Below are positions 1 to 64,000 of a stretch of 64,000 nt of DNA, piece after piece (the first letter of the stretch is position 1; every line of letters begins with the position of its first letter). A program made the position numbers and the translations under genes. Source of the DNA: Amyelois transitella (lineage: Eukaryota > Arthropoda > Insecta > Lepidoptera > Pyralidae); NCBI RefSeq assembly GCF_032362555.1, contig NC_083508.1:11809001-11873000 (forward strand), written 5' to 3'. The notes below the pieces were generated by a model. It worked only from the letters and a program-made list of their open reading frames with translations. It had not been told where the DNA came from and did no database searches.

Positions 1-145
1 ATATTACCAATGTTCGTGAATTGACCCTGGTGAATCCAGAATCTCTGAGTGTAATCCAACTGGACCAATCATCCTTGTGGCGTAAGCCGGTTGCATCCTC
101 ACCTCTCTGGAGAGGAGCCCGGGGTATGCTTATGACCTTGTTCCT
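1..145. repeat. Fragment of SINE-like repeat (family S3)
   Basis: The words GCATCCTCACC, GGAGAGGAGCCCGGGGTATG and TTATGACC recur in other copies at 8780-9130, 45060-45395 and 55853-55970. Longer copies end in a tRNA-like B-box word (GGTTCGAATCC on the opposite strand), so the family is probably a tRNA-related SINE. This copy is truncated at both ends. Confidence 0.55.
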
Positions 146-842
146 AGGTAAGTCAGGCTTCTACAATGCCATTTAAAATATTTTAATTATATCATGAAAG
201 CAACATCACAATCTATTCATCATTAAAACATCTATAAGCATTAAAACTATTTGTATGGTAAGTCACAATGCTTAATTAATGTATCATATATACAATTGAA
301 CTTAATTTAATCATTATAAATGCTGGTATCGTCAACCTTTTTAAATAATAAAATTATTATTTTAATTTGTGCTAAGTCTACCAACTCATATTTAAATCTC
401 TATTGCTACCTTATCTCACTTTTTATTGGGGGTCAGCCTACTTTGCACTATCACTTACTATCTCACTTCAACTAGCTAAAACTCAATCCCCTTGTTTGTA
501 CATACATAACTATTAAAAAAATAAATTTTATACATTCACAATTTAAAGACAATTCCTTGTTAATGAATGAATGAATAAAATTAAATCTTCCATAAACTCT
601 GTCACTGAATTAGCAAAATAGAATTTTAGTAGATTATAAGTAGCATTGGCGTGGGCCCGGAAGACTTGCGGCCGAGTTCAACTGGAAAAATGGTATACCC
701 ATACCATAGTTTTTAGGAAGAGGGTGATATATCTGTTTACCAGTTTTGGAACACATCCATTTCCCAAAAAACTTGCACATTTTCACATCTTGCATTGTAT
801 TCTGCTTTCTCATATACCTACACATGTATCCAAATTTATGAT
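146..842. other. AT-rich spacer, nothing recognised
   Basis: I see no exon, RNA gene or well-formed repeat in this AT-rich stretch. The open frames around 634-948 on either strand have no family resemblance. Confidence 0.5.
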
Positions 843-1027
843 ATACTAGCGACCCGCCCCGGCTTCGCAAGGGTGCAAAATTCGGAAAAAAATATACATA
901 AAAACCTTCCTCTTGAATCACTCTACCTGTTACAAAAAACCGCATCAAAATCCGTTGCGTAATTTTAAAGATTTAAGCATACAGACAAACAGACTAAAAT
1001 AGCTACTTCGTTTTATACTATGTAGTG
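843..1027 (-). mobile_element. Short Helitron-like or SINE-like element (family H3), copy 1
   Basis: A block starting ACTAGCGACCCGCCCCGGCT and ending near ACTATGTAGTGAAG is repeated almost word for word at 32179-32357. Its GC-rich terminus also recurs at 34672-34713 (inverted) and 46350-46382. The CTAG terminus with adjacent GC-rich sequence is typical of lepidopteran non-autonomous Helitrons. No coding capacity is visible. Confidence 0.6.
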
Positions 1028-1109
1028 AAGTCTGCCTTTGTACCTGTGTTTTTTTTCTGTTTTTCTTTTTCTTATGGTGCAATAAAGAGTCTATCTGTCA
1101 ATCTTTTTA

Positions 1110-1145
1110 TTATTACACTAGCAGCTTAATGCTGATGCTTGTATA
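1110..1145. repeat. Short LINE 3'-end remnant
   Basis: TTATTATTACACTAGCAGCT followed by AATGCTGATG resembles the 3' end of the LINE fragment at 58030-58260. This is a very short relic. Confidence 0.3.
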
Positions 1146-1696
1146 TCACTGCACTTGTGTTTTGTAATGTTTATCCATTCGATTTTAAAAATTGTTTACT
1201 ACTGTTGGTACACTTGGAGCATTTATCAGTCTCCAGTAATTATTCTTTAATATTTATTAATAGTAAAGAGCCTTATTAAGTTTTAAAATAGATGGGGTTA
1301 GTGTAGAAGGGACTGCTACAACACTGGCTACAGTCTTCATAGATTTAAGATCAAAAGAAAATGCTCCAGTGTAGTTCATCCCTCGTTACTTCTACACTTG
1401 TGCTTTGACAGTAGTTGTATCTGAATAATAAGTAATGTTTCTCTTTAACAAGTGATACCAGTGCTGAGAAAGAAAGCAACTAAAATTATTTATAAGTGGC
1501 ATTTCAGTCATAGCAGCTTCATAGACAGAGTTTATGTTAATAACAAAATCACATTGAATGCATCAAACATAAATGCTTACAAATGTTACATAGATGTTCA
1601 CAACACAACACTCAGTTCATTGAGGTCTTTGATCGGATAGTTTGAGTCCGCACTGATCGACACCGTAGCTTAGATGTCTCTCTTGCGGAGCCTTAC
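1146..1696. other. Probable BCL7 3' flank or 3' UTR
   Basis: This lies just downstream of the minus-strand BCL7 stop codon. A minus-strand AATAAA lies at 1253-1258, about 440 nt past the stop, and is a candidate poly(A) signal. Positions 1355-1420 are a decayed copy of the repeat seen at 33421-33575. No separate gene is seen. Confidence 0.35.
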
Positions 1697-2600
1697 TCAG
1701 TCGGTTTTTAACCGTTTCGCCGGGGTTGTGGTGCCGCTGCTCTGCGAGTTGGAGTCCTCGGAGAAGTTCATGTGTGTTGATGAGAATTCGGTGGGGCCCT
1801 GCGAGTCACTCACTGTTGAAAAGCCTGAAAATAGTAAATAGCTATTTAGAATTACCGTCTTTTCTTATAAGCATAGGTGGTCTGATATCTGGAAACACAT
1901 AAAACTTTTAGGTTCTATTGTACTTATAGAACTGCTGAGCGTGGCCTATCAGTCTTTTCAAGACTGTTGGCTCTGTCTACCCTGCAAGGGATATAGAAGG
2001 GATTGTAAGTATGTATGTTTCCTACTGCCTACTCATATGTAAAAGATTGTAAGGATGTGTATGTGTATTGGTTAATCTTTCATGCAAAGTGTACTAGACA
2101 GATTTTGATGTAATTTAGTACACAGGTAGATTAACCTGGAATAACATAAAAAGTACTTTTCATCCTACTATTCCCCAGGAGTGAAACCACAGGGCGCAGC
2201 TAGTTTAGTAATAAAACTTACATGTATTAGAATCTTCAGCCATGCCAAAATTTGAATTGGATGAATCATGCATCTTTTTAGGGGTTAAAGTGTTCTCTTT
2301 ATTCTCTCTTTTTAAGGCATGCTTCTTTTTCTGCTCATTAGTGGATATTGGGACCCACTTATATATCTTCATAGTAGTTTCGCCAATAGTCACCCACTTT
2401 TTCTCCCTGTAAATTTGAAAATATTTTATAGAATTTTACCATATTGTATCCTGTATAATGTATATTACTATGTACTTGAGTATTTCTAAAGATTTAACGA
2501 AAAAAACTTACCAATGGCGAACTTTTTCCACAGCTTGCATGACTCTCTTAATATCATCTTTAACACGATTTCTCGTTTCTGCCCGTACAGAACGAGACAT
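1697..2600 (-). CDS. BCL7: BCL7-family protein (BAF/SWI-SNF chromatin-remodelling subunit)
   Basis: Three coding exons on the minus strand: 2600-2512, 2406-2222 and 1812-1697. Together they give 390 nt, or 129 aa plus stop. The N-terminus has the BCL7 signature: a start [11 protein letters not shown], then a basic helix ending [13 protein letters not shown], then IYKWVPI. The C-terminus carries the conserved family tail [10 protein letters not shown] followed by PAKRLKTD just before the stop. Introns have GTAAGT donors, and phases agree at both joins (W30 is split across intron 1). Known BCL7 proteins are accessory subunits of the nuclear BAF complex; that role here comes from family membership. 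At 129 aa it is shorter than the human BCL7 proteins, because the middle region between the two conserved ends is brief. It is divergent from Marf, 1.85 kb away. The start is the ATG opening the canonical N-terminus. Confidence 0.92.
1929..2029 (+). mobile_element. TATG-tailed SINE (family S1), 3' fragment in BCL7 intron 2
   Basis: Only the 3' part of S1 is present: GAGCGTGGCCTATCAGTC, GACTGTTGGCTCTGTCTACC, GGGATATAGA and a short TATG tail. It is diverged from the younger copies. Confidence 0.6.
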
Positions 2601-4451
2601 TTTGAATAAGATTCGTCTGTAATGACTTTCCCAAATATGAATCCTTCTCTGGCTGGCACTCGGCCTGTATACTTTTTCTTAAAAGTTACTCAAATCCTCA
2701 ACGATTTCAGTTTCTGCAGATGAAAGCAACACACTGCACAAAACATGCGCGGCGCGCTGTTTTCACTTTACAAAGTAGATAGAAATCATGTACGATGCCG
2801 ATGATGAACCTTGACTTGACTGAACTGAACGCTAGAAAAATACGCCCGCCATGACAGCTCTAGAGCAGATGACACCGAAAGAAATCATTCAATTTATAAT
2901 CGATGCTTTTGGAATCACAAACAGTTAAAAAAGTAATAATGTAACCTATAACGTTATGCACAGCTTAAATAATTTCCAGAAATAGATTTGTAAGGCCTTG
3001 TATTTTCTCCTTAATCATAAATTTAAATAAATTCAAAAAGTTAAAACTTTTATTCTTTATTTTTTTTGCACAATACCGAAATCACTGACCTTTAGTGTAA
3101 TTCGTTTGGCCCTGGGCTAGGCATTGCACTTTAGTCTATAGTTAGACTTTAGGACACCTACTTACTATTACTACGTGAGTGGGTTTGGTATTACATGTGT
3201 CTACTAATTTAATGACGCTGAAGTTTGAAGTACCTACATATTCACAAACGTTGAATATTTCGTTCATCCACTTCTTCGCTCGCGCTTTTCTTTATTCCAC
3301 ACTATGTAAACAATGCAAAACATATACACAACGCAAAATAGTAACAAGCCACACAACAAGTAAACCAACAAACTAAAATAATATCTTGTCCGTCAGTTGT
3401 CCAGCATATTTGTAAATTTAAGGTCAGTGTTCCAAATCGAATTTGCCTATTCTATGTCCAATTAGCATCTAGAAAGAAACTGTACTTAACTATGATTGGT
3501 CCTAACTAGTGACATCCCTTAAAAACCAATCACTTATTCATGTCACTGACATCGAGAACAAAATAAAATAATAAGTCAGGCTGTGAGAAAAACTAAAAAG
3601 AAAAAAAAAACAGACAGGGCAGAAGCAAAAAATTATGAAAAAAATTATTGGTACATAATTCCTGCCGTTTAAATTTTAAACAAATAGCTAAAATGTGCAA
3701 AATGATTCTATAAAGCTCAGGTAAGGCAAGCTTCATGTGGAAAATCTTATCGTTCACCCGTGATTATTTATTACGAACTTAGTGAGCAAATCAATTCTGA
3801 CTTTATATTTAGCGGCTGTCAGTTGTTTTACGTCTCATGCATTTTACCTTACAATTTTCTCTCTTTATAAACCTTAAATACCACTAAACTGTTTACAAAT
3901 TTACACGCGGCTCGGGCTGCAGTGATGCGCATTGAATACGATGATGCAACGAGATGATAAGGTGCATTTTTTTGTTAATGTAGTTTGCTTTTTATGTATA
4001 TTTTAGCTTTTCCGCCTTCTTTTTCTTTTAATCCGTTGATGTAAACTTTTATTTTCCTCACAACTCTGGTTATAGACATAACCTCTCGATTTATATATTA
4101 TAAATAATATTTTTTGCCAAAATGATGTCTCCCTGAATGGTCCAATGTTGACAGTTCAAGGCGTGAGAGAATGGTGTCCGCCGACAAAGCTGGACCAACT
4201 TACGGCAGTTTTTACTTGAAAGTTACCCATGTGTAATGAACTGAAGTTGAATTATCATAATTATGCAGATATAGCTTTCACATTGCTGCACTATATGGCG
4301 TTAAATGGCTGCACTTGTTTATGCCTGTTATGTTTTTTTTGCAGTACCCTGCATGTTGTGTTTTAACTGTAAAAGTGATACTTTGACTATATTGTTGGCA
4401 TTGTCCGGCATAAGGTTCTGCTAACGACAACCGTGCATCTTTCCTTCCCGT
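2601..4451. promoter_or_regulatory. Divergent BCL7-Marf intergenic region
   Basis: This 1.85 kb AT-rich region separates the minus-strand BCL7 start from the plus-strand Marf start, so both promoters and any 5' UTR exons must lie here. I could not identify a TATA box, initiator or conserved operator with confidence. No repeat family known elsewhere in the window is obvious in it. Confidence 0.4.
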
Positions 4452-7400
4452 ATGGCTGCATATGTTAATCGCACTATATCCATGATGGCTGGCGACGGGC
4501 CCCACAATGTTGCGACGCTCAACAACGGATCCATCCGCATGAACATGTCAAACGTGGACTCCCCGCTGCAGATATTTGTGAGAGCCAAGAAGAAGATCAA
4601 TGATATATTTGTGGAAATTGATGACTATGTCAAAGATGCAGTCACCTACATGCATGGTGAGTCTATTCTTTTTATATCAACTGAGGCTAATATCCTTAGA
4701 CTCAATTAAAAATAAGAAAAAACAATAAACCATTTGTCCTATTTGATAATTTTAATTTGAACATTATCAATGATAGGTTGAATATATATGTTGTTGTCAT
4801 ACATATATCCCAGTTTTCTCACTTACTAATAATATCAGATAAGATAAATAGATACAAAGTTGCTGTAGGTAATGATTGATCTTATACTGTAACACTGTAA
4901 CAAATTCAGTATCAATTTTACTAGTTCAATGTCAGAATTTATTTATCAACTTTGTTTTAATTTGTTATTTGTTATTTCCTGAACATATGGAGCCCATGTT
5001 TCTCTTTTTCTGTGCCAAATAGCATCAAAATCGGTACAGTTGTTTTGAGTTACTTTTTTACAAACAAACAAACAAAAATATAATCATTTACATATATTAT
5101 ATGAAACATTTACATTTAGGGGTAACAAAACACCACACTGTTATAACTCTGTCAGTTGAAGTGCCCCTAATTATATTTTATTGACCTTGTCTCACTGTTG
5201 CCTAATCACAAACTGGAATGTATAATACATACTTGTTAAATAGTGGCTTATTGTCTACATTAGTATGTTTGAAATTATCACAATAGGAACCACAATTTTG
5301 GTTTAAACTTTCCTTTGATTTTGAAAAATTATGGATATATTATTATGGATATGGATAGCCAGCAGTCGTAAAAGACTTAATGCCATGGTCAGCTGTTCGG
5401 CTTAATGATAGAATAGACATTCAAAAAGAATCAAAAAGCTTGCTAAATAAATTGCTAGCCCATCGCCTAAAAAAAATCTCAAATTTATAAGCCTATCCCT
5501 AAGTCACCTTTTACGACATCCATAGGAACGAGATGGAGTTTTGCTATTCTTATTCATAATGGTGGCCAGAACCACACGGCATTTAATGAAGTTAGATTAA
5601 AATACTTTTTGTTAAGTAATGACCGCACATACATGTTCATGTTTTCAGCGGTCTCCGGCGAGAAAGGTATCGCGTCGCCGCAAGATGTCGCCACCGTGGA
5701 GGCCTATGTTAACAAAGTGCAAGCGATACGGGAGGTTCTCAAGAGGGATCACATGAAAGTAGCGTTCTTTGGCAGGTCAGTCATTGTAAATTTATTACAA
5801 AAAATTTAAGAAGTTGTTTGAGCTGAAAGAAAAACTAAAAAACTTGTTGTGTAAATGTTTGAAGGGTTGGGAAATATATTTTGTACTCTTTTTAAGCGAC
5901 TTAAAGAAAGGAGGAGGTTCTCAATTTGACTGTATTTATTTCTCTTTATGTATGCGACGAAAAATCTCCTGAGTTTATGATCTTATTGGAAAAATTATGA
6001 TTCTTTTATTGAAAGTAATATGAAAAATAATAAAACTTTGGTGATGCTGCCTTGACAAGAAAGGTTCCGGAAAACTTTTAAAGGTGTTCTTAGTTCAAGG
6101 GGTAAAATGAGAAATAATGATAGTTGGGTGTATGTACAGTACAGTATCTATTAAAAAGGTGTTCAATTAATATTTTTTCGAATTATTGGTTTTTAGCTAC
6201 CTGCATATGCCAAATTAATAAAAAAATGTTTAAGTGTTGTAAAAACTTACCAATTTTACTATACTACATACTCTCTCTCACTGTCTATAAAAATTGCTGT
6301 TAGCCATGACGTAGAAACTAAACAAAAATCACAATTTTACTTAACATATACATAAATACATACATATGAAAATCATGTCTTTTCGGGTAGAAAGAGACTA
6401 CATCTTTCCACTTCTATTTGACTTTGAAATTATATTGATAATAGAATAAAAATAATGACATTTCAGGACGAGCAACGGTAAAAGCACAGTTATAAATGCG
6501 ATGTTACACGACAAGATTCTCCCGAGCGGCATCGGGCACACCACCAACTGCTTCCTGCAGGTGGAAGGTTCGGACACGGACGAGGCGTTCCTGCGTACCG
6601 AAGGGTCGGAGGAGAAGCTCAATGTGCAGGTATTGTATTGAGATAGTTTGTGTTCTTTTTCTTTAGAAAGATAAATATATGTAAGATAAATTACACATAG
6701 GTATTGAGTTAGCCTCGAAGTAAGTTCGAGACTTGTGTTGCAAGATACTAACTCAATGATACTACATATATAGATAAACATACAAGACCCAGGCCAATCA
6801 GAAAAAGTTCTTTTCTCATCATGCCCTGGCCGGGATTTGATCCCGGGACCTCCGGTGTCACAGACAAGCGTATTACTGCTGCGCCACAGGCCGTCAAGAT
6901 GGCTTATTTATTTATTATTTATTTACTAATTTATGTACACAGAAAACATCGATACTGATAAACACAAGAAACAAAATTACAAAGGTTCTGCTTATTTCAA
7001 AAGAAATCTCTTCCAGTAGACCCGAGACAGGAGATGTGATGGAAAGGGTGACAGGCGTGTACTCCACTCACACAACTAATAATAGACATACATAAACAAA
7101 TACATAAATAAAATATAATAAAATAAATATATAAATACAAAAAAAAATAAACTTACATAAAGTAAATACAATATATACCAAATTAGCAAGGCTTGGAGAG
7201 GTAATAAATTTTTGGCTTATTGGAAATACATAGCTTATATATATGGCTTATAAACTTGGGATTCTACATTAAGGCGGTGGGCTAGCAACCTGTCATTTAC
7301 ATCCTCTCCAGGATAAAACACAGTGATACTATAAAGACTAATAGATCTGTACTACTTACCTATGTTTTACAATACATACATATGGTCACGTCTATATCCC

Positions 7401-10400
7401 TTGCGGGGTAGACAGAGTCAACAGTCTTGAAAAGACTGAATGGCCACATTCAAAAGCCAAATGGCTTAATGATAGAATTGAGATTCAAATAGTGACAGGT
7501 TGCTAATCCAACGCCTAAAAAAGAATCTCAAGTTTGTAAGCCTATCCCTTAAGTCGCCTTTTACGACATCCATGAGAAAGAGATGGAGTGGTCCTATTCT
7601 TTTTTGTATTGGTGCCGGGAACCACACATGTTTTACAATAAAGTTTAGTAGGTATTTGAAAAAAAAATTGTCACTGTTTGAATTTCAATGGTGTCATCAA
7701 GCCAAACGGCTGAATGTGGCCTGCCAGTGTTTCGGGTCTAACCTTTCTTTGCATGATGATGGAAATTTTAATCATAACATTTAGTGAAGAAAAAAAGGTA
7801 TTCAAAAACTGTTAACTTTAAATCTGTTGTTGCTGGCAACTTTATAAATGACTATTGCGTACAACAAAACCCTAGTACCAGTCTATTAGAAGAAGAATTA
7901 TAATAAAAAAAAAGAAAGGTCACTTCGGTGTTAATTTCCCAAATGTAAAGGCTATTCCACAATTTCGTGTAATCAATGTGGAGTTAAGGAGAATAAGTAA
8001 ACAATATCTTTTGACTTATTTAGTACTGAGCTATATAATAATATGTAACAATGCATAATGATGTAAATTTTCATCACTGTTTTTTAAACAATTCAAATTC
8101 TTATTTATACTAGGATTTTTTTTTTAATATTTTTCCTTTAATCTAGAGCATTAATTGCATCAAGCTGATTTATTAAAAAAAAATAATTGGAAAAATCATG
8201 CAATGAAGGGCTAAAGGAATGTCCCCCCCGCAGTCGGTGAGCCAGCTGGGGCACGCGCTGTGCGCGTCGCGGCTGCAGGAGTGCTCGCTGGTGCACGTGT
8301 ACTGGCCGCGCGAGCTGTGCGCGCTGCTGCGCGACGACGTGGTGCTGGTGGACAGCCCCGGCGTGGACGTCACGCCCAACCTGGACACGTGGATCGACCA
8401 GCACTGCCTCGACGCGGACGTGTTCGTGCTGGTGGCCAACGCCGAGTCCACGCTCATGGTCACGGTCAGTGCGGTCTCGCTCGCATCCTCACCTTGCTGC
8501 CCTGGTATAACTAAAATGCCGTTATCTGTCCAAACCCCTGTTTTAAGTAAAACGTCAAAAATGCGGTAAAAATTTAAACTGATGCCCCATTCATCAATGA
8601 GAACGCCTATTTGTGACTTAAAGGTACCTAAATGTCGTATATACAGATCGAAAGAGATTGTTTTTTTTGTTTATTCTACTGGTAAAAAAGGTGAAAATCC
8701 TGATGTCAGTAATGGCATTTTAGTTATACCACGGCAGCTTGGACAAGAGCGCATTGTGTATGTCTTTGATCATAGATCCTGGATTGGGGCGGTCGCATCT
8801 TCATCCCTCTGAATAGGAGCCGGGGGTAAACCTTTGTAATCATGGATCCTGGATTGGATGGGTCAGGTTTTTACACGAAACGACTACCATTTGACCTCCG
8901 CAACCTTTGCAGGGGGCCTGGGGAACCGGACCCGTATAGGATCGGTCTTGATTACACATCCAGTTGCCTGAATGTGCAAGTTTTCTCACGATGTTTCACC
9001 TCACCGTTATTGCATCGGTTAGTATTCAAGCTAATGTACGTAACTTCGAAAATTGCCATTGGTACATGACTCGAGTGGGATTCGAACCTGTGCCTTTTTA
9101 CGCCACACGCATTTTAACTCGATCGAATCGGTAAGGTGCGCACCTTACCGATTTGTTTATTACAAAAACATGTAAATGTTGACTTAAATAAAAAGAAAAG
9201 CTCCTTGAAAACGTGTATATTTTTTTTTCAGGAGAAAAATTTCTTTCACAAAGTATCGACGAAGATATCGCAACCGAATATATTCATACTGAACAATCGA
9301 TGGGACGCTTCGGCGTCAGAACCTGAGTATTTGGATCAGGTAAATATTCATATAGGTAGTTAATCAATTAATAAGTACTTGTAAAGTAAGTATCAATGTG
9401 GTATGAGTATTTAAAGAACGTAAATAAAGATATTGGTTGGCATATGGAAGTTTGATATGTAATAAGAAATATTTATACAGAGTGACATTTAAAACAACTG
9501 CATCCTTTTAAACATAGACTATACCCATGCTTCTGAGCCTTTTGAGCCTATTTTTATTTAAATTAAACGTCATCATTTTCACATTTAAAAATCCTCAAAA
9601 ACTACGTCACACGCTTTATTAAAGACCAATACTACAAAAAGAAACTAAAACTAAACATGTAAATAAATGTCTGAAAAATAAATAATTTTTCTAGTATCAA
9701 GATCAAGTAAAGTACAGAGTTGTCGAGATCGCTCAGCTGAATGAATTGTGTCGTTGACCTCTGAATCTTACGCGTCGCTTTTCCGCCGGCCGGGGTGATA
9801 TGAGGGTCATTCTACTTTTTAATGCAGGTTTTTGTGTCCCCCCGGCCAAAAATATCTGGATCTGCCATTTTACTAAAAAAATAAAAGGAATTTGCGAGAC
9901 ACGCAAAACTGCCGCATTATTACCTTAATTTCAATAAACATTTACATTTGAATATTTTACCTATTTTAGGTTATTTATGGTAACAAAGTGGAGTGTTACG
10001 GTAACGTAGTTGTTTTCCATAGTGTTGCAAAGTGTCCCCGGTCTAATGTACGCGGACTACCTAACCAAAAAAAGTATGTTTCTTAGAGTGGAGTCCTGCT
10101 TCAAAAAATTGGTAAGGTTACTTAATTTGTGGGCATTTATTTCGTTTTTATCATATACTTTTAATAGGTTTAGTTTTTTTTTAAATAAATAATTGGATTT
10201 TGTCCCTATAGAACAAGATAAATACAGTACAACTATGTTACCGCTTTTTAAAATACCGTTGTAGTCGCAGAGCACTGCTGGTCGCGTGCTCGATCGGTAG
10301 GATGTGCATGAGAAGAACAGGGTGGGGGGGAAAGGGGGAAAGGCCGCGCGACGCCATTTTAGTCACTGCCATGTTGAGAATCACGACGCGTGTGTTTATT

Positions 10401-13400
10401 CGGTGTGCACTTTGTTACCCGGCAAAAAGGTAAGTTTCTGAACTTTTACGTTATGTTTTAAACATTGAGACATAGTATTTATGTCACTTAGTTGTATTTT
10501 ATTGTGTGATTTGGAAATTACTTCATTGTTTCGTAAATATTAGATAAGATCATGTAATTTTACAACTGTGTTACTGGTCCACTTTGTTACTCCATTGTGG
10601 TAACCCAGTAGTAAAGAAGGTAACAGTTGTAAATATACTCTGCTAATGATACTTTCCAATTTGATTTAACTTTATTTGTTCGTACCGGACCCCTACGTTT
10701 GTAAATTACCAATTTTACATTTATTTACTGACTTACTATTATTACTAAAGGTAAAATTATGTGATCTTTTTATCTTTAACAGAACATCATGCCGCTAACA
10801 CCAGCCGAAAAACAACGTCGGTACCGAAACAAACTAAAATTAGACCCTGTTAAAGAAGAGGAAGCAAGAAAAAAAGCTTTGGAAAGGTACCACAAAACGA
10901 AACGCCTCGTCAAAGACTTATCGTCACGTGAACATCGCCAAATAAAAAAAAATGGCGGGTCGCCAACAGTAAAAGAAGGGACCGTATTCGCGCCCTGGAA
11001 TCTATTATAAGATATACTCCTGAATTGACACCTCAACCCGTTGTACCTCGTGAGAACACATCACCCACAGGACAAAATGCACCCAATATTCCTGAAAATT
11101 ATCCGATACCAGATTCTCGTAGGTTGTGTACACCTCTATGTCTATCTCCATTGCCTTCACGCCAGAATGCTCAAGAAAACGCTCAAGAACAGATGCCTAG
11201 ACAATCACTATTGCAATCATGTATGGCTCTGGAACGATCAACGTCAACGGTGACGTCATCTACATCAGCTTCTGCCTCTGCGAAGAATTGACGAAAACAA
11301 GTAACTTGAACAACTGTGTTACCATTGTGTCCCTAATTCTAAGTAAAGGTTTTTCAACTTGAGTTGTACAATTAGCTTATAAATTACATTAATGGTATAT
11401 GAAAACTAAGATATATATATATATTATAAATGTTAAATACGTTACTAAGATATTTGCAGACATAATATACATTTTATGTCAAATTATTGTAGACAAAAGT
11501 GCACAATAGTAACACAGTTGTCTTTTAAATGTGATTTATCAGACTGAATAAAAAATAATATCTAATTTTAGTTATGAAAGAGAAAGATATAGGTTTCTAA
11601 AATACGTTTTGTTAATTGTTTCTTTGTAATGAGTGACTAAAAGTACTCAATAAAAATATTTTGATTGGTAACAAAGTGGTATGATTTTCTTACCTTGGCC
11701 GACAAAACCCTTATTATCTGAATAAAATATGTGTAAAATTCGCTGCTGGCAGTTAATTGTAATTGTGTATGTATAATTACGCATAAATGCAGTAAAATTA
11801 CTTCATTTATCTTTAATCATAAAATTTTTGAAACCTACTTTTATCAGCGCCGAAAACCTGCACTAAAAAGTAGAATGACCCATGACCTATTTAGGATCGT
11901 GGATTTTTAAACTTTTATTTTGTTTTCGTACTTTCTGAAATATGAACCGATATTTTTCTTTTAACGTTTTTTAATATCCTTTAGATGAGTACACTTAACA
12001 GTTAAATTTATGCAGTTGAATTAAAAGTCACCCTGTATAGGTAAGTTTAAAGTGTGTGTCGCTCCATCAGGTCCGCAGCCAGCACGCCAACCGCTGCGTG
12101 GACTTCCTGTCGCGGGAGCTGCGCGTGTGCTCGCCCAAGGAGGCCGAGGAGCGCATCTTCTTCATCTCCGCCAAGGAGGCGCTGCTCACGCGCATGCGGG
12201 AGAGGGAGAAACCCGTGTCCTGTGAGTGCCCAAAGCATGATACATAATAATATAATACATACATAAAATCACGCCTCTTTCCCGGAGGGGTAGGCAGAGA
12301 CTACCTCTTTCCACTAATAATAATAATATACATATATATATATATATATATAATCTTATAATACATTGATATAACATTTTTTCTATTGGTGCCGTGTGGT
12401 TCCTGGAACCAATAGAAAAAAAGAATAAGACCACTCCCACATCTTTCCCATGGATGTCGTAAAAGGCGACTAAGGGATAGATTTCATCCATCTTGTCAGC
12501 GTAAAACACATCATCACACCTCTTTCTCAGACGGGTAGACAGGTTCCATCTTGTCAGCGTAGCGTTTTTTTTTTTGTCATAGCTTACTTATGTTTAGAAT
12601 AGAATAGATTTATTTTCAAAATTGGATACAAGTTATTGATAACTTAAATCTAATTATAACTACTACCGCTTCCAAAGCGCATGTGTAGAAGAAGCGGCGG
12701 AATAAACTACACTGCAGCATTTTCATCGGACGTCAATTTACAAATATAGATCTCTTAAATCTAAATCGTGGACGAATGCACATTGTCTACATTAAAAAAC
12801 ATGAATGAATGTACAACTAATTATGTCAATACGAATATTTCGTCAAATAAAATAAATATGTACCTACATACCTACTGTACAAATTATCATGTCAAAAATA
12901 CATAAGCATTTAAGAGGCCATTATGTCAAGCTCGGGCCGCACATGTTTATCATTATTTATGACGTTGTATCTATCATGCCAGCACCGATCCTGGCGGACG
13001 GGCACCAGGTGCGCTACTTCGAGTTCGTGGACTTCGAGCGCAAGTTCGAGGAGTGCATCAGCCAGTCGGCCGTGCGCACCAAGTTCGCGCAGCACTCGCG
13101 CCGCGGCAAGAACATCGCCGGCGACGTCATGGCGGCCCTCGACCGGGTAATCTACACTAATATTATAAATGCGAAAGTCTGTCTGTCTGTCTGTTCCTCT
13201 TTCACGGCCGAACCACTGAACCGATTTTGATGAAATTTGGTATGTATATAGTTTAAAACCCGCGTTCAAACATAGGCTACGTTTTTTTTTTCAAAAATCG
13301 ACTACCAAAATACTCAAATGGGGGGGTGAATATGATCTCTATAGCAAGTAACTAGCTGCGCCCCGGGGCTTCGCTCCCGTGAGAATTTCGGGTTAAAAAC

Positions 13401-16400
13401 GACTCTATGTGTTATTCTAGGCTATATTCTACCCATGTACTAAATTTCATCAAAATCTGTCCAGTAGTTTTTGCGTGAGAGAGTAACAAACTCCGCTAGT
13501 ACGCTGAGGAAGTCGCGGGTACACAGCTAGTAATACATATAATCACGTCTATATCACATGCGGGGTGGACAGAGCCAATAGTCCCGAAAAGACTGAATGG
13601 CCACGTTCAGCTATTTGGCTTAATGGTTAGAATTGAGATTCAAATAGTGACAGGTAGCTAGCACATCGCCTAAAAGAAGAATTTTGCACCAAGTTCGCGC
13701 AGCACTCGCGCCGCGGCAAGAACATCGCCGGCGACGTCATGGCGGCCCTCGACCGGGTAATAATGCATCACGTCTATATCACATGCGGGGTGGACAGAGC
13801 TAACAGTCCCGAAAAGACTGAATGGCCACGTTCAGCTGCTCGGCTTAGCCGCTTATGTTCACGTCTATGTCACATGCGGAGTGGACAGAGCTAACAGTCC
13901 CGAAAAGACTGATTGGCCACGTTCAGCTGCTCGGCTTAGCCGCTTATGTTCACGTCTATATAACATGCGGGGTGGACAGAGACAATAGTCTTCAAAAGAC
14001 TGAATGGCCACGTTCAGCTGCTCGGCTTAGCCGCTTATGTTCACGTCTATATCACATGCGGAGTGGACAGAGCTAACAGTCTTCAAAAGACTGAATGGCC
14101 ACGTTCAGCTATTTGGTTTAATGGTAGAATTGAGATTCAAATAGTGACAGGTAGCTAGTACACCGCCTAAAAGAAGAATCGTCAAGTTTATAAGACTATC
14201 CCTTAGTCGACTTTGAGATATCCATGGGAAAGAGATGGAGTGGTCCTATACGTTTTTTTTATTGGTGCCGGGAACCACACGGCACTTTAATTAAATCAAA
14301 ATCCACAGGTTTACAACACGGCGACCGATCTGAAAACAGCGAAGGTTGAGAAACAGCGCATCCTACACGAACAGCTGACCGCCATCGAAGAACAACTCAC
14401 CACCATCACGAGGCAGATGAAGGAGAAGATTAACAGAATGGTGGAGAGCGTGGAGCATAAGGTAACATCTATACTAATAAATATAATATAAATAAATAAT
14501 ATATATGAGATAAATTACACTGATTGAGTTAGCCTCGAAGTAAGTTCGAGACTTGTGTTACGAGATACTAACTCAGCGATACTATTTTTTATAATAAATA
14601 CTTATATAGATAAACATCCAAGACCCAGGCCAATCAGAAAAAGTTCTTTTCTCATCATGCCCTGGCCGGGATTCGAACCCGGGACCCCCGGTGTCACAGA
14701 CAAGCGTACTACCGCTGCGCCACAGAGGCCGTCGATATTAATATTATAAAGCTGAAGAGTTTGTTTGTTTGTTTGAACGCGTTTATCTCAGGAACTACTG
14801 GTTCGAATTGAAAAAAATATTTTTGCGTCGAATAGACAATTTATCGAGGAAGGCTTTAGGCTATATAACAGCACGCTGCAACTGTAAGGAGCAAAGAAAT
14901 AATGGAAAATGTGAAAAAAAAACGGGGAAAATTATTCATCCTTGAGGGCTTCGATGATGCCCATAATAACTTTTCCACGCGGACGAAGTCGCGGGCACAG
15001 CTACTGTTTCAGTAACACGTTTAAGGACCTGTCCCGACTGACTGACCTGTCCTCCAAGGGACAGACGGACTCTTAACGTTTCGTGACGTTTAGATAAATT
15101 AGTTAAAAAAAAATTATTCATTAATATGGGACAACTTATATCACTTAATAATTGTCATATCTTTTGGTTTCACAACATTGGTTGACGTCAAATGAATTAC
15201 TTACAACGTAGTAGCGGCACGCGGGAAGCTCTCTCATTGGTCGTTCGAGACGGAACAACAACTGTTAAAGGAAAATTCGCAGTGCGCATTACCATAAGCA
15301 TAGTGTTAACTTAGTAAATTATACAATCAAAATTCCTTTCTCAGTCCTTTCTTTAAAATTACAATAATACATCTTAATACATCTTGTAGCTCGAATTCCC
15401 TTTTTTTTCAATCACCAAAAAACGCGGCTCACTCAAAGGTCAAAAAGCAAACTCGGTATTGCCAACACATGATAATAAAATACTATTTTTTTTTTAATTT
15501 TAATAAAAATGATAGGGTCACCAACCTTACGAACAAAAATAGGGTTGGACAAATATCGGTGGTAAAACCGGGATGCGCGCTTCAGTATGTTTGATCGGCC
15601 AGGTGTCCCTGACGCTGAGCCAGGAGATCCGCCGGCTGTCGGCGCATTACGATACGCATAGTGATAGGGTCACCAACCTTCCAAAAAAAAATAGGGTTGT
15701 ACAAACATCGGTGGTAAAACCGGAATGCGCGCTTCAGTATGTGTGCTCGGCCAGGTGTCCCTGACGCTGAGCCAGGTGATCCGCCGCCTGTCGGCGCATT
15801 ACGGATAGATACATACAGATAGGGTTACCAACCTTCCAAATAAACAAAAATAGGGTTGTACAAACATCGGTGGTATAACCGGGACGCGCGCTTCAGTATG
15901 TTTGATCGGCCAGGTGTCCCTGACGCTGAGCCAGGAGATCCGCCGGCTGTCAGCGCAGTACGATACGCATAGTGATAGGGTTACCAACCTTCCAAATAAA
16001 ATAGGGTTGGACAAATATCGGTGGTAAACCTGGGACGCGCGCTTCAGTATGTTTGATCGGCCAGGTGTCCCTGACGCTGAGCCAGGAGATCCGCCGGCTG
16101 TCAGCGCAGTACGATACGCATAGTGATAGGGTTACCAACCTTCCAAATAAAATAGGGTTGGACAAATATCGGTGGTAAACCTGGGACGCGCGCTTCAGTA
16201 TGTTTGTTCGGCCAGGTGTCCCTGACGCTGAGCCAGGAGATCCGCCGCCTGTCGGGGCATTACGACACGCATAGTGATAGGGTTACCAACATTCCGAATA
16301 AAAATAGGGTTGTACAAACATCGGTGGTAAAACCGGAATGCGCGCTTCAGTATGTGTGCTCGGCCAGGTGTCCCTGACGCTGAGCCAGGAGATCCGCCGG

Positions 16401-19400
16401 CTGTCGGCGCATTACGATACGCATAGTGATAGGGTCACCAACCTTCCAAATAAAATAGGGTTGGACAAATATCGGTGGTAAAACCGGGATGCGCGCTTCA
16501 GTATGTTTGTTCGGCCAGGTGTCCCTGACGCTGAGCCAGGAGATCCGCCTGCTGTCGGCGCATTACGATACGCATAGTGATAGGGTTACCAACATTCCGA
16601 ATAAAAATAGGATTGCCAACCTTACAAACAAAAATAGGGTTGTACAAACATCGGTGGTAAAACCGGAATGCGCGCTTCAGTCTGTGTGCTCGGCCAGGTG
16701 TCCCTGACGCTGAGCCAGGAGATCCGCCGGCTGTCGGCGCTGGTGGACGAGCACGAGGCGCCGTTCCGCGCGGAGCGGCCGGCGCTGGAGCAGTACAAGC
16801 GCGCGCTGCACCGCCACGTGGAGGCGGGGCTGGGCTCGCGGCTCAAGCAGCGGCTCTCCGCCGACATCGGCCACGAGATGGACCAGGCGCAGCAGGAGAT
16901 GGCAGGTCGGTTTTGTGAAGGGACACTACGTTGTTTGATACATGATTGATTTGATTATCATACTAATAAATATAAATATATACGGGACAAATTACACTGA
17001 TTGAGTTAGCCTCGAAGTAAGTTCGAAACTTGTGTTACGAGATACTAACTCAACGATACTATATTTTATAATAAATACTTAAAGGTATAGATAAACATCC
17101 AAGACCCACGACAATCAGAAAAAGTTCTTTTCTCATCATGCCCTGGCCGAGATTTGAACCCGGGACTGATGTTATGAATGTGGATGAAGCGAAGGAAGTG
17201 TGCAGAGATCGTGGCAAATGGAAAGAGGTAGTCTTTGCCTACCCCTCCGGGAAAGAGGCGTGATTTTGATGTATGTATGTATGTATACATAACTGATTTG
17301 ATTATCCTACTTATGTTATAAATGCGAAAGTTTGTGTACGTCAGGATGACAGTATAGATGTTTGTTACTCTTTCACGTTAAAACTAATGAAACGGTTAAG
17401 ATGTAATTTGGTATGTGGGTAGCTGAAGATCCAGAATAACATATAGGCTAATTTTTATCCAGGAGTTCCCGCGGGATTGATAGGGTTTCCATGTGGACGA
17501 AGTCGCGGGCGGCCTCTAGTTGAAAATAAAACTGAAGTTCTATGAAACTGATCTTGGTTTGATTTTGAGAAATTGACGGTGGGAATTTATGATGGTATAA
17601 ACAAATGCTGCAATTGCTTGAACATAACACTGAACTATAACTATAACTGATTTAGATAGTTTGACAATAAAATTACGCTCAATAATTAGGGTATGAAATA
17701 CAATGAACTAATATTTCATAATAATGGGCTCTTTAAACAATTTCTGACTTAACATTCTATTTTGGTTTTTCTTTTTTTCTTAGTGGCCAGTTTCAGTCAT
17801 AAATAGTTTGAACACTTGCCTTATTTTGTACTTAACTTTTAACAGGGGTAAATTACAAATAATATAATAAATTCGAAAGTGAGTTTTGTTTGTTTGTTAC
17901 CTCTTTACAGGTTACTTAATACGAGTAAGTATTCTTGAAATAGAACGTGTATATAATTAATAGTCTGGTGAAGGACATTTTCTTCCAATAAAAACTATAG
18001 TTACTGTGGGATTTGCGAATTACCTGAATTTTATACGTGACATTTAATCCGAACATAAAACTGAGCAAATTTTACTATGGGACCAATCTAGAAAAAGCCA
18101 AAATATATTTTACAGAATCCGGATTCCAGTTTCCTTTAACAAAGGGAATTTTACGAAAATAATATAATGATAAAGATAACATTTCTCCAATCTACTCTAC
18201 AGATCGCATGTACAACATCCTGCCCCAACACAAGCGAGCAGCCGCAGCAAGTTGCATCATCCCACACCAGCAACCTTTCGAGGTTCTATACCGGCTCAAT
18301 TGCGACAACTTGTGTGCTGATTTCCAGGAAGACCTTTCCTTTAGGTTTTCTTACGGGATCACGGCGCTCATACAGCGTTTCCACGGGAAGAATTCAAATA
18401 AAATCGCGTTGAAGAATCCTCCTACATATACACAGGTAAATTGTATTAATTGGCTATTAAGTTTAAAAGTGTACAACTGAGAGAGTGTTGTTCTTGGTAT
18501 CTTAGTATGGGAATAAAGGAAAAATTAGAAAAATAGAAATTTAAAGGAAAAATCACTTATCTAGTGTAAAATGTATGATCTAAAGAGGTCTTCTGTTATC
18601 TGTTGCTAAGTTTAATTGTTTGAGTTTCTTTAAGATTTAAGTCATAGAAATACCTCGTTCCTCTTCAAGTAGTGTACAATCGGGATAAATGTTGGAACGA
18701 CTATGAAAATTTTTCTTAGAAATTGTTATAAGGTTTTCTAACAATTTTTGGTGGCAGCGGTGGGATTTCAAATATTTTTTTTGTTCAGATTCCCCCAACA
18801 GTGAGCAACCTCCCCGCTAACAACATGGAGGTGGTGCGCAGTAACGGCGCCAGTATCGGGCCGTTCAGCGCCGAGGAGTGGAGCATGGTGTCCAAGTTCG
18901 CGCTCGGGGCATTGACCTCGCAGGGCACCATGGGCGGGCTACTGCTGTCTGGACTGGTATGATACCTTTTTACCGTCTTGCTAGTCATTTTAAGGTAGGC
19001 AGAGATTATGTATTGTGTCTCGCAACGATCCTTACAGACCTCTCCCGCTTCTTTCACACTCATTACTCTTTTCATGCACATTCGACGATTACGGTCACTC
19101 CTAACATCTCCTTTTTTCTAGACATCAAGTTCAACGAGGCCGGCCCTGTCCCACTTTTACAGTCAGCTCTGCCTTATAAATTCCTTTCGTTAGTTGCCGT
19201 GTGGTTCCCGGCACCAATACAAAAATGAATAGGACCACTCAATCTCTTTCCCATGGATGCCGTAAAAGGCGACTAAGGGGTAGGCTTATAAAATTGTGAT
19301 TCTTTATCTCAGGCGATGGGCTAGCAACCTGTCACTATTTGGATCTCAATTCCATCATTAAGCCGAGCAGCTGAACGTGGCCATTTAGTCTTTTCGGGAC

Positions 19401-22205
19401 TATTGGCTCTGTCTACCCCGTAGGGGATATAGACGTGACTATATGTATGTATGTAGTTTGCTAGTTATTTAACCTCGTTCCAATAAAATGTTATGTTATA
19501 TATATATATAACTTCGTTCCAGTTGTTAAAAACGGTCGGGTGGCGCATAGTGGCGGTGACGGGCGTGCTGTACGGCGCGCTGTACGCGTACGAGCGGCTC
19601 ACGTGGACCGCGCGCGCGCAGGAGCGGCTCTTCAAGCGGCAGTACGTGGCGCACGCCGGCAAGAAGCTGCGGCTCATCGTGGACCTCACGTCCGCCAACT
19701 GCAGCCACCAAGTGCAGCAGTGAGTGGTCGCGATGTGTTTGTTGTGACATGAAACATATACTATCTCTATACACACAAGCAGTACGTGGCGCACGCCGGC
19801 AAGAAGCTGCGGCTCATCGTGGACCTCACGTCCGCCAACTGCAGCCACCAAGTGCAGCAGTGAGTGGTCGCGATGTGTTTGTTGTGACATGAAACATATA
19901 CTATCTCTATACACACAAGCAGTACGTGGCGCACGCCGGCAAGAAGCTGCGGCTCATCGTGGACCTCACGTCCGCCAACTGCAGCCACCAAGTGCAGCAG
20001 TGAGTGGTCGCGATGTGTTTGTTGTGACATGAAACATATACTATCTCTATACACACAAGCAGTACGTGGCGCACGCCGGCAAGAAGCTGCGGCTCATCGT
20101 GGACCTCACGTCCGCCAACTGCAGCCACCAAGTGCAGCAGTGAGTGGTCGCGATGTGTTTGTTGTGACATGAAACATATACTATCTCTATACACACAAGC
20201 AGTACGTGGCGCACGCCGGCAAGAAGCTGCGGCTCATCGTGGACCTCACGTCCGCCAACTGCAGCCACCAAGTGCAGCAGTGAGTGGTCGCGATGTGTTT
20301 GTTGTGACATGAAACATATACTATCTCTATACACACAAGCAGTACGTGGCGCACGCCGGCAAGAAGCTGCGGCTCATCGTGGACCTCACGTCCGCCAACT
20401 GCAGCCACCAAGTGCAGCAGTGAGTGGTCGCGATGTGTTTGTTGTGACATGAAACATATACTATCTCTATACACACAAGCAGTACGTGGCGCACGCCGGC
20501 AAGAAGCTGCGGCTCATCGTGGACCTCACGTCCGCCAACTGCAGCCACCAAGTGCAGCAGTGAGTGGTCGCGATGTGTTTGTTGTGACATGAAACATATA
20601 CTATCTCTATACACACAAGCAGTACGTGGCGCACGCCGGCAAGAAGCTGCGGCTCATCGTGGACCTCACGTCCGCCAACTGCAGCCACCAAGTGCAGCAG
20701 TGAGTGGTCGCGATGTGTTTGTTGTGACATGAAACATATACTATCTCTATACACACAAGCAGTACGTGGCGCACGCCGGCAAGAAGCTGCGGCTCATCGT
20801 GGACCTCACGTCCGCCAACTGCAGCCACCAAGTGCAGCAGTGAGTGGTCGCGATGTGTTTGTTGTGACATGAAACATATACTATCTCTATACACACAAGC
20901 AGTACGTGGCGCACGCCGGCAAGAAGCTGCGGCTCATCGTGGACCTCACGTCCGCCAACTGCAGCCACCAAGTGCAGCAGTGAGTGGTCGCGATGTGTTT
21001 GTTGTGACATGAAACATATACTATCTCTATACACACAAGCAGTACGTGGCGCACGCCGGCAAGAAGCTGCGGCTCATCGTGGACCTCACGTCCGCCAACT
21101 GCAGCCACCAAGTGCAGCAGTGAGTGGTCGCGATGTGTTTGTTGTGACATGAAACATATACTATCTCTATACACACAAGCAGTACGTGGCGCACGCCGGC
21201 AAGAAGCTGCGGCTCATCGTGGACCTCACGTCCGCCAACTGCAGCCACCAAGTGCAGCAGTGAGTGGTCGCGATGTGTTTGTTGTGACATGAAACATATA
21301 CTATCTCTATACACACAAGCAGTACGTGGCGCACGCCGGCAAGAAGCTGCGGCTCATCGTGGACCTCACGTCCGCCAACTGCAGCCACCAAGTGCAGCAG
21401 TGAGTGGTCGCGATGTGTTTGTTGTGACATGAAACATATACTATCTCTATACATACATAGATGTTATAAAAAAAAACAATCAACAATCTTGAAAAATACA
21501 TACATACATGTAATCACGTCTTACGGGGTAGACAGAGGCAACAATCTTGAGAAGATTAATAGGCCACGTTCAGCGGTTAGGCTTGATGATAGAATTGAGA
21601 TTCTAATAGTGACAGGTTGCTAGCCCATCGCTTAAAAGAAGAATCTCAAGTTTATAAACCTTATCCCTTAGTCGCCTTTTACGACTTCCATGGAAACGAA
21701 ATGGAGTGGTTCTATTCCTTTTTTTTTATTGGTGCCGGGATCGACACGGCTATTTTTATTATACTATAAATAATAAATAAATATAAAATTACACAGATTG
21801 AATTAGCCTCGAAGTAAGTTCGTGACTTGTGTTACGAGATATCAACTCAACGATACTATATTTTATAACCAATACTTGTAAGTATAGATAAACATCAAAG
21901 ACCCAGGCCAATCAGAAAAAGTTCATTTCTCATCATGCCCTGGCCGGGATTCGAACCCGGGAACCCCATTGAACATTCGTCAATTTTGTTTTCTTTTTTC
22001 CAGAGAACTATCGACAATGTTCGCCCGCCTGTGCCGCCTCGTGGACGAGGCTACGACCGAGATGGACGAGGAGTTGTGCGAAGTGAAGGAGGCCATCAAA
22101 ATGCTGGACGAAGCCTCCACCTCGGCCAAGAAGCTGCGGAACAAGGCCAATTATTTGTCCCACGAGTTGGAGCTGTTTGATGACGCCTTCCTGAAGCTCA
22201 ACTAG
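4452..22205 (+). CDS. Marf: Mitofusin / mitochondrial assembly regulatory factor, outer-membrane fusion GTPase
   Basis: Thirteen coding exons: 4452-4656, 5649-5775, 6467-6629, 8234-8464, 9232-9339, 12071-12221, 12983-13146, 14309-14461, 16698-16905, 18203-18435, 18789-18956, 19523-19719 and 22004-22205. They sum to 2310 nt, or 769 aa, a normal mitofusin length, and every join is in phase. The GTPase domain shows the P-loop GRTSNGKST (110-118), DSPG (205-208) and NRWD (264-267). A paired hydrophobic anchor spans about 617-660 (exons 11-12), and the C-terminal HR2 coiled coil is in exon 13. Family members fuse mitochondrial outer membranes. Exons 4, 6, 7, 9 and 12 are strikingly GC-rich; exons 2, 5, 8 and 10 are not. 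Edges of exons 7, 9 and 12 are tandemly duplicated into neighbouring introns (listed separately). Only the splice site contiguous with each full exon gives the complete protein. Confidence 0.95.
5358..5582 (-). mobile_element. TATG-tailed SINE (S1) in Marf intron 1
   Basis: The order of S1 landmarks on the opposite strand matches the other copies: the AACCACACGGC head at the right, the TTACGACATCC block, then CATCGCC. It lacks the terminal TATG tail and is diverged. Confidence 0.65.
6660..6895 (-). mobile_element. tRNA-derived SINE (family S2) in Marf intron 3
   Basis: Read on the minus strand, the element begins with a tRNA-like head containing an A-box-like TGGCGCAGC and a B-box region close to GGTTCGAATCC. 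A body TGATTGGCCTGGGTCTTG and a tail TTAGTATCTTGCAACACAAG follow. It is a SINE, not a tRNA gene: the tRNA part is fused to an unrelated body that is repeated at 14486-14735 and elsewhere. Confidence 0.8.
7371..7627 (-). mobile_element. TATG-tailed SINE (S1) in Marf intron 3
   Basis: Near full-length inverted copy: CATACATATGGTCACGTC at the left, CTTGCGGGGTAGACAGAGTC, CTTTTACGACATCCATG, then GGGAACCACAC at the right. Intron 3 otherwise (6896-8233) shows AT-rich sequence with no exon. Confidence 0.8.
8780..9130. mobile_element. SINE-like repeat S3 in Marf intron 4
   Basis: Shares ATGGATCCTGGATTGG, GTTGCCTGAATGTGCAAG and GTGGGATTCGAACCTGTGCC with the copy at 45060-45395. The last word is the complement of a tRNA B box, suggesting a tRNA-derived head. 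Confidence 0.65.
9804..11881 (+). mobile_element. DNA transposon with 29-bp terminal inverted repeats, in Marf intron 5
   Basis: The left end 9804-9832 begins GGGTCATTCTACTTTTT, and 11853-11881 is its inverted copy with one mismatch. ATGA directly precedes the left end (9800-9803) and directly follows the right end (11882-11885), which fits a 4-bp target duplication. The 2.08 kb interior carries one recognisable open frame encoding a basic protein (10789-11291). No transposase catalytic motif was recognised, so the element may be non-autonomous or of an unfamiliar family. Confidence 0.75.
10789..11291 (+). pseudogene. Transposon-borne basic protein, frameshifted
   Basis: The first frame (10789-11010) starts [15 protein letters not shown] and continues with a Lys/Arg-rich helix containing [13 protein letters not shown]. 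This start recurs in uncharacterised repeat-associated proteins of insects and other animals. A run of A at about 10941-10951 appears to shift the frame: the adjacent frame continues with a basic RIRALES-type helix and runs on to the stop at 11291 through a Pro/Ser/Thr-rich tail. The basic region looks DNA-binding, but that is inference. It lies inside the inverted-repeat element and is probably dead in this copy. Confidence 0.55.
12262..12318 (-). repeat. RTE-type LINE 3' end, short fragment
   Basis: The complement of this stretch encodes the end of the RTE tail also seen at 17169-17286: GAGGTAGTC, then CTCTGCCTACCCCTCCGGG, then AAAGAGGCGTGA. Confidence 0.55.
12391..12486 (+). mobile_element. 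TATG-tailed SINE (S1), 5' fragment
   Basis: Has the S1 head: GCCGTGTGGTTCCTGG, CCAATAGAAAAAAAGAATA, CCCATGGATGTCGTAAAAGG. It is truncated after GGGATAG. Confidence 0.65.
12597..12745. repeat. Interspersed repeat R5 in Marf intron 6
   Basis: Contains GAATAGATTTATTTTCAAAA, CCGCTTCCAAAGCGCATGTG and CACTGCAGCATTTTC. The same words occur inverted at 33421-33575, and related pieces lie at 15120-15205, 37565-37715, 39540-39735 and 40425-40507. Confidence 0.65.
13075..13150 (+). repeat. Marf exon 7 tail plus donor, original of a duplication
   Basis: The last about 72 nt of exon 7 and the first bases of its intron are repeated exactly at 13686-13761, 611 bp downstream. This copy is continuous with the rest of exon 7, so its donor (after 13146) is the functional one. 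Confidence 0.85.
13155..13535. mobile_element. Composite of Helitron-like fragments in Marf intron 7
   Basis: The stretch starts CTACACTAATATTATAAATG and contains AACCGATTTTGATGAAATTT. A second piece starts ACTAGCTGCGCCCCGGGGCT and ends GGAAGTCGCGGGTACACAGC followed by TAGT. Both are typical of short Helitron-like elements of Lepidoptera that end CTAG. Confidence 0.55.
13532..13684 (-). mobile_element. TATG-tailed SINE (S1), fragment
   Basis: Inverted S1 3' half from AATCACGTCTATATC to CATCGCCTAAAAGAAG. It stops abruptly at the second copy of the Marf exon 7 tail, showing that the duplicated segment contained exon tail plus SINE. Confidence 0.7.
13686..13761 (+). repeat. Duplicate of Marf exon 7 tail with splice donor
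   Basis: This is an exact copy of 13075-13150, including CTCGACCGGGTAAT where GTAAT is the donor. It has no upstream exon part, so it should not be used as an exon. It shows that a piece of about 611 bp was tandemly duplicated. Confidence 0.85.
13762..14100. repeat. Four tandem SINE-tail units, about 90 bp each
   Basis: The unit runs CACGTCTATATCACATGCGG, GGTGGACAGAGCTAACAGTC, TGAATGGCCACGTTCAGC, GGCTTAGCCGCTTATGTT. It repeats about four times with small differences (for example CCCGAAAAG against TTCAAAAG), then leads into a full S1 copy. It is derived from the S1 3' end. Confidence 0.8.
14020..14283 (-). mobile_element. TATG-tailed SINE (S1) directly before Marf exon 8
   Basis: Full inverted S1 whose GGGAACCACACGGCAC head ends about 25 nt upstream of the exon 8 acceptor (14308). 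The element may therefore supply part of the acceptor context. Confidence 0.75.
14486..14735 (-). mobile_element. tRNA-derived SINE (S2), best-preserved copy
   Basis: On the minus strand the head reads GGCCTCTGTGGCGCAGCGG, then GTAGTACGCTTG, a box B GGTTCGAATCC and CCGGCCAGGGCATGATGAG. The S2 body and tail follow. Both internal pol III boxes are intact in this copy, so it could have been transcribed recently. Confidence 0.85.
14740..15003 (+). mobile_element. Helitron-like element (family H2), copy 1
   Basis: Runs from TTATAAAGCTGAAGAGTTTG to GACGAAGTCGCGGGCACAGC then TACTG. A second copy at 40110-40388 shares GGCTTTAGGCTATATAACA, CACGCTGCAACT and TTCCACGCGGAC. Confidence 0.65.
15500..16697 (+). 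repeat. Seven tandem copies of the head of Marf exon 9 with its acceptor
   Basis: The first 42 nt of exon 9, preceded by CGGCCAG, occur at 15603, 15755, 15914, 16065, 16216, 16368 and 16519. The true exon starts at 16698. Spacings are 152, 159, 151, 151, 152, 151 and 179 bp. Each unit also carries about 110 bp of intron with CGGTGGTAAA and GCGCTTCAGTATGT. Copies differ by several substitutions, so the array is older than the exon 12 array. Using an upstream acceptor would read into the next unit and meet a TGA there. Confidence 0.9.
16966..17168 (-). mobile_element. tRNA-derived SINE (S2), truncated head
   Basis: S2 tail and body are present, but the tRNA-like head stops at AACCCGGGACTGAT. 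It is directly joined to the RTE end that follows. Confidence 0.75.
17169..17286 (+). mobile_element. RTE-type LINE 3' end
   Basis: Encodes the last about 30 residues of an RTE-clade reverse transcriptase ([15 protein letters not shown], then YPSGKEA and stop), followed by a GTAT repeat tail. The same end occurs at 37872-38048 and 60767-60920. It is 5'-truncated. Confidence 0.75.
17296..17521 (+). mobile_element. Helitron-like element (family H1), older copy
   Basis: Runs TATCCTACTTATGTTATAAA to GGACGAAGTCGCGGGCGGCC then TCTAGT. Diverged from the younger copies at 31021-31228 and 48357-48565. Confidence 0.65.
17522..18202. other. AT-rich remainder of Marf intron 9
   Basis: I see no gene or repeat here apart from short AT-rich runs. 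The end supplies the exon 10 acceptor TCTACTCTACAG. Confidence 0.5.
18965..19100 (-). mobile_element. Degenerate RTE LINE 3' end in Marf intron 11
   Basis: The complement encodes a diverged version of the RTE C-terminus ([15 protein letters not shown]) with several changes relative to the copy at 17169. Confidence 0.55.
19195..19457 (+). mobile_element. TATG-tailed SINE (S1) in Marf intron 11
   Basis: Full copy from GCCGTGTGGTTCCCGGCACC to GGGGATATAGACGTGACTAT with a TATG tail. It ends about 65 nt before the exon 12 acceptor. Confidence 0.8.
19640..21453 (+). repeat. 140-bp minisatellite: thirteen copies of Marf exon 12 tail plus donor
   Basis: The unit is the last 80 nt of exon 12 (from CAGTACGTGGCG to CAGTGCAGCA-type end CAAGTGCAGCA) plus 60 nt of intron beginning GTGAGTGGTCGCG. 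AGTACGTGGCG starts recur exactly every 140 bp: 19641, 19781, 19921, 20061, 20201, 20341, 20481, 20621, 20761, 20901, 21041, 21181 and 21321. All copies look identical by eye; the last ends at 21453. The first copy is part of the working exon. Each unit carries the same strong donor. Read-through past the first donor meets TGA immediately. The array is either very young, homogenised, or partly an assembly artefact. Confidence 0.95.
21496..21748 (-). mobile_element. TATG-tailed SINE (S1) in Marf intron 12
   Basis: Inverted S1: CATACATACATGTAATCACG, GGGGTAGACAGAGGC, TTTTACGACTTCCATGG, head near CGGGATCGACACGGC. Confidence 0.75.
21776..21967 (-). mobile_element. tRNA-derived SINE (S2) next to Marf exon 13
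   Basis: S2 body and tail, with the tRNA-like head cut just after the B-box complement GGATTCGAACCC. It ends about 37 nt before the exon 13 acceptor at 22003. Confidence 0.75.
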
Positions 22206-22254
22206 GTGTTGTGCGGTGGTAAGTATTTGTTTTTTTTTTGCTATTTAATTTAAA

Positions 22255-22345
22255 TATAAATATAGTATCGTTGAGTTAGTATCTCGTAACACAAGTTTCG
22301 AACTTCTTTCGAGGCTAACTCAATCAGTGTAATTTGTCCCGTATA
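22255..22345 (+). mobile_element. tRNA-derived SINE (S2), 3' tail fragment
   Basis: TAGTATCGTTGAGTTAGTAT, CTCGTAACACAAG and GAGGCTAACTCAATCAG match the S2 tail in forward orientation. No tRNA part is present. Confidence 0.65.
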
Positions 22346-22534
22346 TATATATTTATATATTAAACGCGCACGCAACGTACCTTTATTTTATCTCGGGTTG
22401 TTATTAATCATGTTACAATCTGTGGTCACCAAGCGATTTAGGCCATAGAGTGAACGCAGATGTCTTAATACTGGACGAAACCTACAACTGTGAAACCAAA
22501 AACTCTGAATTTACTTCCAGTAAGTTCAATTCCA

Positions 22535-22750
22535 GTGTGGTTCACGGCACCAATACAAAAAAGAGTAGGACTACTCCCATGGATGTCGTAAATGGCGACT
22601 AAGGGATGGGCTTACAAACTTGGGATTCTTTTTTTTGGGCGATGCGCTAGCAACCTGTCGCTGTTTGAATCTCAATTCTATCATTAAGCTAAATAGCTAA
22701 GCGTGGCCTTCAGTATTTTCCCCCACAAGGGACTATATGTATGTATGTTT
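22535..22750 (+). mobile_element. TATG-tailed SINE (S1)
   Basis: GTGTGGTTCACGGCACC to CTATATGTATGTATG, with an internal deletion in the 3' third. It sits between two copies of the local module. Confidence 0.7.
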
Positions 22751-23102
22751 TCTATTTATATAAATAATGCGCGTATTAAACGCGTTTATTTTATCTCGGA
22801 CGTTATGAATTATGTTACGATGATCCATGGTCACCGAGCGATTTAGATCATAGAGTTTAGAAGTGAACGCAGATGTCTTAATACTGGACGAAAGCTACAA
22901 CTGTGCCAAAAATTATGAATTTACTTCCACGATCCACTTTGACTTCTTAGATATGTGATAGATCGTGACGTTTGCCTCGGGGCAAGATCCGGAGCGTGTG
23001 TATGACCGGATATGGTAAATGATTAAAAAAAAATAACTGCCCATTAAACTTCTGACAGGGAAACGTAAGCAGGTTAGATAATGATTACAGGAACTAAATT
23101 GT

Positions 23103-23191
23103 TTACATACATACACCTAGTCACGTCTATATACCTTGCGGAGTAGACAGAGCCAATAGTCTTAAAACTGAAAGGCCACGTTCACCTATGT
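23103..23191 (-). mobile_element. TATG-tailed SINE (S1), 3' fragment
   Basis: CATACATACACCTAGTCACG, CTTGCGGAGTAGACAGAGCC and GGCCACGTTCACC identify a truncated inverted copy. Confidence 0.6.
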
Positions 23192-23251
23192 TAATTATGG
23201 CTTTATTAGTACTAAGGTATTTATAAATAATACAGGTATAAACGCGCACGC

Positions 23252-23311
23252 AACGTATAATTATACCATTTAAATCAGTTATAACTAATTTAAATGGTAT
23301 AATTATACGTT
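23252..23311. repeat. 24-bp perfect inverted repeat (hairpin)
   Basis: AACGTATAATTATACC then ATTTAAAT forms the left arm (23252-23275), and 23288-23311 is its exact complement, with a 12-nt loop. It lies inside module copy C of the Marf 3' UTR intron. Confidence 0.85.
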
Positions 23312-23493
23312 ATGCTCATATTGTGGTGAACTCAAGCAATTTAGTACTATAGAATTCACCACAATGGTATGAATCGGTATGAACTCGGCTTTTCAGAGAG
23401 ATGATGATGTATACGGACAAATGCTAGGAGGAATATTGTAAACAGTGAATTATATATGTATTAAATACCTACTAATTGTTTGTTTTGTTACAG

Positions 23494-26434
23494 CGGTGAG
23501 GTAGAACTAGCGCCGCGCTAGCAGTGGGTTGAAACAGCACAGAGGCGAGTTTTTTTTACTCAATTTTAACCGTCACACGTCACGCCCAGCGATGGACGGA
23601 CAATTTAGTTGCGGCAACCCGGGTCTCAATATTATACATAAGAGCAGATGATTCGTGTATGTACCTAAGACGGAGAGTTTCGATTTTCAAATTGTTTCAA
23701 TTCAATTAAATATCTTATTGTGCTCGTAAACCCTTTTTTTTTCTTTCACTTGTTTAGCTAAAGGAGCCTCTAGACTGTACCAAAGTAATTATTACGACGG
23801 AATAACAAAAACTTAAGAAAAATAAATCTACTATTTTATTTTTATACCCGATTGAATCAAGTAATCGAATTTATTAATTTGAATATTTTTACTATAGCAT
23901 GGAGTTCTAAATTTGTTGATATGCTGTATCGCGGCGCGTGACGTCATACCTATATTGTTTAAGGGTAATATCGGTGTTTGCACGTTTCAATCGACTGCTG
24001 TACCGCCATGACAATCGCCCTGTAGGAAGGCAAATTGTACAGTGGGCTATATAGAATAGTATAGCAAACCCAAACGTATATAACAAATGAAAGAGGTATG
24101 TTTGTGAACTCTTTATTGCACATAAGATTAATGAAATAAAATATACGTTTGTGGTATAACTTTCTATGCGGCACACTGTACATACAAGCATCAAACTGTA
24201 TAAAGGATAATACTTATATATACCTCTGTTAATGGAATAGACGCAAAACGGACACTGCACAAAATTTTCACACGAGACAAATTAATGCTTTTTGGATTAC
24301 TTTTTGGTTATTGTAACACGCTTCGACAAGGCGAAGACATCTTACGCCAAAATTTTACTCATGACGAGTAAGCAATTGCAAAAAATTGCTAAAATGTGAA
24401 TGTTGTTACACACTACATTTTTTAATCAGATCTCCTATTTGAGAAAGGCTCACTCGCATTTGCGAATCGCCTTGTAAATATTTCATTTATTGACAAAATG
24501 CGTAAGCGTTAATTTTTTTCGACTGAACGTTTTGCGTGTTGGCCGTTTTGCGTCAATCCTGTGTACATTCAACTTTGTTGTTGTTATAATGTAAAGTTAT
24601 TTATCAGCTTATATACCCATGTTAGATGAAATCGTGCGTGGCTTTGTTATATAGTTTGACTTTATCACTTGGAATTGATCTGTTGTGCATTTTTTAATAA
24701 CAAATGAAAATTTAACTGTCCATCTGAACCACAAGTTTTAATCAAAGATCTTTGTATTATCTGGGTCTTTGGTGGCGGTCGAGTCGAACTATCGCTCCCG
24801 CTACAAAAGTAACGTAAGTACATATTTTAATATCAAATGAAAATTTAACTGTTCATTTGAACCATCAGTTTTAATCAAAGATCTTTGTATTATCTGGGTA
24901 ACAAACGTAACGTATTTAATATCAAATGAAATTTTAACTGTTCATTTGAACCGTCAGTTTTAATCAAAGCTCCTATGAACACCACAGGGGCGCCACACAT
25001 ACTTATCGTATTGTATCGGCGGTAAACTTATGCTACTATCCATAAATAAGAAATTGCAAAATGACGCAGAATCTTAATTTCTTGTGAAAATTATTGCCTG
25101 ATGTATACAAAGCTTTGGGTTCTCATGATTCCTCGTGATATTTATGAAGGAACGTACAAATATTGAGAAACAATTCAATAATATATATGAATTATGTGTT
25201 AATCTGTTAATACCTTCCTCGATGGGGAATAGGCGTGATAATATATGTCTAATATTGAAATTGTTATTGTAAAGTTTACTCTTTTCTTGCAAATCTACAC
25301 GCCCTTTTTTTTTTAATAAAACCAGACTTCACCAATGTTTGAATTAATTGTGTAAAAAGCGCGAGTTCCTCTCTTAGTTACCATTTGTAAATTACGAATC
25401 TACTTTATGCCTATACACGCGTTTTGTACCACTAAACTGTGATAAATATTTATTTCACCTCCACTTGCTTGTAACCTTTAAAGCCGCAGTTGAAAATTGA
25501 TTTAGGCTTTTTGTGCCAATGTATTTTTTAAATCCTAGAACGATTTCGTGACAGCCCTAATGGTGCCTCGGAGCGAAAGCGCAACTCCGTGTGTACGCGA
25601 CACTTTATCGTATAACGATATAAGGATCAAAATACCGCATATTAAGGAGCAGTTCACACATTTTAAAATATTGCGCTTTCGATTTTTTGAAGGGACCCTG
25701 GATAGTACGTGTATTTTATACAAAAAAAAACGATTTTTCTTTTAATTACTAATATTATCAAGTTTTGCCAACTTGTAAGTATCAAAATTAGATAATCGCA
25801 TTTTAGTTTCACACATTGTAAAACTCATATAGATAAGATAGGCAGCCATCATGTGATATAACTTGTATTACTTTGTTATGCTTTGTGTAGTCAACAACTT
25901 TTCGTAAGGCTTTCATTTAAAACTTTTTTATTGCATCAATAGCAATTTAAAAGGACTATGATTTATTTCTGAGACGGCGTCAAAATCAGATCGCGTTAAT
26001 TATGAATGACTTTAAATGAATATCGATTTAGTTGTTGATTGTACAATAATTGGATTTTCTAAGAGATTATTTTGTACTGGTTGCGTGTCCCAGTTTTATT
26101 TGCAAAGGCTTTTGTTTGTGTTATTGTAGAATTAGTTTGTTGTTTCATTCATAGTTCACATTTCACTATTTATATATTTATTGAAGCTCATCTATTACAT
26201 GAAATTGCGCTACGAATTAGCATCTTACATAATGTTATGTATATTGTATAAAACGAAGGTGGAAATTTTATATTAAGGTCACAAGAGTGATGGAATATTT
26301 TACGACCAGCAATGAATTAGACTTTCGAGTCGGGAGCCATGCAACCATTTGATATTAGATAGATTTTGTTGTCCGTTGTAATTAGGTATTGCATAACTAG
26401 GAGAATTTTCTTATGTAAATAAAAATAAAGGATT
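23494..26434 (+). other. Probable Marf 3' UTR exon and 3' flank
   Basis: This follows the 3' UTR acceptor. It starts with a GC-rich hairpin around CTAGCGCCGCGCTAG (23508-23522). Several AATAAA words occur (for example about 23821 and 26422), so the true mRNA end cannot be chosen from sequence. Short direct repeats with ATTTAACTG and TTTTAATCAAAG occur three times in 24704-24972. No separate gene is recognised. Confidence 0.4.
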
Positions 26435-26782
26435 TCTTTATATTATATGTTGTTTTATTCAAAAATAGATGGAAAAGTTTCATATTAATTAGCTAAATAT
26501 ATTTTATTTGAGCATGTAAATTAGGTAATTATGTGTACCTAGTTATTTTAAGGCAGGTTTGGTAATTCCTACTGAACCATTTTTCATTAAAATTTATACA
26601 AGACATTAGCATCAGACTGAATCTGTTTTAGTCTCTGTAATTTTTTTTAATATTTCAGTAGCACTCTAACCCAATCTGCCCTTAAAATATTGTCACTTTA
26701 TTTGTATAGACCTAACAAAATAATAAAAACTAAATGTTTATCTAAACATATTTATCACAGTGGCATATTCTTATTTTAAAAT

Positions 26783-26788
26783 TTTATT
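26783..26788 (-). terminator. Poly(A) signal of the SAC3D1-like gene
   Basis: AATAAA on the minus strand, 35 nt beyond the stop codon at 26823-26825. Confidence 0.6.
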
Positions 26789-26822
26789 AATGATAGATTA
26801 TGAAAAAAATATCTGTTAACTA

Positions 26823-29800
26823 CTACAAACTAGAGTATGTAAAAATATGTTCTACATTCATATTTAATTTCTCATCGTGCAGAAGATGCTTCTTCGGTTG
26901 ATGCTGGAACAAGAACAATAAATTTAAATTAGATTTTTAAATGTGCCTATGGTCAGAGACAACAGTGTGTCACTGTCAAGGGACTTGTTGTCTCAGGCAG
27001 GACGGAAAAATAACAAATAGGTACACTCACAATAACTATATCAGTCTTAAAGTCTCCCTTGAACAACTGGACCGCTCCCCCACTGGCCCTCAAACCATAG
27101 TGTGTGCAAACATCGGATGCAGCGCCCGAGCTGTCAAACCATAGCCAACGACGCAAGATGTCTATGGGCACAGATAACTGCTTGCTGCTATAGGCGACTG
27201 TCAGTACTTGGAGGGCATGTCTGAAAAATATATATTAGCAGTTAATTTTTTATAATATTTGAATAATATTAATATTTTGAAAATAACACAAATGCATAAG
27301 TACATATTATGTTGTTTTTATCCCTTAGGGGTAGACAGAGTCGACAGTCCCGAAAAGACTGACAGGCCATGTTTGGCTTAATGATAGATTTGAGATTCAA
27401 ATAGTGACAGGTTGCTAGCGCCTCGCCTAAAAGAAGTTTATAAGCTTATTCCTTAGTCGCCTTGTTCGAGAGGGCGGACGCATCATCACATAGCCACCTG
27501 CGCGGCATCGCGCCGCTCCACGCCCGCCCTCCGGACCGTCGGGTGAAGCCCTCCCCTCGCTGCCTTGCGGCAGACGTCGTCGGCCAGTGACGACGCCGCC
27601 GCCGATGGGAACTCCCAGAAGAATTAAGATGAAGATCCAGGCCGCCACGGCCACCCCTTTGACCTTCCTACAGCTGTAGGCAGCGAAGAAGCCAATGAAG
27701 AGAGCCAAAAGCCCTGACCATTTACTCCGACGCCTCCTTAGGAGTATGGGAAGACCCCTTGTCGTCCTTTTACCACATCCATGGGAAAGAGATGGAGTGG
27801 TCCTATTTTTTTTCTATTGTTGCCAGGAACCACACGGTAAACAATAAATTACCTTTGAATAGCTGGTAAGTGAATGAATAAGGCACAATATGTCAGGGGG
27901 CACAGTTTCTTCATTTGCTTGCTAACTCTCACGAAATTGCCCTTCAAATGTGCCATAGCTATTTTGTATGACAGCTGCATTGTTGAGTTGCTGAAAACGG
28001 AGAGGTATTTCCATGAAATCTTTCTACTAATATTACAAATGTTCAAGTTTGTAAGGATGCTTGTGTGTTTGTTACTATTTTATGCGAATCTACTGTGCCG
28101 ATTTTAATGAAAAAGCAACAGGGGTAAAAGAAAACAATAAATTACAGCATACTTTTTATCCCAAAATAACCACAAGTGTCAAGCCCCAGACAAATTTAGT
28201 TAAAATTTATGTTAGACTTACACTTTAAACAGTGATTGGTTTTTCATGTTATTTATTATAAGTAATTAATTAATAGATTTTGTTTCATGGCAATCATAGG
28301 AAGAAAAAGAAGTAAATATCACTCAAAGGACTGAAGCATTTTGTAACAATGTCTTATTACCTTTTAATATCTGCAGGCAGTTTTAAATATCTATACAACG
28401 GATGAACATCATCCAAATTACACAATATGTACAGAGCTTCCATCAGCGCTCTGTCACACGTCAGGTTTTTCCCATTTCTGGCTTTCAGTTCCATTTTGGA
28501 CAGAAACCCACTAAGCTCGTTAATCTGCGCGCTGCTTTCGGAAACTTGCAGGTGGTCACAGCAACTCAGGAACCATTTTAAACATTCCAAAAGGTATTTC
28601 TTATTGAGAACCGGATCAAAATCACAAGCCGGGTATTCACATAACCTAAAAAATAAATAAATTCTAAATATTATGGTAATAACAGTGAATATATAGCTTC
28701 ACTTCTAAACGGATTTCTAATGATAAAAGTAGCCAAATAGCCTGTTACTCTTAGGTCCAGTGCATCTTTGTGCTCAATTTAACTAAAATTTGTCCAGTAC
28801 TTTTAAAGGGTTTGCCGTGTGGTTGCCGGCAACAATAAGAAAAAGAATAGGACCACTCCATCTCTTTCCCATGGATGTTGTAGGGGGTGACTAAGAGATA
28901 AGCTTATAAACTTGGGATTCTTCTTTTAGGCGACAGGCTAAAAACCTGTCACTATTTGAATCTCAATTCTATCATTAAGCCAAACAGCTGAATGTGGCCT
29001 CTCAGTCTTTTTAAGGCTATTGGGTCTGTCTTCCCCCCGTGATTATATGTATAATTCATACATGTGTATGTATGATCATAAATCATACATATGTATGTAC
29101 ATACAAAGTACATTACTTTTAATAGGTCCTATTACATTGGTGAAGCCCCATTTGCAGTCTTAATAAACTTACCTATAACCATAATAAACATAGAATCGAA
29201 TCATAGGCTCTAGCAAGTTGACACATTGTTCTGGAGGCAATCTTTGAATGGTGATGTCTTGTCTCACAGCTCTCAGTCGGTCATTTATAAAGTCATAAAT
29301 TAAGCACATGGACACATCACAACGTTTGGTTACTCTGCAAAGAAAATGCTATTACATAAGGAGCTTTTTCTAGACTCAAAATGTTATAGTATAGTGGCCA
29401 AAATGTGACAGTTATGTATTGTTAAGAAAAATAATGTAAGTATACCCTAAATTTTATTTAAATATTATAAAATGATAACAAAATAAATAAATAAGTAGGT
29501 TTATACCTAAGTATAGGAATAATATAAATTATAAATAATATATAATAGTTATTTTAAAATATCTAAAGCTTTCTGATTTTACTTTGTAACTTGATGCGTG
29601 ATATCCTTGATATAGAATTACTAAATTTTACTTACTCTAGCAACAAATAATCAACAGTCTCTTTCAGTACGTTGTATGGCCGCAACAGATGAGGTTTGGA
29701 CAAATTGGAGTCTGCCGCGGATCTACTGTAACTTTTGACCATTTTTTTCACTGGGCCTGACACCTCCAATATATGCACCATATGGTTTTGTTCTCGCCTG

Positions 29801-29977
29801 AAGACATTGTATTGATAAATAAAATTTCCATTTTAATATTTCCAATTTGAATATAAATAAAACATACAGTTTCACTTCGTCTTGAGGACACATGGTGTAA
29901 CAGATGCCCTTTATAAAGTTTCCGGTGTCATTGCTCGCTTCAATATTTTTGCAATAGTAATCTAAATAGGAAGACAT
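26823..29977 (-). CDS. SAC3D1: SAC3 domain-containing protein 1-like (SAC3/GANP family)
   Basis: Seven exons on the minus strand: 29977-29868, 29797-29636, 29334-29173, 28645-28361, 27990-27853, 27220-27031 and 26903-26823. They total 1128 nt, or 375 aa, with all phases consistent. The N-terminus has the family CPQDEVKLREQNHMVHILE-type start. The strongest match is exon 3, with RCDVSMCLIYDFINDRLRAV and RQDITIQRLP. Exons 4-6 supply the helical SAC3/GANP domain and end near a winged-helix-like region (PIDILRRWLWFD). Vertebrate SAC3D1 (SHD1) is linked to centrosome and spindle function, while other SAC3/GANP members act in mRNA export; the role in this insect is not shown by the sequence. The final exon (about 26 residues, basic) is the least certain because its end is not conserved in the family. 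The gene converges on Marf. Confidence 0.88.
27296..27836 (-). mobile_element. TATG-tailed SINE (S1) interrupted by a GC-rich insertion
   Basis: S1 runs from the GGGTAGACAGAGTCGACAGTC block to CTTAGTCGCCTT (about 27461). It resumes at about 27765 with TTTTACCACATCCATGGG and the AACCACACGG head. It lies in SAC3D1-like intron 5. Confidence 0.75.
27462..27764 (-). mobile_element. GC-rich insertion nested in a SINE
   Basis: About 300 bp, far more GC-rich than the intron around it. The complement contains AGGTCAAAGGGGTGGCCGTG and GGCGGCCTGGATCTTCATC, with a short open frame starting about 27708. It splits one S1 copy cleanly, so it inserted after the SINE did. I do not recognise the family. Confidence 0.55.
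28024..28112 (+). mobile_element. Helitron-like fragment in SAC3D1-like intron 4
   Basis: CTACTAATATTACAAATG, TTGTTACTATTTTATGCG and GCCGATTTTAATGAAA match the 5' part of the H-type elements; the GC-rich 3' end is missing. Confidence 0.45.
28812..29048 (+). mobile_element. TATG-tailed SINE (S1) in SAC3D1-like intron 3
   Basis: GCCGTGTGGTTGCCGGCAAC, CCCATGGATGTTGTAGG, CTGTCACTATTTGAATC and GTGATTATATGT. The intron continues with a short ATGTATG-rich stretch. Confidence 0.75.
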
Positions 29978-30274
29978 GATTATAAAATTCAATTTATACA
30001 ACAAACAAATTAGAATTAGAAATCACGACAAAATTGTTACGGTTCATTGACTTCAACAAATTGTTTTGTTTTGACTTATGAGTAGATTGACAGTGACATA
30101 TTATCAAAACCAAGCGGTATTTTTTTCATTTGGAAAAGATCGAAGATATTGGATTATGAATAATTGGAAAATTTACATACCTACGTGTTTTGTACGTGTC
30201 TACTAGGTACCTTTAAAGCTAAGCAAAATAAAAGCAGAAAACTAATTTAAATTAAGTAATGGGACTTCGGGAAA

Positions 30275-30550
30275 CAGTTCTCCCGAGTGGTTCCGACAAT
30301 GGGACAAAATCCTGGGACAACAAATAGGACCACTCCATCTTTCCACTTTCCATTCACGAATGTCATAAAAGGCGACTAAGGGATAAGCTTACAAAATGGG
30401 ATTTCCATTTAAGGCGATGGGCTAACAACCTGTCAGTATTTGAATCTCAATTCTAACATTTAGCCAAACTGTTGAACGTCGTCTGTCAGTCTTGCAAGAC
30501 TGTTGGCTCTGACTATTCCGCAACGGATATATACGCACTTATATGAATAA
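30275..30550 (+). mobile_element. Diverged TATG-tailed SINE (S1) between genes
   Basis: Recognisable by AATAGGACCACTCCATC, AAAAGGCGACTAAGGGATA, CTGTCAGTATTTGAATC and GACTGTTGGCTCTGAC. The head is altered. Confidence 0.6.
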
Positions 30551-30608
30551 ATGAGTGAATAATAGGAGTATTAAGGTGGAATAAAACCTTGCGAGTTCAC
30601 ACTAACAA

Positions 30609-30614
30609 TTTATT
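30609..30614 (-). terminator. Poly(A) signal of the OGDH-like gene
   Basis: AATAAA on the minus strand, 37 nt beyond the TGA at 30651-30653. Confidence 0.65.
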
Positions 30615-30650
30615 TCACAGCCAATAGGTTTCGTAATATCACAGTAACTT

Positions 30651-33600
30651 TCACAACGCAATGATCTTATCTTTAAGTTCTTTCAGTTCCTTCGCGTGGA
30701 TCCATTTGATGCCAGTCGCGGATGCTGAGCTCGACGGACGTGAAATGCACCTGAGATCAAAACAACAAAAAAATTACATTTGAATTTGAAAGGCTTTATG
30801 TTAGGTTAGGTAAGTATTGAAAATTTAACATTTTTTCAAATAAAGGATATGATGTATGGATGTTTGTTACTCTTTCACGCAAAAACTACTGAACCGATTA
30901 CCATGAAATTTGGTATGTAGGTAGCTGAAGACCCAGAATAACACATAGGCTACTTTTTATCCCAGAGTTCCCGCGGGATTGATAGGGTTTCCATGCGGAC
31001 GAAGTCGCGGGCGGCCTCTATATCCTACTACTATTATAAAGGCGAAAGTTTGTATGGATGTATGGATGTTTGTTACTCTTTCACGCAAAAACTACTGAAC
31101 CGATTACCATGAAATTTGGTATGTAGGTAGCTGAAGACCCAGAATAACACATAGGCTACTTTTTATCCCAGAGTTCCCGCGGGATTGATAGGGTTTCCAT
31201 GCGGACGAAGTCGCGGGCGGCCTCTAGTACCTAATATGTATAGTTAAGTCCCTGTACTCCAAACCCAACAGTTTTGATAATATATTAGTAGAACTGCACA
31301 CAAAAAAAAATTAAGTACCCAATTTTCCTCCCGAGCAAATTCGAAATTCGAACGCCGCAAAACGGCCACGGGCCCTGATTTTTATGCTCCTCCTGACAGA
31401 AGAAGACCTTGGCCTTCTCGTATTTGCAATATTCGCGCAGCACCAGGTCGTAGGGGAACGGGTACAGTTGCTCAATACGACACATTGCTATTTTGTCCTC
31501 CAGCTTCTTCTCTTTGCGCAGTTCGTCGATGGTGATGGCCACTTTTCCCGAACAGAATAGTAGTTTTTGCACGCATTCAGGCTTCTGCGACGCCGGCCCG
31601 CTTTCTGGAATCGCCCTGTGTAGAAGACATGAGTTATAATGTTTGAACTTTCTCTGATTGGCCTGGGTCTTGGATGTTTATCTATGTAAGTAAGTATTTA
31701 TTCTAAATAGTATCGTTGAGTTAGTATCTCGTAACACAAGTTTCGAAATTTAGAAAAATGAATGACAAAGACACAATGAATGAAGGTAACTGTGTTTTTA
31801 TTATTCTATGCCTACAGTTCATTGTCAAGTCAGTAGGTAAATGTTCATCGCTGACTATTTGGGCAACTGGCTAAGAAAATTATAACAAATTAGTTCAAAA
31901 GCGTACCTCTGAAAGCAGGTTCCCAGCTTGAAATCTTTGAAATTGGACCTGTAGTAGGGATGTTTCAAGCCGACCTTGGGCGTCATCAGAATGACCGGCT
32001 TCCTGAAGGGCATGGCGAGCTGCCGCCGGATCATGTGGAAGTAGTTCGCTGGCGTCGTCAGGTTCATGACGATCCAGTTGCAAGCTCGGAGCTGTTTCAC
32101 TGAGTATTTACAAAGGCTATGTTTGTTAGTTTTCAAAGGATGCAAAAGAAGCAAAAGCTTAGAATGATTTACAAAAGAACTAGCGACCCGCCCCGGCTTC
32201 GCACGGGTGCAAAATTCGGAAAAAATTATACATAAAAACCTTCCTCTTGAATCACTCTACCTGTTACAAAAAACCGCATCAAAATCCGTTGCGTAATTTT
32301 AAAGATTTAAGCAAACAGACTAAAATAGCGACTTTGTTTTATACTATGTAGTGAAGAGATTAGGTTAGGAATTAGTCTTTTATCTCACCTGATCTAGGGA
32401 TTTCACTCGCATAGAAATTAGAACAATAAAATTTTCGCAAATATTTAAATTTAAGTCTGTGTGTCATTGAGTTATTAACTAGTAGTCATATTAGTATTTC
32501 ATCTCGTCAATAAGGCTGACTCACCCACAAATTCGGGGTCGTCCAGATCCGGTATGATGTCCTCGTCATCGTCAGCTTGTTGGAGGTAACGCTCCACTCG
32601 CCCAGACGAATGCTCTGGGCCCTGTGCGACGCCGATGTTAGAAATTATGGAATTAAATTTTATGATCTCTCTAACATAAGGTGTTGGTTTCTAGGATGTT
32701 ACTATACTATGAAATTTTCGGCGACTATAGGTATGTTTCACCATGATCCAATGTGCTTGAATTCACCCTGCAAATTTGTGGAGGTCACGTGAAAGTCAGA
32801 CGCTTTCTGTGAAAACTTGACTATATACCCCATAATTAAGGTTATCACTTGGACCAGCCGGACCCTGGCCTTCTGATGAGGACGCCACCGGGTCTATACG
32901 GTTAGGCGTAACTTATAACAAAGAAATGTGCCGTGTGGTTCCCGGCACCAATACAAAAAAGAATAGGACCACTCCATCTCTTTCCCATGGATGACGTAAA
33001 AGGCGACTAAGGGAAAGGCTTACTAACTTGGGATTCTTTTTAGGCGACGAGCTAGCAACCTGTCACTATTTGAATCTCAATTCTATCATTAAGCCAAATA
33101 GCTGAACGTGGCCATTCGATCTACCATTCGATCGAGACTGTTGGCTTTGTCTACCCCGCAAGGGATATAGAAGTGACTATATGTATGTATGTATGTATAA
33201 CATAGAAATACTAACAGCGCCATCTATCCCGTGGGGCAGTTGCACCACGAGACCGGACTGCGCGACCCACTTGCTCTCGCCGTTCGCGATGAACGTGTCG
33301 AACACGGGCTGCGCCGTGTCCGCAAAGTCACCGTACTGCGCCTCCCATATCGTAAGCAGGTTCGGACTCGAGTAAGAGTAGCCCACTTCGAAACCGAGGA
33401 TGCCTTTATGAGGAATGATGAATCCGATGAAAATGCTGCAGTGTAGTTTGTTCCGCCGCTTCTTCTACACATGCGCTTTGGAAGCGGTAGTACAGTTATA
33501 ATTAGATTTAAGTGATGTGACGTCAATAAGTGATACCTTGTATCCAATTTTGAAAATAAATCTATTCTGTTCTAGTGCTTTATGAATTGCTTGTGAATGA

Positions 33601-36600
33601 TCCGTGAACGAATACGGTACCCTGATGAACTAGTATTAGAGTTTATATCTACAATAATGTGCGTAAATATTTATAATCACATACTTGGATACATTTTGTA
33701 ACTAGAAAATAAATCCTACTAATTTTATAAATGCGAAAGTTTGTGAGTTTGTCAGTATGAATGTTTGTTAGTCTTTCACGCAAAAACTACTAAACCGATT
33801 ACGATAAAATTTAGCATGTAGGTAGCTGAAGATCCAGAATAACATATAGGCTACTTTTTACCCCGGAGTCCCCGCGGAATTGATAGGGTTTCCATGCGGA
33901 AGAAGTCGCGGGCGGCCTCTAGTTCAAATAATTTATGGCTAATAAGTAATACAATTTATACGGTTGAGGAGATTTTAAATTTTAAATGACACTAATTAAT
34001 TTATGCATAAGGTGCCCAGATAAAATACGTGTAGCGCAAAGAGACACAGATTTGAATACCAGCTCAGCCATAAGCCAATGATTATTTTCGAAGTTATTTA
34101 CAATAGTTTGAATACCAACCGATGTCCTTAGGGTGAGGAAAAACATCGTGAGGAAACCTGCACATTCATGCACTGGATGTGTAACAATGATCGATTCAAT
34201 ACGGGTTAGTTCCCCTGCAAAGGTTACGGAGGTCAGACGGGAATCGCTTCGTGTAAAATCTGACTCACTCAATCCAGTGTCCATGGTCAAAGGTATACTC
34301 CCGCGGGATTTGGTAAAAATGTGTATTATTATAGATGGCGCTAAATTCGCGCGTAGCAGGCTGCGCATACAAGCTAGTGTTCTATAATAGCTTAAGTAAT
34401 AAATGCTCACACGCATTGACGTTATCTTTAGTCGTAAGAAGTATGGTCCACTTACCAAACTCGCTGAGGGCGCTGTTGTGCAGACTGTAAATGGCCTGGT
34501 CCGGGTACAACTGGTCGAAGACGCGGTAGGTGGCGCCATCTACCCCCTGGTGATGGTATACGTGGTGCCTGCACATTTCCGTCAAATGTTTATTCTACTA
34601 AAGGTCATTCTTTTGATTATTTGACATTTATATAAATTTAAATCTATACTATTGAATAGAATAGATATATTTTAAAAATTTGCACCCGTGCGAAGCCGGG
34701 GCGGGTCGCTAGTTAATCATATGACACAAGTAGGTAACCAATCCAAAACGGATACAACTTACCTATGAGCCATGGTGCCTCTCTCAACGTCCTCACCAGT
34801 GAACCTGATGTGGACGCCGTCTCGTAGCAGAGAACCGTATGCCAGGGCTTCACCCATGGCCCAGTCCGCTACACCCTCTTTTACCTAAAGGAAACAGTCA
34901 GTTTCATCTTCAGGAAAACATGCAACAGACTTCAGACATTACCCCGGTTGCATTTTCCCCGAAGAAGAAGTCAGGGTTTGCTTCTGGTTGGTAGGTACAC
35001 CGCACGTCACTATTTTCAAAATTATGCACATTAGTTTGATTACTAACCGATGCTTTTACGGTTAGGGAAAAATCGCGAGGAAACCTGCACATTCAGACAA
35101 CATTTAAATAACGGATTTAACATTATCAACATTGTTTGTTTAATAAAGTTTAAATAAACAAACATCTAGCCTGGTGGAAGATTTCGAAGAAGAGCACGAA
35201 TCATCGCTTCCGCTACACCATACACATACATACATACATATGGTAACACAGATTAACTTAGTTTATAGTCATGGATTAACGTACACTACAAAAAACAAAT
35301 TAAATAATAAAACTTAAAACGAAATAACCAAAAACATAACTCACAAATCGTCGCGGTAGCGCGCGGGAAGTCTCTTCCTGGTGGTGGCGTGATGCGCCCG
35401 ACCAATCACCGTGCTTGTCACAGTGTTGCCTGTTACAACATGTTTCTTACCATCTTTTCTCTGTTCTGCAGGATCCTGCCGAGTCCTTTGTGTAGCTCGA
35501 ACGCCCAAAGTTCCGGCGGCTTGCAGAAGTGCTGCGAGATCGTGGATATTGTCGCTTCGCATATGCCAGTCTCCTCGATCTGGGGATGTTTATGGTTATA
35601 TCACACAAATAGATTCTAGTTGAAGCACAGTTGCGGAGGTCAGACGGGAGTCGCTTCCTTGTAAAAATCTGATTCACCCAATCCGGGCCTCTGGGTCAGG
35701 GGCTTACCCGAGCTCCTCTCCAGAGTGGAAGAAGAAGGCAGTTAAGCACAGTGTGTTTTTATACTTAATGCAAGCGAGATTAATTTTCTTTCTAGATTCG
35801 GCTAGTTATTAAATATATCAGGGCACAAGGTTTGGTCTCTGGTACATTCGAGGCTGCTTTTTCGCTTGGATGTCGTAAGAGGTAACCACGATAATTACCA
35901 CTTCGACCTACTTAGTACAACAACCATTATCCAAAGGACGCCAAAGCTTTCGCATTTGGTCGATTCAGGCGCTTACCAAGTTAAGCAGCTCAGCCGAGAA
36001 GTTGCTTAATTTCGAAAGTATAGCTAAGCCCACGCCCTTTAAAAAATTGTAACACTCGTCGAATAAAGATTATCTCTATTCTATGAATTTTTAAACTATC
36101 AGTCATCTTCCGCAGACCGCATACCACTACCTCCGGGAACGAGACGTGATGGGGTGCGGACATCATGGCCGCCAATTAGGTGCTTTTTAAAATTTGCAGC
36201 CATGCGATTCCCACGAGACGCGATGGAAAAATAATGTCCACCCCAGCAGAGCCTCGCATGCCAGGGTAAGGCTAGCTAAACGTCACAAGTTACTATTAGA
36301 TATAACGTGATCTTACCTTCTTAGGGTCTTTGGCCTCAAAGAAGCCAGTCCAGGGCGTGTCGATCCAGTCCATGATGCTGAGCTTGGTGACCTTCTTCGC
36401 CAGCTCGAAGTGCTTGTTCAGCGTGTCCATGTACTCCTTCTCCCACTGCTTGATGTCCGCGTCGGTTATCACACCCTCCGCCTTCAGCTTTGCTTCGTAT
36501 ATCTTGTCCACTGTATTTAAGAACACTTGTGATTCGGAATTTCCTCCCACCATCTCTCTGCCCCGATACATATAACTTTGGGATTTTAAGATTTAAGGGA

Positions 36601-39600
36601 AAAGTGAATAGGCACTATATAAGCTTGTGCCTCACCACCTTAGGCCTCATCTTTCTTACCACCAGGCAGATTGAGGTCAAGCGTAGGTACTTAAATTTAT
36701 TATAAAAGCGGTTTCTTTTCGTGATTAAGGGTAGAAGTCTGTGCCACATTATTTGTACATACATACAGTCACGTCTATATCCCCTTGCGGCTTACGGCCA
36801 AGTTCAGCTGCATGGCTTTCCTAAGTCGCCTTTTACGACATCCATGGGAAGATATGGAGTGGTTCTATTCCAAAGTGCAGAGAACCACACGGCATATATT
36901 ATTTATTCTCTCTCATATTGATGATCCAAACCAAATTTTTGTTAACCCATTGCATGACCACTTGGATTGCTATTGCTCCAAGAGGTCCCTTCTACTGAGA
37001 TCAGCAGAGCAGGCAGAAAGATCTTTCTCACCCTAGAGTGCTCCTGATTTGTTTCCAAACATTTCTCTCTCCACTTTATCCAGTCTCCGGCATCCTAACT
37101 CGAACAAGTGAGAACATAAACATACCAGTGGTCATAGTCTTGATCTTCTTATACATGAAGGGCTGGGTGAACATCGGCTCGTCCTCCTCGCTGTGGCCGA
37201 ACCGGCGGTAGCACACGAAGTCTATCACCACGTCCTTCTTGAACTCGCAGCGGTAACTGATGGCCACTCGAGCTACGTGCGCCACCGCTTCTGCATCATC
37301 GCTGTTCACGTGGAGAATGGGCGCGTCCACGCATTTCGCTATATCTGTTTTGAAACATAAAGATTAACAGGTAATGTGACCACAGTATCCAGGATGGACA
37401 AGGACAAATGTCAAGAGAATAATGTCGTGTCATCACAGATTGACTCACTTTATTGACGTCTATGGAATGACCTGTTCCCTGCTTTCTTCTACAAAAGGCC
37501 ACTAAAGAAGCCATCTCGTGACTTCTTGCCAATTCGAGGTTATTTGTGTAATTGTAAAGTTGACGTTTTAGAAGAAAATACTACAATGCACTTCTTCTGC
37601 ACTGACGCTTTGGAAGTTAACTTTGTTATCGAGTTATTTATTTGACGTCAACCAATGTTGTGAAACCAAAAGATATGACAATTCTACAGTTAAGTTTGAA
37701 ATGTCCCATATAAATTAATGATACTTTTGAGTTTGACTAACTCTTCTTTTGAACAGTAAGGGAGCTCCTTGCGAAGCGAAGGAGGTGTGGTGTGATCTAT
37801 AAGATAACTGTACAACATGTGGACGTCACTCAATACAATTGTGAAAGAATCAGACAAATAAGACGCTAAATTAAGGACGTCCTGGTGAAGGGTCAGGTCA
37901 AAAGTGCCCGAAACCGCCGAGCTTGCATGAAGAGAGTTATGAATGTGGATGAAGCAAAGGAAGTATGCAGGGATCGTGGCAAGTGGAAAGAGGTAGTCTG
38001 TGCCTACCCCTCCGGGAAAGAGGCGTGAGTTTATGTATGTATGTATGTAAGACGCTAAATATGAACCTGAGCAGTAAGGAGAGCTCCTGGCGAAGCGAGG
38101 GTCGGTGGTGTATCCTATCTGGTTGTTACACACAATGTGGATGCTGCCGTGGGTGGTGAAGCTGGGCAGGTTGCTCATCGTGAAGGTCTCGTACACCACA
38201 CCTTGGCCGCTGAAGGCCGCGTCGCCGTGCATGATGATAGACATGATCTGACAGGTGCATATTGAGAAATGTCATTACTTGAACCGATAGAAGGGACACC
38301 TACGAGTATTTATGTTTGCCATAGGAAATATACAATTTGCTGTTAAAGATCAAGTTAGGCCGATTACGTCAAATTTTCTAATTAGGTATATTTTCTTTAA
38401 CGGCTTTTCGTATACGAAACATACATATACTAAAATTGAAAAATTATAAATGCGTAAATTTGTGAGTCTGTCAGGATGTCAGTATGGATGTTTGTTACTC
38501 TTTCACGCAAAAACTACTGAACCGATTACGATGAAATTTGGTATGTAGGTAGCTGAAGACCCAGAACATCATATAGGCTACTTTTTATCCCGGAGTTTCC
38601 GCGGGATTGATAGGGTTTCCATGCGGACGAAGTCGCGGGCGACCTCTAGTAATCCATAAATGATTTTCAGTAGTAGATAGGTATATTCACCCTCTCTGAA
38701 TTTCAAGTCTCCCTCCTTTCCTATGAATGTTTGAGTATCCTCCGAAAATGGTCAACTATCAAATTACCTAAAGTCATATCACTTATAGATACCACAACTG
38801 ACAGCTCAAAAACTCAACCAGGAAAACGTAATGTCAGAGAATCAATAAAAGAAATTGACCTTATCGCCATTACTATCCCCCTTCCAGAACTGTTCGGCCC
38901 TGGTTTTCCCCACCACGACCGGAGACACCACCTCCAAATGAGACGGATTGCAGCTCATCGACACCTTTATGTACTTGTTAGTTCTACGGATGAAGCGGTG
39001 GATGTAAGTACCCAAGTGGTACTTGATGTCACCGGAACCCTAAATGCAGACAAGAGAGAAGCTAATAGTCTTTTTTTTTAAATTTGTAAAATCGAATCGT
39101 TAAATGCCACAGCCAATCACAGACATGAGAAATAGTCCAGTAGCGACAGCATGAATCGTGTCTTTTATAAAAAAAAATATGCCGTGTGGTTCCTAGCACT
39201 AATAAAAGAAAAATAGGCGATTAGAGGATAGGCTTATATAATTGGGATTCCTCATGTAGGCGATGGGCTAGCAATCTGTCACTATTTGAATCACAATTCT
39301 ATCTTAAAGCCATATAGCTGAACGTGGCCTATCAGTCTCTTCACGACTGTTGGCTCTGTCTACCCCGCAAGGGATATAGACATGATTATATGTATGTTTT
39401 AAATACTCACAGGTTCTTTCGGTTCCATTGGTTTGAACTGAGCGAAAATATCAGTCAATTGTTTCCTACACACGTTCACCAACATGTTGAGACGACCTGA
39501 TGTAAGGATAATGCATCATTATATTCAAATTCAAAATTTTTATTCATTATTATAGGATATTTTATACCGCTTAATAATTGTCAAAACTTTTAGTTTCACA

Positions 39601-42600
39601 ACATAGGTTGACGTCAAATAAATTACTTAAAAACTTAGTTTACTGCCGCTTCCAAGGCGTTATTGCAGAAGAAGCGGTAACAAACTGCACTGCAGCATTT
39701 TCTTCAACAACGTCAACTTCACAAATATCTAAACTTAGAATAGAATGTGGACGAGAGAATACATTGTTCAGAACTGTTGTCAATTTTTCAATTTCACCCC
39801 TGTACCTAAGTATAACCATAACTTTTGTCAATTTTTAGATTTCACCCCTGTATAACCAGAACTGTTGTCAATTTTTAGATTTTACCCCTGTTTCTCACAA
39901 GGTTAGGCAGAACAAAAACTGTGGATTTCACTTGCTTCAAGTTTATCAAACTTTCTTGTTACCCTCACACTCATTCTTTTGATAATGAGTGTGTTTGTTT
40001 TTCCGTCTTTCACGTCAAAACCCTGAACTGATGTACGTTAAATTTTGCATAAGTGCATACAGTGTGGATGATGACGCCGATAAAGGGCACTTCTCAATTA
40101 ATCTATTTATCTATACTTATATTATAAAGCTGAAGAGTTTGTTTGTTTGTTTGAACGCGCTAATTTCAGGAACTTCTAAACTTAAGGTTCGAAATAAAAA
40201 ATCTTTTTAAGTTGAATAGACCATTTATCTAGGATGTATGATAGACCATAAATCGGCTTTAGGCTATATAACATCACGCTGCAACTATTAGGAGCGAATA
40301 AATAATGGAGAATGTGAAAATATAATATGAGGGCTTCAATGATGCCCAAAATAACTATTCCACGCGGACAAAGTCGCGGGAACAGCTAAGTAGTCTAATC
40401 TATAAATCTAATATACATATATAAAATCTATTCTATTCTAGTCTTGTGACGTCAATAAGTGATACCTTATTGTATCCAATTTTGAAAATAAATCTATTCT
40501 ATTCTATTCTTTCCATAACAATTCCTACCTCGATGCTGCATGGCCATGACGATGGACTGCACCCCGAGTCTAGTGCTCGTGTCCACGATCTCCTCCAGCA
40601 TCACGATCATACTTTCACCGCCCTCCAGGCCGAATCTCTTCTCAGCGGGCCATTTGGTTGCGAAGTATTTCTCTAGGCTAGAAAAAAAATAAATACTTTG
40701 TCCATGGTTTTCGTAGCAGTACCTAATGGCTGAACGTGGCCATTCAGTCTTTTCAAGACTGTTGGCTCTGTCTACCCCGCGAGGGTTATAGACGTGACCA
40801 TATGTATGTATGGTTTTCAATTAGTCATAAACAAAGAGTTTCCTTTTATTCGCAACACTGATTCCTTTATAACAACTAGGTTCAACTCTAATTTCTCACA
40901 AGTCACTTTAAAATAAGCTGATGAATATCGCTATATAAATAATGCAGCATGACACTCGCGATGCGGTTTTGATCGCGGGACTCTGGGATAGCTGTTTCGC
41001 TTTTTATTTCTAACATACATACATACATATAATCACGTCTATATCCCTTGATGGTTAGATCGAGTCAACAATTTTAAAAATACTGATTGCACACGTTCAG
41101 CTGTTGGGTTGTCGCCTAAAAAAGAATCCCTAGTTAACCTATAAGCCTATCTCTTAATCGCCTTTAACGACATCCATGGGAAAGAGCAGGAGTGGTCCTA
41201 TTCTTTTTTTATTATAACAGGTGTCGGGAACCACACGGCCACCCAAATAATTTTTACTTACAAAACAGCCTTCGTGAGCCGCCTCATGATGAGCCTCTTC
41301 TCCTCCGCTGTCTTGTCGAAGGCGGTGGGGTGTTCCATCTTCTCCCTGATGAACTGCAACGAATCCAGGTCGTAACAGTGCATGTACTCGACTCCGATCG
41401 AGCCGCAGTAAGTCCGCTCTAGACGGGCGACGATTTCCCTGAAAATTTTTGTTTGTTTGTAATATTTTTTTTTTTTTCTTTTTTTTTTTTTTATTTTTAC
41501 TTGTATATACCTATACATATATTTATACTGTATACTTTTTATATTATTATCTACAACTAATAAAAATTAACTAACATTTTTCGTATTTTCCTGTTTATCT
41601 ATCTATAGGTACATAGACATTCCCATAATCTTTTGCACATAAATTTATTATTTTATATTTTCTTTCTTTCACTTTAGCGCCCGCACCCACTTTAAATGGT
41701 GATAACTGAAAATCAGCGTTTTGCACTTCAGTTAGTGCAAAAATTCCGCTGAGTTATGACCTTTTCTACTTGCTGCAGCACGCAAATGAATCTCAACTGT
41801 GTTTTTTATAATGTTTTTTTTAACTCTGTATTTTGTGTCTGTAGCAACTGAATAAACTTTTTAATCTATCTATCTATCTATCTAATATCTTTACATACAT
41901 ACATATAGTCACGTCTTTACCCCTTTGGGGTAGACAGAGCCAACAATCTTGAAGAGACTGATTGGCCACGTTCTGCTGTTTGGCTTGATGATAGATTTGA
42001 GATTTAAATAGCGACAATGTGCAAGCCCATCGCCTAAAATAAGAATTCCAAGATTATAAGCCTGTCCCTTAGTCGCCTCTTATGACATCTATGAGAAATG
42101 AGATGGAGTGGTTCTACCTTTTTTATATTGGTGCCGGGAACCACACGGCACTTATATATTTATTGCATAGAAATTTACACAGTAACAAGAAAATAGTAAG
42201 TACATAGATAGTTATAAAAGAAACAAATCACTTGCAATGGCGGACTTATCCCATGAAGTGATCTCTTCCAGTCAACCGGCAAACAATAAAGGAACTAGAT
42301 GATTCAGTAAAAAGCGGTAAGTCACTGTGTTTTTAGCAATAATATAATCATATACTAACTATATATATATGTTATTAGTAAAGATCGGAATAGGTAGATT
42401 GAATTGGGGTTAATGTACTGAAACGTATATATATATATGGACATGCCTCCGTCCGGGATTGCGGGATTTGTAAATTATTAAGATTTTTTCCGGAATTTTA
42501 AAATTGGGATGAAGTATATATTAGTGGTAGCTGTTTTCCCTCGACTTCGTTCACGTAAATTGTAGTCCTATGTTACCCGCGGACAATATAGTTTACTGTT

Positions 42601-45600
42601 TAAGAGTATGTACCTACTGAAATGGAATCCCGGAAAAGAGGCTTATCCATGTTATGCTTTCTATGGTAATTCATGATGCAAGAACATAAAATCAATCTAC
42701 CTATTCCGATCTCTGGTTATTAGTAAGCTCTAGGGTAGACCTATGATCACAGTAGTAAGCCTCGTCCGATTTTGTTTACCCAAAAACGTAGCCCAGCTGT
42801 CCACAAAAGTTTATTACCCATCATCGTGACGTTTGTCTGGGTAACGTTATCTCTGGAGTAGTCATAAAACCAAAATGTAAGCCTAGTCTGATTCTATTTT
42901 CCCAGTAACTTAGCCCAGCTCTCCATCCTACGGCATTTGTTTCGTTTGTATCCTCCTTAATTCATCTTGTTCTCCTATGACCACAATTTACATGGGTAAG
43001 CCAATCTCAGTCTCATACTGTTCATCTGACAACCCAAATCAGATTTGAACATAGTTATTTAATGCACTAGTGTAGTGAAGCAGAACTATTGGTGCTAATC
43101 AGACCGTTTAAGACAAGACATTGCGAGAAGTGGCTATTTTGACGACGTCGTAGTCTCGTGCTTTACTTTATGATTGAAACCTAACGGTACCTGAGCGTCA
43201 GCGAGGTCTCATTGCCGCCAATACACGTCCTGTCTGGTAGCTCGAAGGTCATGTCCATGTGTTTCTCACCTGAAATTTAAAAACTATAATGAGAACCGAA
43301 AGTTTTTAGCATGCATGTAGGTAGGTACTTATATGTAGCTACTATTCCTCAATATTTAACTTATCAAATTTAACTCAATATTGACTGGATTATACATACA
43401 TACATATGGTCACGTCTAATATCCCTTGCGGGGTAGACAGAGCCAACAGTGTTGAATAGACTGAATGGCCACGTTCAGCTATTTGGCTTAATGATAGAAT
43501 TGAGATTCAAATAGTGACAGATTGCTAGCCCATCGCCTAAAAAAAACTGGATTATCATCATCTAAATGGCATTTTACCCAGGTTGAACTCTACCTGAGAA
43601 CTTAGGATCTATGACCACGGTCCAGTTATGGAAATGAAAATGGTCAGGTCAACAGCATGAAGCCACTATCTTACTTCCTAGGCTTGTTAGCTGTTAACTG
43701 TTAGAAGGCCTGTTAGCTGGGGAGCACATTGGTTGACGGTAACAAAATCTAGCCAAAACATACAAAGAATAGTTCCCAATTCACGCGCTACGATCTGGCA
43801 CTCCAGCCCCTTGGTGTCCGGCTTCGCCTTCGACTTGACCAGGAAGCGGGCGGCCATGCTGATGGAGAGTGGGTCCGTTTTGGCCAGGAGGTGGCCTCGA
43901 GCCTGGAATCCAATGTTAAGAAAATATTCAAATGTCTTGACAATACTAGCATTTTGACGACACCCGTCTGCAAAATGGCAAAAGAAAGCATAGTAGGTAG
44001 GGGGTAGGGGTTTAAGTGCGGTAATCTGGCACACTCAGTGCCAGGAGTCGCAGACTCTCCCGGGTGAAGACCAGGGGGATCGTCCGTGATAGGATTTCCC
44101 CTCCGGTACAAATAGGAGATCATCATGTAGGGATGCAATGTATGATACGTTTGGTGTTCGACTATCTGTATTATATTCATTATTTAATGCATTTGAAAGC
44201 TGCCTTGCGGTTTTGCAAGTGCAATTAAGTTGAATCTACGTATTTATGCAGTTTACTTTGCACTAAGTACCTATATGACGTTAATTGATCATGTCTGCTA
44301 TAAAAAAATATTGTTAGGTATATTCAAGGCCAGCATAGTAAAACCACAAAGGCTTTGGGTGCAAACCATCTCAATCTTTTAACAGTGGACTTACAGCTCA
44401 GACGATGAGTGTTACCTGGTAACTTCTGACTAAGTTCTGCACCGCCATTTGAAGCTTAATTTTCTCTTTGTCTTCAGATTTTCCTTTCTCCTTTGGTTTT
44501 GATTCTAAAAAAGATGATTTGTTCATAACATAACACATCTCAACTACTGATCTTTTCTTTTACCTCTAGGCATGAATTATTTTTAAACTCTTTTATAAAT
44601 TAAAATATGTTAGCCCCAGGGGAACAGATACCTACACACATATAATCACGTCTATATCCCTTGCGGGGTAGACAGAGCCAACAGTCTTTAAAAGACTGAT
44701 AGGCCACGTTCAGCTGTTTGTTTGTAATGATAGAATTGGAACAGATAATGCTTAGTTAAATCAGTGTATGATCTACTTACACAGCCCTGTCTTTTTCGTC
44801 AAACGATTGGACATCAAACTTTCTCATCAATTCATTGTCAAATTTAAAAGTCTTTTATTTAAAGTTCTATGTACCTTAGAACTAAAAGGTATAGTGATTT
44901 TGTACTCACTGACAGTAGAAGGGCTGAAATCATCCTGAAGGTCTTCTATCTTCAATGCCGGACCGGCCACGCTGTCGTAAAACCCGTCCCACGACTAGAA
45001 AATAATCTTCTTTGTATTTTTATAGAAAATATTATGTTACATACTTCTTCCTCCTGGCTTTAGTCCCGGTTACATCCTCACCATTCTGGTGAGGAGCCCG
45101 GGATATGCTTTTAACCATGGATCCAGGATTGGTTTTTACACATAACGATTCCCGTCTGACCTCCGTAACCTTTTCAGGTAAATCGAACCTGTAGGTATCA
45201 TATGGTTACACGTCCAGTTGTCTGAATGTGCAGGTTTCCTCACGACGTTTCCTCTCACCGTAAGAGCATCGGTTAGTTATCAAACTAATGTACGTACATA
45301 ACTCCGAAAATAGTCATTGGTACAAGTCCGAGGTGGGATTCGAACCTGTGCCTTTCTGCGCATCACGCATTTTAAGCGTGTGCTCCTTATTGATTTGACC
45401 ATTGACACTCTATGTTTCATACATTTTAACATATGTAGGTATCTACTGATGACAAGTTGTAATCTTTTTCTGCGTCTACAACTGAGTGTTATGGCCACAA
45501 CATAGGCGTGAGCGCTCTTAAGAATGGTCATATACGTACTTAATTAGATATAATCTTACCCAGATGGCTGGGATCATGATTACCAACATTAAGTTTTCTG

Positions 45601-48600
45601 AATTTGCACAAGCAGGTTTATCAGAACGCTTTTAGCGTTAAAAGAGACATAGGTAAATATGGGAATCTGGAATCGAAAGTAAGATTTAAACTCGCTAACT
45701 CTCACTTAAAACAATGCTCTTAGTTATAAATCCTACATACATACATATGGTCACGCCTATATCTCTTGCGGGGTAGACAGTGCCAACAGTCTTGAAAAGA
45801 CTGAATGGCCGCGTTCAGCTATAAATACTAACAGAATCAATTGCGCCCTTAGACTTAGCCCAGTCCAGGTACTGGGCTTCCAGAAAGTTGGCGCTGTCTC
45901 CGGTCAAGAAGGACTCGGCCCGCGACGACAGCTGCGACTGAAGCGTCAGGACGCTCTGAAAAATGTTTGCTTGTTTGTAAACTCTTTATTGCTCGCTTCA
46001 CATAAAGAATTACTTTTAACAAAATATAAAATTGTCATTGGATTTAGAAGGATATGTGCAATGACTCATCCCTATCGGGATTTCTTCCAGTCGATCTAAA
46101 TAAAATGTAAAATCAAGAACCAAAGGAGCAGCGCACATTAAAAGCGTTGAGGGTGCGTTACAATTATCAATTAATTACAAATTAATTAATGCTAAACATA
46201 CATAAACAAAATATATATAACCTAACATAAATATAAGTGAACTAAATTGCTAGATGCATCAGAAAACCGTATTTTGATAAGCTGGTTCTTTTAAATACAT
46301 ATTATCTATGTATGTTTATTTTATTTGGAGTATATATACATATACCTACTAGCGACCCCCCGGCTTCGCACGGGTGCAAAGCTGATACCAAAATATATTA
46401 CAAAATGTCTTTGAATTTTCGTTAACAGATTACATTAAATTTTTTACATTTTTAAGGTAAGATTTTCAATTTGGTCATGGATCATACCCAGGTCAGGTCA
46501 CGATTACTTATGTCACGGTATGATTTACAATTGGTGTCAATTGTAAATCATATCGAAGAAAATGACGCGCTCGGCCAATAGCAGCGAAGAGTCTAAATCG
46601 CGCAAATAAATATCACACGGATTGGAGCATAATGCAACCTCCGAGTCAACATCGTCTATCCTCCCCAGTCTTAGACACTGAGCTTGGTGGAAGATTTTCC
46701 CTTTGATGGCGGTCGAGCCGATTCATCGCTCCTGCTACAATACTACTAAGTACTCCTGTTTCTTTGTTTGCAAGGGCTAATCTTCGGAAATACTGAACCG
46801 ATAATGAAAATGCTTTCATCGTTAAAAAGGTACATCATGTGCGGGTGTTAAGGCTATGCATGTATGCATGCAGGCGGGCCACTAGTTTATTTATATTTTG
46901 CTTAGATTAACCGTGCCGTGTGGTTCTCGGCACAAATATAAAAAAGAATGGATGGATGTAGTAAAAAGCGACTAAGGGATAGGCTTATTTACTTAGGATT
47001 CCTCTTTCAGGCGATGAGCTAGCAACCTGTCACTATTTGAATCTCAATTACATCTTTTGATGACTGTTGACTATGTCTGCCCCGTACGGGATATAGACGC
47101 GATTATATGTTATGTAATGTTATGTATGTTTAGATTAACACATCAAATTGCGCAGTCACGGACAAATTAAACAATATTGTGTAATATATGATCTTATCGC
47201 TTTTGACTATTTTTGTTGGTATCAATACTAAGTATATATCATAGATAATATTATCTATAGTATTATATATCAGAGTCTTCCATAGCTATCATGGTTATTC
47301 GAATTCTTCATAATATCTTTGTTTATGGCTGACGTTATGATAACTGTTTAGTTAAGAGTGTTCCACAGATTGTCCATGTGATATAACCTACTACCGGTCA
47401 CCGATTAGGTATGTACCTACGTAGATTAGATTACTTAGGATTTAGAATATCCATTCGCTCTTGATACGTCGCATAATATCAAACAGGCAAAATGATTGAA
47501 GAGTTTTTATCTAAATAGAAAAAAAATGCCGTGTGGTTCCCGGCACCAATAGAAAAAGAATAGGATCACTCCATCTCTCTCCCATGGATGTCGTAAAAGG
47601 CGACTAAGGGTAAGCTTATTAATTTGGGATTCTTCTTTTAGGCGATGAGCTAGCAACCTGTCACTTTTTGAATCTCAATTCTATCTTAAAGCCAAATAGC
47701 TGAACGTGGCCTGAACGAGTCTTTACAAGACTGTTGGCTCTGTCTACCCCGCAAGGGATATAGACGTGATTATATGTATGTATGTATGTAAAAAAAAACA
47801 CCTCAGCGCAAGGGTGAACAATTTGTGACGACATCTCTAGGCCACACGTAACAAGCTGTGGCGATCAAACCTTGACTATCGCTCCCGCTACAAATTCTAA
47901 GCGCGAACGAAGGTTTCTATTGTCTGAAGAGAAACTTGTTATTCCTCTTTTTTTGGTTTACTTATAAGTACATGAACAGAGTCAAAAGGGGTGCAGCCCA
48001 GGTTCATCTCCAGAGAGGTGACGATGTAGCCAGGTTTACCGCCAAGAGGAAGCAGAATCGACTTAAAAAACGACTCTACATACACACATCTAAACACGTC
48101 TTTATCGCTTGCGGGGTAGACAGAGCCAACAGTCTTGAAAAGACCAAGTTATTTGGATTTGTAATTGAATTGCGATTCAAATAGAGTCAGGTTGCTAGCC
48201 CATTGCCAAAAAGAAGAATCTCAAGCTCATTAGCCTTTTCCGCAGTCGCCTTTAACGACATCCATGGAAAAGATATGGGGTGGTCCTATTCTAAAGTACC
48301 GTGAACCACACGGCATTGCAAGAAATTAAAGAGTGTAATTGTGAATTATAATTAACTAGAGGCCGCCCGCGACTTCGTCCGCATGGAAACCCTATCAATC
48401 CCGCGGGAACTCTGGGATAAAAAGTAGCCTATGTGTTATTCTGGGTCTTCAGCTACCTACATACCAAATTTCATGGTAATCGGTTCAGTAGTTTTTGCGT
48501 GAAAGAGTAACAAACATCCATACATCCATACAAACTTTCGCCTTTATAATAGTAGTAGGATTAACTTACGGCTGGATTCCATTGTTGGACAGTTCTCTGA

Positions 48601-48638
48601 GATATCTTCATCAAAGTTATAGGTCGAAATACAGACAT
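30651..48638 (-). CDS. 2-oxoglutarate dehydrogenase E1 component-like (paralogue type), mitochondrial
   Basis: Twenty-one exons on the minus strand: 48638-48570, 45955-45833, 44994-44910, 44504-44416, 43902-43764, 43269-43191, 41438-41262, 40677-40529, 39496-39411, 39039-38860, 38247-38067, 37344-37126, 36525-36317, 35579-35451, 34884-34763, 34568-34456, 33403-33216, 32621-32525, 32099-31907, 31615-31319 and 30750-30651. The sum is 3024 nt, or 1007 aa, with every phase matching. Exon 1 encodes a basic, hydroxyl-rich leader ([17 protein letters not shown]) fitting mitochondrial import. Thiamine-diphosphate E1 landmarks are present: HRGRLN (302-307), HGDAAF (399-404), [11 protein letters not shown] (432-442) and DEPMFTQP. 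The OGDH-type N-terminus ([17 protein letters not shown]) separates it from DHTKD1. The enzyme family decarboxylates 2-oxoglutarate in the TCA cycle. Several usually invariant stretches differ ([13 protein letters not shown] instead of the usual HNE form; QHRG for PHRG), so I read it as a diverged paralogue. Exon 2 and 17 donors are GTTAGT. Confidence 0.92.
30838..31020 (+). mobile_element. Helitron-like element (H1), 5'-truncated copy of a tandem pair
   Basis: Lacks the first about 30 bp but is otherwise nearly identical to the copy that follows directly (31021-31228), ending GTCGCGGGCGGCCTCTA. Lies in OGDH-like intron 20. Confidence 0.8.
31021..31228 (+). mobile_element. Helitron-like element (H1), full copy
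   Basis: Starts ATCCTACTACTATTATAAAG and ends with a hairpin-prone CGGACGAAGTCGCGGGC then GGCCTCTAGT. The TC start, CTAG end and AT target are the Helitron pattern. It matches the inverted copy at 48357-48565 essentially base for base. Confidence 0.8.
31650..31747 (+). mobile_element. tRNA-derived SINE (S2), 3' part
   Basis: CTGATTGGCCTGGGTCTTGG, ATGTTTATCTATG, ATCGTTGAGTTAGTATCTCG and TAACACAAGTTTCG. It starts 30-40 nt upstream of exon 20's acceptor, read on the minus strand. Confidence 0.65.
32179..32357 (-). mobile_element. Element H3, copy 2
   Basis: Nearly identical to 843-1027: ACTAGCGACCCGCCCCGGCT, ATACATAAAAACCTTCCTC, ATCCGTTGCGTAATTTTAA, ACTATGTAGTGAAG. Confidence 0.65.
32928..33200 (+). 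mobile_element. TATG-tailed SINE (S1) beside OGDH-like exon 17
   Basis: Full copy: GCCGTGTGGTTCCCGGCACC to a TATGTATGTATG tail. The tail ends about 17 nt from the exon 17 donor at 33215. Confidence 0.8.
33421..33575. repeat. Interspersed repeat R5
   Basis: AAAATGCTGCAGTGTAGTTT, CGCTTCTTCTACACATGCG, GGAAGCGGTAGTAC and TTTTGAAAATAAATCTATTC: the inverted form of 12597-12745. Confidence 0.65.
33714..33925 (+). mobile_element. Helitron-like element (H1) in OGDH-like intron 16
   Basis: AATCCTACTAATTTTATAAA to AGAAGTCGCGGGCGGCCTCT then AGT. Slightly diverged from the 31021 copy. Confidence 0.75.
34130..34310. repeat. SINE-like repeat S3 fragment
   Basis: CGTGAGGAAACCTGCACATT, GGTTACGGAGGTCAGACGGG and AATCTGACTCACTCAATCCA match other S3 copies in inverted order. 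Confidence 0.5.
34672..34713 (+). repeat. H3 element terminus
   Basis: TTGCACCCGTGCGAAGCC then GGGGCGGGTCGCTAGTT is the inverted GC-rich end of the elements at 843 and 32179. Confidence 0.5.
35030..35230. repeat. SINE-like repeat S3 fragments in OGDH-like intron 14
   Basis: GATTACTAACCGATGC, GAGGAAACCTGCACATTCAG and, further right, CTGGTGGAAGATTTC with GAATCATCGCTTCCGCTAC, a pair also seen near 46685-46735. Confidence 0.4.
35590..35760. repeat. SINE-like repeat S3 fragment in OGDH-like intron 13
   Basis: TTGCGGAGGTCAGACGGGAG, TCTGATTCACCCAATCCGGG and CCGAGCTCCTCTCCAGAGTG are S3 words. The rest of the intron to 36316 shows nothing I recognise. Confidence 0.5.
36757..36893 (-). mobile_element. 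TATG-tailed SINE (S1) with internal deletion
   Basis: CATACATACAGTCACGTC at one end and AGAACCACACGGCA at the other, with the middle third missing. OGDH-like intron 12. Confidence 0.65.
37565..37715. repeat. Interspersed repeat R5-type fragment
   Basis: Shares TTGACGTCAACCAATGTTGT and GAAACCAAAAGATATGACAA with the inverted fragment at 15120-15205 and, less well, 39560-39640. Confidence 0.5.
37740..37835 (-). pseudogene. Diverged partial copy of OGDH-like exon 11
   Basis: The nucleotide run CAGTAAGGGAGCTCCTTGCG and the following about 70 bp align with the end of exon 11 (CAGTAAGGAGAGCTCCTGGC at 38072 onward). In the minus-strand reading frame both end PYCS, and TT-P and R residues line up. 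It lies in intron 11 and has lost the conserved NNQIG block, so as read it could not replace the exon. Confidence 0.55.
37872..38048 (+). mobile_element. 5'-truncated RTE LINE end with 12-bp target duplication
   Basis: Encodes the RTE C-terminus ([22 protein letters not shown]) and ends in ATGT repeats. AAGACGCTAAAT flanks it exactly at 37860-37871 and 38049-38060. It inserted in OGDH-like intron 11, within 20 nt of the exon 11 donor. Confidence 0.85.
38440..38650 (+). mobile_element. Helitron-like element (H1) in OGDH-like intron 10
   Basis: AAATTATAAATGCGTAAATT to GACGAAGTCGCGGGCGACC then TCTAGT. Confidence 0.75.
39178..39396 (+). mobile_element. TATG-tailed SINE (S1) beside OGDH-like exon 9
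   Basis: GCCGTGTGGTTCCTAGCACT to ATATAGACATGATTATATG. The tail lies about 11-14 nt from the exon 9 donor at 39410. Confidence 0.75.
39520..39735. repeat. Interspersed repeat R5 copy
   Basis: TAATAATTGTC, AGTTTCACAACATAGGTTG, CCGCTTCCAAGGCG and CACTGCAGCATTTTC. A 25-bp-scale repeat containing TTGTCAATTTT and CACCCCTGTA follows to about 39890. Confidence 0.55.
40110..40388 (+). mobile_element. Helitron-like element (H2), copy 2
   Basis: TTATATTATAAAGCTGAAGA, TTTGTTTGTTTGAACGCG, CACGCTGCAACTATTAGG and GGACAAAGTCGCGGGAACAG then CTAAG. Homologous to 14740-15003. Confidence 0.65.
40425..40507. repeat. R5 tail with short TTCTA repeat
   Basis: GTGACGTCAATAAGTGATAC and TTTTGAAAATAAATCTATTC as in 33421-33575, directly next to the exon 8 donor at 40528. 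Confidence 0.5.
40731..40813 (+). mobile_element. TATG-tailed SINE (S1), 3' fragment
   Basis: CTGAACGTGGCCATTCAGTC, TTTTCAAGACTGTTGGCTC and GACGTGACCATATGTATG. Confidence 0.65.
41014..41240 (-). mobile_element. TATG-tailed SINE (S1) beside OGDH-like exon 7
   Basis: CATACATACATATAATCACG to GTCGGGAACCACACGGCC. The head ends about 21 nt from the exon 7 donor at 41261. Confidence 0.75.
41861..41884. repeat. TCTA microsatellite
   Basis: Five to six TCTA units. A poly(T) run of about 30 nt lies nearby at 41464-41494. Confidence 0.8.
41890..42147 (-). mobile_element. TATG-tailed SINE (S1) in OGDH-like intron 6
   Basis: CATACATACATATAGTCACG to GGGAACCACACGGCAC, near full length. A LINE-tail-like stretch with CAATGGCGGACTTATCCC and GATCTCTTCCAGTCAACC follows (42150-42290). 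Confidence 0.75.
42382..42712. mobile_element. MITE with 21-bp perfect inverted ends
   Basis: AGATCGGAATAGGTAGATTG then A at 42382-42402 is exactly complementary to 42692-42712. The direct repeat GTTATTAGTA lies at 42371-42380 and 42716-42725, close to a 10-bp target duplication. The 331-bp element has no open frame of note. OGDH-like intron 6. Confidence 0.7.
43394..43548 (-). mobile_element. TATG-tailed SINE (S1), 3' two-thirds
   Basis: CATACATACATATGGTCACG to CCCATCGCCTAAAAAAAAC. The head is missing. Confidence 0.7.
44630..44740 (-). mobile_element. TATG-tailed SINE (S1), 3' fragment in OGDH-like intron 3
   Basis: ATATAATCACGTCTATATCC, CTTGCGGGGTAGACAGAGCC, GGCCACGTTCAGCTG. Confidence 0.65.
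45060..45395. mobile_element. SINE-like repeat S3, long copy in OGDH-like intron 2
   Basis: TAGTCCCGGTTACATCCTCA, GGTGAGGAGCCCGGGATATG, CCGTCTGACCTCCGTAACC, GTCTGAATGTGCAGGTTTCC and GGTGGGATTCGAACCTGTGC. The last is the complement of a tRNA B box, so the right end is probably the 5' head. Confidence 0.65.
45732..45820 (-). mobile_element. TATG-tailed SINE (S1), 3' fragment beside OGDH-like exon 2
   Basis: CATACATACATATGGTCACG to GAATGGCCGCGTTCAGCT. Its right edge is 12 nt from the exon 2 donor at 45832. Confidence 0.7.
46350..46760. repeat. Mixed short repeat remnants in OGDH-like intron 1
   Basis: An H3 terminus (GCGACCCCCCGGCTTCGCAC) at 46350-46382, and the pair GGTGGAAGATTTTCCC with GAGCCGATTCATCGCTCC at 46685-46735, which recurs near 35165-35220, 24770-24800 and 47860-47890. 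Confidence 0.4.
46912..47131 (+). mobile_element. TATG-tailed SINE (S1) in OGDH-like intron 1
   Basis: GCCGTGTGGTTCTCGGCACA to GATTATATGTTATGTAATG, with an internal deletion. Confidence 0.7.
47527..47790 (+). mobile_element. TATG-tailed SINE (S1), full copy
   Basis: GCCGTGTGGTTCCCGGCACC to GGGATATAGACGTGATTATA and three TATG units. Confidence 0.8.
48072..48314 (-). mobile_element. TATG-tailed SINE (S1)
   Basis: CATACACACATCTAAACACG to GTGAACCACACGGCATTG, with an internal deletion. Confidence 0.7.
48357..48565 (-). mobile_element. Helitron-like element (H1) at the OGDH-like exon 1 donor
   Basis: The inverted form of 31021-31228: it starts ACTAGAGGCCGCCCGCGAC and ends CTACTATTATAAAGGCG-complement. 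Its 5' end abuts GTAAGTTA of the exon 1 donor, so it inserted about 6-8 nt inside intron 1. Confidence 0.8.
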
Positions 48639-49020
48639 TGTGCATGTTCAGCCAAATCGATTCTTTAACTTTTGATCAATTTCTAATACTAATAGGTTTG
48701 TTTTTTTATATATAAATTAATAATTTTTCTTACAGTTACTATAAAAAAATAAATAAGGTTACAAAAAAAATTTGTAAATCTTTGATAAAAATATTTTTGT
48801 TATATTGACATTTCCAGAAGTAATATAATGACAGAAGAAAAAAAACACATTTTTAAAGGAGGTCGTTTTATATACATATATTATGTATTTTTCTTTTAAA
48901 ATAAGTTCAAAGTTCCATTTTCTCTGTGTATGCGCTAATCTCAGAAATTTATAGACGGATTTTGTTGGAAACAGCGTACTTATACTGAGAAAGGTTTAGG
49001 TATATCTATAAATGCGTAAC
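48639..49020 (-). promoter_or_regulatory. Upstream region of the OGDH-like gene
   Basis: AT-rich sequence immediately upstream of the start ATG at 48638. It must contain the 5' UTR and promoter. No TATA box or initiator could be called with confidence. Confidence 0.35.
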
Positions 49021-49290
49021 GTGCCGTGTGGTTCCCGGCACTAATATAAAAAAGAATGGGACCACTACATCTCTTTCTCATGGATGTCGTAAAAGGCGAC
49101 TAAGAGAAGGGCTTATAAACTTGGGATCCTTTTTAGGCGATTAGCTAGCAACCTGTCACTATTTGAATCTGAATTCTATCATCAAGCCAAACAGCTGTAC
49201 GAGGCGCTTCAGTCTTTACAAGACTGTTGGCTCTGTCTACCCCACAAGGGATATAGACGTGATTATATGTATGTATGCATGTATGCTTAA
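49021..49290 (+). mobile_element. TATG-tailed SINE (S1)
   Basis: GCCGTGTGGTTCCCGGCACT to GTGATTATATGTATGTATG. Near full length, intergenic. Confidence 0.8.
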
Positions 49291-50397
49291 CTTGCAATTT
49301 AAAAGACTGACTTAAAAAGACTTTCTCTCTGAATTTAAATCGCTTTATCCGTTTGTGACGTGTTTCATCCGATGATGCCAAAGACAAACAGACAGCCACA
49401 AATACACGTCAAACTTAAAACTTATTTTTCCGTCGAGGATAGGAATCATCTCTTACAATAACTATACCTAGTACATAAAACAATTTGAAAGGATAAAAAT
49501 AGCTTTATTAATCAGTACATATAATATTACTATCACAATCAGTTGTAACGTGATCTTTATCAAAATGGTCACGTTATTTACAGATAAAAAACAAGCAATC
49601 AAATTGATTTTAATATAATAATTCACTCACTCTTCTTAACCATTAAAAAACCTTTACTAAATATATAAAAATTCCTTTACTAAGGTGTCCACCTGTTTAG
49701 AGATATGAGGAAATATTGTCTACATAAAAAAATATGTAGATGAGTTTCGGTTTTTTTCTATATCCATGTCAAATTTTTAAAATTATCAGTATTTAACACA
49801 TTATTTTTTATGTGTCCCTAATCCAATGAACACTAATATATAACTAAGTTTTGTTTATGATGCATACGAAGCTAACAAAAAATAAATTGTTACTAGTGTA
49901 ATTCAATGATTGTGTCATTACGAAGTAATCGCAAGGTCAGGGTTATTACGTAGACTTAGGTAGATAACACATTTCACACTTATTTCAATACGAATACATA
50001 TATCTGAGATAACATATAACATCGTTTTTATAATATACGAAACAGGAAATGCCATAATAAACTATAAATAGTTTAGAATTGGAATGTTAAGAGTTGTTTA
50101 TGGTAGAAATTGATTTTAAGGTATGTAAATAGTGAACGCTTATCATTTATAGTCACATAAAATTTTTACTAAGCAGTGGCAAAATTTTAATTACATAATT
50201 AACATGGTTGCTCACAGCCAGTTAAAAAATACAAATATTAAATCCATGAAACTGACTAACAACGTATTGCTTTAAATACATCATTAGATGATCTTATCCC
50301 AATAACAATAATTAAAATCTATATGGCTTAGCCAATTGATTTCTCTTAGCTTTTTGATCACTTCATGAAAAACTTACGGTGATTAATACTAAGTACC
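49291..50397. other. AT-rich spacer between the OGDH-like promoter and the DIRS element
   Basis: I see no exon or repeat family here. Part of it is the former 3' flank of the SWEET gene, now displaced by the DIRS insertion. Confidence 0.4.
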
Positions 50398-50448
50398 TTA
50401 ATAGCGACATTTTACCTGAAAATAAAATGTTTATTAAACATACTTACC

Positions 50449-50625
50449 TTATTCGAAGCTTATTATATGAGAGAGGGGCAGCTATTTCCGGTCCTAGTAC
50501 TAGTCTTGACTTCCGGTTTAGGTCCACGCATCCCTCCTTCCGTCTCCTACCACGCCTCCCCCCACCAAGCGACACTAGCGCCACCACAGGCAGTTGGATT
50601 TTGAAGTCCAATATTTTCCTCATTG
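50449..50625 (+). repeat. DIRS left inverted terminal repeat
   Basis: Starts TTATTCGAAGCTTATTATAT and ends TATTTTCCTCATTG. It is complementary to 54935-55111 over its whole length, as far as I can see by eye. Confidence 0.9.
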
Positions 50626-50659
50626 AGTAGTTTTTATAACACCAGGTAGATGTATAAAC

Positions 50660-50765
50660 TAAGCTTCGAATAAGGTAAGTATGTTTAATAAACATTTTAT
50701 TTTCAGGTAAAATGTCGCTATTAAACAGTACTGTACCGTTATTCGAAGCTTATTATATGAGAGAT
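50660..50765 (+). repeat. DIRS internal complementary region
   Basis: 50660-50724 is the inverse of the element's left outer end (50398-50462). 50721-50765 is the inverse of the right outer end (55086-55129). They overlap at TTAA (50721-50724). In known DIRS elements this region templates joining of the two ends during circle formation. Confidence 0.9.
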
Positions 50766-51024
50766 TTGTCTATTATCGCCTGGTGGTCGCTAGGGAACGT
50801 CAATGTGATCAAAAAGACTTTAAAGTCATCGAATCTATATTTTTATTAAAATATAGGTAGATGGTATAGGTGCCAGCAGTGACGAGGCATAGGTGATTAT
50901 TAATGTTTTATTGTAAATCAACACATTGTTACTATATGTAGACAAATATATAAATTATAACAAACAAAATTATAAAAAGAAAATATGAAATCTGAGCATA
51001 TGATTTTCTAATTTAGTGTATTAA

Positions 51025-52000
51025 TCAATCATCTGTAGGAGTAAACAAAGCGGAAATAGAGTGAGCATGTGCTGAGGAGGGTGTTAACTCTCTCCGATAA
51101 AATCTAAAGAACGTATTAGCAGATTTCCAGTTTCCCCTGGAAAGTATGTCTTCCAGTTGGAAATTTTCTATCCAACTCTTAGATGCAACAGCTGATCTCA
51201 GACTTCCTGGAGTGGCTTCTATTCCCGCGTCATTAAGTAGTTTCTTCACCCAGCCTCCGATAATTGTACGCGAAGCGGGTTTAGGGGTTCCTGTTATGGT
51301 TACAAAAAGACAATCACTTTTAGCCCGGGATCTTCGTTCTTGCGTAAGGGCAATTAGATGTTTTAGGGCCAGTATACTGGACAGAGTAGGTTATTCTCCT
51401 CATTCGGCATCCATTTCCAATTGGATTGTCGTCTTTTATCGGTATCGGTTTTAGAGCCGAAGGCAGGTGTGAAAATTATTGCATCTTCTGACACTGAGTA
51501 GTATTCAGGTGAAATTCTTAGTAATGTGAGGTCATGCACTCGTCTTCCTGAACAGAGTAGAAGAATGGTTGCTGTTCTTTTTGCTGCCTCTAATATCTCA
51601 GATTGACCGGTCGCCTTTATGCTCAAAAAGCGAATGAGGATATCCGTATCCCAAATGGGTGGTTTACTAAGTCTAGGGGTCGCTAAAGCAACGGCTTTTA
51701 GCACTTGCTTTACCAGGCTATTAGAGCTTAACTTCTCTTGGCCTTCTGGGTTGACAAATGTAGAAATAGCAGATTTATGGACAAGAATAGTGCTAAGTGA
51801 GAGCTTTTCTTTTTGGTGTAAGTCGGCTAGGAAACGCGCGAAATCAGATCCCGATGGATTATACATATCAATACCTTGTTCCTTTGCCCACTTTATCCAT
51901 CTCTTCAATGCGGGCCGATAAGTGTTAAGCGTGGACCTACGCCAACTTGATGACAGCAATTCACGTTGTTCTGTTGACCAATTGGTTAAGTGTTGACTCC
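51025..52000 (-). pseudogene. DIRS tyrosine recombinase, frameshifted
   Basis: Core-binding part: SSWRRSTLNTYRPALKRW and following helices. Catalytic box I: SGRRVHDLTLLR. Box II region with the final tyrosine: GNWKSANTFFRFYRREL. The reading frame changes near 51375, just after LLCPV, and the C-terminal part continues in another frame to the stop at 51025. This family cuts and rejoins DNA through a 3'-phosphotyrosine and inserts circular element DNA. Reading upstream of about 52000 in this frame is not recombinase sequence. No methyltransferase domain could be assigned. Confidence 0.8.
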
Positions 52001-52078
52001 ACCCCCACATTTCCATATCTCCTAAGTCATTTCTAATGCTTTGGATAGAGGTAGTCCTGTCAATAAGTCTATCAGAAC

Positions 52079-53617
52079 TTAGCGTAGATTTATTACGATG
52101 AAGGGGGCAGTCAGATAATTCGCTGATGCGTTGTTCAGATGTGATGGAGGAAACACCCATGCTAGGTGGTAAGTCCATGTTTTGTTGAATGCATCGTGAA
52201 CTTGCGCTCTGTCGAGCAATGTGTAGGGAACTACGTGAGCCCGACGTGATGTGAGTAGATCGATTACCAGATAGCCCCACTTTTTGAACACCTTCAGAGT
52301 CATAGCAGATTGAAGGTGAAGCCATACTGGGGAGGGTGCACCCCGTGACAGACAGTCTGCTTTGCAGTTGAAACTTCCTGAGATGTGGTAAATATTCAGG
52401 TGAATATAGTTGAGTAGTTGAATTGCTGTTAAGCAAGTAAGTTTTATCAGGGCTGTGGATTTCGTTCCCCCTTCCTTGCGGAGGTAGGAAACTGTTTCGG
52501 TGTTTCATTTCATGGCCAAGGTCGTAGAGTTCAGGTGCCGACCGTGATCTTTTAATGCATTGATAATAGCGAGCATTTCCTTCGAATTGTAGTGGAGATG
52601 CTGCTGGTTCGGTAACCATGTACCTTTGAGCAAGTCCAGAGCGAATGTTGTCTGGTTGCGTAATAATGCTCGATCCTGATTTACTAAAAGGAAGTCGTTT
52701 AGATACACTAGTACTAGAGTTCCTTCGTTTTTCAGTTGTTGTGCGATCCAATTCGCCATTGTTGCAAACACTTTTGGAGCAGAACTGATCCCGAAGGGCA
52801 AGCAGACCATTTGTAGGAGCTGATTGCAAAAAATTAGCCATAGGAACCGTCTGTGACTCCTGGCGATAGGTAAGTGGAAGTAGGCGTGATGAAAATCGAT
52901 ATTCATCATCCAGTTGCCTGATTGAATGAAATTTGGTACCTTTTGAATGTTTATAAGTCTGAACTTTCCCGGACAAACAAATTTGTTCGGGTTTTTTAGG
53001 TTGAATATGGGCCTTGACGTGCCGTCGCCTTTGGGGCATGGAAATATTGTCGACACAAAGCTGGGTGTAGACTTTACCGTTTCCAATACTTTGTTTTGCT
53101 CTAAAAGCTTTTTTATAATGGCAGCAGCTTCGCCTATGTTTCGAGTTTGACGTCGGAAACTTGGCATTCTCGGTGTAGGCCTTGATCGAAGTGGTATTCG
53201 ATAGCCTTTTAACATGTTGAGGATGTGAGGCGGCGCCCCTCGATCCTGCCAGTGACGAGGAAACAGACTGAGCTGACCGGCACGGAAGGCCTGAGAAGAG
53301 TCAGTATCTTTTATTTGAGTCTCTCCTATCCCGGCGGGATGAGGGAGAGAAGGATCTGTTACTCCTGGGTTTGTCCTTGGGTCCTTGTCCTGGGTTTCCT
53401 CTTTGACTCTTATTTTTTTCCTGAAAGGAATACTCTTTTGTCTTCTTTGACTGTGTACCTTTTTGCTGGCTGAATTGAGGCTTTTTCTGGGTTGTGCCAT
53501 GCGCTGATGTCCCGGGACCGTTCTGCGGAGCAGAGTTGCGATCCCTGGTTTTCTGCCAGAAGACTTTCCTGATGCCGCCAGCTTTTTCCAAAGCGGAGCT
53601 AAATCTTTCAGTTTCAA
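52079..53617 (-). pseudogene. DIRS reverse transcriptase / RNase H, internally deleted
   Basis: RT fingers and palm are recognisable: FNLKNPNKFV, NIDFHHAYFHLP, CLPFGISSAPKVF and VYLNDFLLV. The last should read YxDDxLL, so a catalytic aspartate is replaced by asparagine. Sequence then jumps from LDLLKG to HYNSKEMLAI (RNase H), skipping roughly 150-200 residues of thumb and RNase H catalytic core. An in-frame TGA at 52505-52507 follows. After it the frame continues with RNase H and tether-like sequence including CKADCLSRG and KVFKKWGYLVIDLL. It overlaps the gag-like frame. Confidence 0.85.
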
Positions 53618-54509
53618 ATAAGTTCGAACTTGATGGAGGTATTTTCCGTAGACAGCTTTTATGAAGCGGATCCTTCACCAAAGAGAGGATATTTTCTCTG
53701 CGTTGCTGAATAATCTCCGCTCTATGCCCACAAGCTAATTGCATGGTCTCGTTTGCTGCTTTACTGTAACCACTTTCTAAAAACATGCTGTTTAATTTTT
53801 CGTGAATTTCGGTGTATGATAGTGAACCATTTTGACTTGCTAGTAAAAGGAGATTTTGCATCTCTATTTGTAAGGCCTCACCTTGTTGTAACAAAGCAAA
53901 TGTGATGCCTGCAAATGCCTTCTCCATGTTGACATATGATCTGGAATTGTCGTATTGCTTTACCTCATCATTCGCTTCTAAGCTGGTAAAACCCGGAGAG
54001 TGCAAGCAGGTTTTCTGTACGTCAGCATAACGCACACTGTTCCAGTCAGAGCTGTTAAACCGCTGTAGTTTCATTAATTGTTGAAGCATATGATCAGGGG
54101 TGTTAGGTATAGAAGGTTCTTTGATTTTAGTGCTCAAGGTAAAATTGAGCTTTGCTTGGTTAAAATCTGGACAAGAACCATGATGTGATTGATTGTCTGA
54201 CTCATATAATTCCCCACTGACATAAGGGTCAATGCTATCATTACAGGATGGAGTATTGTGTATGTTAGTTGTAGAGGCTACGTGGCTCTTAAGTTCATTT
54301 ACCTCCCTGATCAGCTTTTTAAACATGCGGTTACTCACGTTAAGCCTCTGTCTTTTCCTCTTTTTGCGTCCATGATCATTTGATGAGCTAGATGAGGATG
54401 AACTGGAGTCTGAACTCGATGATTCAGAGTGCTTCCTTTTATTTTTCGCTTTCGGGCGATCGTTTCCAATTTCACCAACAGTGCGCTCTGTTGTGGTTTC
54501 TTCATTCAT
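53301..54509 (-). CDS. DIRS gag-like ORF1
   Basis: Open for 402 codons. The N-terminus has a Ser-rich tract (SESSSSDSSSSSSSSSN) followed by a basic stretch GRKKRKRQR that looks like a nuclear-localisation or nucleic-acid-binding patch. The middle is helical, and the C-terminus is Lys/Gln/Ser-rich. No zinc knuckle is present. The position ahead of and overlapping RT identifies it as the DIRS gag-equivalent. Of the element's frames this is the only one that looks intact. Confidence 0.75.
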   Translation of the reverse strand: MNEETTTERTVGEIGNDRPKAKNKRKHSESSSSDSSSSSSSSSNDHGRKKRKRQRLNVSNRMFKKLIREVNELKSHVASTTNIHNTPSCNDSIDPYVSGELYESDNQSHHGSCPDFNQAKLNFTLSTKIKEPSIPNTPDHMLQQLMKLQRFNSSDWNSVRYADVQKTCLHSPGFTSLEANDEVKQYDNSRSYVNMEKAFAGITFALLQQGEALQIEMQNLLLLASQNGSLSYTEIHEKLNSMFLESGYSKAANETMQLACGHRAEIIQQRRENILSLVKDPLHKSCLRKIPPSSSNLFETERFSSALEKAGGIRKVFWQKTRDRNSAPQNGPGTSAHGTTQKKPQFSQQKGTQSKKTKEYSFQEKNKSQRGNPGQGPKDKPRSNRSFSPSSRRDRRDSNKRY

Positions 54510-54934
54510 ACTGAAAGAAACTCTGAAAGAAACCTTAACGAATTACGGGCTTTGAACCCGTCCGTGGACGTTAGATATGACAAAGGAAATAAGTTAAAAA
54601 CAATTTACGAACAAAGCGTTTGGAAAAATAACCAAATGAACTGACAAAAATATTGAAGGTAGTTTTATATTTTATTAGATAGGTAAACCAAAACACTATC
54701 TATGAACTGTATCACAGTTAGAATATCTGTTGTTTCGAACAGATACGGAAGTTTTAAGGAGAAATTAATAATTTAAAAGTACTCACAGTTTTTTCGATAT
54801 GAAATACCTTTTACAATTTCTCAAATATTTTTCCTTTTACAATTTCTCCTAGAATATTTGACTAGTACCGATTATGCGGTCACAAATATGCGTAATGCGT
54901 ATTGTAGAACCGTCTCGGACGGAAATAAAAACGC

Positions 54935-55111
54935 CAATGAGGAAAATATTGGACTTCAAAATCCAACTGCCTGTGGTGGCGCTAGTGTCGCTTGGTGGGG
55001 GGAGGCGTGGTAGGAGACGGAAGGAGGGATGCGTGGACCTAAACCGGAAGTCAAGACTAGTACTAGGACCGGAAATAGCTGCCCCTCTCTCATATAATAA
55101 GCTTCGAATAA
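54935..55111 (-). repeat. DIRS right inverted terminal repeat
   Basis: Starts CAATGAGGAAAATATTGG and ends GCTTCGAATAA; the complement of 50449-50625. Confidence 0.9.
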
Positions 55112-55134
55112 CGGTACAGTACTGTTTAATATTA

Positions 55135-55140
55135 TTTATT
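55135..55140 (-). terminator. Only retained SWEET poly(A) signal, at the DIRS border
   Basis: AATAAA follows the SWEET TAG directly on the minus strand. The DIRS element begins 5 nt further on (55129), so cleavage 10-30 nt downstream would fall inside the transposon. Confidence 0.55.
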
Positions 55141-56811
55141 CTAATCGGCCTTTTTTGCTTTAGATTTCGCCTGCTTATCTTTCGGTTTCGAGGGGTAGAT
55201 TACAAACAATGATAATTGTATCCCGCACAAAATTAATCCAACCACATTTTGTATCTGTAAAAATAAAAATTGAGGATTCAACAATTAAATTATATTTTGA
55301 TATTATTATATATATAAATTTCATCATCGCCTAGTTTGAGTCGGTCTAAAAAAACATTATTATGTACATATGTATAAATACTTTCTGCAATGTTTACTAA
55401 ATTAATCAAGTTAATCATTTTGTTAATACTTACGACAACAAACTGGTTCTTGATTATGATTCCATACAATAGCCACATGAAGGTCACCAGTGAACCAGAC
55501 AGTATGATAGGGAAAGGCATGCCCTCCGTGCTTTGATTTTTTATTATATCTTTCTGAAATATGAAATAACGTCGTTACAACTTATTACTTAAAATAAATG
55601 AAATAATTAAGAAATTTTATTTAATTAAATAAGGTTTAACAAATAATAATAATTTTAAATAAATAGGAATACTGTCATTTAATGAATAGGTACTTAAAGA
55701 GAAGTTTGAATTAAAATAAAATAAGTAGTATTAAGATAAAGGGTTGATAACCTATTAGTTTTTATGGAGTTTTCAACACTTCATAACAACTTTTAGCAGA
55801 AGTAAAAAAATATTTTTATAATTTCTCGTGTCAATTTTTTATTTTCTCCTGTCTTTAGTCCCAGTTGCATCCTTATCACTCTAGACAGGAGCCCGGGGTA
55901 TACCTATGACCATGAATCCTAGATTGGGTGGTCAGGTTTTTACAAGAACCGCCTCCCATCTGACAACTGAGGTACACATTACCTGTATTAGATCGATCAT
56001 GGTTAATATTACAGCATAAGCGGAAGACTTACCAATCCGAAAAGCGGAGAAGCGATCAAAACGAACATAAATGCCGTAATGATAAGCCCCAATCTATTTT
56101 CTACCAATTTAGGATCCTCATATTGGGCATATCCTATTAGTACTGCGGATAATGCTCCCGCTAACCCGATTTGCCCCCAAACTTTGACTTTCTCTTGACT
56201 ATAGTTAAAGTATATCATCACGTAAACAATATTCAAAGCTAGACCAAATAAGTTGACTTGGATCATAGTGTCGTCACGAAGAATCAAACCGTATTTTAAA
56301 TTGATTATACCCCTGGAATATAAAAACAGAGTTATCAGATTCCTGATTATTACGAAACATTAATTTAATTGACATTACATAAGTTATCGTTTAAAACATT
56401 TAATATCTAAAACCGTTCCTTTATATCTTATCCTAAACGCAGACATGAGTTCTACTAGAGGAAGAATAATTATTATAAACTTCCATAACACTTTAGGCTA
56501 TACACTTAATATTTCAACAAGTCACCAGCATAAATTATTTTCATGTAAAATATTTTCAAATACATATTTTTCAATAGACATTACAATAATCAGACTGCCA
56601 ATTACAATACTTAAAAATAAAGTATTATTACGGATACGTACATGACAAGACCACCGAGGAAGGGTGTAGCTGATACACCGCGTGTGTGCCCCTGTTTGTA
56701 AACATCCCAACAGAGGAAGGAGCCGGAGAACATCTGACCGATGGTCACGACTGCCGCTACAGCCCCCACCAGGTCCTTGTAAGGCTGCAGTACATTTGAA
56801 AGTGCCTCCAT
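55141..56811 (-). CDS. slv: SWEET-family sugar transporter
   Basis: Four exons on the minus strand: 56811-56642, 56312-56033, 55553-55434 and 55254-55141. They total 684 nt, or 227 aa, the usual SWEET length. It has two MtN3/saliva repeats joined by a linker helix, giving seven hydrophobic segments; for example VGAVAAVVTIGQMFSGSF near the N-terminus, QIGLAGALSAVLIGYA in the middle, and PFPIILSGSLVTFMWLLYG. A conserved loop reads QGHTRGVSATPFLGGLV. The C-terminus is a short Lys-rich cytosolic tail (KPKDKQAKSKAKKAD). Family members move mono- or disaccharides down a gradient across plasma or Golgi membranes. The donor of exon 1 is GTACGT, which restores a Met at the join. The DIRS insertion starts 11 bp after the stop. 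It is divergent from DNAJC16. Confidence 0.93.
55853..55970. repeat. SINE-like repeat S3 fragment in SWEET intron 2
   Basis: CTTTAGTCCCAGTTGCATCC, GACAGGAGCCCGGGGTATAC and AAGAACCGCCTCCCATCTGA match the left half of the 45060 copy. Confidence 0.6.
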
Positions 56812-58029
56812 TTTGACTTTACTACGGAAAATTAACTGGAAATAATAATAAAAAATATAATAAATCTAGGAAAAGGATCCAAAAAGAGGTCTGTATTTCA
56901 TTACTCGTAGAGTTTTATTATCCTCGTTTAAGAATATTCAAATGAGACAAGTGTGTTGTTACGCATTAACCGCTCCATTGTTGTTTTATTCCCTGTAGAA
57001 AAGAATACTACAAAGCAAGTAACCAAATATTTAAAAACACTAGTTATGATTTTAGTAGTAATTCGTTACATAAAATTTTACAAATAAATATATATATAAC
57101 CAAATTTAATGACAAAATTATAGACCATTGAATAAGATAATTCAATTTTGTTTAAAAGTTGGTAATAATGTGAAAGAATACCGCAGTCGCTAGTAGGTGC
57201 GCCGGGTCCTCTACTCGCAAATAGACTGGACCTCTGACGGAGTATCGTTTACAATCAGAACTGATCAGCGACTGTTTTTATTAGAGCAAATGGGTTTTGA
57301 ATTGGTTATAACGTACGCAACACACCCACTGAAACTACTGACGTCATGAGTTTTAATGTAGTCAATTCTGTAACAACAGCTTGTGCGTCGTAACTCAGCT
57401 GTAACCATTATCTCATAGAGGTTTTTTTGACAATGGGTTCCGCATTATGCTTTGAACTATAAGACGCTCATGGATTTTGTGAGTACTCGGATGAGAAAAT
57501 GCGGAAAAATACTTGTGGAAATAAAAAAAAAACATAACCTACCATGACCTTAACTAACTTTCACTTTACCGTGCCAACCAAAAAATGTCGCCGTGATAGA
57601 ACCAAGAAAATATGGTTTTTAATCTGAACTTAATTTCATTTTATGGCGAAACTATTCAAGAGTTACGCAAGAATAAACAAAAAATGTAAGCCATGCATGA
57701 TTGATGACAACGCGAAAAATTTATTCGTGACACAGAAAGATAATAGGAACCTACATACACAACAGGAAAATTTTATTAATGTAAGTATTATCTGCATTTA
57801 TATATATTAAATAACTAGCTTTTATTTGCAGCTAGGCCCGCGCGAATTAGGCGCCACCTACAAAAGAATACAGGGATTTCGCAAATCTCACGAAAACTAT
57901 AGCTTTTACCGGGATTAAAAGTACATGTACGTACATCTCCACTCTTAATTATATACACGCAAGAAATCAAGAAGATTCGTTCAGTAAATAACGCCTTCAG
58001 AAACAATAACAAACCGTTAAATTTTATTA
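56812..58029. promoter_or_regulatory. SWEET upstream region
   Basis: This AT-rich region upstream of the minus-strand SWEET start must hold its promoter and any 5' UTR exon. A moderately GC-rich island at about 57180-57280 stands out and could be a first exon or promoter. That is a guess from composition only. Confidence 0.3.
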
Positions 58030-58270
58030 TTATTATTATACATATACTTAAAACACACTAGCAGCTCATTAAGCTGATGCGTGTGAATTTTGATGCTTGG
58101 AGATTTTAAAAGTTTGTCTAGCCGATTCTTAAAACCATTGACTGAAGGAGCAGTTATGACACTCGTAGGAAGCTTGTTCCAGTCTGTTACAACACGATTC
58201 GGGAGAAAATTTTGTAGTGGATTCTTTTTAGCTTTCGTGCGGCATAACTTTAAAGAGTGACCACTCTGCC
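58030..58270 (-). pseudogene. LINE reverse-transcriptase 3' end (fossil)
   Basis: The minus strand reads the typical LINE C-terminus: FLPNRVVTDWNKLPTSV, then APSVNGFKNRLDKLL, then a stop and an ATT repeat tail at 58022-58036. Only the last about 75 codons remain. Confidence 0.65.
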
Positions 58271-59961
58271 GCTTATTAGTAGAAAGTTGAAACAGTGCTC
58301 GAACTTACTTTTGTATTTAAATATAAGTTGAGATTATATTTAGATCTTAAAAATTACTGAGATATTATTAAAAGGAAGGCTGAAACCACAAAACGATTTT
58401 GCAGAAATTCCCCTTTTAGGCATTTTAATAACCAATTAATGGTGAAGAACAGATAATAAAAATAAAAATATATCGCTAGTTTAATCCAATTTTAATCATT
58501 CACAATATTTCAGCATATCATTTTGATATAATCTGTAAGGTAAGGTTATAAATTTATAGTCAATCCTTATAAAAAAATTCGTGGTTATTACGGATTAATT
58601 CAATATTAAAGGTTGATTAATTTAAGATTAACTGACATTGAATGTCAATCAATAACTTTAGCGAATTACCTATTATAATTAAGCGTATAGAGAAATATAC
58701 ATTTACATACGTATTACTTTGATACCTGTATTACTATAGAAAAATATATAACAAAAGCGAGTACGTAAATATTATATCCAATATTTTCGTGAAAAATTGT
58801 CACCCTACTGTGATTCGAATTAGCCTAACTTACCAAATATCAAAATAATGCAGCAGAACGACTGTTTAAGGAGTAATATTTTTACACCGCATCGGCTGCT
58901 TATTATTTGGTTCGTGTTATTAATTAGGAACAGGAAACTGACACCAACAAGTAACAAGACCGCAAAACTGAGAAATAAAAATGACACGGCGAATGAAAAT
59001 GTGATAATTTGTGCCTCCTGCGCTGATGAAATTGACATTTGACATATGTCTTTGTGACTGACATGCCACATGCCAACAACAATTGATGGTAGGATGTTTG
59101 ACCTAAAAGCGGCTCTATGGGAGCTAAGGCTCTTTGCATCGCAAGTACATTGAAAAGAAAAAAATAATAAATTTGTCTTCGGACGGGAGACGGGTCGGAT
59201 CCAGCCCAGCCAGGGTTTCCAACGTTGTGGCTTTGTCCATAAAAAGGGTATTGCAATTAACGATTGTCTTATAATTACTTCGTTTAACGTTATTTTCAGG
59301 GGGTAAATTAGTAAATGTATTTGATAATGGGCATGATAACAATTTTTTGTTTTGGTGTTTATAAATCACGACAACAATAACATTAGTAAAACAATCGCAC
59401 CAATCTGCAATAAGTCATAACAAACATACATACGTAGTTCATCAACTACATTTCAAAACGCCTGTTAAAAAGATACTTAATTGTGACGACACAACTAAGA
59501 ATTATTATTTCTTTCGCATCATGAATCTCATTTGACTAGCTACTACCTTTTATATGTAATTACCGATATGGTATCATTTTAAAAAGTTGTATCATATATA
59601 TTTTTTTAATTTCTCTTCATATTTTCAATGAATATAAAACATAGGTATGTCGTCAAAATTAAAACTAAAAATTCACGTACATATGTTAATGTATTCTATC
59701 AATTTTATTGATATAGAACCTTGTCGACATCTATTTAAGAGTTGGCAATATAATAGCTCGTCGCTCTGCGGCTGCCGTTGACGTTTTTATTTTCATACGG
59801 GGAGTATTATTTCTTCAAAATTTCCAATACCTATCTAATCCGGCCATCTATTTTAAACGGATGACTGGTAAAGTTAAAGTCTTGTATGTTTTGTTGATTT
59901 TTAGTATTACATATGTTTTATCGACCGGTCCAATTCAAGGCTTCGGCAGGGAAGCCCTTCT
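58271..59961. promoter_or_regulatory. SWEET-DNAJC16 divergent spacer, right half
   Basis: No gene is recognised here. The DNAJC16 promoter must lie near the right end. A locally GC-richer patch, TCGCTCTGCGGCTGCCGTTG (59762-59781), sits 180-200 bp before the start and is a possible 5' UTR or core promoter. Confidence 0.35.
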
Positions 59962-62917
59962 ATGAATAGTGCGGATATCTTACATACGAAATCTTCAAGC
60001 AATTTGAATAATATGCAATGGAAATTCAATGGCTGGAAGGGGAGGTTGCTGTCGGTGGTGTTCCTGGTGGTATTCTGCAATTTGGTAGCAGCCCAAAAGA
60101 TTGGCGATCCTTACCAAATACTTGGTGTTCATCGTAAAGCTTCACTTCCTGAAATAAGGAAAGCTTACAAGCAGCTAGCTAAGGAATGGTACGTGTTTGG
60201 TTATAAGGGTTTGCCTTGATAATTACATTTTTAGAATTATGTATTATCTTCTGTATAATGTACATAATTGATCTTAAATATAGTTATTTCCACTGCATTT
60301 TATGAGTTAATATGACAAAATAACTTTTTGCAGTCCTATGATTATACATATACTCATTTCATATCTGTAGTTTTAATTGGGCTCAGTTTTCTTCTTAATG
60401 GAATACAAAATTTTCATATAATTATTGAGTAAAAATAAAAATTGTTTCAACCAATCAATGAATTCCAGTAAACAACTATTATTATTATTACATGAATTGC
60501 TCAGTTTCTTTTATATTTTTTTTTTAATAAAAAAAACTAATTAATCCCACAGGCATCCAGATAAAAAGAAGGTTCCAAATGCTGAGTCCCGCTTCGTAGA
60601 GATCAAACAGGCATATGAATTGCTGTCAGATACGGAACGGAGACAGGCGTATGATCTGTACGGCATCACCAATGAGGATGAACACATGTACAAGCAGAGG
60701 CATGATTACAGCCAGTATGCTAGATTCAGGTGGGTGTAATTTTTTAAAATTAATTATAATCATTTAAAAAAAGGTCAAAAGTACCCGAAACCGCCGAGCT
60801 TGCATGAAGAGAGTTATGAATGTGGATGAAGCGAAGGAAGTATGCAGAGATCGTGGCAAGTGGAAAGACATAGTCCATGCCTACCCCTCCGGAAAAGAGG
60901 CATGATTTTATGTATGTTTTTATAATCATTTATTTCTTGAATATAGTTACAATAGGTACAGTTTTTGTGCACACAAGTTCTAAAGCCATGGAATACATGT
61001 ATATTTTTTTATAATTTCCCATTGGAATTTTGTCAAAACAGTTTTTTCAAGAGTGCATTAATGCAAATTTTCAATTCAAATTGAATTTTAAATATTTCAA
61101 TAAGCATAGCAAACTTTGCAGGAATGATCGTATGGCTTCCTAAGCCAATAACTAGAAGTACAGCTCACATTTGCAAATGTGGTCTTGACTTCTAAATCTA
61201 TATCCATTCATTATATATTCTATATCAAAAGTAGCATACAAATAAAAAAAATGCTTTCTGTTTGTATGAAAATGTAAGATTTTTTTTTCATAAGAACATT
61301 TACTTTTAGTTCAACACTGACAGAGCTAGGGATGATAGCTAGTTGTTCTTAATTAACCTGGTTTAGTTATTGCACCACCCAATTTTTCTACCAGTTTTTA
61401 TTTTTAAGATTTGAATAAATTTGTTAAGATTGTTAACCAATTGCGTGTCCCAATCCTTGACTGAGGAACTAGTCTATGAAGTTAGTTCCTGAGTCAGGAA
61501 TTGACCATGGATAAATAAGTGCATAGATGGATGGATGGATGGATAGATCCAAATTGGTACATTTTAAAAGAACAATTTGCAATTCAAGGACTGTGTATTG
61601 TTTTGTTGTTCTCTGTGGAGTATTATGATCTTTTTTATTATTTCAATTTATCATTTTTTATGATCAAGACATTTTTCTTATGACCTTTCCAAGACCTTTC
61701 TATGCATAAAGACTAACACAGAACTGTCACATAGATAGTGAATTTGCTTTAACTGTTTCTAGAAATGTTATTCATTGTGTACAAATGAATCACACTTTTG
61801 GCAGTGTACCATAATATTACAAATGTTTCAGCAATGATCCATTTGAGGAATTCTTTGGAACTCACTTCCGGACTCAAGATCAGGACATCACGCTTTTCCA
61901 TAAGCTGTCTGTCACTGCCAGGTAAATATATTTTTTTTGTTTTATATAAGTTGATTTTCATATGTGGAAATAAAACCTGGACTCTGCTCCTTGGTAACCT
62001 TATTTAACCTTGGTAACATTAAATAATTATTATGTGCCGTGTGGTTCCCGGCATCAATACAAAAAAAGAATAGGACCACTCCATCTCTTTCCCATGGATG
62101 TCGTAAAAGGCGACTAAGGGATAGGCTTACAAACTTGGGATTCTTTTTTAGGCGTTGGGTAAGCAACTTGTCACTATTTGAATTCAGTTCAGTCTTTTCT
62201 ATACTGTTGGCTCTGTCTACCTCGCAAGGGATATAGACGTGACCATATGTATGTATGTATGTAATTATTATTTTTAATTTTCTTTTTCAAGTTTAGACCA
62301 ATTAAAAGGTTTGAACTTTGCTAGCTGGCATGCATGCATTTTTTAGCAACAAAATTGAGGGCTGTATATTTTTTTTATAAAAAATAAATTTAAAGTCGTT
62401 TCTCTCTGGTTTGTGGCCAATAAGCATGTTGCTTCTTTTAATTTCTTTCCATTCTTTCAGTCATTATACAAAAGTCTAATAGGGTAGTTATTTATTTAGT
62501 TAAACCAACAGCAGTTACATACTACATTTACAAAAACAGTGTCATAATAATTCTAATGTATGCTTCAATTTTAGGTCTTTATAACAAATATATGAAATGT
62601 CTATGCTCTTCATTGACTTTTGCAATAAATCCGCAGGCATTTCGAAAACAATATAATCGAGAAGAGCGTCCACACGCCCGCCGTGGTCCTCTTCTACACG
62701 GACTGGTGTTTCGACTGCGTTCGCTCGGCGGCCGCGTGGCGGCGCCTCGTGGACGCCCTGCAGCCGCTCGGCGTCACCATGGCGACCGTGCACGCGGGGC
62801 ACGAGGCGGGGCTCGCGCGCCGCGTCGGCGTACACGGCGTGCCGTGTTTGACGCTGGTGCTGGACAAACATGTGTACGTGTATAAGGAGGGGCTGTCGTC
62901 TATGCCAAAGATTTTGG
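59962..62917 (+). CDS. DNAJC16: DnaJ homolog subfamily C member 16 (5' part; continues beyond window)
   Basis: Four exons: 59962-60188, 60553-60729, 61832-61921 and 62637-62917, giving 258 residues so far; the rest lies outside. There is a hydrophobic signal/anchor at about 28-44 (RLLSVVFLVVFCNLVAA). The J domain spans about 49-115 with HPD at 77-79. A thioredoxin-like domain starts near 165 with the redox motif WCFDC (Cys189 and Cys192). Family proteins are ER-anchored co-chaperones; human DNAJC16 has this same J plus thioredoxin arrangement and has been linked to autophagosome size. An alternative start at 60013 would give a tighter signal peptide (MQWKFNGWKGRLLSV). Exon 4 is much richer in GC than exons 1-3. 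Its donor is duplicated (see 62918-62989). Confidence 0.9.
60767..60920 (+). mobile_element. 5'-truncated RTE LINE end with 12-bp target duplication
   Basis: Carries the RTE C-terminal codons and a short ATGT tail. TATAATCATTTA flanks it exactly at 60755-60766 and 60921-60932. Lies in DNAJC16 intron 2, 38 bp from the exon 2 donor. Confidence 0.85.
60933..61831. other. Remainder of DNAJC16 intron 2
   Basis: AT-rich, with a short GGAT repeat near 61528-61545. No gene or repeat family recognised. Confidence 0.5.
62035..62263 (+). mobile_element. TATG-tailed SINE (S1) in DNAJC16 intron 3
   Basis: GCCGTGTGGTTCCCGGCATC to GACGTGACCATATGTATG, with a small internal deletion. Confidence 0.8.
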
Positions 62918-62989
62918 GTAAGTTGTCGTATAGATATACTTTTGGTTGTACTGTCACGGAGAAAGTTAAATTTTTGCCGAAGATTTTGG
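62918..62989 (+). repeat. Duplicated DNAJC16 exon 4 tail with second in-frame donor
   Basis: AAAGATTTTGG|GTAAGT at 62908-62923 is echoed by GAAGATTTTGG|GTGAGT at 62979-62995. The 72 nt between the two donors form an open, in-frame extension of 24 codons. Confidence 0.65.
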
Positions 62990-63002
62990 GTGAGTCTTAT
63001 AG

Positions 63003-63895
63003 TAGACTAGCTTTTGCCCGCGGCTTCGCCCGCGCAAATGTATTTTAGATTATAAGGATACGCCATAAAATTTCACCCACTTTTTAATCCCTTATCGTGC
63101 GGGACTGTTTTCAGTTTATATCTTTTTTTTTAATTCATATGGCTTCTCCCGTCTTGTCCCGTCTCTTTTCGTTCTGTTCCGTCCTGTCCCAACCTGTTGT
63201 GTCCCGTCCTGCCCCGTCCAGTCCTATCCTGTCCCATCCTATTTAGTGCCATCCTGCTTTCTGCAACTGATACGTATTTTTTACTAACCAATATTTAAGA
63301 CTTCTCGCACTTCGACACCCATCAAAAAACGAAGTTTCATACAAACTTCTAACCCTTATTTTTCGCCCATGAGATGCAGTTTTCAAAATCCAATGTTTTA
63401 ATGATTATTTCATAGTAACCAAAATTAAACTCTAAAATGTCATGTGCCCAACGTTAAAATTGACGAAATTTCATACAAATTTACAACCCCTATTTCACCG
63501 CGATAGGAATGCAATTTTTAAAATCTTATTAGATACTGTATTCGAATTTTTTACTAAACAAAATATCATTTCATGTGTCCAACATTAAAAATGACAAAGT
63601 TTCATACAAACTTACCACCCCTATTTCACCCCTATAGGAGTGCAATTTTCAAAATCCAATAAACCGTGAATTTAAATCTAATGTGTCCAACCCTAAAAAT
63701 GACGAAGTTTCATACAAAGTTGCAACCCCTATTTCACCCCCTTAGGAATAGAATTTCCAAAAATCCTTTCTTAGCGGATCCCTCCTAATTAAAAGCTACC
63801 TTCCTGCAAAATTTCATCTTTATTGGCACAGTAGATTTCGAAATTTCGTGATTCCTAAGTGAGTGTTTTTCGCTTTTATATATATAGATAAGTCG
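63003..63895 (+). repeat. Lepidopteran element with internal tandem repeats
   Basis: Starts GACTAGCTTTTGCCCGCGGC and ends CGCTTTTATATATATAGATA. A pentamer-like CCTGTCCCG-rich tract fills 63130-63255. Units of about 80-120 bp with AAGTTTCATACAAACTT, CCCCTATTTCACCCC and TTTTCAAAATCCAAT repeat four times in 63320-63770. No coding sequence is seen. Confidence 0.65.
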
Positions 63896-64000
63896 TTCAC
63901 GTCCACTTATTCGGAGTAGATTTTTGCCCTCGTCGATAACTGTGTGGCTTTGACAATTTGAGCAAAACTCAGTAACTTTGTAGAATTCTTGCAGCCGCTT

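Follow-up and report, generated by a model that had tools for sequence, protein, structure and literature searches.

The tandem array that covers the tail of exon 12 of the Marf (mitofusin) gene of Amyelois transitella is most likely a minisatellite of the mirage type, in which a duplication of the exon-intron boundary has grown to 13 units that would be removed together with intron 12. The repeat belongs to a type described before, here at a new location, and it is recurrent in this genome. Arrays or duplications of exon boundaries were found in two genes, at the acceptor side of Marf exon 9, at the donor side of Marf exons 7 and 12, and twice at the donor side in a gene for an SNF2-type helicase.

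Marf extends from position 4452 to 22205 of the window, the 64-kb stretch of DNA that was analyzed, and all of its features described below lie on the plus strand. The gene model comprises 13 coding exons and 12 GT-AG introns, with an unbroken frame of 2310 nt encoding 769 amino acids. The product matches the Pfam families Fzo_mitofusin (PF04799) and Dynamin_N (PF00350), and its top match in the PDB is mitofusin-2. The gene model and these matches bear out the assignment of the locus to Marf, and of the repeated exon to exon 12, that had been made in an earlier note on this DNA. A search of the 327-Mb genome with the Marf protein gave no sign of a second copy or pseudogene, all 26 reported matches (E up to 0.001) falling inside the Marf locus.

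Exon 12 (19523 to 19719; 197 nt, GC content of 0.66) ends with the 80 nt that form the exon part of the first unit of the array, and is followed by a GT donor at 19720. Each unit consists of these 80 nt of exon tail and of 60 nt of intron 12 starting with the donor, a half-exon, half-intron composition that had been proposed from the letters and that the gene model upholds. The authentic boundary of exon 12 is therefore the one in the first unit, and units 2 to 13 are located within intron 12 (19720 to 22003), where the array makes up approximately 1.7 kb of 2284 nt. The frame is intact if the donor of unit 1 is joined to exon 13 (22004 to 22205), in keeping with the view that the first unit still serves as exon.

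In the one assembled haplotype, the array extends from 19640 to 21453 and contains 12 identical 140-bp units followed by a thirteenth that is identical for 134 bp. Tandem Repeats Finder (TRF) delineated it at 19639 to 21457, with a period of 140, 13.0 copies, and 99% matches. In direct comparison, units 1 to 12 were identical at 140 of 140 positions, intronic part included, in agreement with the perfect identity claimed previously. The only variant bases, three of 140, were in the last six positions of unit 13; thus, identity extends to 21453. A 44-base probe from the unit had 13 exact matches in the window, a number reached by none of 100 shuffles. Searching all 33 contigs of the genome (327 Mb) with the unit returned 13 matches, all at the Marf locus, although this search scores its best candidates only and distant copies could escape it. 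The array adjoins unique sequence without a break on both sides. All 12 unit-to-unit junctions are alike, indicating that a single founding duplication was copied. The repeat unit spans an exon-intron boundary, and its copies are homogeneous.

Two further boundary duplications are present in Marf. The tail of exon 7, which ends at 13146, is the source (13076 to 13151) of a second copy that includes the donor (13686 to 13761) and is identical to it at 76 of 76 positions. An older array (15511 to 16578) is located upstream from exon 9, approximately 3 kb upstream from the exon 12 array. It contains seven decoys, in which the acceptor and head of exon 9 are copied together with upstream intron, in units of 151 to 156 bp, and the real exon 9 (16698 to 16905) is the 3'-most copy. 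The seven decoys and the real exon are 82–97% alike and retain unit-specific variants, being less uniform than the units of the exon 12 array. This array shows that the acceptor side of an exon can be struck as well as the donor side. According to a small matrix, the acceptors of all seven decoys outscore that of the real exon 9. Each decoy, read unspliced through to the end of exon 9, would lead to a premature stop. We also considered selection on the decoy heads. Pairwise differences were lower in the exon part (38/903) than in the intron part (143/1917), but the proportion of variable columns did not differ between the two parts (5/43 versus 14/96; Fisher p = 0.79), and this possibility was not retained.

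Both remaining arrays were found in a blind sample of 250 kb from the same genome, in one gene located on a contig other than that of Marf. This gene encodes an SNF2-type helicase, which we take to be BTAF1/Mot1-like, and in two places the tail of an exon and its splice donor are repeated in tandem (74 bp × 6.5 and 122 bp × 12.1). Exon A (174 nt, GC content of 0.71) is followed by five identical donor-to-donor units of 74 bp and a partial one, and exon B (133 nt, GC content of 0.74) by 11 identical units of 122 bp and a partial one. In both arrays the units deviate from the real exon in the same way, which fits the amplification of a single copy that had already diverged. With two such arrays in this gene and two further duplications in Marf, the rarity that the earlier note had attributed to the exon 12 array is not supported for this genome. 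GC-rich exons devoid of arrays also exist, as seen for exons 4 and 6 of Marf and for GC-rich open frames in L032.

Could the units be used? Each 80-nt copy might act as a cassette exon, so that Marf isoforms that are frame-shifted (poison) or, with units in multiples of three, lengthened would tune the level of Marf. Every unit has a GT at its exon end and an AG/CAG ahead of it, with a 60-nt intron between copies. Insertion of one or two units shifts the Marf frame, which stays open through the exon part, and insertion of 3, 6, or 12 units preserves it. A crude matrix built from the 12 Marf sites gave the unit acceptors scores of –3.88 and –0.26, whereas the 12 genuine acceptors ranged from –1.75 to 12.19. 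The better unit acceptor thus scores as well as some of the poorer genuine sites (exon 4, –0.36; exon 8, –1.75), which leaves room for inclusion of units as exons. The exon 12 donor scored lowest of the 12 Marf donors (1.76). Against use of the units, their acceptors are weak: among 834 other AGs of the gene, 207 equal or beat –0.26 and 419 equal or beat –3.88. Moreover, in the BTAF1-like arrays the alignment leaves 4 and 19 nt between a donor and the next exon copy, which is too short for an intron, indicating that the recurrent feature does not require splicing of the units. We therefore regard use of the units as unlikely.

It is equally improbable that the array results from an assembly or polishing artefact, the true locus having a single tail or a small number of divergent copies. 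Such an origin is suggested by the perfect identity over 1.8 kb and by the precedent of an amphioxus mirage whose assembly in a draft genome was aberrant, according to the description of Additional file 4 (PMC3087553). Several observations argue against it. The contig is 13.2 Mb long and the window contains no N, short reads alone could hardly have ordered 13 identical 140-bp units, and two similar arrays are present on another contig. In addition, the exon 9 array has kept its unit-specific variants, indicating that polishing did not homogenize all copies. Of the origins previously put forward, recent expansion or ongoing homogenization provides the best reading, and assembly error is less likely.

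Inverted SINE-like repeats on opposite strands either side of exon 12 and its array (19196 to 19459 and 21493 to 21750; 81% alike with gaps, 75% complementary without) are very unlikely to have driven amplification or back-splicing, since 32 merged matches to the family occur in the window, the pair included, so that a nearby opposite pair is unsurprising and was judged a coincidence, and since the unit begins inside the exon, away from a splice site, and is thus no back-splice product. Slippage driven by hairpins was also rejected because, as a single strand, the exon 12 unit folds no better than shuffles (z = –0.15); the corresponding values were –0.88 for the exon 9 unit and –0.35 and 0.74 for the BTAF1-like units.

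The mirage-type origin of the exon 12 array may be envisioned as follows. A short tandem duplication would have begun within GC-rich exon 12 and ended approximately 54 nt into intron 12, with a few altered bases at the junction. Unequal exchange or replication slippage would then have expanded the duplicate to 13 units, rolling-circle or microDNA amplification being one further possible route, and the array would be young or held homogeneous. The extra units lie wholly downstream of the real exon 12 donor in the transcript. Since each offers only the exon 12 donor and a weak acceptor, removal of intron 12 should take the array with it and leave the Marf protein unchanged. The array would persist because the one splice site that each unit carries lacks a good partner, so that the unit departs with the intron. 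Duplications yielding a well-spliced extra exon would frequently disrupt the frame and be eliminated, which could explain why half-exon units survive. The exon 12 array is probably neutral for Marf. Comparable events have affected further GC-rich exon ends, both in Marf and in the BTAF1-like gene.

More tentatively, a continuing process may preferentially amplify GC-rich exon ends together with one splice site. Many genes could then carry mirage arrays; even those with 12 or more identical donors, or with multiple decoy acceptors, would be tolerated and would feed intron growth and the formation of new exons. That two genes of an insect genome carry mirages suggests that this mutational route to long introns, which may also yield new introns and exons, is more widespread. 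The Marf locus offers a natural test of splice-site choice, as exon 12 is followed by its own donor in 12 further copies and seven decoy acceptors stand ahead of exon 9.

In the literature searched, which was limited to open-licence papers, nothing was recognized on arrays in Marf or on mirages in insects. The kringle IV-2 array of LPA is a large coding VNTR of exon plus intron. Like the exon 12 array, it repeats in tandem a unit composed of both exon and intron, but the LPA units include whole exons that are spliced, and alter the protein, whereas those of Marf contain only part of an exon. Intron gain by tandem duplication, including cases in Drosophila, is described in excerpts of PMC2891723. 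In a potato case, as excerpted, duplication over an intron-exon boundary brought ready splice signals, as here, but there a single duplication gave rise to a new intron that is spliced, whereas the Marf copies are numerous and probably unused. The closest counterparts come from amphioxus, whose mirages are minisatellites that straddle an exon-intron boundary in Adh3, the globin genes BflGb6 and BflGb9, and troponin C, with similar repeats in PGBD5 (PMC3087553; PMC3902484). The excerpts of these reports state that mirages do not disturb splicing (PMC3087553; PMC3902484) and may be general in cephalochordates (PMC3087553). As far as these excerpts go, amphioxus mirages resemble the Marf and BTAF1-like arrays in being boundary-spanning tandem repeats with the real boundary in an end copy, in affecting 5' and 3' boundaries in different exons, in occurring in several genes per genome, and in having overlapping unit sizes (150–160 bp in the globins and 10–72 bp in Adh3). 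They differ in copy number, which is six and three in two BflGb6 haplotypes versus up to 13 here, and in uniformity, BflGb6 showing 81–100% identity whereas the full units of three of the present arrays are identical. The host genes also differ, since the mirages described here are in Marf and a BTAF1-like gene of a lepidopteran.

The window covers bases 11,809,001-11,873,000 of contig C4, and the repeats and the number of contigs suggest the genome of a moth or butterfly. The Marf gene model (4452-22205 of the window) comprises 13 exons specifying 769 residues in an unbroken reading frame, with 12 introns that are all of the GT-AG type, and the product was identified as a mitofusin by Pfam and PDB matches. 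Exon 12 ends at 19719. As proposed in the earlier note and borne out by the 13-exon model, each unit of the 140-bp array contains the final 80 nt of exon 12 followed by 60 nt of intron. The presence of 13 such units at the tail of this exon, also claimed from the sequence, was confirmed by TRF, which placed the array at 19639-21457, and by a window probe, shuffles, and a search of the genome (33 contigs, 327 Mb), with the copies being reported at this locus only. Perfect identity of the copies held for units 1 to 12; unit 13 matches them for 134 bp and then departs from the repeat, as revealed by direct comparison. The array accounts for ca. 1.7 kb of the 2284 nt of intron 12. All 26 protein matches reported genome-wide were located in the Marf locus, corresponding to the 13 exons, the 12 extra array copies, and a copy of the exon 7 tail.

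The exon 12 array is probably without effect on the Marf protein. Two candidate acceptors in the unit scored -3.88 and -0.26, for a range of -1.75 to 12.19 among genuine Marf acceptors, and 419 and 207, respectively, of the 834 AG dinucleotides elsewhere in the gene scored at least as high. The extra units are therefore predicted to provide donors devoid of a good acceptor. Since the higher of the two scores falls at the low end of the genuine range, the units may nonetheless be used as exons: inclusion of one or two would shift the frame, and inclusion of 3, 6, or 12 would preserve it. Read-through past the first donor leads to a stop after residue 703, indicating that the normal product would be obtained from the first of the 13 donors only, unless units are spliced as exons.

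Two additional duplications involve exon boundaries of Marf. The final 71 nt of exon 7 and 5 nt of intron are repeated once, 610 bp downstream, with 76 of 76 positions identical. Upstream of exon 9 lie seven decoys, each reproducing the acceptor and first ca. 43 nt of that exon within a unit of 151-156 bp. Similarity among the eight copies is 82-97%, and the genuine exon is the last of them. All seven decoy acceptors (15603-16519) outscored the genuine one (4.84-9.08 versus 3.90) in a small matrix built from 11 other Marf sites. This arrangement offers a natural test of how the exon is defined. When exon 8 was joined to a decoy and the sequence was read without further splicing as far as the end of exon 9, a premature stop resulted in each of the seven cases. 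If three segments of such lengths were placed at random in Marf, all would cross exon boundaries with p ~0.005, a value that is indicative only since the window was picked for one segment and 225 is an estimated length for the exon 7 unit. Immediately after the duplicated exon 7 tail comes an array of a SINE-like fragment (13768-14110, 91 bp × 3.8). An insert (13152-13541) separates the first copy of the exon 7 tail from a SINE-like piece; it is flanked by GTAAT on each side, as judged by eye, and looks like a later transposon insertion.

As a control, 25 stretches of 10 kb (250 kb, contigs C1-C21) were sampled at positions fixed beforehand and of unknown content. TRF detected three arrays with a period of at least 60 and at least three copies. 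Two of them (74 bp × 6.5 and 122 bp × 12.1) were located in one gene on the minus strand of C11:2200001-2210000, at 4861-5340 and 7976-9447 of that stretch. The joined exons encode an SNF2 domain (Pfam), two of the exons gave a chain named 'Helicase-like protein' as their top PDB match, and the gene is presumably BTAF1/Mot1-like. Each array comes after a genuine exon, on its donor side, and repeats the exon tail and donor, full donor-to-donor units being identical in each. The 122-bp unit gave 12 matches, reported at its own locus only. Two flanking stretches of this gene, which were fetched afterwards and hence not blind, contained no array of period at least 40. A random segment crosses a coding boundary with a chance of 5-12%, giving p 0.007-0.04 for two of three arrays, which overstates the case because the two share one gene and are not independent. 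The third array (C14:5200001-5210000, 2118-2936; 120 bp × 6.7, 96% matches) lies just upstream of an apparent coding exon and contains seven GTGAGC motifs, which may represent donor sites belonging to a 5' UTR exon. Recurrence of exon-boundary arrays rests on two genes, Marf and the BTAF1-like gene.

A GC content of at least 0.65 was found for 5 of 5 exons with an array or a duplicated end versus 2 of 14 other modelled exons (Fisher p 0.002), in a test devised after the data were seen. The latter proportion became 4 of 17 (p 0.005) upon addition of three open frames from one flanking stretch of the BTAF1-like gene, which are not modelled exons and were chosen from 11 by omission of overlapping and repeat-like ones.

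In both BTAF1-like arrays, the units have common differences from the genuine exon, as if a single copy had diverged and then been multiplied. In Marf, the inner junctions are all alike and the outer end passes into other intron sequence. These features fit a founding event in which a short segment was duplicated and its junction slightly altered, followed by growth of the array by unequal exchange or slippage. For a mutation rate of 2.9e-9 per site per generation, zero changes in 1814 bp set a bound of ca. 570,000 generations on the age of the present Marf copies.

Other repeats were observed. The window contains retroelement frames (51363-54542, minus strand) with reverse transcriptase and phage-integrase SAM-like domains (Pfam), which we take to be DIRS-like, and a 206 bp × 1.8 duplication (30851-31226, 100% identical) of a family also present at 33710-33923. 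In C13:4200001-4210000, a 288-bp direct repeat (7835-8122 and 8328-8615; 99.3% identical, 493 bp apart, GC 0.46) looks like a dispersed repeat.

Amphioxus genes contain so-called mirages, minisatellites that straddle an exon-intron boundary at either end of an exon and are reported to leave splicing undisturbed and to vary in length (PMC3087553; PMC3902484). The Marf array resembles the amphioxus mirages in anatomy, unit size, and recurrence. We file it as a putative mirage, new in its place and copy number.
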